From Silvibacterium sp. (lineage in GTDB: Bacteria; Acidobacteriota; Terriglobia; Terriglobales; Acidobacteriaceae), in assembly GCA_019234945.1 (NCBI GenBank), contig JAFAKX010000140.1:1-45102 (forward strand): DNA of 45,102 nucleotides. The letters are read 5' to 3'. Below, piece after piece: positions 1 to 45,102 of the stretch (positions are counted from its first letter, which is position 1; every line of letters starts with the position of its first letter). Position numbers and translations under genes: made by a program. The notes under the pieces are model-generated. The model ran no database searches. It worked only from the letters and a program-made list of their open reading frames with translations, and was not told the origin of the DNA.

Positions 1-96
1 ATTTGTGTCCATGAATGTACCGACGGAAAGACAATAGATGACGGCGTTCTTGTACCAGAGATCATTGATCATGGGAGTGGGTTTTAGCAGCTAGAG
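1..96 (+). CDS. Possible C-terminal end of a truncated upstream gene
   Basis: A reading frame is open from the left edge to a TAG at 94-96 and encodes about 31 residues ending DHGSGF. It has the composition of ordinary coding sequence and no start in the window, so it could be the tail of a gene to the left. I do not recognise the family. The stretch is short enough that chance cannot be excluded. Confidence 0.22.
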
Positions 97-367
97 TCAT
101 AGGCACTATTGGGATGCAAAATTCTTACCGACAGTAAACGATCTTTAATGCATAAAAATCAGAACTGCTGCCGCCAGCTTCACTCATGGTGAGCGTCATC
201 TCACGAGCAATCCTGGTTAGAAGTTTCTCGAATCTTCGCATTAGGCCGGGCCTCAGTCTTTGGCACTTCCTCCGCCCCGGAGAGCATCCTAATCGAATAG
301 CGAAAGAACATTTAGATTCATATTCTCTCGACAAGTTCACGAAGAATGATATCCAGGAGGGAGCAAG

Positions 368-625
368 ATGCCCGTGCCCAATACCAAGTGACTTTCACGT
401 TGTTCCCGCAAAACGAGAGGTTCCATCTGGCTTATGCCTCAGCGGGAATTGCTTTTATTGCCCGCGTAACCGCTAGCGATCCTGGCCAAAGTCGGTTCAA
501 TTTAAATCCGTCGAGGAATTAGAAAGAAAGTTGGATGAGGTGGGATTGCCAAACAAATTGCTCACGGTGACACAAGTATCCACTCCGTTACCGAGGAGCA
601 ACTCAGGCAACATCGGCTTCGATGA
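368..625 (+). pseudogene. Decayed gene for a small conserved hypothetical protein
   Basis: A strong Shine-Dalgarno (GGAGGGA) precedes an ATG at 368, but that frame stops after seven codons. Coding-like sequence then continues in other frames. One stretch reads VTFTLFPQNERFHLAYASAG, the next VEELERKLDEVGLPNKLL, and a third VTEEQLRQHRL followed by GFDEV. Read in order they look like one small protein of 80-90 residues interrupted by at least two indels. I recognise the style of a small hypothetical protein common in Acidobacteria but cannot name a function. Confidence 0.45.
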
Positions 626-939
626 AGTCCCGAGCAGGCAGGGTTGATTTCAAACTGTCTCCCGATGACGTCGCCCCGCTACCACTTAAACCGGCGGGTT
701 GGGCAGTCCGAGATTCTGCGATATGCCCCCGCCAACAAATTGAATCAGCCGCTGATCTGTGCGGCGTCGATGAGGGCATCGAGTCCGGCCGGTAAAGACG
801 TGAGGCAAAGGTGTCGCGCCTTGCTGGAGCGGGACATCAGATGGCGTCTTCGCATCGGGCAACCGTCTGAGAGACAACGGTCATCCTTTGTTTATAGTTT
901 GGATGGCGGTACATTTTTAGGAGATGACGGGGTTAAAAA
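626..939. other. Gap with no confident gene
   Basis: An ATG at 622 opens a 57-codon frame to 795, and a longer plus-strand frame covers 644-943. Neither has a convincing ribosome-binding site or recognisable motif. The stretch ends with the ribosome-binding region of the DUF892 gene (AGGAGATGACGGGG before the ATG at 940). No clear promoter or repeat was seen. Confidence 0.3.
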
Positions 940-1434
940 ATGAGCGCGGAGACGATGCGGCAACTCCTGATTGACGAATTGAAAGACCTATATTCGGCCG
1001 AAAAGCAGATTGTGCGAGCGCTGCCGAAGTTGGCCAGGGCGACCTCTACCCCTGAACTACGGGAGGCGCTCCACACGCACTTGGAAGAGACGAAGAACCA
1101 GGTCGCCCGTCTTGAGCAGATCGCGGAAATGGTCAGCAAAAAGCTCTCCGGCAAGACCTGCGTTGGCATGAAAGGCGTGCTGGAGGAGGGCTCGGAGATC
1201 CTGGAAGAGATGGATAAAGGCACGGTTCGAGATGCGGCCCTTATCGCGGCATGTCAACGCGTCGAGCACTACGAAATGGCGGGATATGGTGCGGCCCGAG
1301 AGTTCGCCAAGACCCTGGGATTAAATGACGCTGCCCAGCTTCTGGACGAAACCCTAGCGGAAGAGACAAATGCGGACAAGAAGCTGAATATGGTTTCAAA
1401 ACAAGTGAATAATCTCGCAAAGCAGGCCGCCTGA
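940..1434 (+). CDS. DUF892 (YciE/YciF-type) ferritin-like protein
   Basis: The 164-residue product is all-helical and matches the DUF892 family, a ferritin-like four-helix bundle linked to stress responses in bacteria. It opens with the typical LLIDELKDLYSAEKQ segment, and acidic/His positions recur in ALIAACQRVEHYEMAGYG (about 105-122) and LAEETNADKKL near the end. These are the usual candidate metal-site helices. Length is normal for the family and there is no signal peptide, so it should be cytoplasmic. It stands alone, followed by a 150-bp gap before the amylase. Family membership is firm; iron binding or oxidation chemistry is inferred from the fold only. Confidence 0.88.
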   Translation: MSAETMRQLLIDELKDLYSAEKQIVRALPKLARATSTPELREALHTHLEETKNQVARLEQIAEMVSKKLSGKTCVGMKGVLEEGSEILEEMDKGTVRDAALIAACQRVEHYEMAGYGAAREFAKTLGLNDAAQLLDETLAEETNADKKLNMVSKQVNNLAKQAA

Positions 1435-1584
1435 TTGTAAGGGCAGCCTCTGAGCCATGGCAGAGGCCGCGCTGCCTCTGCTGATTAACCCTATCTAGAG
1501 GTGTCGTGGCTTTCAAGTTAATTTAGCACCCGAAAGTAAGTCCCGTAAGTAGCGGCTCTATGTCTTGACCTGCGGAGAATCTTT

Positions 1585-2925
1585 ATGGCAGTGATGATGC
1601 AGGCTTTCTATTGGAACTGTTTCGTCAAGGAAAACAAGAGAGGCGAGTGGTGGAACTATTTGAATGGGGAAATGTCGAAACTCGGCAAGAAAGGTGCGGG
1701 CTTTGATTCGATTTGGCTGCCTCCGTTTTGCAAGGCAGCTGAGCCGGATTCGAACGGGTACGACCCCTATGATTATTTCGATTTGGGCGACATCGATCAA
1801 AAGGGTTCGGTGAAAACGTCCTATGGCAACAGTGAAGAGTTGCGACGGCTTATTAACACCATTCATGAAAATGGCATGGGAGCGATTGCCGACATGGTCA
1901 TCAACCATAATTCCGGCGGTGACGAGCAGGAGGTAAACCCTCTAGACGGGCAGAAGCGATGGACAAAATTTAATCCCAAGAGCGGCAAATTTCCGCGAGA
2001 CTGGAACTCGTTCCATCCGTGCCGGTACGAGCGCGTAATGATTGAAGGCGAGGTATTCGCCGGATTTCCACATCTCTGCCACCGAAATCCAAACGTCTAC
2101 AAGGCGATGTTTGAATATGCCCGGATGGTTATTGAAGATCTTGACTTCGACGGCTTTCGGTTTGATTTCGTCAAGGGATTCGGCCCCTGGATGATTGGTT
2201 TACTCGCCAAATACCAGTATCAGAAGGATGACGGGCGAGAATTTACTCCTTTTGTGGTCGGTGAGTATTGGTCCGGTCCGGAGGATATCGGAGGCTGGCT
2301 TGACGAGATTAGAGCCATAACCGATAACCAGATCGCTGCCTTCGATTTTCCCCTACGATACAAGCTTAAAGATGTTTGCGACACGCCAAACTACGATCTC
2401 CGCAATCTGACCGATCAAGGATCTGTAGTAGCAGGCCGACCTTTCAATGCGGTTACGTTTATAGAAAATCACGATATGCGCGGCAACGAAGTGGTAAATG
2501 ACAAAATGCTCGGGTACTCGTTCATCCTTACGCAGGACGGGTATCCCTGCATCTTTTGGTGGGATTACTACAACTGTGGACTCGCGAGGTCCGGAACGCC
2601 GCATGGAATCGATGCGTTGATCGCTGCGCATCACGCCCATGCCGGGGGTGAAAGCTGCATCCTCCACGCCGACCCTGACCTTTACATTTCGCAGCGCGGA
2701 GGCACTGAATCTCAGACAGGCCTAGTTTACGTCCTGAATAATCTCGGCAATCAATGGAGCGGAACGTCGGTCAAAACAAAGTGGCCTCATCAGAGATTTC
2801 GGCCAGTTGCGTGGGGTGGCACAGATAGCGGGCACCCAGATGAGCGCACGACAGACGGTGAAGGTAAGTCTGAATTTCCCGCGCCCCCGAGGGGCTACTG
2901 CGTGTATGCGCCGGTGATCGAATAG
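1585..2925 (+). CDS. Alpha-amylase, GH13 family, cytoplasmic
   Basis: The product is a 446-residue glycoside hydrolase family 13 enzyme expected to hydrolyse internal alpha-1,4 bonds of starch, glycogen or maltodextrins. All four conserved regions are visible: ADMVINH (102-108), GFRFDFVKG with the nucleophile Asp194 (190-198), GEYW with the acid/base Glu227 (226-229), and FIENHD with His296/Asp297 (292-297). The remainder is a normal single-domain amylase with a short C-terminal beta domain. No signal peptide is present, so it probably acts on intracellular glycogen or imported dextrins. Its stop codon lies inside a 15-bp tandem duplication. The downstream receiver gene is convergent. The exact linkage specificity cannot be read from the sequence. 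Confidence 0.9.
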   Translation: MAVMMQAFYWNCFVKENKRGEWWNYLNGEMSKLGKKGAGFDSIWLPPFCKAAEPDSNGYDPYDYFDLGDIDQKGSVKTSYGNSEELRRLINTIHENGMGAIADMVINHNSGGDEQEVNPLDGQKRWTKFNPKSGKFPRDWNSFHPCRYERVMIEGEVFAGFPHLCHRNPNVYKAMFEYARMVIEDLDFDGFRFDFVKGFGPWMIGLLAKYQYQKDDGREFTPFVVGEYWSGPEDIGGWLDEIRAITDNQIAAFDFPLRYKLKDVCDTPNYDLRNLTDQGSVVAGRPFNAVTFIENHDMRGNEVVNDKMLGYSFILTQDGYPCIFWWDYYNCGLARSGTPHGIDALIAAHHAHAGGESCILHADPDLYISQRGGTESQTGLVYVLNNLGNQWSGTSVKTKWPHQRFRPVAWGGTDSGHPDERTTDGEGKSEFPAPPRGYCVYAPVIE

Positions 2926-2952
2926 ATGGCCAAGGATTAGATGGCCAAGGAT
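2923..2952. repeat. Perfect 15-bp tandem duplication over the amylase stop codon
   Basis: The unit TAGATGGCCAAGGAT occurs at 2923-2937 and again immediately at 2938-2952. The first three bases of the first copy are the amylase stop codon, so the duplication does not alter the protein. It looks like a replication-slippage product. Confidence 0.85.
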
Positions 2953-2995
2953 CTCTCGGACGTACAATCCAGGCTGCTGAAAGGAACACGCCCGA

Positions 2996-3376
2996 TTATT
3001 CCGGTGGGTCTTGTAGCGAAATTTTCGCCAGCAGATCAGTAGGATGAACCGGCTTAGGCAAGAATTCAAACTCAGGTAATTCCTGCCTCGCGCGCTCCAG
3101 CAAATCTGCCATTCCCGCCTGGCCAGAAAAAAGTAAGACCTTACATTCCGGGTGTTTAGATTTCACCGTAATCGCCAGTTCGATGCCCGTCATTCCAGGC
3201 ATTGCCACGTCAGTAATCAGCAAATCAGGAGAAGCTCCATTGGCCTCGCTAAGGACACTCTCCGGAGAATAAAACGCAGTCGCCAGGAAACCTGCATTGT
3301 TTAGAATTGTGGCCAATGTATCGGCGATCACGGCTTCGTCGTCGACAACGAATACAATACGCTCGCTATTTTCCAT
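2996..3376 (-). CDS. Single-domain response regulator (receiver only)
   Basis: The 126-residue protein is a stand-alone receiver domain. It shows the acidic pair Asp12-Asp13 (VVDDE), the phosphoacceptor Asp56 in LITDVAMPG, the switch Ser84 (LLFSG) and the conserved Lys108 (LPKP). No output domain follows, as in CheY/Spo0F-like proteins that act by protein contact or as phosphate sinks. The ATG at 3376 is preceded by a GGGGGAAA run that can serve as ribosome-binding site. It is convergent with the amylase and has no kinase gene beside it. The nearest kinases in the window are from 10374 on, so its partner is unknown. Confidence 0.88.
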   Translation of the reverse strand: MENSERIVFVVDDEAVIADTLATILNNAGFLATAFYSPESVLSEANGASPDLLITDVAMPGMTGIELAITVKSKHPECKVLLFSGQAGMADLLERARQELPEFEFLPKPVHPTDLLAKISLQDPPE

Positions 3377-3638
3377 ATCGTTTCCCCCAACAAAACCGAA
3401 GCGTGTGCTGCCGGGGGATGGCGAGCGAACATAACCCTGCTGCCTTCAGCAGGTCCAACAATGATAAATCACGTCCACCAGGAGTGCCGGATCGGCGGAA
3501 AAGGCGGCAGCATAGTCATCGAACTCAGCGAGTTGTCACCCGCAGTACACGTCTCCTGGAAGTCATGAGAGGCAGTTAACCAGTCTAGAATGATTGCGCC
3601 ACAGCCGCCGCAGCATCGCGGTTTGTAAGCCTGGAATC

Positions 3639-3797
3639 CTAAGCTTTCAAAGCCGCGCCGCTGCAACCAGGATGACCGCATGTGCAGGCAATTTCAGTCG
3701 TATCCTTTACGCTCTCACAGTGAGCGCTGCAGAATTTCTCATTGTTGGCGGGGATGCAGCTACAGGCAGGGTTAGCGCACTTCTTGGCGTCAGACAT
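3639..3797 (-). CDS. Metallothionein-like Cys-rich protein (52 aa)
   Basis: This short frame encodes 52 residues with eight cysteines (7, 12, 14, 23, 27, 38, 40, 45) and two histidines (26, 42). The motifs CANPACSC, FCSAHC and CTCGHPGC are spaced as in bacterial metallothioneins of the SmtA/BmtA type, which bind zinc, cadmium or copper in a cytoplasmic thiolate cluster. An AAGGA ribosome-binding site lies 9 bases before the ATG at 3797. The final CxCxxxxC element includes a His, as in the zinc-finger-like part of cyanobacterial SmtA. There is no regulator of the SmtB type next to it. The call rests on the cysteine pattern and length, both clear here. Confidence 0.75.
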   Translation of the reverse strand: MSDAKKCANPACSCIPANNEKFCSAHCESVKDTTEIACTCGHPGCSGAALKA

Positions 3798-3933
3798 TGT
3801 TCTCTATCCTTATGGATGCATTTGTTGTCCGGAGTGGGACGACATGCAAGCTAGGATGCGTCATTGCAGGGTCGTGGATGCTGGGTGATTAAACAACGCC
3901 GGCCGAAAGTCGACGGCTCGCGAGGTAAACCCT

Positions 3934-4251
3934 ATGAACGAAGAACTTCAGAAGGTTCGTTCTGTCCAGTGCGAACTGGTGCAATGGGCCAATCGCGTCA
4001 ACTGCCGGCGCTGCCGCCAGAAGCTGCCTGCGCCCATCATTGAAAAGCGGAAAATGAGAGTATCACGCGAGGTTTGGGATCGCAGGGCCATGGGGAAAAT
4101 CCACGACCCTGCGAGGAAGAGTTATGCTGCGGAAGTGCGGTCTACGCCGTGCGTGCTAACGGCCTTTTCGCCAGCGGAAGAAACATCATCGGCACCTGTG
4201 GATTTGAGGATGTCTTTCGCCTTGGATACTTCATCAGAGCTATTGCAATGA
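3934..4251 (+). CDS. Possible small protein with a CRRC motif (doubtful)
   Basis: An ATG at 3934 with GAGG upstream opens a frame whose first 60 residues look protein-like, with VNCRRCRQKLPAPIIEK and then VSREVWDRR. The frame continues into the convergent stress gene and overlaps its last 130 bases. The 3' half is therefore probably not genuine, and the true gene may be truncated or shifted. The CxxC could belong to a zinc-binding element. I do not recognise the family. Confidence 0.25.
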   Translation: MNEELQKVRSVQCELVQWANRVNCRRCRQKLPAPIIEKRKMRVSREVWDRRAMGKIHDPARKSYAAEVRSTPCVLTAFSPAEETSSAPVDLRMSFALDTSSELLQ

Positions 4252-4679
4252 ACGGAGAGCAAAATGCCTCCGTCCTTGACCCGTCCTTCGTAACGCTTGG
4301 CTTCGTATTCAGGGATTCCCATCCCCACAAGAGCTCCGACAAGACCGCCCACCGCTCCGCCTGCGCCCAGTCCGGCCAAGGTAGCCATGATCGGTCCGGC
4401 TGCGATGAGTGGACCAACACCTGGGATCGCAAGAGCGCCTAAACCTGCGAGCAGTCCGAGAGTTCCGCCTACAGCGCCACCAACTCCCGCGCCTGTGGTG
4501 GCTCCTTCGGGAGCTTTGGTGTTTTTCTCTGCGGCAAACTCTCGCCGAGCCTCTTTATCTGCCATCAGCACAGAAACGTCCTGTTGAGAGAAGCCGGCCC
4601 CAACCAAGCGATCGACTGCGGTTTCTGCTGCCGCTCTGTTGGCGTAAATGCCAAACGCTGCTGTATTTTTTCCTGCCAT
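4122..4679 (-). CDS. General stress protein 17M/YflT-like with glycine-rich hydrophobic core
   Basis: The 185-residue protein starts with a compact alpha/beta segment (AAFGIYANRAAAETAVDRLVGAGF, then DVSVLM) typical of the YflT/general stress protein 17M N-terminal domain. A long Gly/Ala-rich hydrophobic stretch follows (about 62-125, with repeated GLGAL/GAGGAVGG units) that could form membrane-associated or packed helices. A C-terminal segment (GGILLSVHC, ATG-type ADDVSSAGE) resembles the partner half of the same domain. The ribosome-binding site AAGGAGG lies just before the ATG. It follows the BON gene by 43 bases on the same strand, so the two are likely one operon. The role is envelope or osmotic stress by family association only. 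Confidence 0.7.
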   Translation of the reverse strand: MAGKNTAAFGIYANRAAAETAVDRLVGAGFSQQDVSVLMADKEARREFAAEKNTKAPEGATTGAGVGGAVGGTLGLLAGLGALAIPGVGPLIAAGPIMATLAGLGAGGAVGGLVGALVGMGIPEYEAKRYEGRVKDGGILLSVHCNSSDEVSKAKDILKSTGADDVSSAGEKAVSTHGVDRTSAA

Positions 4680-4722
4680 TCGACACCTCCTTGGATGATT
4701 TCACCGCTGTTTGCGGCATGGA

Positions 4723-5121
4723 TCATCGCTTGACTGTAAGTTCATTATTTATTTTTTCGGGCGAGCCCACGATATCTGCCGCTTTGCTCGCAAGTGTCTG
4801 TTTTTCGGCTTCGGAATCCACGGGGCCTTTCAGCGTGACCATTCCGTTCCTGGTGATGATCTTGCAATTATGTGCGTTGGTAGAAAGCGACTTGTCAGAT
4901 ACCACTGCGCGGCGAATCTTCTGCGTGATCTGCCTGTCGGAAGAAGATTCCGTCTGTTGGTCGGCAGTAGTCTGATGTTCCTTGTTGGTTGCCGAGTTAT
5001 CTGGCGCACTCGTGGATGGAGCAGTCTGGTCTTGAGCAAGACCTGCTACAGGCAGCAGAAAAACAGTGCTCAGTATCGTTAGAGCGCCTACTCGCAGCTC
5101 ATAACGTTTTGTGGGTTTCAA
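4723..5121 (-). CDS. Secreted BON-domain protein, TTG start
   Basis: The 132-residue product has a signal peptide (charged start, hydrophobic segment around 12-28, cleavage near AQDQ), a Thr/Ser/Gln-rich linker, and one BON domain (about 60-130). The BON domain carries the usual features ITQKIRRAVV, CKIITRNGMVTLKGPVDS and ADIVGSPEKINNEL. BON proteins act in the periplasm, often binding phospholipid or stabilising the envelope during osmotic stress. The start is TTG at 5121: AGGAGG lies 5 bases upstream, while the nearby ATG is in another frame. It is first in a two-gene operon with the stress protein downstream. Confidence 0.85.
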   Translation of the reverse strand: MKPTKRYELRVGALTILSTVFLLPVAGLAQDQTAPSTSAPDNSATNKEHQTTADQQTESSSDRQITQKIRRAVVSDKSLSTNAHNCKIITRNGMVTLKGPVDSEAEKQTLASKAADIVGSPEKINNELTVKR

Positions 5122-5978
5122 CGTTTCCTCCTATGACTTCTGGAATGGTTTTTTCGCAGGATCGTGGATCAGGAGAACCCTTATTGCAGTGGGTTTGGCG
5201 TGAGGACTTCGCCATAGTTTCCGCGCGATCAATGGGTGGGATGGCGAATTCTTACGAAACGGTTGCAGCTATCGGGAACGCAAAAAACTTTCTTCGCAAG
5301 AGCATACCGGGTTGATTGGGCTATCGAGCATTGGACGGCGACTTCATCGGAAAGGAGATGTCTCCGCGCCCGGAACCGGGTGCGCTGTGAATGACGGGGA
5401 CTCTGCCGAAGAATGTGCCTCGGGTCTGCTGATCTTCTCCATCGCATCTCCTAGATCGTCTGTGCTGAAGTGACCGTACTTCGCAGCCGTCTTCACCATC
5501 GTGCCGCGTGGCCCGGACCCGCAGCCCGCCGATCCCCGGGATTTCGCAGGACTTATAGATGTACGCTAATGCAAACGGCGCCGAGTCAGAGCAAGAGTGA
5601 TTCGGCTTTATCCTCCTGATACATCGGTACTTATTCAAACCTGTACGAATAGGGGCGAAGTGAGCTGAAATCGCAGAGTCTTCAATAAAACCGCCCCTTT
5701 CACGGCCAGTCGCTTCTCGCATCGCTCCTTGCCTCGGCGGCCTCCCCTAGCAGACAAAGAACAGAGAGTACCTCTCTGGTTTTACTAAGGATCCGAATTG
5801 CCCTTATGAAGCGATAGATTTCTTTCTTGGCTCGCCTGCAGGGCCTCGATTTGGGGGCTTTCCGAGTTTTTGGCGGCCGAGCTTTCTTCTCCTTCCGATT
5901 CGTCCTCGATGTCAGCTTGCGCAAAAAAAAGCCCAAGTCGCGGCGGCGAGCTTCGGCTAAAAGGGCCTTCAGTAATCC
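5122..5978. other. 857-bp gap holding only gene remnants
   Basis: Apart from the integrase-like tail at 5344-5499, I see no supported gene. Frames at 5321-5722 and 5700-5936 on the minus strand are open but have biased, shadow-like translations and no good start. A long minus-strand frame without an ATG runs on directly from the end of the DUF2383 gene. It contains an acidic stretch (DIEDESEGEESS) and could be a decayed gene. No RNA gene was recognised. Confidence 0.35.
5344..5499 (-). pseudogene. C-terminal remnant of a tyrosine recombinase (integrase)
   Basis: The frame from 5499 to the TGA at 5344 encodes 51 residues including AAKYGHFSTDDLGDAMEKIS. This resembles the C-terminal catalytic segment of phage-type integrases, where a tyrosine in a (R/K)YxHxSxxxLRxA context is the nucleophile. 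Here that would be Tyr8. The upstream catalytic Arg-His motifs are not found in the same frame, so only the tail remains. The similarity is by eye over about 20 residues and needs a profile search. Confidence 0.38.
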
Positions 5979-6437
5979 CTATTTTTGACTGTCTCGGGCA
6001 GCCTTCAAGTAATCGTGAGATTGCTGAATGTGCGCGTATTGCGTCGAGAGAAGCTGATGCGCGGGCAATGGTAGCTCTTTCTCCAGTGCTTCCTTATATG
6101 CTTTCTTAGCAGCGTCCTCGCCTTGCTCAGCCGTTTCGAGAAGAGTGTGATCGCTTCCACCGAGACGAGCTTTAAGATCGCCCCATGCGCGTCGCAGCGC
6201 GCCACTTGCTGTCCCGCTCTCCTTCGGATCGTGGTCTCCTTTAGTATGCAACAGCGTTTCGATTTCGCCCCGGAATTGTGCTCTTTTTAACGATTCAGCC
6301 AGAAAATATTGCTTAAGGGTATCGTCTTTGAGGTGTTCGCCGATCTTCTGAAATCCCTCCTGACCATCGATAAGGGTTTCAATAACCGAGTGAAGGGTAT
6401 TTTTAATCTCTTCGTTCGTAATTGTATGCGCAGCCAT
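5979..6437 (-). CDS. DUF2383/PA2169-family four-helix-bundle protein
   Basis: The start is set at the ATG at 6437 (MAAHTITNEE), which has GGAAGGA just upstream; the frame itself stays open further upstream. The 152-residue product is helical throughout and matches the PA2169/DUF2383 family of ferritin-like bundles. It has an early LHSVIETLIDGQEGFQKIGEHL helix, an FLAESLKRAQFRGEIETLLHTKG helix, and a late PLPAHQLLSTQYAHIQQSHDYLKAARD helix. Proteins of this kind often sit in stress clusters, which fits the DUF892 and BON neighbours. A metal-binding role is only inferred from the fold. It is divergent from the hypothetical at 6690. Confidence 0.82.
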   Translation of the reverse strand: MAAHTITNEEIKNTLHSVIETLIDGQEGFQKIGEHLKDDTLKQYFLAESLKRAQFRGEIETLLHTKGDHDPKESGTASGALRRAWGDLKARLGGSDHTLLETAEQGEDAAKKAYKEALEKELPLPAHQLLSTQYAHIQQSHDYLKAARDSQK

Positions 6438-6689
6438 AATGTCCTTCCGTGTATGGTTAGACTTGCGGAAATAAGTGAGCCAGCAAAGTCGCCGTTTCGC
6501 TCGACAATTAAAGATCCAGACTTGCAACGGCGCGAGACCGGCCGTCTTATTCCCTGTAGAGGCTGCGTTGTTCATCCCAGTTGCCTTCGTCTGACCCTGC
6601 AGACGCGATTCATGCATCACACCAGAAGGGCAGGAATAACAACGCTTGATTCTTGCCAATTATCTTGCCAAATAGAGGATTTACCCACC

Positions 6690-7082
6690 ATGAGCATGGA
6701 TCAGGATTACAACGAATATTTGCGCAAGAAACGCGAACAGGCGACAGCTGGGGACGAAGAGGGACTCTCTGAAAGCGAAAAGGAAAGACAGGAAACGCTG
6801 TCATGGTTTGAAGGTTTTGTATCAAAATGGTTTCCAAAGGCTGCACCAGCTCCATATACCGTCGATATCAGCGGCAACAAAATCGACCCAGTGAAACAGT
6901 TCCAAATTGGCGAACACACGTATTACATTCATCCGGTTCAGAAAGGCAGGATAGCCCTTTACGGTCCTTCCAGTTCTGCTAGCGGATATGAATCTCTTGG
7001 CACGGTTGATGAAACCAACTTCAAGATGGATTATGTCTATGACGCGATAGAGCGTCATTCCAACCGACGCGAAACGGAATAA
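6690..7082 (+). CDS. Hypothetical protein (130 aa)
   Basis: The frame encodes a soluble protein with no signal peptide. The first half is charged and helical (EYLRKKREQATAGDEEGLSE, then ERQETLSWFEGFVSKWFP). The second half is beta-like (YTVDISGNKIDPVKQFQIG, HTYYIHPVQKGRIALYG). Two ATGs (6690 and 6696) are possible starts and no strong ribosome-binding site separates them. The codon pattern looks genuine and it faces away from the DUF2383 gene across a shared upstream region. I do not recognise the family. Confidence 0.55.
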   Translation: MSMDQDYNEYLRKKREQATAGDEEGLSESEKERQETLSWFEGFVSKWFPKAAPAPYTVDISGNKIDPVKQFQIGEHTYYIHPVQKGRIALYGPSSSASGYESLGTVDETNFKMDYVYDAIERHSNRRETE

Positions 7083-7321
7083 AGCTACCCCAAACACTGA
7101 GAGCCCACCAGCTCATTTCAGGCTCGGTACTGGATTTTTCGATAGCTGTTGGAAGTACGACCGCGGCAGATCATAAACTGGAGGGCTTAGCCCTCAAGGC
7201 GAACGAGACAAGGTCTTTCGATGCCAAGATCTGACCACATGGGCGAGAGGCAGCTCTTGCCACGCAGATGCCGGAGGATTCTCTCGGTTGCCTCCAGGTA
7301 ATTGCAACCCACGGCATAGCC

Positions 7322-7329
7322 GATTAACC
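7322..7329. repeat. Left copy of IS66 target-site duplication
   Basis: GATTAACC immediately precedes the left inverted repeat and is repeated exactly after the right end at 10268-10275. Eight bases is the usual IS66 duplication length. Confidence 0.93.
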
Positions 7330-7387
7330 GTAAGCGTCCGCTTCTCGCCGTATAGACAGAGGTCACGATCAGGCCGACGATGGCCGT

Positions 7388-7786
7388 GTGAACGAACCGA
7401 TTCAAGTAGCAACGAGTGGCCCCGCGAAGCGCGTTCTTCGCCGGGCGGAGGAGAAGCGTCGTATTGTTGAGGCCACGCTGGTGCCGGGTGCATCGATCGC
7501 ACGAGTAGCCCGCGAAAACGGTGTCAACGCCAATCAGGTTTTTCAGTGGCGATATGAGTACCGGAACGGCATAGGATGGGCGGCTTCAGGTAAGCCTCGA
7601 ACTCAACTTCTTCCAGTCACAGTTAATGCAGAGCCCTGCACCGCCGCAGTGCCGGAACTTGCATCGGCGCCACCTCCATCTTCTGCGTCGATCCACATCG
7701 AGTTGCCTGGTCGGGCACTGGTGAGTATAGAAGGCGGAGCTGATCCAGAACTTGTGCGAACTGTGCTGGGGAGTCTTCTGCGTTGA
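7388..7786 (+). CDS. tnpA: IS66 family accessory protein TnpA
   Basis: The 132-residue protein begins at a GTG. Its N-terminal half is a transposase-8-like helix-turn-helix: RAEEKRRIVEATLVPGASIARVARENGVNANQVFQWR. A Pro/Ala-rich linker and a short C-terminal beta/helix segment follow (IHIELPGRALVSIEGGADPELV). This is the standard IS66 OrfA architecture, thought to bind element DNA. Its TGA overlaps the TTG start of tnpB, indicating translational coupling. Length is normal and no damage is seen. Confidence 0.92.
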   Translation: MNEPIQVATSGPAKRVLRRAEEKRRIVEATLVPGASIARVARENGVNANQVFQWRYEYRNGIGWAASGKPRTQLLPVTVNAEPCTAAVPELASAPPPSSASIHIELPGRALVSIEGGADPELVRTVLGSLLR

Positions 7787-8130
7787 TCGAACTCAAGTCA
7801 GGTACACGCATTTGGATTGCTGCTGGCTTCACGGATCTGCGACGCGGCTTTCAAGGGCTCTCGACGCTGGTCGAGACGGTGCTGGAGCAAGCGCCGTATT
7901 CAGGGCATGTCTTTGTGTTCAGGGGAAAGCGCGGGGACTTGATTAAGCTGCTGTGGTTCGATGGCGATGGCCTGTGCTTGTTTCAGAAGAGATTAGAGCG
8001 TGGACGCTTCATATGGCCGCAAGCCACAAGTGGAACAGTGTCGCTGACACGTGCGCAGTTATCGATGCTGTTGGAAGGCATTGACTGGCGCCAGCCACAG
8101 AGAACATGGGAACCACAGTCGGCAGGATAA
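7783..8130 (+). CDS. tnpB: IS66 family accessory protein TnpB
   Basis: The 115-residue protein carries the signature of IS66 OrfB: WIAAGFTDLRRGFQGLS near the N terminus, then VFVFRGKRGDLIKLLWFDGDGLCLFQKRLERGRF. It starts at TTG (7783) inside the tnpA stop (TTGA overlap). TnpB is required with TnpA and TnpC for transposition in studied IS66 elements, though its biochemical role is unclear. The C terminus (LLEGIDW) is intact. Confidence 0.95.
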   Translation: MIELKSGTRIWIAAGFTDLRRGFQGLSTLVETVLEQAPYSGHVFVFRGKRGDLIKLLWFDGDGLCLFQKRLERGRFIWPQATSGTVSLTRAQLSMLLEGIDWRQPQRTWEPQSAG

Positions 8131-8182
8131 GTCACAGGATTTTGATCTTTCACTGTTACATATCTATGGCATACTCCGTGGC

Positions 8183-9742
8183 ATGGATGGGGCTCGCGCT
8201 GCTCTTGCTGATCTGACCAGGCTGGATCGAACAGCGCTCGAAGCTCTGATCGTAGCGCAGCAGAGCGAGCTGAGTGCACAGCAGGAAAAGCTACGCAGCC
8301 GCGATGGCGAGATCGAACATCTGAAGCTGGTCATCGCCAAGCTGCGGCGCATGATGTTCGGCACGAAGAGCGAGAAGATTACGCGCGAGATCGAGCAGCT
8401 GGAGATGAAGCTCGAAGAGCTGGAGACGTGCCAGAGCGAACGCGCCGCAACCACATCGACAGTCGCAGATACTAGAAGCAGGCCAACGCGGCGACCGCTG
8501 CCCGAGCACCTGCCGCGCGAAGTGCATACGCATCTGCCTCGACAAGACAGCTGTGAGCAGTGCGGCGGTGAGCTGCGCAAGCTGGGTGAAGATGTCTCCG
8601 AGATGCTGGAGTACATCCCGGCCAGCTTCAAGGTGATTCGCCACGTACGCCCGAAGTTGAGCTGCACGAAGTGTGACGTGATCGTCGAAGCGCCAGCGCC
8701 CTCACGACCTATCGAGCGTGGACTTGCCGGACCAGGGCTGCTGGCGCATGTACTGGTTTCGAAATATGCAGATCATTTGCCGCTGTATCGCCAGTCGGAG
8801 ATTTATGCTCGCGCAGGCGTCGAACTGGATCGCTCAACGCTGGCCGACTGGGTCGGAGGTGCGAGCCACTTACTCGCTCCATTAGTCGATAAAGTCCGCA
8901 AGCATGTGCTGGCAGCATCGAAGCTGCACGCCGACGATACACCTGTCCCGGTGCTGGCCCCGGGCATGGGCAAGACCAAAACTGCACGGCTCTGGACCTA
9001 TGTGCGCGATGATCGCCCCGCAGGCGACACTACCGCGCCCGCCGTGTGGTTCGCTTACTCAGAAGACCGCAAGGGCGAACATCCGAAGCAGCACCTGAGC
9101 CAGTTCTCCGGCATCCTGCAGGCCGATGGCTACGCCGGTTTTCATCATCTCTATGAAGGCGGCAGGATCCAGGAAGCCGCATGCTGGGCACACGTCCGAC
9201 GCAAGTTCTATGACATCCACGTGGCCAACGGCTCTGCGATCGCAGCTGAAGCGATCCAACGCATCGGAGCACTTTATGACATCGAGAGCGAGGTCCGCGG
9301 CAAGCCTGCTGAGCTACGCTGCGAAATTCGCCAGGCGCGGGCTCGTCCCCTGATGGACGATCTTCATCGCTGGTTCAACAGAACACTTACAGGTCTGTCC
9401 CGCAAGTCTGATACCGCCGCAGCGATTCGCTATGCGCTCTCGCGCTGGCGTGCGCTCACCCGTTATCTCGATGATGGGTCGATCGAGATGGACAACTCCG
9501 TCGCCGAACGTGCTCTGCGCACTGTGGCCCTGGGCCGCAAGAACTATCTCTTCGCCGGTTCTGATGCTGGCGGAGAACGCGCAGCTGCGATCTATACTCT
9601 GCTTGGAACCGCGAAGCTCAATGGCCTCGATCCGGAACTCTACGTCCGCCGCGTGCTCGAACAGATCGCCGACCACCCAATCAACCGCATCCACGAGCTC
9701 CTGCCCTGGAATCTCATCGCACCTCAGAACGATCTCGCCTGA
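8183..9742 (+). CDS. tnpC: IS66 family DDE transposase TnpC
   Basis: The start is placed at the ATG at 8183 (MDGARAAL), giving 519 residues; the frame is open upstream to 8051. The protein has an N-terminal coiled-coil (IVAQQSELSAQQEKLRSRDGE), the conserved RRMMFGTKSEK block, a zinc-ribbon-like pair (CEQCGG and CTKCD), and then the IS66 DDE domain. Likely catalytic acids are Asp251 or 252 (HADDTPVPV), Asp315 (ADGYAGF) and Glu442 (SVAERALR). The C-terminal GLDPELYVRRVLEQIADHP and LLPWNL blocks are intact. The TGA at 9740 overlaps the first bases of a 15-bp inverted repeat. Confidence 0.95.
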   Translation: MDGARAALADLTRLDRTALEALIVAQQSELSAQQEKLRSRDGEIEHLKLVIAKLRRMMFGTKSEKITREIEQLEMKLEELETCQSERAATTSTVADTRSRPTRRPLPEHLPREVHTHLPRQDSCEQCGGELRKLGEDVSEMLEYIPASFKVIRHVRPKLSCTKCDVIVEAPAPSRPIERGLAGPGLLAHVLVSKYADHLPLYRQSEIYARAGVELDRSTLADWVGGASHLLAPLVDKVRKHVLAASKLHADDTPVPVLAPGMGKTKTARLWTYVRDDRPAGDTTAPAVWFAYSEDRKGEHPKQHLSQFSGILQADGYAGFHHLYEGGRIQEAACWAHVRRKFYDIHVANGSAIAAEAIQRIGALYDIESEVRGKPAELRCEIRQARARPLMDDLHRWFNRTLTGLSRKSDTAAAIRYALSRWRALTRYLDDGSIEMDNSVAERALRTVALGRKNYLFAGSDAGGERAAAIYTLLGTAKLNGLDPELYVRRVLEQIADHPINRIHELLPWNLIAPQNDLA

Positions 9743-9784
9743 TCTCAAGTGTCCACTTCGCCAACTTGATGGACACTTGAGATC
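9741..9784 (+). repeat. 15-bp perfect inverted repeat behind tnpC
   Basis: The arms GATCTCAAGTGTCCA (9741-9755) and its exact complement (9770-9784) enclose a 14-base loop. The left arm begins within the tnpC stop codon. There is no T tract after it, so it is not a classical terminator. It could terminate or protect tnpC mRNA, isolate the passenger ORF, or be a relic of a nested end. Confidence 0.85.
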
Positions 9785-9870
9785 CATTCCTGCCTCTCAC
9801 GGCCTCCAGCGACGTGTACCGCTGAGCCAGGGATCTGTGGGCAGTAGAATGGCGAAAGAGGTGCAACGTC

Positions 9871-10134
9871 ATGGCGTACCGCAAGATCAACGTGGAATTA
9901 GTCGTATTTGCAGACGAAGCTGATTCCGTTGTAGCGGAATTGAACTCGGCTATCGATCGGCTGGAAGATGCGCACACAATTTTCGGCGGTGGAATTAAAA
10001 CTGCCGCTGTTCAGCACAGCGGAACACGAAGGAAATCGGCGCTGATGCATACCCTTGCGGCAGCAGATACGGCAGCGGCTGCGTTCAAATTAGCAGGTGA
10101 GAAGGTTGCTGGCGCCTACAAGAAAGTCATCTGA
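9871..10134 (+). CDS. IS66 passenger ORF, 87-aa protein of unknown function
   Basis: This ORF lies between tnpC and the right inverted repeat, so it travels with the element. GAGGTG sits 8 bases before the ATG. The product is small and soluble with a beta-alpha start (INVELVVFADEADSVVAELNSAIDRLE), a central FGGGI turn followed by an alkaline TRRKSALMHT stretch, and an Ala-rich C-terminal helix. It has no signal peptide or cysteines. IS66 elements often carry such extra genes, but I do not know a function. Possible roles are transposition control or a beneficial cargo; neither is shown by the sequence. Confidence 0.72.
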   Translation: MAYRKINVELVVFADEADSVVAELNSAIDRLEDAHTIFGGGIKTAAVQHSGTRRKSALMHTLAAADTAAAAFKLAGEKVAGAYKKVI

Positions 10135-10267
10135 TGCCAGTTTGGCGCCCCCTCTGAGCCCGCTCCGTGCCGCCTAATGGACAGAATCAATCCGCGAAGT
10201 CTCCATAGATAAAGTAGTGGACAGAACACTCCTCCATTCATGCGACCTGGTCAGACCGGACGCTTAC

Positions 10268-10275
10268 GATTAACC
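10268..10275. repeat. Right copy of IS66 target-site duplication
   Basis: GATTAACC directly after the right inverted repeat is identical to 7322-7329. The two perfect copies argue for a simple insertion without later rearrangement. Confidence 0.93.
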
Positions 10276-10373
10276 TAATGTACGAGGATTTGAAAACTAG
10301 TTTTTGTTCGCCGAGACACGCATTGTCTGCCTGCCGCAGGCCAACCGCTAATTCTTCAGTGTCGAAGATCTGC

Positions 10374-13300
10374 TCAGACCGGCGCGCCGGCCCGGGCTAA
10401 TTCATCGAGCGGGACAGTGGATTCGGGATAAATCGGCAAAACGATGGAGAATACCGTTCCTCTTCTCTCTCCGTAGTCCTGCGATTTCATCTGAATCGTT
10501 CCGTGGTGCTTCTCGATTATCTGCTTCGCTGCCCAAAGTCCAAGCCCTGTTCCCACCGTGCCTTTTGTGGTAAAGAACGGCTCGAAAAGGTGCTCACGCG
10601 ACATTCGACCAATTCCTCTTCCGTTGTCCGAGATGGTGATGCGCACTCGCTGAGTTCCTTCACCGCTGCGGGCGGAGACGCGTATTCTGATCCTGCCCTG
10701 CTCATCGAGAGCGTCAAGGCTGTTTGTCAGAAGATTCGAAAATACCTGCCGCAACTCGCCCGCAACAGCCACGGTGTTTACGTCTGCACGCCATTCATTC
10801 TGAATAATGGCGCGTTTACTGCTGATCTTGCCTTTTAACAAGTCAATCGCAGATTCCAACAATGCATTGATCGAAGTGAGCGCCGGTGCATTGGATTCTC
10901 GATAAAAACCCAGTGACTGGCGCGTGATGTGCGCTACTCGTTTGAGCTCAGCTTCAGCCATCTCCAGGTTCTGTCGTGCGGATTCTGGCAAATCACTCAT
11001 GTTCAAGGCGATGAACACCAAATTGGTCAGGGCCTCGAGCGGGTTATTGATTTCATGCGCAATAGTCGCAGCCATCCGTCCCAGAGAAGCCAGCTTCTCA
11101 CTCCGGATAAGCGCCTCCTGGGCCTGCTTGCGAGCCGTAATGTCGGTTGCAGCACCAAACCATTCGACGAGTTCACCGCTTCCGTCCAGCAGCGGGACGG
11201 CACGCGAATAGGACCACCCCTGGCTGCCGTCCACTCGCAAAACCCGGTGCTCCAGTTCGAATACGCTCTTGGTGCGAATGGATTCTCCAATTGCCGCCAT
11301 CACTCGCGGCCGGTCATCCGGATGAATGTATTTCTGCAGCCATCCGCAGTCTGGTTCACCTTCATCGGCCATGAAATCCCTTCCGCGCAATTGACGCATC
11401 TCCGACCAATCCGGGCTCATGCGATAGTGCACATCGGAACTGGCTGCCGCCAGCGCGCGGAAGCGCATCTCGCTCTCGCGCACCTGATTTTCCGTCTTGC
11501 GGCGCAGTCGCGAAAGTGCCAGATGACTTTCCACACGCACCAGCAACTCACGCGCTGAAAACGGCTTCACCATGTAGTCGTCCGCTCCGGCTTGCAATCC
11601 CTCAACACGCGATTCTTCTCCGGCGCGCGCCGAAAGCAGAATTACCGGTGTGCCGCTAACATCGGTATTGCCTCGAATTGCTCGCAAGACAGCGAATCCA
11701 TCGAGACCGGCCATCATCACATCCGCAATCACAAGGCTGGGGCGGAGTTGTTTTACCGCCTGGATGGCCCCGAGGCCGTCGCTGGCCGTGTACACCCGAT
11801 AATGCTTGTCGAGCAGGCGCGACAAGTAGTCGCGCATATCAGCATTGTCGTCCGCTATAACCAGAACTTCTTTGTCGGCGGTGGGCTCCGTAAGGAGGGT
11901 CGTCTCTTCAAAGGTTCCATCATCGGTCGCCGACGGCGGTGCGTTGGCCAGCCACCGTTCAGCTTCGTGTACATACGCTTCCGCGGTAAGGGCCGTCGAA
12001 CCCGGCGGACGCGCCCCTCCGATCCGGTCCGCCGGCAAATGCGAAATCCCGAGGGGAAGGGACAGAATGAACTTGCTGCCTCGACCCAGTTCACTCTCTA
12101 TACGGACGCTTCCGCCATGCAGCCGGACCAGTTCCTGCACGAGCGCGAGCCCGATGCCACTGCCTTCGTAGGATCTTCCGCGCGCCCCGCGAATGCGGTG
12201 GAACCGCTTGAACAACTCGGGGACCTCCTCAGGTGGAATCCCCGTGCCGGTGTCGCTCACCGTAACTTCGACTGCGGAGTTCCGAAGCTGCATCGAAATA
12301 CCGATCTCACCTTCAAAGGTGAACTTAAAAGCATTGGAGAGCAGATTGAATACAATCTTCTCCCACATCTCCCGATCGACGTACACCATCTCTCCGAGCG
12401 GCGGGCAGTCGACCGTCAGCTTCAAACCGGCGCGCTCGATGATGGAGCGGAAAAGGCTCGCCAACTCTGCCGTCAGCAAGGAAAGATCAGCTGGCTCGAA
12501 CGAAGCCTGAATGCGCCCCGCCTCAATCCTCGAAAAGTCCAGCAGGGTGTTTACGAGTTTCAGCAGGCGCAAGGAATTCCGATGAGCGAACTCCAGGCGC
12601 TGGCGGCTGGAAGCCGACAGCTCTTCCTCTTCAGCCAGCATATCTTCCAGCGGACCCATCATCAGCGTGAGCGGTGTGCGGAATTCGTGGCTCACATTAC
12701 TGAAAAATGCCGTCTTGGCGCGATCGAGTTCAGCGAGCGCTTCGTTCTTCCTGCGCTCGTTTTCATACGCCTGCGCGCTGGCAATGGCAGTAGCTATCTG
12801 CGTTGACGCCAGCTCCAGAAAGCCCCGGTAATCGTCGTCGAACTTGAGTCTTGAGCTGATGCCCGCCACGAGAAAGCCGGCGAGTTGATGCGGCAAATTT
12901 GATTTGAGCGGAACCACAGCCGCGCTGTCGGGAGGATCCCTCCAGGGACCAGGGGGCAGACGATCAAACCTATGTGCCAAATCATCAACAACTACGATAT
13001 CCTCCCGCCGCCTGCACAACTCGAAGGGCCAGATTGCAGATTCATCGCGCAAGCTGATCAATTCCGGACAAAGAGCATCGCAGCCCTCGGTTCCCGCTTT
13101 GCCTGCCAGGTGTGCAAATTCTCCCTTCCCATCAAGCAGATACACCATGGCGAACGGTGCATCTTTGCTATAGGAGGCAAGGGTTGTGACGGCATTCGCG
13201 CATGCCTCTTCCGCTGTGCCGGTTTCTGCTGACCGCGAGCCGAGGTCACGCAGAACGAGGGTGCGGCGGTCACCCACGATCTTCTCGCTGATTTCGTGAA

Positions 13301-13751
13301 CAATGGCTATTACCCCACCGATTCCGCGCGGTGCCGTGGCATCCGGCACGGGGCTATAGGAGATGGTGAAGTGCGCTTCTTCCTGGTAGCCGTATCGGTT
13401 CACCTCGACCGGTATGTCCTCGATCCATGTGGCTGGTCCGCCTTCGAACGGCGACTCCGCCAACGGCCCGAGGACGCGATAGACCTCCGACCAGCATTCG
13501 CGGAACGGTTTGCCCAGGGCTGCGTGAGGGTGCTTATTGCCCAGTACTGGAATATATGCGTCGTTGTAAAGCTGGATAAAATCCGGACCCCACCACAGCA
13601 GAATAGGAAAGCTGTTCGCGAGCAGAAGCTTAGTCATCGTCTGCAGCGTCGGGGGCCAGTCGAAAGGATGCCCAAGCGGAGTGGACGACCAATCGAAGGC
13701 GCGCATCAGCGCGCCCATTTCTCCCCCGCCGGCGAAAAACTCATCGTGCAT
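10374..13751 (-). CDS. Hybrid histidine kinase with two kinase cores and a receiver domain
   Basis: The start is set at the ATG at 13751 (MHDEFFAGGGEMGALMRAFDW), giving 1125 residues; the frame is open to 14033 but that N-terminal part does not look conserved. Domain order is: PAS-like (about 20-150), GAF-like (175-325), HisKA with His355 (SHEFRTP), HATPase with NAFKF and DTGTGIP boxes (450-570), receiver with Asp677 (IADVMM, 629-745), PAS/PAC (770-875), second HisKA with His899 (IAHEINNP), and second HATPase (995-1110, SDNGRGIG and TGLGL). No membrane segment is seen, so it is cytoplasmic. Two complete transmitter cores around one receiver suggests an intramolecular relay. The IS66 copy lies 106 bp behind its stop. 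Confidence 0.9.
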   Translation of the reverse strand: MHDEFFAGGGEMGALMRAFDWSSTPLGHPFDWPPTLQTMTKLLLANSFPILLWWGPDFIQLYNDAYIPVLGNKHPHAALGKPFRECWSEVYRVLGPLAESPFEGGPATWIEDIPVEVNRYGYQEEAHFTISYSPVPDATAPRGIGGVIAIVHEISEKIVGDRRTLVLRDLGSRSAETGTAEEACANAVTTLASYSKDAPFAMVYLLDGKGEFAHLAGKAGTEGCDALCPELISLRDESAIWPFELCRRREDIVVVDDLAHRFDRLPPGPWRDPPDSAAVVPLKSNLPHQLAGFLVAGISSRLKFDDDYRGFLELASTQIATAIASAQAYENERRKNEALAELDRAKTAFFSNVSHEFRTPLTLMMGPLEDMLAEEEELSASSRQRLEFAHRNSLRLLKLVNTLLDFSRIEAGRIQASFEPADLSLLTAELASLFRSIIERAGLKLTVDCPPLGEMVYVDREMWEKIVFNLLSNAFKFTFEGEIGISMQLRNSAVEVTVSDTGTGIPPEEVPELFKRFHRIRGARGRSYEGSGIGLALVQELVRLHGGSVRIESELGRGSKFILSLPLGISHLPADRIGGARPPGSTALTAEAYVHEAERWLANAPPSATDDGTFEETTLLTEPTADKEVLVIADDNADMRDYLSRLLDKHYRVYTASDGLGAIQAVKQLRPSLVIADVMMAGLDGFAVLRAIRGNTDVSGTPVILLSARAGEESRVEGLQAGADDYMVKPFSARELLVRVESHLALSRLRRKTENQVRESEMRFRALAAASSDVHYRMSPDWSEMRQLRGRDFMADEGEPDCGWLQKYIHPDDRPRVMAAIGESIRTKSVFELEHRVLRVDGSQGWSYSRAVPLLDGSGELVEWFGAATDITARKQAQEALIRSEKLASLGRMAATIAHEINNPLEALTNLVFIALNMSDLPESARQNLEMAEAELKRVAHITRQSLGFYRESNAPALTSINALLESAIDLLKGKISSKRAIIQNEWRADVNTVAVAGELRQVFSNLLTNSLDALDEQGRIRIRVSARSGEGTQRVRITISDNGRGIGRMSREHLFEPFFTTKGTVGTGLGLWAAKQIIEKHHGTIQMKSQDYGERRGTVFSIVLPIYPESTVPLDELARAGAPV

Positions 13752-14510
13752 GAACGTGTCGGCATTCGACGATTGTCGGGACGTCTGCCCGACGGGCAAC
13801 GTTGCAGATCTCAATCCCTTATTCTCCAAGTGCGGCCCGGCCTCATCGATTGTGCCGCCTCGGACGATTCCACGGAAAAGTCCTATAGGCTCCCAGGTGA
13901 CACCAAGCTGGATGTGACTTAGGTGATTTTCGTTGTATCGGCAGGTTGTGATAACTGCCAGTTGATGCGGTACGCGTTCACATGGACTGGTCGCGCCCAG
14001 GTCAGACGACACCGCGTGAGTTGATATTCGCATTTAGCATCCGACTCAGTCGTTGCTGGAAAGCAAATATCTACTTCCTGCCGAGCAATCAGATGGTGAG
14101 AGCAGTGAACGCCAGGTGAGCGTGCTGGAAGACGCTGCAACGCGGTTGATTGAAACAAACAGCCATTGACAGACAAGAATTCCTGACAAAGGGTAATGAG
14201 AGTGCTACATTGGGCCGCGTAGGGGTCTCGGTGCTCCATGAGCATTTCCCCCACATTCCCTTGAGCGTTCTGCTACTGTGCCGGGCAATGTGATCCCTCT
14301 TGCTCATGCTCGGCTCCCTTTGTGCTGTGAGCGAGATCACAGTTGGTTCTTCGTTTCTTGAGGTACACCAAACTGATCAAATCTGAGCCGGACCACGGCG
14401 ACCATGCTGTTGGGCTGCGAACATGGGAACGGGCCGTAACAGAAGTCCAATGTGCGCTTGTGCCAATCGATGAAAAAGTGGGGAAATCGCGAAGTGGCGC
14501 GAGGTCGTAG
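13752..14510. other. Divergent regulatory gap between two sensor kinase genes
   Basis: About 760 bp separate the hybrid kinase start from the propeller sensor at 14511. The first 280 bp remain open in the hybrid kinase frame (to 14033). The rest has no supported gene. It contains the CRP-like palindrome at 14326-14341. The last 130 bp before 14511 resemble the region before the paralogous gene at 18625 (for example the shared CATGGGAA and GTGGCG-GAGGTCGT blocks). Confidence 0.5.
14326..14341. promoter_or_regulatory. CRP/FNR-family-like palindromic operator
   Basis: The sequence TGTGA-GCGAGA-TCACA is an exact match to the TGTGA-N6-TCACA consensus of CRP-family regulators, and one more base pair extends it on each side (C...G). 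It lies 170 bp before the ATG of the first propeller sensor kinase. No CRP-family regulator is in this window, so the assignment is by consensus only. Confidence 0.45.
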
Positions 14511-15386
14511 ATGAAATCTGCTCTTGCAGTCATTGCGGTTGCCACGCTCACGTTTCTGTTCGCTCCTTCTCCCGTTCTGGCGCTCAATCCCTCGCTCAAC
14601 ATCAGCCAGTACGCGCACACGGCGTGGACCTCCCGGGATGGGTTCTCGACTGGCAATATCTTCAGCATGGCTCAAACACCTGACGGGTATTTCTGGCTCG
14701 GCGGGGAGTTCGGCCTCTTCCGATTCGACGGTGTTCGCGCTGTGCCCTGGCACCCTCCTGCGGGGCAAGAGTTACCTGAGAAGTTCGCATTCCGACTGGC
14801 TGCCACACCCGACGGCACGCTTTGGATTGGCACGTTCTCGGGCCTCGCAAGCTGGGACGGCGTCAAAGTGACGCGTCACCCCGAATTGGCCGACAGGTTC
14901 GTGCAATCGCTGTTTGCGGACCACGAGGGCACGGTTTGGGCCGGCACCCAGGGCGGTGTAGATTCCTACGCCCGGCTTTGCGCCATGCGCCGCGGCTCCA
15001 GCGAGTGCTTCGGGGATGATGGCTCGCTCGGCAAAACGATCTGGACTATTTCGGAGGACCGTTCCGGCGCTCTATGGATCGGGGCAGACTCCGGCCTTTG
15101 GCGTTGGAAGCCCGGCCCTCCGTGGCACGCGGCGCCGGAGCCGCGGGATATCAGCGGCCTGGCGGAAATGGAAGACGGGCATATTTTAGCGTCGACATTC
15201 GGGGGCGGACTCATACAACTGGAAGACAGGTTGGGCGCGCATTCGATGCCCTATCCAATGCGGCCGCCGATTGGCTGGACGCGGCCGCTTGCCGGCCACG
15301 AACTCAACGCCAACAAGCTGCTGCGGGATCGCAAATGGCGGTTTGTGGATTGGAACCATGGAACATGGGCTCGTGCATTTGTATAA
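14511..15386 (+). CDS. N-terminal part of a frameshifted propeller sensor kinase
   Basis: This frame encodes the signal peptide (1-25, ending VLALNPS) and the first blades of a two-component-regulator propeller (Reg_prop). Repeated units such as GYFWLGGEFGLFRFDG, GTLWIGTFSGLASWDG, GTVWAGTQGGVD and GALWIGADSGLWRW are visible. At KLLRDR the frame is lost: an AAA run at 15333-15335 appears to carry one base too many. The paralog at 18625 reads KLLRDRDGGLWIG at the same point. Removing one A restores RNGGLWIG and joins this frame to 15271-18348. The normal product would be about 1278 residues. As written the peptide stops at 291 residues and would be an exported fragment. Confidence 0.8.
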   Translation: MKSALAVIAVATLTFLFAPSPVLALNPSLNISQYAHTAWTSRDGFSTGNIFSMAQTPDGYFWLGGEFGLFRFDGVRAVPWHPPAGQELPEKFAFRLAATPDGTLWIGTFSGLASWDGVKVTRHPELADRFVQSLFADHEGTVWAGTQGGVDSYARLCAMRRGSSECFGDDGSLGKTIWTISEDRSGALWIGADSGLWRWKPGPPWHAAPEPRDISGLAEMEDGHILASTFGGGLIQLEDRLGAHSMPYPMRPPIGWTRPLAGHELNANKLLRDRKWRFVDWNHGTWARAFV

Positions 15387-18348
15387 CGGCCGCACCGATG
15401 TCTTTACGAAAGAACAGGGGCTTTCCGGCGACATTGTCAGTTGCCTGTTCGAAGATCGGGAAGGCAATGTCTGGGTGGCCACGACGGGCGGGATCGATCG
15501 CTTTCGAGAGTTCGCGGTAACGACGATTTCCTCCAAAGAAGGCCTGGCGAGCGACGCGGTTGTATCCGTGGCCGGCGACAGGGATGGGAGTATCTGGATT
15601 GGCACCAGCCAGGGTTTGACCAGGTGGGCGAGCGGGCAACCCGCCACCTTTCGCAAGGCGAACGGATTACCTGGCGATTCGGTGGAATCTCTCTTTCAGG
15701 ACGACGCTGGACGGCTCTGGCTGTACGCGGCAGGCGAACTCGCGTATTTCAACGGAAACCGGGTCATCTCGCTGCCGCGCGCGTTGCCCAGCGAAGAGGT
15801 GCATTCGATCACGGGGGACATTCAAGGCAACCTGTGGCTTGCGGGAAACGAGGGCTTGTACCGCATACGAGCGGGACATGTGGTCGAAAAGCTGCCATGG
15901 CCAGCACTGGGAGCGTCCGAGAGGGCTAAAGTGATTGTCGCGGACCGGGGCGGAGTGTGGGTCTCGTTCTGGGGTACACGGACGGTATCGTATTTCAAAG
16001 ACGGCGCGCTCAGGGCTTTGTACAAGACCTCGGATGGGCTCGGCAAAGGGCGTATCGCTGACCTTCAACTCGACGGTGAGGGAGCACTATGGGTGGCAAC
16101 CGAAGAGGGCGGTCTCAGCCGGATCAAGGACGGTCACATTGCCACACTCACAACCGCGAACGGCTTGCCCTGTGACTCAATTCACGTTTCGATCGAGGAC
16201 GACGATCGCTCGCTGTGGCTGTACACGGCATGCGGCCTCGTGCGCATTACGCGCTCCGAACTGAACGCATGGATCGCCGATCCGCGGTACAGGGTGGTAA
16301 CCGCGGTGTTGGACGCGGCCGATGGCGTACGGCTACGCGCACTTTCGCCCAGCAGTTTCAGTCCTGTGGCGGCCAGGTCGCGCGATGGCAAGCTGTGGTT
16401 CGTGACGGGGGACAGTGTTCAGGTCGTGGATCCACGCCATCTGCCTTATAACGACTTGCCGCCGCCGGTTCACATCGAGCGAATTGTCGCCGATCACAAG
16501 ACGTATTGGCAGCGCTTGACCGGCGCGGGAAGCTCGAATGTTCGTCTTCCGCCGCGGATTCGCGATCTGTGGATCGACTACACCGCAGTAAGCCTGGTAG
16601 CGCCCGAGAAGATCCGTTTCAAATACAAGCTGGAAGGCCAAGACAGCGAGTGGCGGGAGGTCGTCAACGATCGTGAGGTGCAGTATTCGAACCTTGCGCC
16701 GAAGCATTACCGCTTCCGCGTGATTGCCTCCAACAACAGCGGCGTGTGGAATGAGACTGGCGACTCGCTTGAGTTCATCATCCCTCCGGCCTGGTACCAG
16801 ACGATGTGGTTTCGCGGGGCTTGCGTAGCGGTGTTCCTGCTGCTTCTCTGGGGCATCTACCAGCTCCGGGTGCAGGAACTCAGGGCGCAGGAGAGGAAAT
16901 TCCGAGAAGCGGTAGAAAACATGCCGGCGCTGGCGTTTGTTGCCGATACTCAAGGCAATCGGCCTTTCGTGAACCGGGGATGGCTCGACTACACCGGCTT
17001 TACCGCCGAAGAGGCTAAGGGTTCCGGATGGCAGGAGGCGATTCATCCGGACGATCTCAAACGCGTCCTCGAAAAGTGGCACGCCGCGCAGTCCACTGCG
17101 CAGCTCCTGGAGTACGAATCGCGGATTCGGCGAGGATCCGATGGAGCTTACCGCTGGTTCCAGACCCGCGCCCGGCCTTTGTTCGACAGGCGCGGCAAAC
17201 TTGTGAAATGGTGTGGCGTGGCCACCGATATCGAAGATCGCAAGCGCGCCGAGGAAGAGCTTCGGAGAAACGAGACCTGGCTGGGGGAGACGCAAGCGCT
17301 GGCTCACACGGGGAGTTTTGTCTGGGATGTTTACACTGGGCAGGCCTTATATCTCTCGAACGAGTGGTACCGGGTTTTTGGGTTCGCTCCCGGGGAAGAG
17401 AATGCATGGGCGGAACGGTGGAAGCGCGTCCACCCAGAAGATAGATCCGGGTGGCAGACAGCGGTTGGGCGGGCGATTGGCGAGAAATGTGATTATCGCC
17501 TGGAAGAGCGTCTTATTCTTCCCGATGGCACAATTAGAAATGTTCGGGTTATAGGGCATCCCGTCCTCGATGCATCCGGGGACGTTGTCCAGTTCATGGG
17601 CAGCGTCACAGACATCACGGAGCGCAAGCGCGCCGAACAACTCCAGGCCGACCTGGCCCATGTGAACCGGGTCAGCACCATGGAAGAGCTGGCGGCCTCT
17701 ATCGCGCACGAGCTGAAACAGCCCTTCACGGGGACCCTGGTCAACGCCAGTGCAAGTCTGGGATGGCTGGAGCGCGAGCCGCCACGCACCAAAGAAGCCT
17801 CCAACGCGATCAGGAGGATCGTAGAAAGCGGAGAGCGCGCTATGGAGATCATCGACCATCTGCAGGCGCTATACAAAAAGGCTCCTCCCAAACGAGAGCC
17901 GGTCGTGGTGAACGAGATCATCGGGGAGATGGTCGGGCTTTTGCGGGGTGAGGCCACACGGCACGCAGTTTCTATCCGTGCAGATCTCGCTGAGGACCTT
18001 CCAGCCGTTGTCGCAGACCAGGTGCAAATCCAGCAGGTGCTCATGAACCTGATGTTGAACGGCATTGAGGCGATGAAAGACACGGGCGGCGTGCTTACGG
18101 TCAAGTCGGCATCAGGCAAAGACGGCCAGGTGCTGATCTCCATAAGCGACACCGGAGTGTGCTTACCGGACGGCAAGGCCGAGCAGATCTTCGATGCCTT
18201 CTTTACGACGAAGCCGCAAGGCAGCGGCATGGGACTGGCTATCAGCCGCTCCATAGTCGAATCTCACGGAGGACGTCTGTGGGCAACCGCCAACAACGGG
18301 CGGGGGGCAGAGTTCCATTTTACTCTGCCGGTTGCAATCGAGGGGTGA
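15271..18348 (+). CDS. C-terminal part of the frameshifted propeller sensor kinase (PAS-PAS-HisKA)
   Basis: Genuine homology begins at NGGLWIGTMEHG near 15334; the 20 codons before are out of frame with the family. In order follow the remaining propeller blades (to about residue 400), a Y_Y_Y domain (FKYKLEGQDSEW, HYRFRV), a membrane helix (about 510-530), two PAS/PAC domains (about 540-655 and 660-790), HisKA with His813 (IAHELKQP), and HATPase (905-1020, MLNGIEAM, DTGVCLP, GSGMGLAISRS). The G1 box reads DTGVC where DTGxG is usual. No response regulator follows directly. Whether the kinase is still made depends on the frameshift being real. Confidence 0.82.
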   Translation: MAGRGRLPATNSTPTSCCGIANGGLWIGTMEHGLVHLYNGRTDVFTKEQGLSGDIVSCLFEDREGNVWVATTGGIDRFREFAVTTISSKEGLASDAVVSVAGDRDGSIWIGTSQGLTRWASGQPATFRKANGLPGDSVESLFQDDAGRLWLYAAGELAYFNGNRVISLPRALPSEEVHSITGDIQGNLWLAGNEGLYRIRAGHVVEKLPWPALGASERAKVIVADRGGVWVSFWGTRTVSYFKDGALRALYKTSDGLGKGRIADLQLDGEGALWVATEEGGLSRIKDGHIATLTTANGLPCDSIHVSIEDDDRSLWLYTACGLVRITRSELNAWIADPRYRVVTAVLDAADGVRLRALSPSSFSPVAARSRDGKLWFVTGDSVQVVDPRHLPYNDLPPPVHIERIVADHKTYWQRLTGAGSSNVRLPPRIRDLWIDYTAVSLVAPEKIRFKYKLEGQDSEWREVVNDREVQYSNLAPKHYRFRVIASNNSGVWNETGDSLEFIIPPAWYQTMWFRGACVAVFLLLLWGIYQLRVQELRAQERKFREAVENMPALAFVADTQGNRPFVNRGWLDYTGFTAEEAKGSGWQEAIHPDDLKRVLEKWHAAQSTAQLLEYESRIRRGSDGAYRWFQTRARPLFDRRGKLVKWCGVATDIEDRKRAEEELRRNETWLGETQALAHTGSFVWDVYTGQALYLSNEWYRVFGFAPGEENAWAERWKRVHPEDRSGWQTAVGRAIGEKCDYRLEERLILPDGTIRNVRVIGHPVLDASGDVVQFMGSVTDITERKRAEQLQADLAHVNRVSTMEELAASIAHELKQPFTGTLVNASASLGWLEREPPRTKEASNAIRRIVESGERAMEIIDHLQALYKKAPPKREPVVVNEIIGEMVGLLRGEATRHAVSIRADLAEDLPAVVADQVQIQQVLMNLMLNGIEAMKDTGGVLTVKSASGKDGQVLISISDTGVCLPDGKAEQIFDAFFTTKPQGSGMGLAISRSIVESHGGRLWATANNGRGAEFHFTLPVAIEG
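15333..15335 (+). other. Apparent one-base insertion breaking the sensor kinase gene
   Basis: Reading CGC-AAT-GGC-GGT-TTG-TGG across this point needs two A residues, but three are present. The protein before and after aligns continuously with the paralog at 18625. The cause may be a true mutation, a sequencing error in a homopolymer, or phase variation, although three bases is a short run for that. Confidence 0.75.
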
Positions 18349-18375
18349 ACTACCCGCTACGCCAGCCCACACACA

Positions 18376-18422
18376 TGCAGAACCCTAAAGAGGGACGATA
18401 AATCTCTCTTTTTGGGGTTCTG
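18376..18422 (+). terminator. Terminator-like hairpin, copy 1 of a duplicated element
   Basis: TGCAGAACCC-TAAAGAGGGA pairs imperfectly with TCTCTCTTTTTGGGGTTCT, so a long hairpin with a T-rich descending arm is possible. It begins 28 bases after the stop of the first sensor kinase. A related copy follows the response regulator gene at 22382-22428. Confidence 0.5.
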
Positions 18423-18453
18423 ATTCACCGACGAAAAGTTAGAAATTAGAAGA

Positions 18454-18472
18454 GAATGTGAGAGCCACATTC
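18454..18472. promoter_or_regulatory. Perfect 7-bp-arm palindrome before the second sensor kinase
   Basis: GAATGTG-AGAGC-CACATTC is a perfect inverted repeat with a 5-base spacer, 153 bp before the ATG at 18625. It resembles a CRP-type site but the half-site spacing is three bases shorter. It may be an operator for another dimeric regulator. Confidence 0.35.
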
Positions 18473-18624
18473 AACGGCATAGGGAATGCTTTTTGTGAGC
18501 GTCCCGAGTCCACTTAGAGACTTTGCTAGAGACATGGGAAGGAGCCGTGGAAGAAGTTCGATGCACGCTTCCGGCAACTATGATTATGAGCATCGGGGAG
18601 TCGTGAAGTGGCGTGAGGTCGTGA

Positions 18625-21600
18625 ATGAAGTCTACCCTGGCAATCATTGCGATTAGTACGCTCACCTTCCTGCTCGGTTCTTCTTCCGTTCTGGCGCTGG
18701 ACCCGTCTCTGGAAGTTAGCCAGTATGCACACACCGCGTGGACCTTCCGCGACGGGTTTTCCGTGGGCAACATCTTCGCCATCGCGCAGACGTCCGATGG
18801 GTATCTCTGGCTCGGCGGTGAAGCCGGCTTGTTCCGCTTCGATGGAGTTCGAGCTACCCCTTGGCAGCCCCCTGGTCTGCAACCAGCAGACAGATTCGTC
18901 TTCAGGTTGCTCGGCGCGCGGGACGGCACTCTTTGGATTGGCACGTTCCACGGCCTTTTATCCTGGAATGGCGCCACATTGACCCGTTACCCAGTGTTGG
19001 ATGAACGAGTTGTAGGATCGCTGATCGAGGACCATGAGGGAACCATCTGGGCCGGCACCTGGCCCGGAGCGACTCCTCCCACCCGACTCTGCGCAATTCG
19101 AGGCGGCAGCATCAAGTGCTACGGGGACGATGGCGCATTCGGCAAGGCAGTTTCGGCTTTGTATGAGGACTCTGCGGGCACTCTCTGGGCGTCCGCAGAG
19201 ACGGGTCTCTGGCGATGGAAGCCCGGTCCTCCAAAGCGCGAATCGACAGAACCACTAAATGTCAGCGCGATTTCAGAAGCGGACAACCGACAGACGTTAA
19301 TAGCCACCTACGGCGCAGGACTCGTGCAGCTGGCCGGCGACAAATTCCAGGCATATCCAGTTCGAGGCGCAACCGATTCGAATCGACTGCTTCTTGCGCG
19401 TGAAATCGATTCCAATAAGCTGCTCCGGGACCGCGATGGAGGCCTGTGGATCGGAACCGTCGCCCATGGTTTAATTCACGTGCACCACGGCAAGACCGAT
19501 GTGTTTACTAAATCAGATGGCCTCTCCGGCGACATCATACTCAGCCTATTCGAGGATCGTGAGGGCAACGTCTGGGTGGCCACCGCGGGTGGACTCGACC
19601 GGTTTCGGGAGTTTCCCGTCACCAGTGTGTCCTCGAAACAAGGGTTGGCCAGCGATCAAATCGCCTCGGTGCTCGCAGCTACAGATGGAAGTGTTTGGGT
19701 CGGCACTCACGACGGTTTGACGAACTGGAAGAACGGGCAGACCACCACCTTTCATAAAGCAAGTGGTTTGCCGGATGATCATGTGCAATCCCTGTTTCAG
19801 GACGGTCGTGGGCGGATCTGGGCGTTCACCGATCATGGGCTGGCCTATTTCAGTGACGGCCGATTTGTTGCCGTAAATGCTCGCCTACCGAGCCAGGAAG
19901 TGTATTCCATTACCGGGGACAACGCAGGCAACCTCTGGCTCTCGGGAAATAACGGCCTATCCCACTTAGTCGAGGGACGATTGGTCGAACATTTCCCCTG
20001 GTCAACGCTGGGACGCCGACAACAAGCCAAAGTCATAATCTCTGACCACGGTGGAGTTTGGCTAGCATTCTGGATCGACGGCGGAGTGTTGTATTTCAAG
20101 GATGCTCAGGTTCGCGCCTCGTACACAGCCGCGAGTGGGCTGGCTAAGGGACTTGTCGCTAGCATTCGACTCGATCCGGATGGGGCCGCGTGGGCCGCAA
20201 GTCAGGAGGGGGGCGTTAGCCGCATTAAAGACGGTCACATTGCAACGCTGACAAGCAGGAACGGTCTGCCCTGCGATACGATTCACTGGTCGATAGAGGA
20301 CGACGATCGTGCGTTATGGTTGTACACGGCCTGCGGCCTCGTGCGAATCGCGCATTCTGAACTTGACGCGTGGATTGCCGACCCTCAGCACAGGGTTCAG
20401 ACCACGGTTTGGGATGCAGGCGACGGCGTGAGGCTCCGTTTCATTGCGCCTAGCGCCTATGGTCCTACAGTCGCGAAGTCCGCCGATGGGAAACTTTGGT
20501 TCCTGACGGGAGAAGGCCTCCAGGTTGTCGATCCCCATCGTCTTGCTTTCAACAAACTCCCGCCGCCGGTACACATCGAGCAAATCGTCGCGGACCACAA
20601 AATCTATTGGAAGAATTTGCCAGGCGCCGAAGTTACGAACGTACGTCTTTCGGCGCTGACTCGCGATCTCGAGATCGATTACGCCGCTCTCAGCCTCGAC
20701 GCACCGGAGAAGGTTCGTTTCAAGTACAAGCTGGAAGGTCAGGACAGCGACTGGCGCGAGGTGGTCAACGACCGCCAAGTGCAGTACTCGAATCTTGCTC
20801 CACGGCATTACCGCTTCCGCGTGAGAGCGGCAAACAGCAGCGGAGTATGGAACGAAGAGGGTGCGTTCCTCGATTTCTCGGTTGCCCCGGCATACTGGCA
20901 GACGAATTGGTTTCGCGCCCTCTGCGCCATCTCCGCTCTGGCGCTGCTTTGGGTGGCCTACCAATGGCGGCTGCGGCGTTTGCACCATCAGTTCGAGATG
21001 ACACTCGATGCGCGCGTCACTGAGCGCACACGCATTGCCCGTGAACTTCACGACACTCTGCTCCAGAGTTTCCATGGCGTGCTCCTGCGTCTCCAGGCCG
21101 TCTCGCAGCTGATGCGCGAACGCCCCATCGAAGCGCAGGAGAAGCTGGACAGCACAATCGATCTTGTTGCCGAGGCAATCACCGAAGGGCGGGATGCGGT
21201 GCAGGGATTGCGCGAGTCCACAGTCCAAAGCAACGATCTTGCGCAGGCCATCAGTACGCTGGGAGAAGAACTCGCAAGCGATGCGACCGGCCAGCGGCCC
21301 GCATTCCGCGTATCAATTGAGGGCGCCGCACGAGATCTGCACCCAATCCTGAGGGATGAGATCTACAGAATTGCTGCCGAAGCGCTGCGGAATGCGTTCA
21401 GGCACGCTCAGGCACGGAAGGTTGAGGTCGAAATCCGCTATGACGATGACCAATTCCGATTGCGCTTGCGGGACGATGGAAAGGGCATCGATCCGGCAGT
21501 TCTCTCGCGTCAAGACAAAGCGGGACACTATGGCTTGGACGGTATGCGGGAACGCGCCACTCTGATTGGAGGTAAGCTTACGGTGTGGAGCGAGGTTGAT

Positions 21601-21705
21601 GCTGGAACCGAAGTGGAGCTGCGCATTCCTGCGGGGACCGCCTACACGATAGCCCGTAGAGGTTCCTGGTTGTCACGAACGTTGGCCGGAAAAACAAAGG
21701 CTTGA
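18625..21705 (+). CDS. Propeller sensor histidine kinase, HisKA_3 (NarX/DesK-type)
   Basis: The 1026-residue protein has a signal peptide (1-25), a large periplasmic Reg_prop beta-propeller (about 35-640, many xLWIGT/VWVAT units), a Y_Y_Y domain (about 670-745, FKYKLEGQDSDW, HYRFRV), one membrane helix (about 757-782) and a short linker. Then come a HisKA_3 domain with His809 in RELHDTLLQS and a HATPase (about 895-1010, EALRNAFRHA, DDGKGID, YGLDGMRERA). This is a membrane sensor of the kind that binds carbohydrate or other ligands outside and phosphorylates a NarL-type regulator. That regulator follows 14 bases later. The sensor half is closely similar to the gene upstream, but the kinase half is of a different family. 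Confidence 0.93.
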   Translation: MKSTLAIIAISTLTFLLGSSSVLALDPSLEVSQYAHTAWTFRDGFSVGNIFAIAQTSDGYLWLGGEAGLFRFDGVRATPWQPPGLQPADRFVFRLLGARDGTLWIGTFHGLLSWNGATLTRYPVLDERVVGSLIEDHEGTIWAGTWPGATPPTRLCAIRGGSIKCYGDDGAFGKAVSALYEDSAGTLWASAETGLWRWKPGPPKRESTEPLNVSAISEADNRQTLIATYGAGLVQLAGDKFQAYPVRGATDSNRLLLAREIDSNKLLRDRDGGLWIGTVAHGLIHVHHGKTDVFTKSDGLSGDIILSLFEDREGNVWVATAGGLDRFREFPVTSVSSKQGLASDQIASVLAATDGSVWVGTHDGLTNWKNGQTTTFHKASGLPDDHVQSLFQDGRGRIWAFTDHGLAYFSDGRFVAVNARLPSQEVYSITGDNAGNLWLSGNNGLSHLVEGRLVEHFPWSTLGRRQQAKVIISDHGGVWLAFWIDGGVLYFKDAQVRASYTAASGLAKGLVASIRLDPDGAAWAASQEGGVSRIKDGHIATLTSRNGLPCDTIHWSIEDDDRALWLYTACGLVRIAHSELDAWIADPQHRVQTTVWDAGDGVRLRFIAPSAYGPTVAKSADGKLWFLTGEGLQVVDPHRLAFNKLPPPVHIEQIVADHKIYWKNLPGAEVTNVRLSALTRDLEIDYAALSLDAPEKVRFKYKLEGQDSDWREVVNDRQVQYSNLAPRHYRFRVRAANSSGVWNEEGAFLDFSVAPAYWQTNWFRALCAISALALLWVAYQWRLRRLHHQFEMTLDARVTERTRIARELHDTLLQSFHGVLLRLQAVSQLMRERPIEAQEKLDSTIDLVAEAITEGRDAVQGLRESTVQSNDLAQAISTLGEELASDATGQRPAFRVSIEGAARDLHPILRDEIYRIAAEALRNAFRHAQARKVEVEIRYDDDQFRLRLRDDGKGIDPAVLSRQDKAGHYGLDGMRERATLIGGKLTVWSEVDAGTEVELRIPAGTAYTIARRGSWLSRTLAGKTKA

Positions 21706-21719
21706 TTCAGGAGACTGTT

Positions 21720-22352
21720 ATGAGCGCCGGCACCTCGCAAATTCGAATTCTGGTCGTCGATGACCACCCAGTCGTACGTAACGGGATCGCCGATCTGGTC
21801 AGGATACAGCCAGATATGATCCTGGCGGGCGAAGCGTCTGACGGGCGCGAGGCTATCCAGCAATTCCGGACGCACCATCCGGACGTTACGCTGATGGACT
21901 TGCAAATGCCGGAAATGAATGGTCTGGACGCACTCATTGCTATTCGAAATGAATTTCCTGGGGCAAAAGTTATCGTACTCACAACGTACACCGGCGATGT
22001 GCAAATTACTCGCGCGCTTAGGGCTGGTGCTCAGGCCTATCTGCTCAAAAATACGTTACACAAGGAATTACTGGAGACAATCCGTGCGGTAAATGCCGGA
22101 AAGAAGGCCCTTTCGCCAGAGGCCTCGTACGAGATCGCCACGCACGCGACTGATGACACATTAACGCCGGCAGAGATCAGTGTATTGCGACTGATCGCAG
22201 CAGGAAATGCGAACAAACGAATTGCGGACGAGCTCTCCATCACGGAGGAGACCGTCAAGAGTCGAGTCAAGTGCATTCTCTCCAAATTGGGCGCCAATGA
22301 TCGAACGCACGCCGTAACCATTGGCTTGAAAAGAGGGATCATCGAGCTGTAG
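21720..22352 (+). CDS. NarL/FixJ-family response regulator
   Basis: The ATG at 21720 is chosen because AGGAG lies 6-7 bases upstream; a TTG in the same frame at 21702 overlaps the kinase stop and is less likely. The 210-residue protein has a receiver domain (acidic pair Asp14-Asp15, phosphoacceptor Asp60 in LMDLQMPEMNG, conserved Lys near 110 in YLLKN) and a C-terminal LuxR-type helix-turn-helix (about 148-205, LTPAEISVLRLIAAGNANKR and TVKSRVKCILSKLGA). It is the cognate partner of the HisKA_3 kinase just upstream and should act as a DNA-binding transcription factor. The first sensor, with a classical HisKA core, would not be its usual partner type. Confidence 0.95.
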   Translation: MSAGTSQIRILVVDDHPVVRNGIADLVRIQPDMILAGEASDGREAIQQFRTHHPDVTLMDLQMPEMNGLDALIAIRNEFPGAKVIVLTTYTGDVQITRALRAGAQAYLLKNTLHKELLETIRAVNAGKKALSPEASYEIATHATDDTLTPAEISVLRLIAAGNANKRIADELSITEETVKSRVKCILSKLGANDRTHAVTIGLKRGIIEL

Positions 22353-22381
22353 TTTCCCATACCTCCTCGCACCACGCGCAT

Positions 22382-22428
22382 TGCAGAACTCTAAAGAGTG
22401 ACGGTCACCTCCCTTTTTGGGGTTTTAA
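22382..22428 (+). terminator. Terminator-like hairpin, copy 2 of the duplicated element
   Basis: TGCAGAACTCTAAAGAG with CTCCCTTTTTGGGGTTTT can form an imperfect stem, and an inner GTGAC-G-GTCAC stem caps it. A T-rich stretch follows. It lies 30 bases behind the response regulator stop and is about three-quarters identical to 18376-18422. The similarity continues about 25 bases further downstream. Confidence 0.55.
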
Positions 22429-22432
22429 TCAG

Positions 22433-22867
22433 TTGCCGCAAAGTCAGAGACTAGTGGGTTCAGAAAGGTACGCCTTGCGACGCCTATACTCGACATTCGC
22501 CGGCGGTCTGCCTGGCATCGGTTTGCTTCTGATGCGTCTGGTTCTCGGCTCTGCACTGGTGGCACGCGCGATTTCTACGGTGTGGAGCGACCCTTCGATC
22601 ACTACGACTGTAATATCTTTATTTCTCGTGGGATTAGGACTCCTTCTCATTCCCGGCCTCTGGACGCCCATCACGGGAGCGTTGATTGCTTTGCTCGAAA
22701 CCTGGCAAATGATGACGATTGCCGGAGACCGGTTGGCAGTCCTTTTGCTTGGAACGATAGCTGCCGCTCTCGCCATGTTAGGACCGGGTTTATGGTCAAT
22801 CGACGCTCGCCTTTTCGGGTGGAAGCGCGTAGAACCTCCGCCCCGCAAAAGTAGCTCTCACTCCTAA
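22433..22867 (+). CDS. Small integral membrane protein, DoxX-like
   Basis: The frame encodes up to 144 residues with about four hydrophobic helices (LPGIGLLLMRLVLGSALVA, TTVISLFLVGLGLLLIPGLW, PITGALIALLETWQMM, LAVLLLGTIAAALAMLGPG). The arrangement resembles small DoxX-family membrane proteins, but I see no diagnostic motif. The start is uncertain: TTG at 22433, GTG at 22454, or TTG at 22475. The last has GAAAGG at good spacing. The gene stands alone behind the response regulator terminator and may be a target of that system; this is inference. Confidence 0.6.
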   Translation: MPQSQRLVGSERYALRRLYSTFAGGLPGIGLLLMRLVLGSALVARAISTVWSDPSITTTVISLFLVGLGLLLIPGLWTPITGALIALLETWQMMTIAGDRLAVLLLGTIAAALAMLGPGLWSIDARLFGWKRVEPPPRKSSSHS

Positions 22868-22925
22868 GAGACGACTCGCTCCAACTACCAAAATTTTATG
22901 GCTCAGATGAGGCAGCTGTTTTCCC

Positions 22926-22970
22926 TCGCAAGAGTTTGCGAATTGTCCCGTAGTGGGGATGTTCGCAAAC
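22926..22970. promoter_or_regulatory. Nested inverted repeats before a sigma-54 activator gene
   Basis: GTTTGCGAA (22934-22942) and TTCGCAAAC (22962-22970) are perfect 9-bp arms, and an inner TCCC/GGGA pair extends the stem. A third half-site, TCGCAA (22926-22931), forms a tighter inverted repeat with TTGCGA of the first arm. The block ends 93 bp before the ATG at 23064. It could be an operator with three half-sites or a leader-RNA hairpin. Confidence 0.5.
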
Positions 22971-23063
22971 GGAACTCGTTGGACAATCCTCTTATCACAA
23001 GACAACGAGCTCTGAATTCAAGCTCAAGCCGAGAAGGGTTGAACAAGAGGTTGGGAGGCGAGT

Positions 23064-24134
23064 ATGGGACACGCGACTGTTGCTTTCACCGACTTAGATG
23101 GACTTGCGGGAGCAAACTTTCCCAGGGTGAACTGGCCCGAAGACCCGCAGCCGTATCCAGGATCGGACATCAACTCTAAGTGCTGCTTCGAAGACATCAT
23201 CGGCAAGAGCCCAGCCCTCCAGAAGGTGCTCAATCAAGTCGCGATGGTCGCGCCGACCGACGCCACCGTCCTGCTTCACGGAGAGACGGGCACTGGGAAG
23301 GAGCTTATTGCCCGCGCTATTCATAACCTAAGCTCCCGGCGCGGACGCACGTATGTGCGCATGAATTGCGCGGCCATTCCCTCGGGACTGCTGGAAAGCG
23401 AACTCTTTGGCCACGAGAAGGGAGCATTCACCGGTGCCATGATGCAAAGAAAAGGCAGATTCGAGTTGGCAGACCGGGGCTCGCTTTTTCTGGATGAGGT
23501 CGGCGATATCAGCCTGGAGCTCCAGCCGAAATTATTGCGCGCGGTGCAGGAGCAGGAGTTCGAGCGTTTGGGAAGCGCCAGGACGATCCAGGTCGACGTG
23601 CGGATCATTGCCGCGACCCATCGCGACCTTCCTGCCATGATCCGGGAAGAGAGGTTCCGGGAGGATCTTTTCTACCGACTTAACGTCTTCCCGATTGAGA
23701 TACCACCCCTTCGCGAACGGCGCGAGGATATTCCTCTACTGGTGAACCATTTTGTTTCCAAGGTGTCGCGAACAATGCGGAAGCAGCTTAAGTCGATCCC
23801 CGAGAAAGTGATGCAAAGATTGACGAACCATCCATGGAGAGGCAACGTCAGGGAATTGGCAAACGTCATCGAACGCGCGGTCATACTTTCGCGCGGCGAA
23901 GAACTGGAAGTGCTAACAGCCGAACTCCTGGTCCCTGACTCTTCCAGTAACTCCGACGCGGCATGTGGGACCTTACTTGAAGCCCAGCGGAAGGTAATCA
24001 TCGAGGCTTTGAGAGCTGCATCGGGACGGATATCCGGAAACGGAGGAGCCGCCGAACGGCTGGGCTTGAAGCGCACGACTCTGCAAGCCAAAATTCGCCG
24101 GCTCGGGATCACGAAAGCACAGGGGTGGAACTAG
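23064..24134 (+). CDS. Sigma-54-dependent transcriptional activator without a sensor domain
   Basis: The 356-residue protein is an AAA+ bacterial enhancer-binding protein. Walker A is GETGTGKE (73-80), the sigma-54-contacting loop GAFTGA is intact (120-125), Walker B is LFLDEVGD (141-148), and RIIAATHRDL, FREDLFYRLNVFPIEIPPLRER and the arginine-rich WRGNVRELANVIERAV region follow in order. A Fis-type helix-turn-helix closes it (about 310-350). Only about 40 residues precede the AAA+ domain, so there is no receiver, PAS or GAF module. Such proteins are controlled by a partner protein, as PspF is by PspA, or are constitutive. GGGAGGCGAG lies just before the ATG. Confidence 0.93.
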   Translation: MGHATVAFTDLDGLAGANFPRVNWPEDPQPYPGSDINSKCCFEDIIGKSPALQKVLNQVAMVAPTDATVLLHGETGTGKELIARAIHNLSSRRGRTYVRMNCAAIPSGLLESELFGHEKGAFTGAMMQRKGRFELADRGSLFLDEVGDISLELQPKLLRAVQEQEFERLGSARTIQVDVRIIAATHRDLPAMIREERFREDLFYRLNVFPIEIPPLRERREDIPLLVNHFVSKVSRTMRKQLKSIPEKVMQRLTNHPWRGNVRELANVIERAVILSRGEELEVLTAELLVPDSSSNSDAACGTLLEAQRKVIIEALRAASGRISGNGGAAERLGLKRTTLQAKIRRLGITKAQGWN

Positions 24135-24209
24135 CGTGTTTTCTGTTTACAAACCTCAAACTGAAAAATGGAAATCGCCATTGGCGTTTTTAACAGAAAG
24201 GAAATTGCG

Positions 24210-24866
24210 GTGAGACTCTCGACCTGGTTGTCATTTTTCCCGGCTTTAGTATTCATGGTCGCGTACGCCTGGGGGCAGGATGTTCACTACAACTATGACC
24301 GTGGCGCAAACTTTGGATCCTACAAAACCTACCGATGGGTCGATCTCCAGAGTGGTCCGCCCAAGGCCGACGCATCGACCGGTCTGCCGAATCCCCCGGC
24401 CGGTTTGCCGGAATTGCCGATTGGCCGACCGCCCGTGGGCAGCACTGTCTCAGATGATCAGTTGCTCGACCAGGACATCAAGCGTGCAGTCGATGAACAA
24501 CTTGCACAGAAAGGTCTCACCAAGGTCGACAAAAACGGGGACCTTCTGGTGGGTTACCAGGCTGCGGTCGATCAGGAAAAGAGCATCAACCTGTTTGGCT
24601 CGGGCTGGGGAGGAGGCCCGGGTGGCGGGGGCTGGGGAGGATGGGGAGGCGGCTTTTCGGATATGTCCGTGCAGGGCCAGACCTCTACCATTCAAGTCGG
24701 GACGCTGGTCGTGGGCATTTATGACCCCGCGAGAAAGCAGCTGATCTGGCGAGGAGATGCCACGAAGACCGTCGCCCCCAAGAAAGACCCCAATAAGAAT
24801 TACCAGACCCTGGAAAAGGCCATGGCCAAGCTATTCAAGAATTATCCGCCTCAGCCCGGTAAGTAG
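24210..24866 (+). CDS. DUF4136 domain exported protein
   Basis: The start is placed at GTG 24210, preceded by GAAAGGA and followed directly by a signal peptide (RLSTWLSFFPALVFMVAYAWG); the frame is open from 24168. The 218-residue product begins with the DUF4136 hallmark YDRGANFGSYKTYRW. It has a Pro-rich insertion, a helix (DQDIKRAVDEQLAQKGL), then GDLLVGYQAA and a Gly/Trp-rich loop (about 130-150). The typical end IYDPARKQLIWRGDATKTV with a C-terminal helix follows. DUF4136 proteins are envelope proteins of unknown function. It may share a transcript with the next small gene. Confidence 0.82.
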   Translation: MRLSTWLSFFPALVFMVAYAWGQDVHYNYDRGANFGSYKTYRWVDLQSGPPKADASTGLPNPPAGLPELPIGRPPVGSTVSDDQLLDQDIKRAVDEQLAQKGLTKVDKNGDLLVGYQAAVDQEKSINLFGSGWGGGPGGGGWGGWGGGFSDMSVQGQTSTIQVGTLVVGIYDPARKQLIWRGDATKTVAPKKDPNKNYQTLEKAMAKLFKNYPPQPGK

Positions 24867-24953
24867 GTGCGAGGTAACCAAAGAGCAGCTTCGCACCGCG
24901 CAAACCAGACCCGTTGGACAAAAGGCACGGCGGGTTTATCCCAAGGAGGAGCA

Positions 24954-25247
24954 ATGGAGTCGGATTTCTGGGGCGTATATCGAGATATTCGATCTGTCAT
25001 CCAAAGGCCGGACGATGCAGTCTACATTCTTCACACATCGATCGGAACAATTACGGTCCAAAGATTTGTGTGTCGAGCTGAAGCTGGTTATGTCTTCCTC
25101 CAGGGGATTGACGAGCACGGGAGGGATCGTATCGCGGGTTTTTCCGAGCAACAACTCTCCACATTCGCCTTCGAGATCCGGATGAAGTCAGCCGATAAAA
25201 ATGGGCACATCAGATTTAATCAGAATTTGGCTGAGAACCTTTCCTAG
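24954..25247 (+). CDS. Hypothetical protein (97 aa)
   Basis: AAGGAGGA ends 3 bases before the ATG at 24954, a near-perfect ribosome-binding site. The 97-residue product is soluble, with no signal peptide, and looks beta-rich (DAVYILHTSIGTITVQRFV, GYVFLQGIDEHGRDRIAGF) ending in a short charged tail. It follows DUF4136 by 87 bases on the same strand. I do not recognise the family. Confidence 0.6.
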   Translation: MESDFWGVYRDIRSVIQRPDDAVYILHTSIGTITVQRFVCRAEAGYVFLQGIDEHGRDRIAGFSEQQLSTFAFEIRMKSADKNGHIRFNQNLAENLS

Positions 25248-25595
25248 ACTCAGCGTCACGAGCCGCAGATCTTCTCTCGGCAACGGTTGAAAATGAGGGT
25301 GCGACGACTGGAGATATCGCTCTCGGGGCTGCAGGTTGGTACTGGGGCAACTGCCGTGGCGTGACGGTGGTCACTGCGCAAATGGGGGATCAGGAAGTAC
25401 CTTACATTGCGCCGTGCCGCCCATGTATCGGTGCGCTGCTTCGTCAGGCAAGATGCGCAGTTCAGGTGGCGGTCACTATGAAGCAATGACGTCTCATTCT
25501 TAATTGATAGGAATGACATGTCGGTCACATCTGGGCGATCCCAAATCGCGTGCTGAACCTGTTCGGTACGCCCACCTGGGTGAAAGGAGTTAGCC
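25248..25595. other. 348-bp leader region of the efflux operon
   Basis: No supported gene is seen. An open plus-strand frame without ATG covers part of it. The motif GGTCAC recurs at 25469, 25523 and within an inverted repeat GTGAC-GGTG-GTCAC (25361-25374). A GACATGTC palindrome lies at 25515-25522. These may be sites for a regulator of the pump, but no regulator gene is adjacent. The region ends with AAAGGAG before the adaptor ATG. Confidence 0.35.
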
Positions 25596-26744
25596 ATGAA
25601 GTTCTCCCAGCAAACCCGCCTCACCAGAATGCTGCAGGCATTGCTGTCCATAATTCCCGTCGCGGGATTCGTTGGATGTACCCGTAGCCAGGCAATTAAG
25701 TTGCCGGATACTGAGGTGCTTGTTGCGACTCCGGTTCAGCGAGACGTGCCTGTGCACAATGAGTGGGTCGCAACTACCGATGGCTACGTGAATGCCGAGA
25801 TTCGGCCCCAGGTGGCGGGATACATCATTCGTCAGGACTACAAGGAAGGTGCGGTCGTTTCCAAAGGCCAGGTTTTGTTCGAAATTGATCCGAGACCATT
25901 TCAGGCAGACCTTGACCACGCGAATGGCGAGCTTGCGCAGGCAGAAGCGCAGTTGGGGAAGAGCACGATCGATGTTGAACGCGATACGCCTTTGGCGGAA
26001 AAGAAGGCGGTTGCCAAGGAGAAGCTGGATAACGAGATCCAGGCAAGACTTGCTGCCCAGGCGGCAGTCGCATCGGGCAAGGCAGCGGTGGAAAGGGCAG
26101 AACTCAATCTCGGCTGGACCAAGGTCACCTCGCTTGTCGATGGGGTGGCCGGCATAGCGGAAGTCCAGATCGGAAATCTTGTGGGGCCCAATGTGCGCCT
26201 CACCTCCGTATCGCAGGTCGATCCTATCAAGGTCTACTTTCCCGTCAGCGAACAGCAGTATCTGCGGGCGAGGCACCTCAGCTCCAGCGGACAACCAATG
26301 GACCTGTTCGACAGCGCACCCGAGTTGATCCTTGCCGATGGCACGGTGTATCCGCACAAGGGCAGGATTCTGCTCACCGACCGGCAAGTTGACGCCGGCA
26401 CGGGCACCATTCGCCTCGTCGCGGCATTCCCTAATCCGGGCAATGTCCTGCGACCCGGCCAGTACGGGCGCGTACGAATCCAGACCAGCACCGCCAAGGG
26501 TGCGCTTTTGGTGCCGCAGAGTGCGGTTCAGGAACTTCAGGGAGGTTACCAGGTCGCAGTTCTGGGTACCGGCAACAAGGCTAGGATTCGGCCAGTAAAG
26601 GTGGGTGAGAAGGCAGGCACGATGTGGGTGATCGACGATGGCTTGAAGCTGGATGATCAAGTCATCGTCGAAGGAATCGGAAAGGTCAAGGACGGCACGG
26701 TCGTTGTTCCCAAACCGGCAGAAATTCAGGCGGGAGGACGCTGA
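25596..26744 (+). CDS. RND efflux periplasmic adaptor subunit (AcrA/MexE-like)
   Basis: The 382-residue protein has a lipoprotein-type signal (hydrophobic stretch ending VGFC-like AGFVGC). The barrel/lipoyl half follows (EIRPQVAGYIIRQDYKEGAVVSKGQVLFEIDPRPF), then the alpha-hairpin (about 100-170), the second lipoyl half (LGWTKVTSLVDGVAGIAEVQIGNLV) and the beta-barrel and membrane-proximal domains (VYPHKGRILLTDRQVDAGTGTIRLVAAFPN, LRPGQYGRVRI). It links the inner-membrane pump to the outer-membrane channel. The pump gene starts 3 bases after its stop. A ribosome-binding AAAGGAG precedes the start. Confidence 0.95.
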   Translation: MKFSQQTRLTRMLQALLSIIPVAGFVGCTRSQAIKLPDTEVLVATPVQRDVPVHNEWVATTDGYVNAEIRPQVAGYIIRQDYKEGAVVSKGQVLFEIDPRPFQADLDHANGELAQAEAQLGKSTIDVERDTPLAEKKAVAKEKLDNEIQARLAAQAAVASGKAAVERAELNLGWTKVTSLVDGVAGIAEVQIGNLVGPNVRLTSVSQVDPIKVYFPVSEQQYLRARHLSSSGQPMDLFDSAPELILADGTVYPHKGRILLTDRQVDAGTGTIRLVAAFPNPGNVLRPGQYGRVRIQTSTAKGALLVPQSAVQELQGGYQVAVLGTGNKARIRPVKVGEKAGTMWVIDDGLKLDDQVIVEGIGKVKDGTVVVPKPAEIQAGGR

Positions 26745-26747
26745 GCC

Positions 26748-29700
26748 ATGTCCAACTTTTTCATCAGGCGGCCCATCGTCGCCATGGTTATCTCGATCCT
26801 GATGGTGATCGTTGGCGCCATCACGATCACCTACCTTCCTGTAGCGCAGTTTCCGGACATCGCTCCACCCGAAATACGCGTATGGGCCCTTTACCCGGGC
26901 GCCGATGCCGAGACCATGGAGAAAGCAGTAGCCACGCCCATGGAGCAGCAGATCAACGGCGTGGACAACATGGATTACATGTACTCGCTGAATTCCACGA
27001 ACAACTCGAGTACAGCGCTGCTGGTCGATTTCGATCTCAAAACCGACCCCAACACGGACCTGCTCCTGACCCAGTCGCGCCAGCAACTGGCCATCGGCCA
27101 GCTTCCTTCCGATGTCAACCAGATTGGCATCGACGTGAAGAAGTCTTTGACATCACCGATGATGCTGATCGCTTTGTATTCGCCGAACGGTAGTCACGAT
27201 GCGAAGTGGCTGTCGAACTACGGCTACATCAATCTGAAGGAGGCGATCGCGCGCTCATACGGCGTAGGCCTGACCCAGATCTACGGCATAGGGGAGTACG
27301 CCATGCGTATCTGGGTAAAGCCCGATCGGCTGGCCAAGCTGGGTGTCACCGTCAGCGAAGTCGTCAATGCAGTGCAATCGCAGAATACCGTCAATCCTGC
27401 CGGTCAGGTTGCCGCGGAACCGAGCATAGCAGGTCAGCCCTTCACTTATGCGGTACGTGCCCAGGGCCGGCTTCAGACGCCGGAAGAGTTCGGCAACATT
27501 GTCGTCCGCGAAGGGGCCGACGGCGGCGTGGTGCGCGTGAGAGACGTCGCCACTGTCGATTTGGGGTCGCAAGACTATAACTGGATAGCTCGACTCAATG
27601 GTCAGCCTGCCGCGCTCCTTGCTGTCTATCAGTTGCCCGGTACCAACGCTGTGCAGGCGGCGAACGGCATCCGAAAGCTCATGACGAAAATGAAGGAAAG
27701 CTTCCCCGCCGACGTGGACTACGTTGTGACCCTGGACACGACGGATGCGGTGAGGGCAGGCATCGAGGAGATCATCCTTACTCTTTCGATCGCTTTTGTG
27801 CTGGTGATTCTGGTTGTTTACCTCTTCCTGCAAGACTGGCGGGCGACCGTTATCCCCATGCTGGCCGTGCCTGTCTCACTGGTGGGCACGTTCGTTCTCT
27901 TCCCGATCTTCGGCTTTTCGGTTAATACGCTTTCATTGTTCGGCCTGGTACTGGCCATCGGCCTGGTTGTAGACGACGCCATCGTGGTTGTCGAAGGCAT
28001 ACAGCGGCACATTGAAGAGGGCCTCGCTCCGCAGGATGCGGCTCGAAAGGCGATGGAAGAACTTACCGGCCCGGTGGTCGGCATTGCGCTGGTCCTCTCG
28101 GCAGTGTTTGTTCCCACGGTGTTCATTCCCGGTATCACCGGCCGGCTGTATCAGCAATTTGCATTGACCATCGCCATCTCGGTGATCGTATCTGCCTTCA
28201 ACGCGTTGACCTTGAGCCCGGCGCTGGGAGCGCTGTTGCTCCGGCCGAAGAAAGAGACTCATGGGCCGCTGGCGAAATTCTTCGACTGGTTCAACCACCG
28301 GTTCGAAGCAGGCACGCACTTCTACGTGCAAACATCGGGCGCGCTGATTCGCAAGAGTGTCTTCGCCATAGTGGCACTGGCCGGTTTTGCCGCTGGCTGT
28401 TTCTTCTTCATAAAGGCAGTGCCCACCAGCTTTCTGCCCGACGAAGACCAGGGATACATGTACATCCAAATGCAGCTGCCCGAAGCTTCTTCCATCCGGA
28501 GCACGTCGGAAGCAGCCCGAGTGGTGGAAGATGTCCTGAAGAACACCCCGGCGGTCAAGTACTGCAGCACCTCTATCGGATTCAGCCTCCTGAGCCTGAC
28601 CCGCACCAGCTACAGTGCATTCTTTTGGGTGACCCTGCAGCCGTGGGAAGACCGGAAAAAAATTGAGGAACAATATCAGGTAGTCAAAGCGAAGTTGAAC
28701 CTGAAGCTGCTCACTCTTCCGCAGGGAACCACTTTTGCCTTTTCTCCGCCGGCAATTCAGGGCGTAGGTACCTCGGGCGGATTTCAGTTTGTTCTGGAAG
28801 ACCGCTCCGGACGCGAGTCCGAATTCCTGGTGAACAACCTGAATAAGTTCCTGGACGCCGCTCGCAAGCGGCCTGAACTCGGCTTGGTGACCACCACCTA
28901 CATCCCCAGCACGCCGCAAAAATTCGTGGATGTGGACAAGGAGAAGGTTCTCAAGCAGGGCGTCAAAATCAGCGATGTTTATGCTACTCTCCATGCCTTC
29001 ATGGGCGGACAGTTCGTAAATTACTTCAACCAGTTCGGTCGCGCGTGGCAGGTTTATGTGGAGGCGGAAGCACCTTATCGAGCCAGCCTCGACAACATAG
29101 AGCAGTTCTATGTCCGCAATGACCGCGGGGAGATGGTGCCACTTTCCGCGCTGACCCGATTCGAGTCGCGGTATGGCCCGGAATTCAAAATGTGCTACAA
29201 CGAATATTCTTCAGCGCAGATTATCGGAAGTGCGGCGCCGGGATATAGCTCGGCGCAGGCCACGGCCGCTCTGGAAGACGTCTTCAAGCAGACCATGCCC
29301 CCTGGAATGGGTTTCGATTATATGGGCATGTCTCGACAGGAGCAGAAGGCGCGAGAGGGTGTCCCGGCCTCTGTTATCTTCGGGGTCTCATTCCTGTTCG
29401 TCTTTCTAATTCTGGCCGCCCTTTATGAAAGCTGGTCGTTGCCCTTTAGCGTATTGCTGAGCACGCCGGTGGCTGTGTTCGGCGCATTCGGGGTGCTGTG
29501 GTTGCGACGCACCATCCTCGGCATGATCTTCCCGGCGTTCATGGTGCAGATTGAAAACGATGTCTACTCGCAGATTGGGCTCGTGATGTTGATCGGTTTG
29601 TCGGCCAAGAACGCCATTCTGATCGTGGAATTCGCGAAGAGCGAGTATGACAGTGGCAAGCCCCTGGTAGATGCCGCGCTGGCAGGTGCAAGACTGAGGC

Positions 29701-29954
29701 TGCGGCCAATTCTGATGACATCTTTCGCATTCGTTCTCGGCTGTGTGCCGTTGTGGATTGCGACAGGAGCAGGTTCCGTCGGCCGCCAGATCCTGGGAAC
29801 GACCGTAATCGGGGGGATGCTGGCTTCGACCGGCATTGCCATCTTTATTATTCCGGCCTTGTATGTGCTGGTGGAGCGGGTAGCGAGTTTTGGTAAGCAC
29901 GGAGAGAAGAATGCTCCCGCTCTACCGCAACCTACTGCGGTGCAGGGAGACTGA
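26748..29954 (+). CDS. RND efflux pump, inner-membrane permease (AcrB/MexF, HAE1-type)
   Basis: The 1068-residue protein has the full HAE1 layout: twelve membrane helices and two large periplasmic loops. It starts with FFIRRPIVAMVISILMVIVGAI. The proton-relay pair is present as Asp409-Asp410 in LVVDDAIVVVEGI, and the partner Lys is in GLSAKNAILIVEFAKSEYDSG. It takes substrates from the periplasm or outer leaflet and drives them out using the proton gradient. Length is normal with no damage. It is the second gene of the operon; the channel gene begins 2 bases after its stop. Substrate range cannot be read from the sequence; HAE1 pumps usually export drugs, dyes or solvents. Confidence 0.97.
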   Translation: MSNFFIRRPIVAMVISILMVIVGAITITYLPVAQFPDIAPPEIRVWALYPGADAETMEKAVATPMEQQINGVDNMDYMYSLNSTNNSSTALLVDFDLKTDPNTDLLLTQSRQQLAIGQLPSDVNQIGIDVKKSLTSPMMLIALYSPNGSHDAKWLSNYGYINLKEAIARSYGVGLTQIYGIGEYAMRIWVKPDRLAKLGVTVSEVVNAVQSQNTVNPAGQVAAEPSIAGQPFTYAVRAQGRLQTPEEFGNIVVREGADGGVVRVRDVATVDLGSQDYNWIARLNGQPAALLAVYQLPGTNAVQAANGIRKLMTKMKESFPADVDYVVTLDTTDAVRAGIEEIILTLSIAFVLVILVVYLFLQDWRATVIPMLAVPVSLVGTFVLFPIFGFSVNTLSLFGLVLAIGLVVDDAIVVVEGIQRHIEEGLAPQDAARKAMEELTGPVVGIALVLSAVFVPTVFIPGITGRLYQQFALTIAISVIVSAFNALTLSPALGALLLRPKKETHGPLAKFFDWFNHRFEAGTHFYVQTSGALIRKSVFAIVALAGFAAGCFFFIKAVPTSFLPDEDQGYMYIQMQLPEASSIRSTSEAARVVEDVLKNTPAVKYCSTSIGFSLLSLTRTSYSAFFWVTLQPWEDRKKIEEQYQVVKAKLNLKLLTLPQGTTFAFSPPAIQGVGTSGGFQFVLEDRSGRESEFLVNNLNKFLDAARKRPELGLVTTTYIPSTPQKFVDVDKEKVLKQGVKISDVYATLHAFMGGQFVNYFNQFGRAWQVYVEAEAPYRASLDNIEQFYVRNDRGEMVPLSALTRFESRYGPEFKMCYNEYSSAQIIGSAAPGYSSAQATAALEDVFKQTMPPGMGFDYMGMSRQEQKAREGVPASVIFGVSFLFVFLILAALYESWSLPFSVLLSTPVAVFGAFGVLWLRRTILGMIFPAFMVQIENDVYSQIGLVMLIGLSAKNAILIVEFAKSEYDSGKPLVDAALAGARLRLRPILMTSFAFVLGCVPLWIATGAGSVGRQILGTTVIGGMLASTGIAIFIIPALYVLVERVASFGKHGEKNAPALPQPTAVQGD

Positions 29955-29955
29955 C

Positions 29956-31425
29956 ATGAAAAGGTTCGCAATCAGCATAATCCTCCTGTCACTGGCCACC
30001 GGTTGCACAGTCGGGCCCAACTACAAACGACCCACTGTAGATGTGCCCGGCGCCTATCGCGGTGCGCCACCTTCGACGGGCAACTCAGAACCTGCAGCTC
30101 AACCCGCTGAAGAAAAGAAAGAGAAGACAACGCCGCAAACAGCAGCTCAAGCCACACAAGCAGCGGCCGTCTCTTTTGCGGATGAGAAATGGTGGGACGT
30201 CTTCAAGGACAGGCAGTTGCAGGATCTTATCCGCACCGCGATTCAGAACAACTACGACGTGAACATCGCGGCGGCGCAGATCCTTAAAGCCCAGGCCCAA
30301 TTGGGCATCACGCGCGCCGATCAACTGCCTACGATTTCCGCCGGAGCCGCGGCACTCAATGTGCAACTTCCCCAAATCAAGTCAATAACCCCCACCACCG
30401 ACACCAGCGTCGACGCGGTGGGCGCCAATCTCAGTTGGCAGCTCGATTTCTGGGGGAAGTACCGCCGCGCAACGGAAGCGGCGCGGGCAAATCTGCTGGC
30501 GAAGCGCTGGGCACGGGAATACGTCATCTCTACGCTCGTGAGCGATGTGGCCGCATCGTATTTCCAACTTCGCGCCTACGACCTTCAGCTGGAAATCGCA
30601 CGCCGCACCTTGGCTTCACGCCAGGAATCCCTCCAGCTTACTCGAACACTGGCAGATGGTGGGGCCGCCACCATGCTCGACGTGCGGCAGGCGGAACAGC
30701 TGGTCTCCGAAGCAGCTGAAACCATCCCCAATCTGGAGCGGCTTATTGAGCAGCAGGAAAACTACATCAGTACGCTCGTGGGGAAAAACCCAGGCCCGAT
30801 CGTGCGCGGATTGCCGCTGACCGAACAGCCGCATTCGCCAGAGGTACCGGCGGGACTGCCGTCCGGCCTGCTGGAGAGACGGCCGGATATCCGCGAGGCG
30901 GAGGCGCAGCTGATGGCGGCCAACGCGGAGATCGGAGTGGCCAAAGCCGCGTACTACCCCGACATCTCTTTGACCGCAACCGCCGGATACGCAAGTTCAG
31001 CACTGACCAGCCTGTTTACGGGACCAGCAGGATTCTGGGCTTTTGGAGGTACGCTGGCACAGCCCATCTTTGCCGGTGGCAGGATCAAGTCGGGGGTCAG
31101 GTATACAGAGGCGCAGCAACAGGAATACTTGCTGACTTACCGCCGGACCATTCAGCAAGCGTTTCGCGGCGTATCGGACTCGCTGGTTGGATATCAAAAG
31201 AATCGAGAGTACCGGCAGCGTCAGGAAGAGTTGGTGGTCTCAGCTCAAGATGCGGCGCAGCTCTCCCAGGATCGATTTCGGGGCGGCGCCACCGGCTATC
31301 TGGAGGTTTTGACCAATGAGACAAATGCTTTTAACGCGCAACTAGGCCTGGCTCAGGCTCAGGCGAACGAGCTTCTAAGCTTGGTCGAAATCTATAGAAA
31401 TCTTGGCGGAGGTTGGGAGCTGTAG
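29956..31425 (+). CDS. RND efflux outer-membrane channel lipoprotein (OprM/NodT family)
   Basis: The ATG at 29956 is chosen because it begins a lipoprotein signal (MKRFAISIILLSLATGC, lipobox Cys about 17) followed by the family motif TVGPNYKRP; the frame is open upstream to 29890. The 489-residue product has two OEP repeats (helical hairpins around ALAAAQILKAQAQLGITRADQLP-like and EAEAQLMAANAEIGVAKAAYYPDISL segments) and the conserved LLERRPDIR and GGRIKSGV motifs. An extra Gln/Ala/Lys-rich insertion (about 45-75) follows the N terminus. It completes the tripartite pump. Confidence 0.95.
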   Translation: MKRFAISIILLSLATGCTVGPNYKRPTVDVPGAYRGAPPSTGNSEPAAQPAEEKKEKTTPQTAAQATQAAAVSFADEKWWDVFKDRQLQDLIRTAIQNNYDVNIAAAQILKAQAQLGITRADQLPTISAGAAALNVQLPQIKSITPTTDTSVDAVGANLSWQLDFWGKYRRATEAARANLLAKRWAREYVISTLVSDVAASYFQLRAYDLQLEIARRTLASRQESLQLTRTLADGGAATMLDVRQAEQLVSEAAETIPNLERLIEQQENYISTLVGKNPGPIVRGLPLTEQPHSPEVPAGLPSGLLERRPDIREAEAQLMAANAEIGVAKAAYYPDISLTATAGYASSALTSLFTGPAGFWAFGGTLAQPIFAGGRIKSGVRYTEAQQQEYLLTYRRTIQQAFRGVSDSLVGYQKNREYRQRQEELVVSAQDAAQLSQDRFRGGATGYLEVLTNETNAFNAQLGLAQAQANELLSLVEIYRNLGGGWEL

Positions 31426-31464
31426 CTGCATGTCGTTCTTACCAGCTCGGCTGCTTCTGGCGGC

Positions 31465-31600
31465 TTGGGGTGTCTGGTATTCGTTAGCGAGAACCTTGTT
31501 GGAGAGGATTGTTAAGCGCGTAGTGAATTTTGTGCTGCTTTCTTTTTCGGCGCAGAGGACAAGCACCACGAGTGGGTTCTCCGCTAGCTTCATCCAGTGC
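31465..31600 (-). pseudogene. Remnant of a YhcG/DUF1016-type PDDEXK nuclease gene
   Basis: On the minus strand a short frame reads MKLAENPLVVLVLCAEKES and, after a disturbed stretch, NKVLANEYQT. This pairing matches the C-terminal part of YhcG/DUF1016 proteins (ENPxxGLILCxEK ... LPNKVLAAEYRT). A HYAL block expected in between appears in another reading frame (CAC-TAC-GCG-CTT), so at least one frameshift is present. The rest of the gene is absent. The gene is dead, and the call is by eye. Confidence 0.42.
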
Positions 31601-31920
31601 TCACGATACACGCTGCTGGGCAGCACACGAATCGTTGCCACGCTTGCAGGTGGTTTCTCTCCTCTGTGAGGGAGGCGCTAATTTGGCTGCCGTTCATGAG
31701 ATCAATTATTTCCTCAAGGCACGGGCTGGAGATTGTCATGAACTTCTAGGAGGTTCGATGCCACTCCTCCGGCATTTGCCAAAATTTCTGACTGACATCT
31801 TTAAGCACGAGCCGTGACGTGAATACTCTCAGGCTTTTAGACCCAGCGCCTTATCGCAGGAATACTTCGAGCTGCTAATGGCCTCCCACGTGCAATTACA
31901 CGTTCCAGAGAGAAGGGGCG
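31601..31920. other. Leader region of the receptor/lipid operon
   Basis: No supported gene. A 19-codon frame (31758-31817, MPLLRHLPKF...) has AGGAGG upstream and might be a leader peptide. A sigma-54-like promoter motif lies at 31879-31894. GAAGGGG precedes the receptor ATG at 31921. Confidence 0.35.
31879..31894 (+). promoter_or_regulatory. Sigma-54-like -24/-12 promoter motif
   Basis: TGGCCT-CCCAC-GTGCA matches the TGGCAC-N5-TTGCA consensus at 8 of 11 positions, with GG and GC exactly 10 bases apart (31880-31881 and 31892-31893). Transcription would begin near 31905, leaving a short leader before the ATG at 31921. Such matches also occur by chance. Confidence 0.3.
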
Positions 31921-34452
31921 ATGCGGGAGATCTGCACCACGTGCAAGCTGGAAAGCGGTTTAAGCCGTTGGCCCGCATCGGCTCGCGCCTTCAGGGTTTT
32001 TCCGGCGCGCCAATTTCTTGCACTGCTTCTCGCCGTTCACTGCTTGGCCTTCGGAATCGAGGCCAATGCCGACGGGGGCAAGACGGGCAAGCTGGAAGGA
32101 ACAGTTTCGACCGGTGACACAGCCACTCCGTCGTATGTGGCGGCAGCGAAGGTGCAGGCGAACGGTCCGGTCACGCTTCAGACCGACACGGACGCAGAAG
32201 GAAAGTTTGCCTTCGTTGATTTGCCGGCCGGTTCTTACGTTCTGATAGCGACTGCTCCGGGGCTCGAAGGTGAACAGACGGTCGAAGTGCAGGCCAATCA
32301 GGTTTTAAGGATCTCACTGCAATTAAAGCCGACGGTTGTGACGACTTCCGTGAATGTTTCCGCTCCGGATTCAGGGGCGGAATCTCTGGTTCCAACTCAA
32401 ACCATTACGGAGAAGACCCTGCGCGATGCTCCAAATGTCAACGAGAGAATGGAGAGCCTGCTTCCTCTCGTGCCTGGAGTAGTTCGGGGTCCTGACGGCC
32501 GCATCAACATGAAGGGCGCCCGGAATACGCAGAGCGGCGCCTTGGTGAATAGCGCGAATGTCACGGATCCGGTGACCGGCAGTCCCGCCATAAATCTTCC
32601 CATCGATGTGGTCTCGTCCGTCCAGGTCGTTTCGAATCCCTACGACCCCCAATACGGGAAGTTTACCGGGGCGCTTTCAACAGTCGAGACGAAGACAGCG
32701 AACTACGAGGGTTTTCACTACTCAATCCAGAACATTCTTCCACGCTGGCGAGACCGCGGCGGCAGCATCGTCGGCATCGGAGCAGCCACTCCGCGAATGA
32801 CCTTTACGGGTCCTCTGATCCGGGACAAAGTGGCATTCATGCAATCGCTTGAGTACCGCTTTGTGCGCACGCCGGTCAACAGCCTTCCGCCAATGCAAAG
32901 GGACACGACGTTAGAGAGCGTCGACTCCTATACCCAGAGCGATCTGAAGATCAGCCCGAAACAAACCGCGACTATGTCTCTGGCTGTTTATCCCCAAAAG
33001 CTCCAGTACATGGGACTGAATACATTCACGCCCCAGCCATCGACTGCGGACTTTCACCAGCGCGGGTACGAGCTGTATGGGCAGCATCGGTACGTTACCG
33101 GAGCGGAGAGCGCGCTGACTTCGCAGCTCAGCTATAAGACCTACGATGCCGATGTTACCGCGCAGAGTAACGAGCCTTATCAGTTACTTATCGATACTAC
33201 GGAAGGCGGGTACTTTAACCGGCAGCAGCGGAATACGTGGCGATTCGAGGGACAGGAGACTTATCAGTTTGCGCCGCGGCACTTTCTCGGCACCCACCAG
33301 TTCAAAGCAGGTCTGAACTATGCCCACTCTTCTTACGACGGGCGGCAGGTTTTTCTTCCTGTCGAATTAATAGGCGCTTCGCGTTCACCGATCGAGCGGA
33401 TTGCCTTTACTGCTCCAACTTCCTATAGCGTCGATCAGAACGAGGCTGCGTGGTTTGCGGGGGATCAGTGGGCCGTTACGAATCGCCTGATGCTGGACCT
33501 CGGCGTGCGTTTCGACAACGACTCGGTGACAGGTTCCACGCATGCGGCTCCCCGTGCAGGTTTCATGCTCGTGCTGACGAATGACGGCAAGACTCTGCTC
33601 AAGGGAGGCGTGGGGATGTTTTATGACCGTGTCCCGCTCATGCTTCCGGTTTTCGAGCGCCTGCCGGAGCGTACGGTGTCGATTCTCGACACAACTGGTC
33701 AGGTCTCAAGCTCGACGTTCTATCAAAACCGCATCGTTGGCGGTCTCCGCAATCCGGAGAGCATCTCCTGGGATGCCGCAATCGACAGACAGGTGTCCGA
33801 GCGCCTCACGGTTCGGTTCGCGTACGAGCAGCGCAATACAACGAAAGTTTTCACTGTCTCGCCGATTTCCTATGATAACTCGGGCGTCTTGGCGCTCTCC
33901 AACAGCGGACGCGATTTCTACCGCGAGTTTCAGGTCGCAGGCAGATACCAGGCTTCGCGCTTTACTCTGAACGGCTCCTACGTGCGCTCGCGAGCTTACG
34001 GAAACCTCAATGATCCCGCGTTGTTCTTCGGAAACTATCCTCAGGCGGTAATTCAGTCGGATGCCCGCGCGCGTCTGCCTTTCGATGCCCCGAACCGCTT
34101 TCTCTTCTGGGCTGACATCGCCGGTCCCAAGAAGTTCACGCTGATCCCGGTCTATGACATCCACACAGGTTTTCCTTACTCGCCAGAGAACGAATTCCGA
34201 GAATATGCCGGACTGCCTAATAGCAGACGTTATCCATGGTTTTCATCGATGGACCTGCAGGTATCGCGCCCGTTTGGGGTGCAATTCGGGGAAAGTCATC
34301 ACCTCCACTTCAGGGCCGGTTTCGGCGTCTTCAATGTCTTCAACCACTTCAACCCGCGAGACGTGCAGAACATCGTTGCGAGCAACCAGTACGGTGATTT
34401 CTTCAACGATGCATGGCGCGAATACCGTGGCAAATTTGTAATCCAGTTCTGA
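31921..34452 (+). CDS. TonB-dependent receptor-like outer-membrane protein with CarboxypepD_reg domain
   Basis: The 843-residue protein has a long N terminus and a signal segment (RQFLALLLAVHCLAFGIEANA, about 35-56). A carboxypeptidase-regulatory-like beta domain follows (about 60-135, with DAEGKFAFVDLPAGSYVLIATAPGLEG-type strands), then a plug-like region (about 140-260: LRDAPNVNERMESLLPLVPGV, NMKGARNTQSGALVN) and a beta-barrel ending in the aromatic FVIQF typical of outer-membrane barrels. It belongs to the Acidobacteria/Oar-like TonB receptor group. It heads a five-gene unit; the next ATG lies 2 bases after its stop. Coupling to lipid-synthesis genes suggests transport of a lipid head group or its precursor, but no ligand is evident. 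Confidence 0.87.
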   Translation: MREICTTCKLESGLSRWPASARAFRVFPARQFLALLLAVHCLAFGIEANADGGKTGKLEGTVSTGDTATPSYVAAAKVQANGPVTLQTDTDAEGKFAFVDLPAGSYVLIATAPGLEGEQTVEVQANQVLRISLQLKPTVVTTSVNVSAPDSGAESLVPTQTITEKTLRDAPNVNERMESLLPLVPGVVRGPDGRINMKGARNTQSGALVNSANVTDPVTGSPAINLPIDVVSSVQVVSNPYDPQYGKFTGALSTVETKTANYEGFHYSIQNILPRWRDRGGSIVGIGAATPRMTFTGPLIRDKVAFMQSLEYRFVRTPVNSLPPMQRDTTLESVDSYTQSDLKISPKQTATMSLAVYPQKLQYMGLNTFTPQPSTADFHQRGYELYGQHRYVTGAESALTSQLSYKTYDADVTAQSNEPYQLLIDTTEGGYFNRQQRNTWRFEGQETYQFAPRHFLGTHQFKAGLNYAHSSYDGRQVFLPVELIGASRSPIERIAFTAPTSYSVDQNEAAWFAGDQWAVTNRLMLDLGVRFDNDSVTGSTHAAPRAGFMLVLTNDGKTLLKGGVGMFYDRVPLMLPVFERLPERTVSILDTTGQVSSSTFYQNRIVGGLRNPESISWDAAIDRQVSERLTVRFAYEQRNTTKVFTVSPISYDNSGVLALSNSGRDFYREFQVAGRYQASRFTLNGSYVRSRAYGNLNDPALFFGNYPQAVIQSDARARLPFDAPNRFLFWADIAGPKKFTLIPVYDIHTGFPYSPENEFREYAGLPNSRRYPWFSSMDLQVSRPFGVQFGESHHLHFRAGFGVFNVFNHFNPRDVQNIVASNQYGDFFNDAWREYRGKFVIQF

Positions 34453-34454
34453 TT

Positions 34455-35195
34455 ATGAGAGCTCACATTATTTTTGGTGCTTTATTGGTCGCACTCGCAG
34501 CGAACACTTCGAGTGCAGCGGAGAACGATGGTCTTCCAAACGGCAATGTAGTCGCAGCCAGGATGGTGGCGGGAGATGCGGAGCGGCAAACGCTCGCCGC
34601 CGGCTACCACGGAATGCGGCGCTATGTTCTCGATAACGAGAAAATGCACAAGCACGCCGAAATTGTTGTTCGGGTCGAGTGCGGCGCTGACGGGACGAAG
34701 CACTTCGAGCTTGTCTCTCAGGAGGGCTGGAAGGGCGCTTATAAGCATGTGGTGGGCAGGATGCTCGAGACGGAGGCGGAGACATCGCACCTGGAGAGCC
34801 GCTTCAAGACTCGTATCAGCCCCGATAATTACGACTTCCGCATGGTGAGGACCGCCCTGCTGGATGATCGGATGGCCTACGTAATCGAGATCGTGCCAAA
34901 GCGCCACGAGAACCATCTGATCAAGGGCCAGATCTGGGTCGACGCCCAGGACTATGCGGTTGCACGGATTGAGGGTGAGCCTGCGGAGAACCCATCGTTC
35001 TGGATTCACAGCGTGCATTTTGTTCACACCTACCAGAAGAGCGGGCCGCTATGGTTTCCGGCATCCACCGAGAGCGACACCGAAGTACGCATTTTCGGCG
35101 CTACGACTCTGACCATCAATTACTTCGATTACTCACCGAATTTGTCATCGCCGGAGACGGCGAGTGCAGGTCGGCCAGGAGGTCTGACGCCATGA
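34455..35195 (+). CDS. LolA/outer-membrane lipoprotein-sorting-like periplasmic protein
   Basis: The ATG at 34455 gives a 246-residue protein with a signal peptide (MRAHIIFGALLVALAANTSSA). The body has the features of the LolA-like half-barrel fold: YRVxVxVxG-type strands (EIVVRVECGADGTKHFELVSQ), DNYDFRMVRTALLDDRMAYVIEIVPKR, GQIWVDAQDYAVARIEGEP and WFPASTESDTEVRIFG with a final NYFDYSPN. Proteins of this fold carry lipids or lipoproteins across the periplasm. It overlaps the nucleotidyltransferase start by ATGA, so the two are translationally coupled. Lipid binding is inferred from the fold. Confidence 0.75.
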   Translation: MRAHIIFGALLVALAANTSSAAENDGLPNGNVVAARMVAGDAERQTLAAGYHGMRRYVLDNEKMHKHAEIVVRVECGADGTKHFELVSQEGWKGAYKHVVGRMLETEAETSHLESRFKTRISPDNYDFRMVRTALLDDRMAYVIEIVPKRHENHLIKGQIWVDAQDYAVARIEGEPAENPSFWIHSVHFVHTYQKSGPLWFPASTESDTEVRIFGATTLTINYFDYSPNLSSPETASAGRPGGLTP

Positions 35196-35995
35196 AAGAG
35201 ATTGGCAGTCTTCGCTATTCACGGAAGCGGCGCCCACGGCGGGTTAATCAGTGCCTCATTCTGGCGGCCGGGAATGGCAGCCGGTTGGCTCCGTTGTCCG
35301 GAGGCCTTCCCAAGCCTCTCATGCAGGTCCACGGTCGATCATTGCTGGAGCATGTGATTCTCGATGCTCATGAAGCAGGGATCGAAAAGTTCGTGATTGT
35401 CGTTGGTTACGGCGCCGAAGCCATGCGAGGATGGTTTGCCAACCATTCGTTCGGGGACATATCGGTCACCCTGGTAGAGAATCCCGAATACCACAAGGCC
35501 AACGGTGTTTCCGTTCTCAAAGCCCGGGGATATCTCAGCGACCCATTCCTACTGCTCATGTCGGACCATATCTTCGAGCCCTCCACAGCTCGGGACCTGC
35601 TCAATGAACCGTTGAGCCCAGGTGAAGTGATTCTCGCAGTCGACTCCAAAATCGATCGGATCTTCGATCTCGACGACGCGACCAAGGTGAAACGGGTTGG
35701 ACGCCATATCGTCGCCATCGGCAAGGAAATTTCGGATTACGATGCCTTCGATACGGGCATGTTCCTCTGCAGTCCGGAGCTGTTCGACGTTCTTGAATCG
35801 GCCAAAAAAGATGGTAACTGTTCGTTATCCGATGGCATGCGAACTCTGGGGCGAAGCCGAAAACTGCGCGCCTTCGACATCGGGGATGCTTCATGGCAGG
35901 ATGTCGATACTCCGGAGGCGCTGGCCTACACAGAAGGCATCTTTGACGCCCAGTTCTGCAGGCCTCCAATTCAGGAGGCATTTACTCATGTCTAG
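35192..35995 (+). CDS. Nucleotidyltransferase resembling inositol-phosphate cytidylyltransferase
   Basis: The ATG at 35192 overlaps the preceding TGA. The 267-residue protein has the NTP-transferase signature LAAGNGSRL (24-32), KPL (41-43), NPEYHKANGVSVLKA (97-111), MSDHIFE with a metal-binding type Asp125, and WQDVDTPEAL near the end. This motif set is most like inositol-1-phosphate or phosphocholine cytidylyltransferases, which make CDP-alcohols from CTP and a phosphorylated alcohol. The downstream gene carries a CDP-alcohol phosphotransferase domain, which supports CDP-activation over other sugar nucleotides. There are no membrane segments. The substrate is not determined by the sequence. 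The stop overlaps the next gene start by 8 bases. Confidence 0.85.
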   Translation: MKEIGSLRYSRKRRPRRVNQCLILAAGNGSRLAPLSGGLPKPLMQVHGRSLLEHVILDAHEAGIEKFVIVVGYGAEAMRGWFANHSFGDISVTLVENPEYHKANGVSVLKARGYLSDPFLLLMSDHIFEPSTARDLLNEPLSPGEVILAVDSKIDRIFDLDDATKVKRVGRHIVAIGKEISDYDAFDTGMFLCSPELFDVLESAKKDGNCSLSDGMRTLGRSRKLRAFDIGDASWQDVDTPEALAYTEGIFDAQFCRPPIQEAFTHV

Positions 35996-38357
35996 GAGAT
36001 TGGGGCCGCGCGCTCTCGCCGCAATCCTGGGGGCTGCGCTTCTTGGCTATCTAATCCGGCGAGCCGGACCGGCAACGCTGCTTGAGAGCCTTCACCGCCT
36101 GGGTTGGGGCCTCGCGCTGATCATAGCTTTGGGCGGAGTTTCGCACCTGATGAAAACCTGGGCCTGGAGGCTCACGCTGGCAGTCTGCGGCGCCCAGGTT
36201 TCATGGGTGCGCATGTTTCAGCTTCGGCTGATGTCGGAAGCCGCGGGCCAGATAGGCGCCCTTGGACAGTTATTCGGCGAGGGCGTGCGTGTCTCCGCGT
36301 TGAGCGAGGACATTCCAATCGACAGCCGTGTGTCCTCGGTTACTCTCGACCGTGCGCTTTTTATCGTTGCGGGAGCCATGATCAGTGTCATCGGCGTCGC
36401 TGCCGCATTGCTTGTCGTGCCACTGACCGATGCACTGCGGTTATACGCGATTCTTTTTGCCATCATCGTCGTCGGCCTGCTTTGGATCGCTGCCGTTGCT
36501 GTTGTGCGGCGGTGGCCGTTCCTTTCGGCCAGCGGTCGAGCGCTCGGCCGAATCCGCTACATTGGCGGCCGTGTACAAGGCGTGCTTCCGGTGATTGAGT
36601 CGGTCGAAAAGAGGCTCTTCGAGTTTCATCGCAGCGCGCCGGTTGCCTTCTGGGCGAGCCTGCTGCTCAACCTGGTCTGCCATGGTCTGGCGGTCCTGGA
36701 GGTCTACCTCGTTCTGTTCCTCTTGGGAGTAGATATCGGACTGCTCGGAGCGCTGGTATTCGAAGCCGTGACCAAGCTGGTGAATATCGCGGGCACACTG
36801 AACCCGGGCAACATTGGGACTTATGAAGGGGGCAACATTCTTATTGCCAGAATGTTCGCGCTGCCCGCTTCCGTAGGCCTGGCTGTGGCGGTTGCGCGGC
36901 GGGCGCGGGCCATCTTCTGGGCCGCAGCTGGAAGCCTTTGCTTTCTGTTTCTGTCGAGGAACCAGGCGCGGCGCGGTTCGGATCAGAGTTCCACGGATCT
37001 GGCTGAGAACTCTCAGGCTTCGGAAGCGAACGGAGAAATAAGCCGATCGCTCACCGCATTCATTTTCTTAAACGAAACCGGATCGCCACTACTCCGCGTC
37101 GGCACACTTCCTATTTTGCTTCGTACGATTATCGGTATACGGAGAGCAGGAGCAACGAGGATCATCGTATACGCAGACGCAGCCACGAGACGCAAAGCAG
37201 AGCGAGAATTGCTGGAGATCGGGCGGCTTCCCCGCTTTGTAGAGTGGATCGAACCGGGCTCAGTAGTCTCACTGCCCCGATTGTTGCGGCAGGTCCTATA
37301 CGATTCGAGAGCGCACGAGCTGCTGGTAATGGATGGAATGACCACCTATTATCCTGCCTTGTTTCGTAAGGCAAGCGAGTGGATCGGGGATGGTGCGTTG
37401 TCGCTTACCACTGCCGGAGAGCCCATCGGCATCAATGTACTCTCAGCCTGTTTTGCGCGAGACGCCGCAGATCTCTGCCCTTCTGACGTTCACACTTTCG
37501 ACGAACTGCAATCCTGGCTGGCGTTGAGTCCACAGGTTCAGCGTGAGGAAGTACAGCCCGAGTCCTGGCAGCGAGTCGTCACGCCGGAAGATCGCATCGC
37601 CGCAGAGCGGAAGCTGGATCAATGGCTGGTGAAGCCTACAGACGGTGTCTTCGCGCGCATGAATCGCCGAGTATCCATCCCGATCAGCCGCCAATTGGTC
37701 AAGCTGCCGATTACGGCCAACATGGTCAGCCTGTTCACTCTCGGCGTTGGCTTTCTCGCTGCTATCTTTTTTGCCCGGGGCGGCTATTGGAATATGCTCG
37801 TCGGCGCGATTCTCTCTGTCTGGGCAAGCATCCTCGATGGCTGCGATGGAGAAGTCGCGCGGCTCAAGCTGATGGAGTCCGCCTTCGGCTGCTGGCTCGA
37901 GACTGTCTGTGACTGGCTGTACTACCTGTTCATCTTCTCGGGCATGGCCATCGGGCTCTCTAAGGCTTTCAGACCTGCGACGTTCACGGTATGGGGAATC
38001 ATGCTTGTCTTCGGAGCTGTAATGAGCTTCCTGGTCACCGGCCTTGGCCGGCACAAGCTTGCTAAAGACCGTCCTGAAGAATATCTGAAGATCTGGCAGG
38101 CAAATGCGGAGAAGCGACGTTCCAACCCGATCCTATACATCGGACGACACATGGAGTTCATCATCCGGCGATGCTTTCTCCCGTACCTGCTTCTGTTTTT
38201 TGCCCTCCTTAACATTATGAAAGCTGCCTTCGCCGGGGCGGCAATCGGCACCAATGTGGTTTGGTTGATGTCACTCTATTCCTACGGCGCTTTCGCCCGG
38301 GTCCGAGGGCCCGGAGAGAAGGGCGTTAGCGTTTCTCCAGATCCCGTGATCCCCTGA
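35988..38357 (+). CDS. Fusion: flippase-like membrane domain + degenerate nucleotidyltransferase + CDP-alcohol phosphotransferase
   Basis: The start at ATG 35988 has AGGAGG upstream and overlaps the previous gene by 8 bases; the product is 789 residues. Residues about 5-320 form a multi-helix domain like LPG_synthase_TM/UPF0104 (TLNPGNIGTYEGGN). Residues about 353-560 resemble an NTP-transferase fold (LTAFIFLNETGSPLLRVGTLP, GATRIIVYAD) but lack the LAAGxGxRL loop. Residues about 590-770 are a CDP-alcohol phosphotransferase with D617-G-C-D620-G-E-V-A-R625 and D642. The third acidic position of the DxxDGxxAR...GxxxDxxxD motif is Glu638, not Asp. The middle and last domains together resemble archaeal-type bifunctional IPCT/DIPP synthase. 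It should transfer a phospho-alcohol from CDP-alcohol to an acceptor, in or at the membrane. Confidence 0.87.
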   Translation: MSRRLGPRALAAILGAALLGYLIRRAGPATLLESLHRLGWGLALIIALGGVSHLMKTWAWRLTLAVCGAQVSWVRMFQLRLMSEAAGQIGALGQLFGEGVRVSALSEDIPIDSRVSSVTLDRALFIVAGAMISVIGVAAALLVVPLTDALRLYAILFAIIVVGLLWIAAVAVVRRWPFLSASGRALGRIRYIGGRVQGVLPVIESVEKRLFEFHRSAPVAFWASLLLNLVCHGLAVLEVYLVLFLLGVDIGLLGALVFEAVTKLVNIAGTLNPGNIGTYEGGNILIARMFALPASVGLAVAVARRARAIFWAAAGSLCFLFLSRNQARRGSDQSSTDLAENSQASEANGEISRSLTAFIFLNETGSPLLRVGTLPILLRTIIGIRRAGATRIIVYADAATRRKAERELLEIGRLPRFVEWIEPGSVVSLPRLLRQVLYDSRAHELLVMDGMTTYYPALFRKASEWIGDGALSLTTAGEPIGINVLSACFARDAADLCPSDVHTFDELQSWLALSPQVQREEVQPESWQRVVTPEDRIAAERKLDQWLVKPTDGVFARMNRRVSIPISRQLVKLPITANMVSLFTLGVGFLAAIFFARGGYWNMLVGAILSVWASILDGCDGEVARLKLMESAFGCWLETVCDWLYYLFIFSGMAIGLSKAFRPATFTVWGIMLVFGAVMSFLVTGLGRHKLAKDRPEEYLKIWQANAEKRRSNPILYIGRHMEFIIRRCFLPYLLLFFALLNIMKAAFAGAAIGTNVVWLMSLYSYGAFARVRGPGEKGVSVSPDPVIP

Positions 38358-38422
38358 TCTGCAAATTTTGCGAGGGAGCGAGTGGCCGCGGTGCTCGGGC
38401 TGCCGGAGGCTAGAATTCCAGC

Positions 38423-39262
38423 ATGGACGCAAGTTCGGGCCAGGAGATCGAAACAGGAAGTTTTGCGTCCGCTCCAAACGTCTTATGGCCGCCCAGCTCG
38501 ATTCGAGTCGTCGATTGGAATATCAATCGCGGGCTGAAATTGAACGAAATCATCGAGTTTCTCAGAAGTGCCGGAGCCGACCTGATCCTGCTGCAGGAAT
38601 GCGATCTAAACGCCCGGCGAACGCATCGGCTGAATATCGCGCGAGAGATAGCCCAGAAGCTGAACATGAACTACGTCTTTGGACGCGAGTTTCAGGAGTT
38701 GACTCAGGGATCGAGCGAATCTCCCGCATACCACGGACAGGCCACTCTCTCACGCTGGCCATTGTCGAACCCTCGCATCATCAGGTTCAGGAAGCAATCG
38801 AGCTTCTGGCGTCCGCGCTGGTACCTTCCCGATATCGAGCCATTGCAGGAGAGAATCGGCGGAAGGATGGCCCTGGTAAGCGAGGTGAGTATCGCCGGAA
38901 GATCGCTGATGAGCTACAACCTGCACCTTGAGAGCCGCGGCGACGACCGGTTGCGCTGCTCGCAACTGGATGAATGTTTCGACGACGCTCGTAACCTTAG
39001 GCCTGCCACGCCTCTTATCCTCGCGGGCGATTTCAACCTGGACGTATCGAGCGCCGCTGCAAATGCCGTCGCACAGGCACAGTTTCGCAGCGCGTTTCTG
39101 CCGCCGCCGTCGCGAACTACACCGAATACGCTATTCGATCGCGGACGGACCATCGACTGGGTTTTCACGCGGGGACCTCTTCGCAGCGACCGCGCCTCTG
39201 TCCACACCTCGGTTTCGGCGTCGGACCATTATCCGCTCTCGGTGCTGCTGGCGATTGCCTGA
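38423..39262 (+). CDS. Endonuclease/exonuclease/phosphatase-family hydrolase
   Basis: The 279-residue protein has the EEP fold motifs in order: VVDWNINRG with Asn33, LLQECD with Glu59, SYNLHLES, LAGDFNLD (about 201-208) and SASDHYPLSV at the C terminus (Asp-His). Related enzymes are phosphodiesterases or phosphatases acting on nucleic acids, sphingomyelin, or inositol phosphates. It has no signal peptide. It lies 65 bp after the fusion gene in the same direction, so it may be the last gene of the operon. In that setting a phosphomonoester or phosphodiester of the lipid pathway is a likelier substrate than DNA. This is inference. Confidence 0.88.
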   Translation: MDASSGQEIETGSFASAPNVLWPPSSIRVVDWNINRGLKLNEIIEFLRSAGADLILLQECDLNARRTHRLNIAREIAQKLNMNYVFGREFQELTQGSSESPAYHGQATLSRWPLSNPRIIRFRKQSSFWRPRWYLPDIEPLQERIGGRMALVSEVSIAGRSLMSYNLHLESRGDDRLRCSQLDECFDDARNLRPATPLILAGDFNLDVSSAAANAVAQAQFRSAFLPPPSRTTPNTLFDRGRTIDWVFTRGPLRSDRASVHTSVSASDHYPLSVLLAIA

Positions 39263-39520
39263 ACTCGCAAGTCCCGGGTGCCAGGTGATGCGTGTGCCGT
39301 AACAACTGTCAACGTTTTGGCAGGATGCTTCTCGAAAGAGCCGTTCGTCCGTGCCACGGACCTCCAACAATCCGCCTGATCAACTACATAGCAGGTAGAT
39401 CGCTGGCTTCAGCACTTCAGGATCGATTGGCTACGAAACTGCACTAGGAAGGGGAAGACAAGCTGCCGGCAGGAAGGAGTGGCTCGCAGCCTCGATCCCA
39501 GACCGGCAATGGAGGAGGCA
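39263..39520. other. Gap after the lipid operon, no gene seen
   Basis: No supported gene, terminator or repeat. The stretch ends with GGAGGAGG, which serves as ribosome-binding site for the mini-ORF at 39521. Confidence 0.35.
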
Positions 39521-39637
39521 ATGAAGATGCAGAACAATATCCAGTTACAGGCCTGCCTCGCCCACGAGGACACGTCCTGCGTGAGCTGCGGAGGGGTCGT
39601 TGTTTGCGAGCGCTGGTGTGAATGGATCGAATACTGA
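39521..39637 (+). CDS. Cys-rich mini-protein (38 aa), unknown
   Basis: GGAGGAGG lies directly before two in-frame ATGs (39521 and 39527); the second has the better spacing. The product is 38 or 36 residues with five cysteines (12, 20, 23, 29, 33), read CLAHEDTSCVSCGGVVVC followed by ERWCEWIEY. The CxxC ... CxxxC pattern suggests metal binding. The strong ribosome-binding site makes translation likely if it is transcribed. Nothing similar is recalled. Confidence 0.4.
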   Translation: MKMQNNIQLQACLAHEDTSCVSCGGVVVCERWCEWIEY

Positions 39638-39783
39638 ATTGGATTCCACAAGGACCTCCACTAGGGCGGGATCGTGCGCGAGATGAAATCATCGCGTAGG
39701 GGCTCAAGTTCACAGCCCCGCCATAGCGGGAGGTGTGCGGAGCTTGCAGATTTCGCTTCGAAGGCGAGTTCCGCAGTTGGTTA

Positions 39784-40450
39784 TTGAGAATCCTCATTGA
39801 CGTAGCCTTGATTCCCCAACCAAAGTGAGCAAACGTTCGAACCAACCAAGTCGCGCGACCAGGCTCCTGCGGATGTGTGCCGATGCCTGCTCCGCCAATT
39901 CCCTGCCGATTTCGACGGTAAAGATCTCGATGGTCCTGCTGAATTGTTCGGGGAGCGCTTATCGGGTGATATGGCCTCGATCGCAGCTGCCCTGGTTAGG
40001 CCAAGCCCGATCGCTTCGTCGACTTCTCTCAACCGCGACCACAGGTACGCGATCGATTTGTCGAATGCCGCTCGGCCGCCCATCGGTCCGTGGCCCGGAA
40101 TGATGCACTTCACATCGAGTGCTTTCTTGCAGTGCGCTAGTGTATCGATGTATTTGCGCGGTCCGCCCTCAAGAAGCACAGTGTTACCAATCAGTTCATC
40201 AGAGAGGAAATTCCCCGTCCAGGCAGTTTTTGCCTCGGGCACATAAACGATCGTGTCACCTGGATATTTCCTGGACCGAAGTGCCACAACTGCACCTTGC
40301 GGTCACCCAGATTGAATTCCATGTGCTCGCCATCGAAGATGCGATCCGGTTTTCGCCAGGTGGTTACATCGCGATCGCCGCATCGTTGCCGAAGAGATTC
40401 CTGGACCTGATTCCCGGTCGCGATAGGTGTTGGTTAATGCAAACATGAAT
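39784..40450 (-). pseudogene. Decayed metallo-beta-lactamase-fold hydrolase gene
   Basis: The minus strand carries pieces of one MBL-fold protein in different frames. TWRKPDRIFDGEHMEFNLGDRKVQLWHFGPGN lies upstream, then PGDTIVYVPEAKTAWTGNFL in the frame starting near 40260. GGPRKYIDTLAHCKKALDVKC and IIPGHGPMGGRAAFDKSIAYL follow. A second shift occurs near 39950, where the continuation EQFSRTIEIFTVEIG is in another frame. The N-terminal HxHxDH zinc motif is missing. Conserved DNA text between the breaks indicates recent decay. The frame from 40287 to 39781 is its longest surviving stretch. Confidence 0.65.
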
Positions 40451-41039
40451 CGGCTCGCAACGTGTTCTCTCCGAGGTCAGCCATGCGCGAGCAGAGGCAG
40501 CAGATCGACTGTAGGAGGCGGCGCGTTCTCAGCTGATACGGACCGGACAAAGAGTCCGTGTACGATACGCGTACGATAAATCCGGCATTGTGGCACTCTT
40601 GGCACTTTCATTCCCTTCATAGAATCTGCAACCTATAAAAATCCACGAAGTGTGGAAACGTTCGACTCTCGTCGCCTACATAACCTATGTATTTTCATTT
40701 ACTTGCATACGCCATCGTCAGATTTCCACCAAGTGGCTCGGTCTCTTAGAAAGATGTTATCGCTCAGCCAACAATTTCGAGGAGTGCACGAACGTTTGCG
40801 CGCATCTTCCTGTTGAAGACCAAACGGTGCTGGAAGGAAAATCGAAAGGGAGATACCGGTCCCTCCGCTGAAGGGGCATCGGAGAGGGACTGGAGGATTG
40901 CGATTCATAACAAGGTTGACCCGGTCACGCGAACTACTCCAGGAAACTCTAAATTCTCGTGCTGCATCTCGAGGGCCTTATTCAGGAGGGAAAATGGGAT
41001 GGAGCAACAGGACGATCCCAAGCGTGTCTCGGAGGCTTC
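40451..41039. other. Leader region of the PAS-GAF sigma-54 activator
   Basis: No supported gene. It contains CGGAC-AAAGA-GTCCG (around 40548), a repeated GTACGATA, a tandem TGGCACTCT/TGGCACTTT (40591-40608), and a short frame MEQQDDPKRVSEA... from 40999 that overlaps the next gene. Small frames at 40650-40871 lack support. Confidence 0.35.
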
Positions 41040-43025
41040 ATGTCGAATGAACACACTGTCCGACGAATCGTCGATGTTATACCGGGCTTGATCATTACTG
41101 CGACAGCCGAAGGTGCAACCGAATCCGTCAATCAGCAACTGCTGGAATACTTCGGCAAAACTCCTGAGGCATTGAACAATTGGGCAGTCTCGGACGCGAT
41201 TCATCCGGAGGATCGCCCGCACTCGATGGACGCCTGGAGGCACTCGCTCCAAACCGGGTATCCGTACGATGTCGAGCACCGTCTTTGCGACGTCCATGGG
41301 ACATATCGCTGGTTTCACCTACGGGGACTCCCGGCTCGGGATGCAGAAGGACGCATCATCCGCTGGAACATCTTGCTGACCGATATCGAAGACCGCAAAC
41401 AGGCAGAGGAGAAGTTGCGCCGTAACGAAACGGATTTGATGGAGGCACGGCGCCTTACACGCGAGTTGCAGTGTGAACGCGACCGTCTTCGGTTGCTGCT
41501 GGATCTAAACAATTGCGTTGCTTCTGACCTGGATCTTCGCCAGGTGTTTCGCGCGATATCGAGCGAGATTCGCCGCATATTTAAGTGTGATTTCGTCGGA
41601 CTGGCAAGTCCGGACAGAACAGGCAAACAGATGCGTCAACACATGATCGATTTTCCAGGAAGCAAGGGCTTAATGAGGGAAGGTGCGTTGTACCCAATTG
41701 AGGGTTCCTTGTCCGGAAATGTATTCCGCAGCGCCATGCCGCTCGTGCTGAACAGCCTCACGGAAGGTAATTCTATTTGGAATTCCGACCCGGCTTTCTA
41801 CAGAAGAGTCACGGAAGAGGGCCCTTTCAAGTCTGGTTGTTTCCTTCCGTTGGTCAGCGGGAACCAAGTTTTGGGTGTGCTTCAGCTAACCAGTCGAGAC
41901 GAGCACTCTTTCGCTGACCACGACATCGAATTTCTCACCCAAGTTGCAAACCAGATTGCCATTAGCCTTAAGAACGCTTTGTTGTATGAACACGTGAATA
42001 AAACCAAAGATCGCCTTCATGACGAGAATATGGCGCTGCGGGAGCAGATTGATGGGGCTTGCATGTTTGAGGAGATTGTGGGCTCTTCGCCGCAGCTGCA
42101 AGACGTACTCACGAGTGTCGTAAAAGTCAGCGCCACGGACTCCACGATCTTGATATTAGGTGAAACCGGTACCGGCAAAGAACTGATCGCGCGCGCCACC
42201 CATAAGTGTTCAAGACGATCCGGCCACGCATTTATCAGCGTAAATTGCGCTTCGATACCTCCTTCACTAATCGCTTCGGAACTTTTTGGCCATGAGAAAG
42301 GAGCATTCACTGGCGCCTTGCAGCAACGTCAGGGACGCTTTGAACAGGCACATTCAGGCACTATCTTTCTGGACGAGATCGGCGAGCTTCCCGCCGAAAC
42401 GCAGATTGCATTACTGCGAGTGCTTCAAGAGCGTCAATTTGAACGAGTGGGCGGCAACCGTGTCATTCCGACGGATGTTCGCATCATTGCCGCGACAAAT
42501 CGAGACCTGCCGGCTGCAATCGCCGCGGGCACATTCCGAGCCGACCTTTTTTACAGGTTAAACGTCTTCCCCATCGAGATGCCCTCTCTTCGCGAACGGA
42601 AGGAAGATATTCCTATGCTGATCGAGCATTTCGTCAAGCGGTTCGCCGAAAGGATGGGAAAACAAATTCGCAAGATTGACAAAAAGACGCTGGAACGGTG
42701 CCAGAACTACACTTGGCCTGGCAACATTCGGGAGTTGCAAAATATTGTCGAGCGATCTGTGATTTTATTGAGCGGCGACACCTTTTGGATAGACGAGGCG
42801 TGGCTGTCAAATCAGCAACCAACCGTACGCGATTTATCAGGTTCGTTGGCGGAGACGCTGGAGAATCAGGAAAAGAAGATCATCGAAGCGGCATTGGCTG
42901 AAAGCAACGGGAAGGTGGCAGGCCCAACTGGGGCGGCCGCCAGACTTGGAATTCCGCGCTCAACCCTGGACAGAAAGATTCTCCAGCTGAACATAAATAA
43001 ACACAGATTCATGCCCAGACCATAA
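41040..43025 (+). CDS. PAS-GAF sigma-54-dependent activator (FhlA-like architecture)
   Basis: The start is set at the ATG at 41040 with GGAGG upstream; a GTG at 40959 in the same frame lacks support. The 661-residue protein has a PAS/PAC domain (about 5-130, VVDVIPGLI-type start), a short linker helix, a GAF domain (about 155-325) and an AAA+ sigma-54 interaction domain. Walker A is GETGTGKE (374-381), GAFTGA is intact (421-426), then IFLDEIGELP, RIIAATNRDL and FRADLFYRLNVFPIEMPSLRER. A Fis-type helix-turn-helix (about 615-655) closes it. The receiver is absent, so a small ligand or redox state is the probable input. A sigma-54-like promoter lies just downstream of it. Confidence 0.94.
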   Translation: MSNEHTVRRIVDVIPGLIITATAEGATESVNQQLLEYFGKTPEALNNWAVSDAIHPEDRPHSMDAWRHSLQTGYPYDVEHRLCDVHGTYRWFHLRGLPARDAEGRIIRWNILLTDIEDRKQAEEKLRRNETDLMEARRLTRELQCERDRLRLLLDLNNCVASDLDLRQVFRAISSEIRRIFKCDFVGLASPDRTGKQMRQHMIDFPGSKGLMREGALYPIEGSLSGNVFRSAMPLVLNSLTEGNSIWNSDPAFYRRVTEEGPFKSGCFLPLVSGNQVLGVLQLTSRDEHSFADHDIEFLTQVANQIAISLKNALLYEHVNKTKDRLHDENMALREQIDGACMFEEIVGSSPQLQDVLTSVVKVSATDSTILILGETGTGKELIARATHKCSRRSGHAFISVNCASIPPSLIASELFGHEKGAFTGALQQRQGRFEQAHSGTIFLDEIGELPAETQIALLRVLQERQFERVGGNRVIPTDVRIIAATNRDLPAAIAAGTFRADLFYRLNVFPIEMPSLRERKEDIPMLIEHFVKRFAERMGKQIRKIDKKTLERCQNYTWPGNIRELQNIVERSVILLSGDTFWIDEAWLSNQQPTVRDLSGSLAETLENQEKKIIEAALAESNGKVAGPTGAAARLGIPRSTLDRKILQLNINKHRFMPRP

Positions 43026-43117
43026 CCTACAAGCCCACGCTCCCCAAGATTGGGCAATTCCCCGAATGCGGTCAGTATCGCCTTCTCGTTCGTGCCTTTC
43101 TTTCAACCAATTACAAA

Positions 43118-43133
43118 TGGTTGGCCAATTGCA
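43118..43133 (+). promoter_or_regulatory. Sigma-54-like promoter before the VOC gene
   Basis: TGG-TTG-GCCAA-TTGCA has the GG and GC dinucleotides exactly 10 bases apart (43119-43120 and 43131-43132) and a perfect TTGCA at -12; only TGG of TGGCAC matches at -24. A CAACCA-N8-TGGTTG inverted repeat (43104-43123) overlaps it. It lies about 90 bp behind the sigma-54 activator stop and 119 bp before the VOC gene. Confidence 0.38.
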
Positions 43134-43251
43134 CATGTTGGTGCGAAGAGGCAACGGTCATGAGACACCTCGTGCAGGAAGATTTTGCGGAGCGAGACCC
43201 TGCAAACCAGCAGGAGTTCCATTCAAATCGAATCTTTCGAGGAGTGAAGGC

Positions 43252-43836
43252 GTGAAAACGACACAGGTGCAAGGCGTTCACCACATCACGATCGTCGGAT
43301 CAACCAGGCAGAGTGCGGTGGATTTCTGGCAGGGCGTGCTGGGCATGCCGTTCCTCTTCGAACAGCCCAACCTTGGCGGACCTGATGAGAATCACCTGTA
43401 CTTTGACCCGGGCGATGGGCGCCTGCTCACCGTGTTCACCGACGAAACCCGGCAAGACGCCGGGCGGCATGCGCCACGGGAAATTGGTTGCGTGGAGCAT
43501 CTGGCGTTCAATGTGTCGCGGGCTACGTTCGCCCTGGCGCCGGCTCGATTGCGTGAACGCGGCATCGAGTTCATCGAGCGTGATCGCGGGTTCATGAACT
43601 CGATCTATCTGCGCGATCCGAATGGCCTCAAGGTCGAACTGGCTTGCTACAAGTTCGAGACCCCCGAGGGATTCCGCGCGGCGGATGTGCTCTCGAAAGC
43701 CCATTCACTCCGCGTCGAAAGGGGCGATCATCACATCACGGAAGAACACCTGGCCGATGCCATCGAGTTGCTGCTGGCTACCCGACGGCGTCTGCCCGTT
43801 TCTGAAACGGCGCCCGTATTGACCGACAACTTTTAA
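43252..43836 (+). CDS. VOC-family metalloenzyme (glyoxalase/ring-cleavage dioxygenase-like)
   Basis: GTG at 43252 follows AGGAG and gives 194 residues. The vicinal oxygen chelate fold is visible as two beta-alpha-beta-beta-beta units: VHHITIVGSTRQSAVDFWQGVLGMPF with a metal-type His near residue 9, LYFDPGDGRLLTVF, then VEHLAFNVS with a second His, and NSIYLRDPNGLKVELACY with a Glu ligand. A C-terminal helical tail (about 150-194) follows. Members are glyoxalases, dioxygenases or antibiotic-resistance proteins acting on a metal-bound substrate. The gene probably responds to the sigma-54 activator upstream. The following glycosyltransferase gene is 90 bp away. Confidence 0.85.
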   Translation: MKTTQVQGVHHITIVGSTRQSAVDFWQGVLGMPFLFEQPNLGGPDENHLYFDPGDGRLLTVFTDETRQDAGRHAPREIGCVEHLAFNVSRATFALAPARLRERGIEFIERDRGFMNSIYLRDPNGLKVELACYKFETPEGFRAADVLSKAHSLRVERGDHHITEEHLADAIELLLATRRRLPVSETAPVLTDNF

Positions 43837-43926
43837 CGTGACGCTTGGGAGAGGGCTAACCTGTTTGCCCTGAGACCGCGGCTGTACCGATGTCTCTAAA
43901 CCAAGGGACGTCGCAAGGGAATCACT

Positions 43927-45102
43927 ATGAAAATTGGCTTTGTAAGCCTGCCCTTTACTGGGCATTTGAACCCCATGGCCGCACTAGCACGCAAGGTGCG
44001 AACCCGCGGTCACGAAGTTGTATTTATTGGCATTCCTGACATCGAGCCCACTATTCGCGCCGCGGGCCTCACATTCATACCTTATTGCGAAAATGAATTT
44101 CCAGCTGGCTCACTGGATCAATATCTCGCACCCATCTCCAGACTGCAAGGATTGGCTGCGGTGCAGAATACGAATCTACACTTAACTCCCGGCCTCGCGA
44201 AGGCAGCGTTTGAACACCTGCCCCGGCTGATCAAAGAGATCAGTGTCGAAGCTCTGGTCGTCGATACGCTGCATCGATTTCTCGAACTCATTCCCATGAG
44301 CCTCAACATTCCTTGTGTTCATATTTGGAATACCCTTCACATCGATGGAACTGGTACGACACCTGCCTGTATTTACGATTGGCCACACGAAGACACGCCG
44401 GAGGCTCGCACCAGAAACCTTGAGGGATTGAAGAAGCTTGGCGGTATAGCATCACCGACCCTGGCCCTCGCGAAAGCATATGCCGATAAAGCTGGTTTGC
44501 AGATCGATTGGACTAATCCTGCAACCGCCGTCCCAAAGCTGGCCGTGATTACGCAAACGCCAAAGGAGTTTGACTTCCAAGGCATTCCGTGGCCTCCCCA
44601 GTTTCACTACGAACGCCCCTTTCATGAGAGCGATGGCCATGCGTCCATTCCATTCCCATGGGAGAAACTGAACGGCAAACTTCTCATCTACGCCTCTCTC
44701 GGAACCCTCGTGAACGGACTCGATCACGTCTACAAGATTATTCTCGAAGCAACCGAGAAGGTTCCCGAGGCCCAGCTTGTCCTGTCGATCGGAACGAACA
44801 TCGACCCGAGCCGTCTCGAACCGATACCGCCGGGCACAGTCATCGTACGCAGAGCACCGCAGATTGAGCTCCTCAAACGAGCGGCACTTTGCATCACGCA
44901 CGCCGGGCTAAATACTACGCTTGAGTCATTGGCGCAAGGCGTGCCGATGGTCGCGATCCCGATTGCCTTCGACCAGCCCGGCATCTCTGCCCGAATCGCT
45001 CATCACGGTGCAGGCGAATTTGTAGACCTCGACCATCTGTCCGCGGACAATCTCTTGAAGCTAATCCGAAAAGTGCTCACGAATCGCAGCTACGCCGAAC
45101 GC
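43927..45102 (+). CDS. Glycosyltransferase, UGT/macrolide-type GT1 family (truncated by window)
   Basis: The frame from the ATG at 43927 runs to the window end with 392 codons and no stop. The N terminus is typical of a GT-B sugar-nucleotide-dependent enzyme (KIGFVSLPFTGHLNPM, catalytic His13, LARKVRTRGHEVVFIG). The C-terminal half has the donor-binding region (LLIYASLGTLVNG, VRRAPQIELLKRAALCITHAGLNTTLESLAQGVPMVAIPIAFDQPGISARI). Such enzymes glycosylate small lipophilic acceptors such as macrolides, carotenoids or sterols. Little of the protein should be missing. The acceptor is unknown. Confidence 0.93.
   Translation, partial: MKIGFVSLPFTGHLNPMAALARKVRTRGHEVVFIGIPDIEPTIRAAGLTFIPYCENEFPAGSLDQYLAPISRLQGLAAVQNTNLHLTPGLAKAAFEHLPRLIKEISVEALVVDTLHRFLELIPMSLNIPCVHIWNTLHIDGTGTTPACIYDWPHEDTPEARTRNLEGLKKLGGIASPTLALAKAYADKAGLQIDWTNPATAVPKLAVITQTPKEFDFQGIPWPPQFHYERPFHESDGHASIPFPWEKLNGKLLIYASLGTLVNGLDHVYKIILEATEKVPEAQLVLSIGTNIDPSRLEPIPPGTVIVRRAPQIELLKRAALCITHAGLNTTLESLAQGVPMVAIPIAFDQPGISARIAHHGAGEFVDLDHLSADNLLKLIRKVLTNRSYAER

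Follow-up and report, generated by a model that had tools for sequence, protein, structure and literature searches.

A five-gene cassette of the soil bacterium Silvibacterium sp. (Acidobacteriaceae), in which a TonB-dependent receptor and a LolA-like protein stand beside enzymes of CDP-alcohol chemistry, belongs to a component set that is shared with other Acidobacteriaceae and recurs as a whole in 21 loci, 13 of them arranged in the same way (type A) and 8 in a second way (type B). Between the types the core is swapped while the shell is conserved. We give an even chance to the reading that the cassette is a line for making and exporting an outer-membrane lipid with a phospho-head group. The finding touches on the route by which lipids that are neither LPS nor lipoproteins arrive at the outer membrane and on lipid export by TonB-dependent receptors. 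A compact cassette that gathers a candidate synthase-flippase, carrier and receptor, and of which a single genome has two copies that differ in their cores, makes both export questions testable.

A compact gene set that recurs as a unit

The window, meaning the whole stretch of 45,102 nucleotides that was analyzed, holds five intact, co-directional open reading frames at positions 31921 to 39262, as a sequence-only reading had reported:

31921-34452, + strand, TonB-dependent receptor, 843 aa
34455-35195, + strand, LolA-like protein, 246 aa counted from the ATG at 34455
35192-35995, + strand, NTP transferase (NTPT), 267 aa
35988-38357, + strand, fusion of a flippase and a CDP-alcohol phosphotransferase (CDP-AP), 789 aa
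38423-39262, + strand, EEP protein, 279 aa

The spacings, from 5' to 3', are +2, -4, -8, and +65 bases, and the single direction, the gaps and the family assignments of that reading all hold, the Pfam families being CarboxypepD_reg plus barrel, LolA_like, NTP_transferase, LPG_synthase_TM plus CDP-OH_P_transf, and Exo_endo_phos. In a sequence scan of the cassette, promoter- and terminator-like sites stayed at shuffle level with none clear, and no riboswitch was found upstream of the receptor gene.

The set is not a product of chance. Operon-like packing alone is no proof of joint function, but the recurrence in 21 loci in two main arrangements, the presence/absence linkage of the components, and overlaps of identical length (-4 and -8) in other genomes (L034, L046, and L047) already contradict the idea of mere neighbors without joint function, to which we assign a negligible probability. 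The sequence-only reading had proposed one functional unit and had named beforehand the neighborhood in related genomes as its test, and in those genomes the genes are indeed found together.

Linkage was counted in 397 genomes of the order, including the genome of the window. The EEP query (E <= 1e-30) gave 18 matches, 17 within cassette loci (15 complete, 1 cut by a contig end, and 1 decayed) and 1 standing alone. All 15 receptor matches (E <= 1e-180) lie inside complete cassettes, a count in which only the two best first-look candidates were scored per genome. The cassette is rare (14/397 genomes), and in L046, L048, and L038 its copy has decayed or is only partial. Named carriers are Edaphobacter aggregans DSM 19364 and Acidobacteriaceae bacterium KBS 83, and the fusion protein is also on record from Alloacidobacterium dinghuense; a search of 72,556 plasmid records for the fusion returned zero matches (E <= 1e-20). 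Several relatives (L035, L037, L098-L102, L109, and L178) carry the flippase as their sole cassette gene within the stretch examined and were left aside, and one (L036) has the receptor, the LolA-like gene, and the flippase without NTPT or CDP-AP.

Five flanking gene families recur in at least 3 of 24 loci, and their identified members are sigma factors, sigma-54 regulators, efflux parts, sensor kinases, and an isoamylase-like gene (3 loci); an ECF-type sigma factor, the most widespread of these families, lies near 6 of the 24 loci (three members scanned). A control for vertical inheritance by distances of MIPS (inositol-phosphate synthase) was discarded because the open reading frame used for L045, which shares 20-24% identity with the others, is not MIPS; the correlations of this control ranged from -0.14 to 0.32. 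Titles and abstract openings of the open-licence literature yielded no paper treating this gene set in Acidobacteriota.

One conserved shell with two swapped cores

The genome of the window carries one cassette of each type. The type A core consists of an inositol-phosphate-cytidylyltransferase-like NTPT and the flippase/CDP-AP fusion, whereas the type B core pairs a LicC-like NTPT (best PDB match, 1jyk; one such gene is L031:12084-12866) with flippase and CDP-AP as separate genes. By computation, the shell (TonB receptor, LolA-like protein, and EEP protein) is 42-52% identical between the types, whereas the core (NTPT, flippase, and CDP-AP) reaches just 23-27%. Core loci of deeper relatives contain a receptor or LolA in 0 of 20 cases, several of these loci being cut by contig ends, which suggests that the export shell is an addition and not a requirement. 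A flippase-type gene is present in 14 of these 20.

An MprF-type flippase joined to a CDP-AP

The fusion protein combines a flippase-like domain, a cytidylyltransferase-like domain, and a CDP-AP, and its structure model has a pLDDT of 80.9 and a pTM of 0.54:

35988-36974, + strand, residues 1-329, MprF-type flippase domain (LPG_synthase_TM, PF03706); best NCBIfam match HpnL, below cut-off
37044-37622, + strand, residues 353-545, cytidylyltransferase-fold domain without the LAAGxGxR loop
37638-38315, + strand, residues 551-776, class I CDP-AP domain (CDP-OH_P_transf)
37836-37913, + strand, CDP-AP signature DxxDGxxAR..GxxxExxxD, third acidic residue Glu (Glu638) where Asp is usual, fourth Asp642

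As modeled, the protein links a flippase of the MprF type to a CDP-AP of the AF2299 type: fold comparison gives the first domain the MprF flippase fold, and the CDP-AP part has AF2299 as its best structural match and IPCT/DIPPS as its best NCBIfam match. The middle domain looks catalytically dead, since its sequence is without the nucleotide-binding loop. The signature D1xxD2G1xxAR..G2xxxD3xxxD4 is described as absolutely conserved in class I CDP-APs in the relevant passage of PMC4634129. The fusion keeps seven of the eight residues, so that the full class I signature is absent (D3 = E); the same Glu occupies this position in 66 of 68 fusion-type proteins (Asp in the other 2) and in 9 of 9 further relatives. 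Given the clear Pfam match and the fold, the CDP-AP part, with its D3 = E, is predicted to work like a class I CDP-AP.

The nearest solved CDP-APs, AF2299 and the AfDIPP synthase, are characterized in that passage as not processing lipids and as taking soluble acceptors (PMC4634129), so the acceptor here may be soluble. As in hyperthermophiles, the core would then make a soluble phosphodiester such as di-inositol phosphate or glycerophospho-inositol; the "flippase" would act in export or regulation, and the LolA-like protein and the receptor would belong to a different step. AF2299 as best structural match fits this explanation, as do bifunctional NTPT/CDP-AP forms in the phylum with no flippase within the stretch examined (L154, L158, and L159). 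We nevertheless consider it unlikely, as a flippase-type gene is kept in both cassette types (fold tested for type A only) as well as in most deeper loci, and it is hard to see what a cytoplasmic solute would need a LolA-fold carrier and an outer-membrane receptor for.

The head group of the type A product

Likeness of the NTPT to inositol-phosphate cytidylyltransferases, claimed in the sequence-only reading, is borne out by its family match, its PDB matches, and its intact loop. The best NCBIfam match is NF041135 (bifunctional IPCT/DIPP synthase) at 128-129 bits against a curated single-chain cut-off of 580, with the fusion at 80-83 bits and the functions in two genes. The best PDB match is 4jd0, followed by 2xme, to which the NTPT was also aligned, and 4mnd; the LAAGxGxR loop reads LAAGNGSR at residue 24, and the protein is IPCT-like across residues 20-245.

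In four deeper loci (L150-L153), MIPS lies directly upstream of NTPT-flippase-CDP-AP with an IPCT-like NTPT, which points to CDP-inositol chemistry. Judging from these relatives, the type A head group is probably inositol phosphate. The window contains no MIPS, the PF07994 match of its genome sitting on another contig (G000:C8), and PF07994 matches occur in 14 of 16 genomes with a cassette, decayed copy, or core locus. The presence of MIPS was rejected as a marker: 57 of 61 genomes (this one and 60 relatives) match with or without the set, so that presence is uninformative and only adjacency in the deeper loci tells.

It is possible, but doubtful, that type A uses another phospho- or phosphono-alcohol instead. 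The type B NTPT is LicC-like, and one deeper locus (L145) couples CDP-AP and flippase to phosphonate-type genes, namely a PEP mutase, phosphonopyruvate-decarboxylase halves, and a phosphonoacetaldehyde-dehydrogenase-like gene. PEP mutase PF13714 was rejected as a marker of phosphonate cores, as 16 of 18 genomes match but so do 11 of 14 controls, E. coli and B. subtilis among them; lyase paralogues also fall into this family. The donor of AF2299 is given as CDP-glycerol in the same passage of PMC4634129. Against another head group stand the IPCT-like NTPT of the window, the IPCT/DIPPS match of its CDP-AP part, and the MIPS genes adjoining cores with IPCT-like NTPTs. In L053, a HAD gene adjoins the NTPT.

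A possible route to the outer membrane

The receptor has a CarboxypepD_reg N-domain and a barrel (PF13620, PF25183, and PF00593), an architecture that looks Oar-type. Oar-type TonB-dependent transporters are described in PMC6434023 as CarboxypepD_reg, barrel, and Plug; the Plug (PF07715) gave no separate match here at E <= 0.01. The LolA-like protein matches LolA_like below the Pfam cut-off, its LolA fold is clear in the predicted structure, and it has an N-terminal hydrophobic signal, so that both marks of a LolA-fold carrier, fold and signal sequence, are present. The EEP protein (PF03372, Exo_endo_phos, 77.6 bits) is an EEP-superfamily phosphodiesterase/phosphatase with intact conserved motifs, which we take to be catalytic.

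The export line draws on computational observations of a conserved and linked set, swapped cores, folds, and intact NTPT and EEP motifs. From its family and relatives, the NTPT would convert CTP and inositol-1-phosphate to CDP-inositol. The CDP-AP of the fusion would transfer inositol phosphate, its acceptor being an alcohol and most likely a membrane lipid, with the loopless middle domain as a scaffold, and the MprF-type flippase domain of the same chain may, by its fold, move the product to the outer leaflet, comparable to the synthase-flippase coupling of MprF. The LolA-like carrier would ferry the product over the periplasm, the putatively Oar-type receptor would place or export it at the outer membrane, and the cytoplasmic EEP enzyme may take phosphate off, or hydrolyze, an intermediate. 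Counting against this line are the MIPS gene outside the window, the Glu in the signature, the lack of a riboswitch or clear promoter at the cassette, the shell-less deeper cores, the decayed copies, and the rarity of the set, together with import being the main known activity of TonB receptors.

Import being the job of most known TonB receptors, the receptor could instead take up a foreign phospholipid or phosphodiester that the EEP protein cleaves and the core rebuilds into the cell's own lipid, and the intact EEP motifs and a weak similarity to sphingomyelinase (7cne; E 0.007) are consistent with this. We judge uptake improbable, since no EEP signal peptide is seen by hydropathy and no inner-membrane importer is among the identified members of the five recurring flanking families. 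The sequence-only reading had suggested an envelope-lipid role and left the direction open; the theme is supported, and making and exporting is favored over uptake and remodeling.

In a more specific form of the export line, which we advance tentatively and think somewhat unlikely as a whole, the MprF-like synthase-flippase makes and flips an inositol phospholipid, the LolA-like carrier and TonB transporter take it to the surface, and the core is an exchangeable module (inositol or LicC type) in one export shell. A cell with two cassettes may then show two head groups.

Comparison with known systems

Compared with the Archaeoglobus IPCT/DIPP synthase and AF2299 (4mnd and 4o6m), the cassette has its intact-loop cytidylyltransferase as a separate gene, adds a flippase domain, and changes the third signature Asp to Glu. 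The flippase fold is common to the fusion and MprF (7duw; flippase plus lysyl-phosphatidylglycerol synthase), but the C-terminal part of the fusion is CDP-OH_P_transf and not an aminoacyl-phosphatidylglycerol synthase. The genes ybhP, clsB, and ybhN, which stand in this order in E. coli, encode an EEP protein, a phospholipid synthase, and a UPF0104/LPG_synthase_TM membrane protein, a combination with a counterpart in the cassette; ClsB, however, is a phospholipase-D-type synthase, and the operon is not known to include an NTPT, receptor, or LolA. In Salmonella, ybhP-clsB-ybhN are described as an operon (PMC9241728). The type B NTPT resembles LicC, and among the deeper relatives one encodes a fusion of PEP mutase and NTPT, a form reported as common in the relevant section of PMC6697681. 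In the LicC/PntC pathways outlined there, head groups go onto glycans via LicD-like transferases, whereas the cassette NTPT is accompanied by CDP-AP and flippase.

The closest described system, compared by gene families and description, is a putative alternative inositol-lipid cluster of Bacteroidetes, so that the earlier statement that no described pathway has this set was not quite right. As set out in part of Heaver et al. 2022 (PMC9246714), its NTP transferase and CDP-alcohol phosphatidyltransferase are proposed to lead to CDP-inositol and an inositol lipid, a product given as still unconfirmed; the cluster includes a HAD hydrolase, with MIPS in the vicinity and an LPG-synthase homologue and a carboxypeptidase-regulatory-like protein nearby. 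Both systems join an NTP transferase to a CDP-AP, and PF03706 of the fusion and PF13620 of the receptor match the Bacteroidetes neighbors (BT_1521 and BT_1527) at family level. The window has an EEP protein in place of the HAD, MIPS adjoins the core only in deeper relatives, and, unlike the Bacteroidetes cluster, the cassette has a LolA-like carrier, a flippase-CDP-AP fusion through a dead-looking domain, and a second core type. If the proposed chemistry is true, a CDP-inositol (Kennedy-like) route to bacterial inositol lipids would extend from Bacteroidetes to Acidobacteriota.

The five genes of the window

The sequence-only reading had described five co-directional genes with spacings of +2, -4, -8, and +65 nt, and all five proved to be real, intact, and on the same strand, with identical spacings.

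31921-39262, + strand: TonB receptor, LolA-like protein, cytidylyltransferase-like enzyme (NTPT), fusion of a flippase with a CDP-alcohol phosphotransferase (CDP-AP), and EEP protein

Pfam and NCBIfam profiles identify the set as a CarboxypepD_reg plus barrel TonB receptor, a weak LolA_like match, an NTP_transferase that among named relatives is closest to the IPCT portion of IPCT/DIPP synthase, an LPG_synthase_TM plus CDP-OH_P_transf fusion, and an Exo_endo_phos enzyme; none of the five meets a curated NCBIfam cut-off. We infer that they are cotranscribed. A tight tripartite efflux operon, comprising an HlyD-family protein, an RND-type pump (assigned by eye), and an OEP outer-membrane efflux protein, lies just upstream (25596-31425), and an IS66-family transposase gene is found at 8051-9742. 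The genome is incomplete (3.5 Mb in 256 contigs, 72% complete).

Occurrence of complete and partial cassettes

A neighborhood survey, for which the window genes and those of the second copy in the same genome served as queries, recovered all components together in 21 distinct loci, 13 of type A (window-like, with an IPCT-like NTPT and fused flippase/CDP-AP) and 8 of type B (with a LicC-like NTPT and separate flippase and CDP-AP). Duplicate contigs (L039, L090, L094-L096, L107, and L108), recognized by identical length and identical matches, were counted once, and the 21 include L043 and L092, in which a contig end cuts the receptor and EEP genes, respectively. In L045, NTPT and the fusion come first, followed by receptor, LolA, and EEP; L032 and L092 have their LolA-like gene upstream of the receptor, and it is more distantly related (116-117 bits). 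Six more loci are incomplete. Both types co-occur in two genomes, the window's own (G000) and G419.

Loci with complete or partial cassettes
Type A: window, L034, L040, L041, L042, L043, L044, L045, L047, L050, L091, L092, L093
Type B: L031, L032, L033, L103, L104, L105, L106, L176
L031 (G000:C161), 6578-13702: the window genome's second complete cassette, which is divergent; unfused flippase, LicC-like NTPT
L038 (G000:C244), 1-1670: third, partial copy in the window's genome; LolA-like gene and flippase only, then an amidase-like ORF (assigned by eye)
L046: in Edaphobacter aggregans, its second type A copy; truncated receptor and EEP genes, fusion split over two frames
L048: lacks NTPT, LolA, and receptor within the stretch examined
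L049, L097, L051: truncated at contig ends; L049 has its flippase and CDP-AP in two ORFs

An ECF-type sigma factor is encoded directly upstream of the type B receptor gene in L103 (15219-16202), and 6 of 24 loci have a member of this family nearby. Locus L036 (2685-10841) carries a TonB receptor and LolA-like pair followed by a flippase-type gene and, assigned by eye, a glycosyltransferase-like and a YdjC-like gene, and an HD_5 domain is fused to a flippase-type domain in L101 (8004-10031).

Linkage across genomes

Across 397 genomes of the order, with the best two candidates per genome scored, P0001 (a query with flippase and CDP-AP parts) matched in 22, with a CDP-AP-part match in 14; the remaining eight comprise one contig-cut cassette (L097) and seven genomes with a flippase-part match only. 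The EEP gene (E <= 1e-30) occurs in 15 of the 397, namely, the same 14 plus G185, and the receptor (E <= 1e-180; best two candidates per genome) in 12, all within the 14, counts that are uncorrected for genome relatedness. No receptor match came from the other two, G337 (cut by a contig end) and G364 (decayed). The sole exception to the linkage is the lone EEP relative in G185 (L177, G185:C135, 6894-7667; 57% identity), around which no other cassette genes were found in the 14 kb fetched.

Among 61 genomes (the window's own and 60 relatives), EEP matches of at least 55% identity are exactly the five cassette copies, with the sixth match at 35%, and receptor identity drops from 53% in cassettes to 36% at the next match, with at most 15 candidates scored per genome, both uncorrected for relatedness. 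The LolA-like family is common (37/61 genomes), and its matches of at least 46% identity are cassette copies only; the LolA-like gene adjoining the G034 cassette reaches just 32%.

Two cores on one shell

Mean identities were computed over 11 of the 13 type A loci (without L043 and L092) and 6 of the 8 type B loci (without L032 and L176). Within and between types, they are 0.61 and 0.52 for the receptor, 0.53 and 0.42 for LolA, and 0.58 and 0.52 for EEP; the corresponding values are 0.61 and 0.27 for NTPT, 0.54 and 0.27 for CDP-AP, and 0.50 and 0.23 for the flippase. These values indicate that the receptor, LolA, and EEP were retained and that NTPT, flippase, and CDP-AP (the core) were swapped together. 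Distances of the five genes correlate, in an uncontrolled comparison, at r 0.73-0.94 among the 11 type A loci and at 0.60-0.98 when all 17 are taken, which fits joint inheritance.

Probable head-group substrate

The nearest structures to the type A NTPT are 4jd0 (an IPCT, listed as a nucleotidyl transferase), 2xme, and 4mnd; for the type B NTPT, phosphocholine cytidylyltransferase (1jyk) comes closest. With a profile built on the middle and CDP-AP domains, 53 of 396 phylum genomes matched (E <= 1e-20), and one locus was fetched from each of 20 of these. Of these 20 deeper loci, several of which run into a contig end, 14 carry an NTPT as a separate or fused unit (a 15th, L157, has a 25-bit match only), 14 carry a flippase, 3 an EEP gene, and none a receptor or LolA gene.

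In L150-L153, which represent four genomes in two genera of one family, the gene immediately upstream of NTPT-flippase-CDP-AP encodes an inositol-phosphate synthase; in L154, such a gene comes one gene after a bifunctional NTPT/CDP-AP. Scores against TIGR03450 are 456 bits for the L150 synthase and 490 bits for that of L154, below its cut-off of 638, and both synthases are above the PF01658 cut-off; those of L151-L153 were identified through similarity to these two. Locus L145 (2767-9869) unites CDP-AP, flippase, an NTPT closer to type B, and a PEP-mutase/NTPT fusion. Also present are a phosphonopyruvate decarboxylase in two halves and a phosphonoacetaldehyde-dehydrogenase-like gene (best NCBIfam match, lactaldehyde dehydrogenase), and the whole resembles a phosphonate form of the core. 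Based on the neighbors in L150-L154 and L145, the core appears to be a general-purpose device for CDP-activated phospho- or phosphono-alcohols. The substrate of the window type is likely inositol phosphate.

In loci L140 (756-10247) and L141 (1989-11610), genes for two large proteins (~800 and ~900 aa) and an EEP gene come after NTPT-(flippase)-CDP-AP, possibly another envelope version; in L140, the one scanned, one large protein has no Pfam match and the other a type I phosphodiesterase/sulfatase match. In L053 (3155-7086), from a deltaproteobacterial MAG, EEP, CDP-AP, NTPT, and HAD hydrolase genes lie together, and the EEP start looks signal-peptide-like by eye.

Proposed mechanism and comparison with known systems

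The most economical reading is a synthesis-flipping-carriage-delivery model, in which the product would be synthesized in the inner membrane, flipped, and then carried and delivered to the outer membrane. The core may instead make a soluble product, because the closest solved CDP-APs do not use lipids (PMC4634129). The analysis establishes the gene set, its linkage, the folds, and the motifs; within the synthesis-to-delivery model, the substrates, the acceptor, the direction, and the role of EEP are putative.

The ybhP-clsB-ybhN operon (PMC9241728) parallels the Acidobacteriaceae set in composition, going by the families of its proteins. The set also looks like a variant of the Bacteroidetes inositol-lipid cluster idea, as laid out in Heaver et al. 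2022 (PMC9246714), whose main text has no word starting with "Acidobacteri," and in a review that repeats the proposal (PMC10191378). Compared with the putative Bacteroidetes cluster (PMC9246714), the Acidobacteriaceae set has a fused synthase-flippase, a LolA carrier, and exchangeable cores, and it carries EEP where the Bacteroidetes cluster has HAD.
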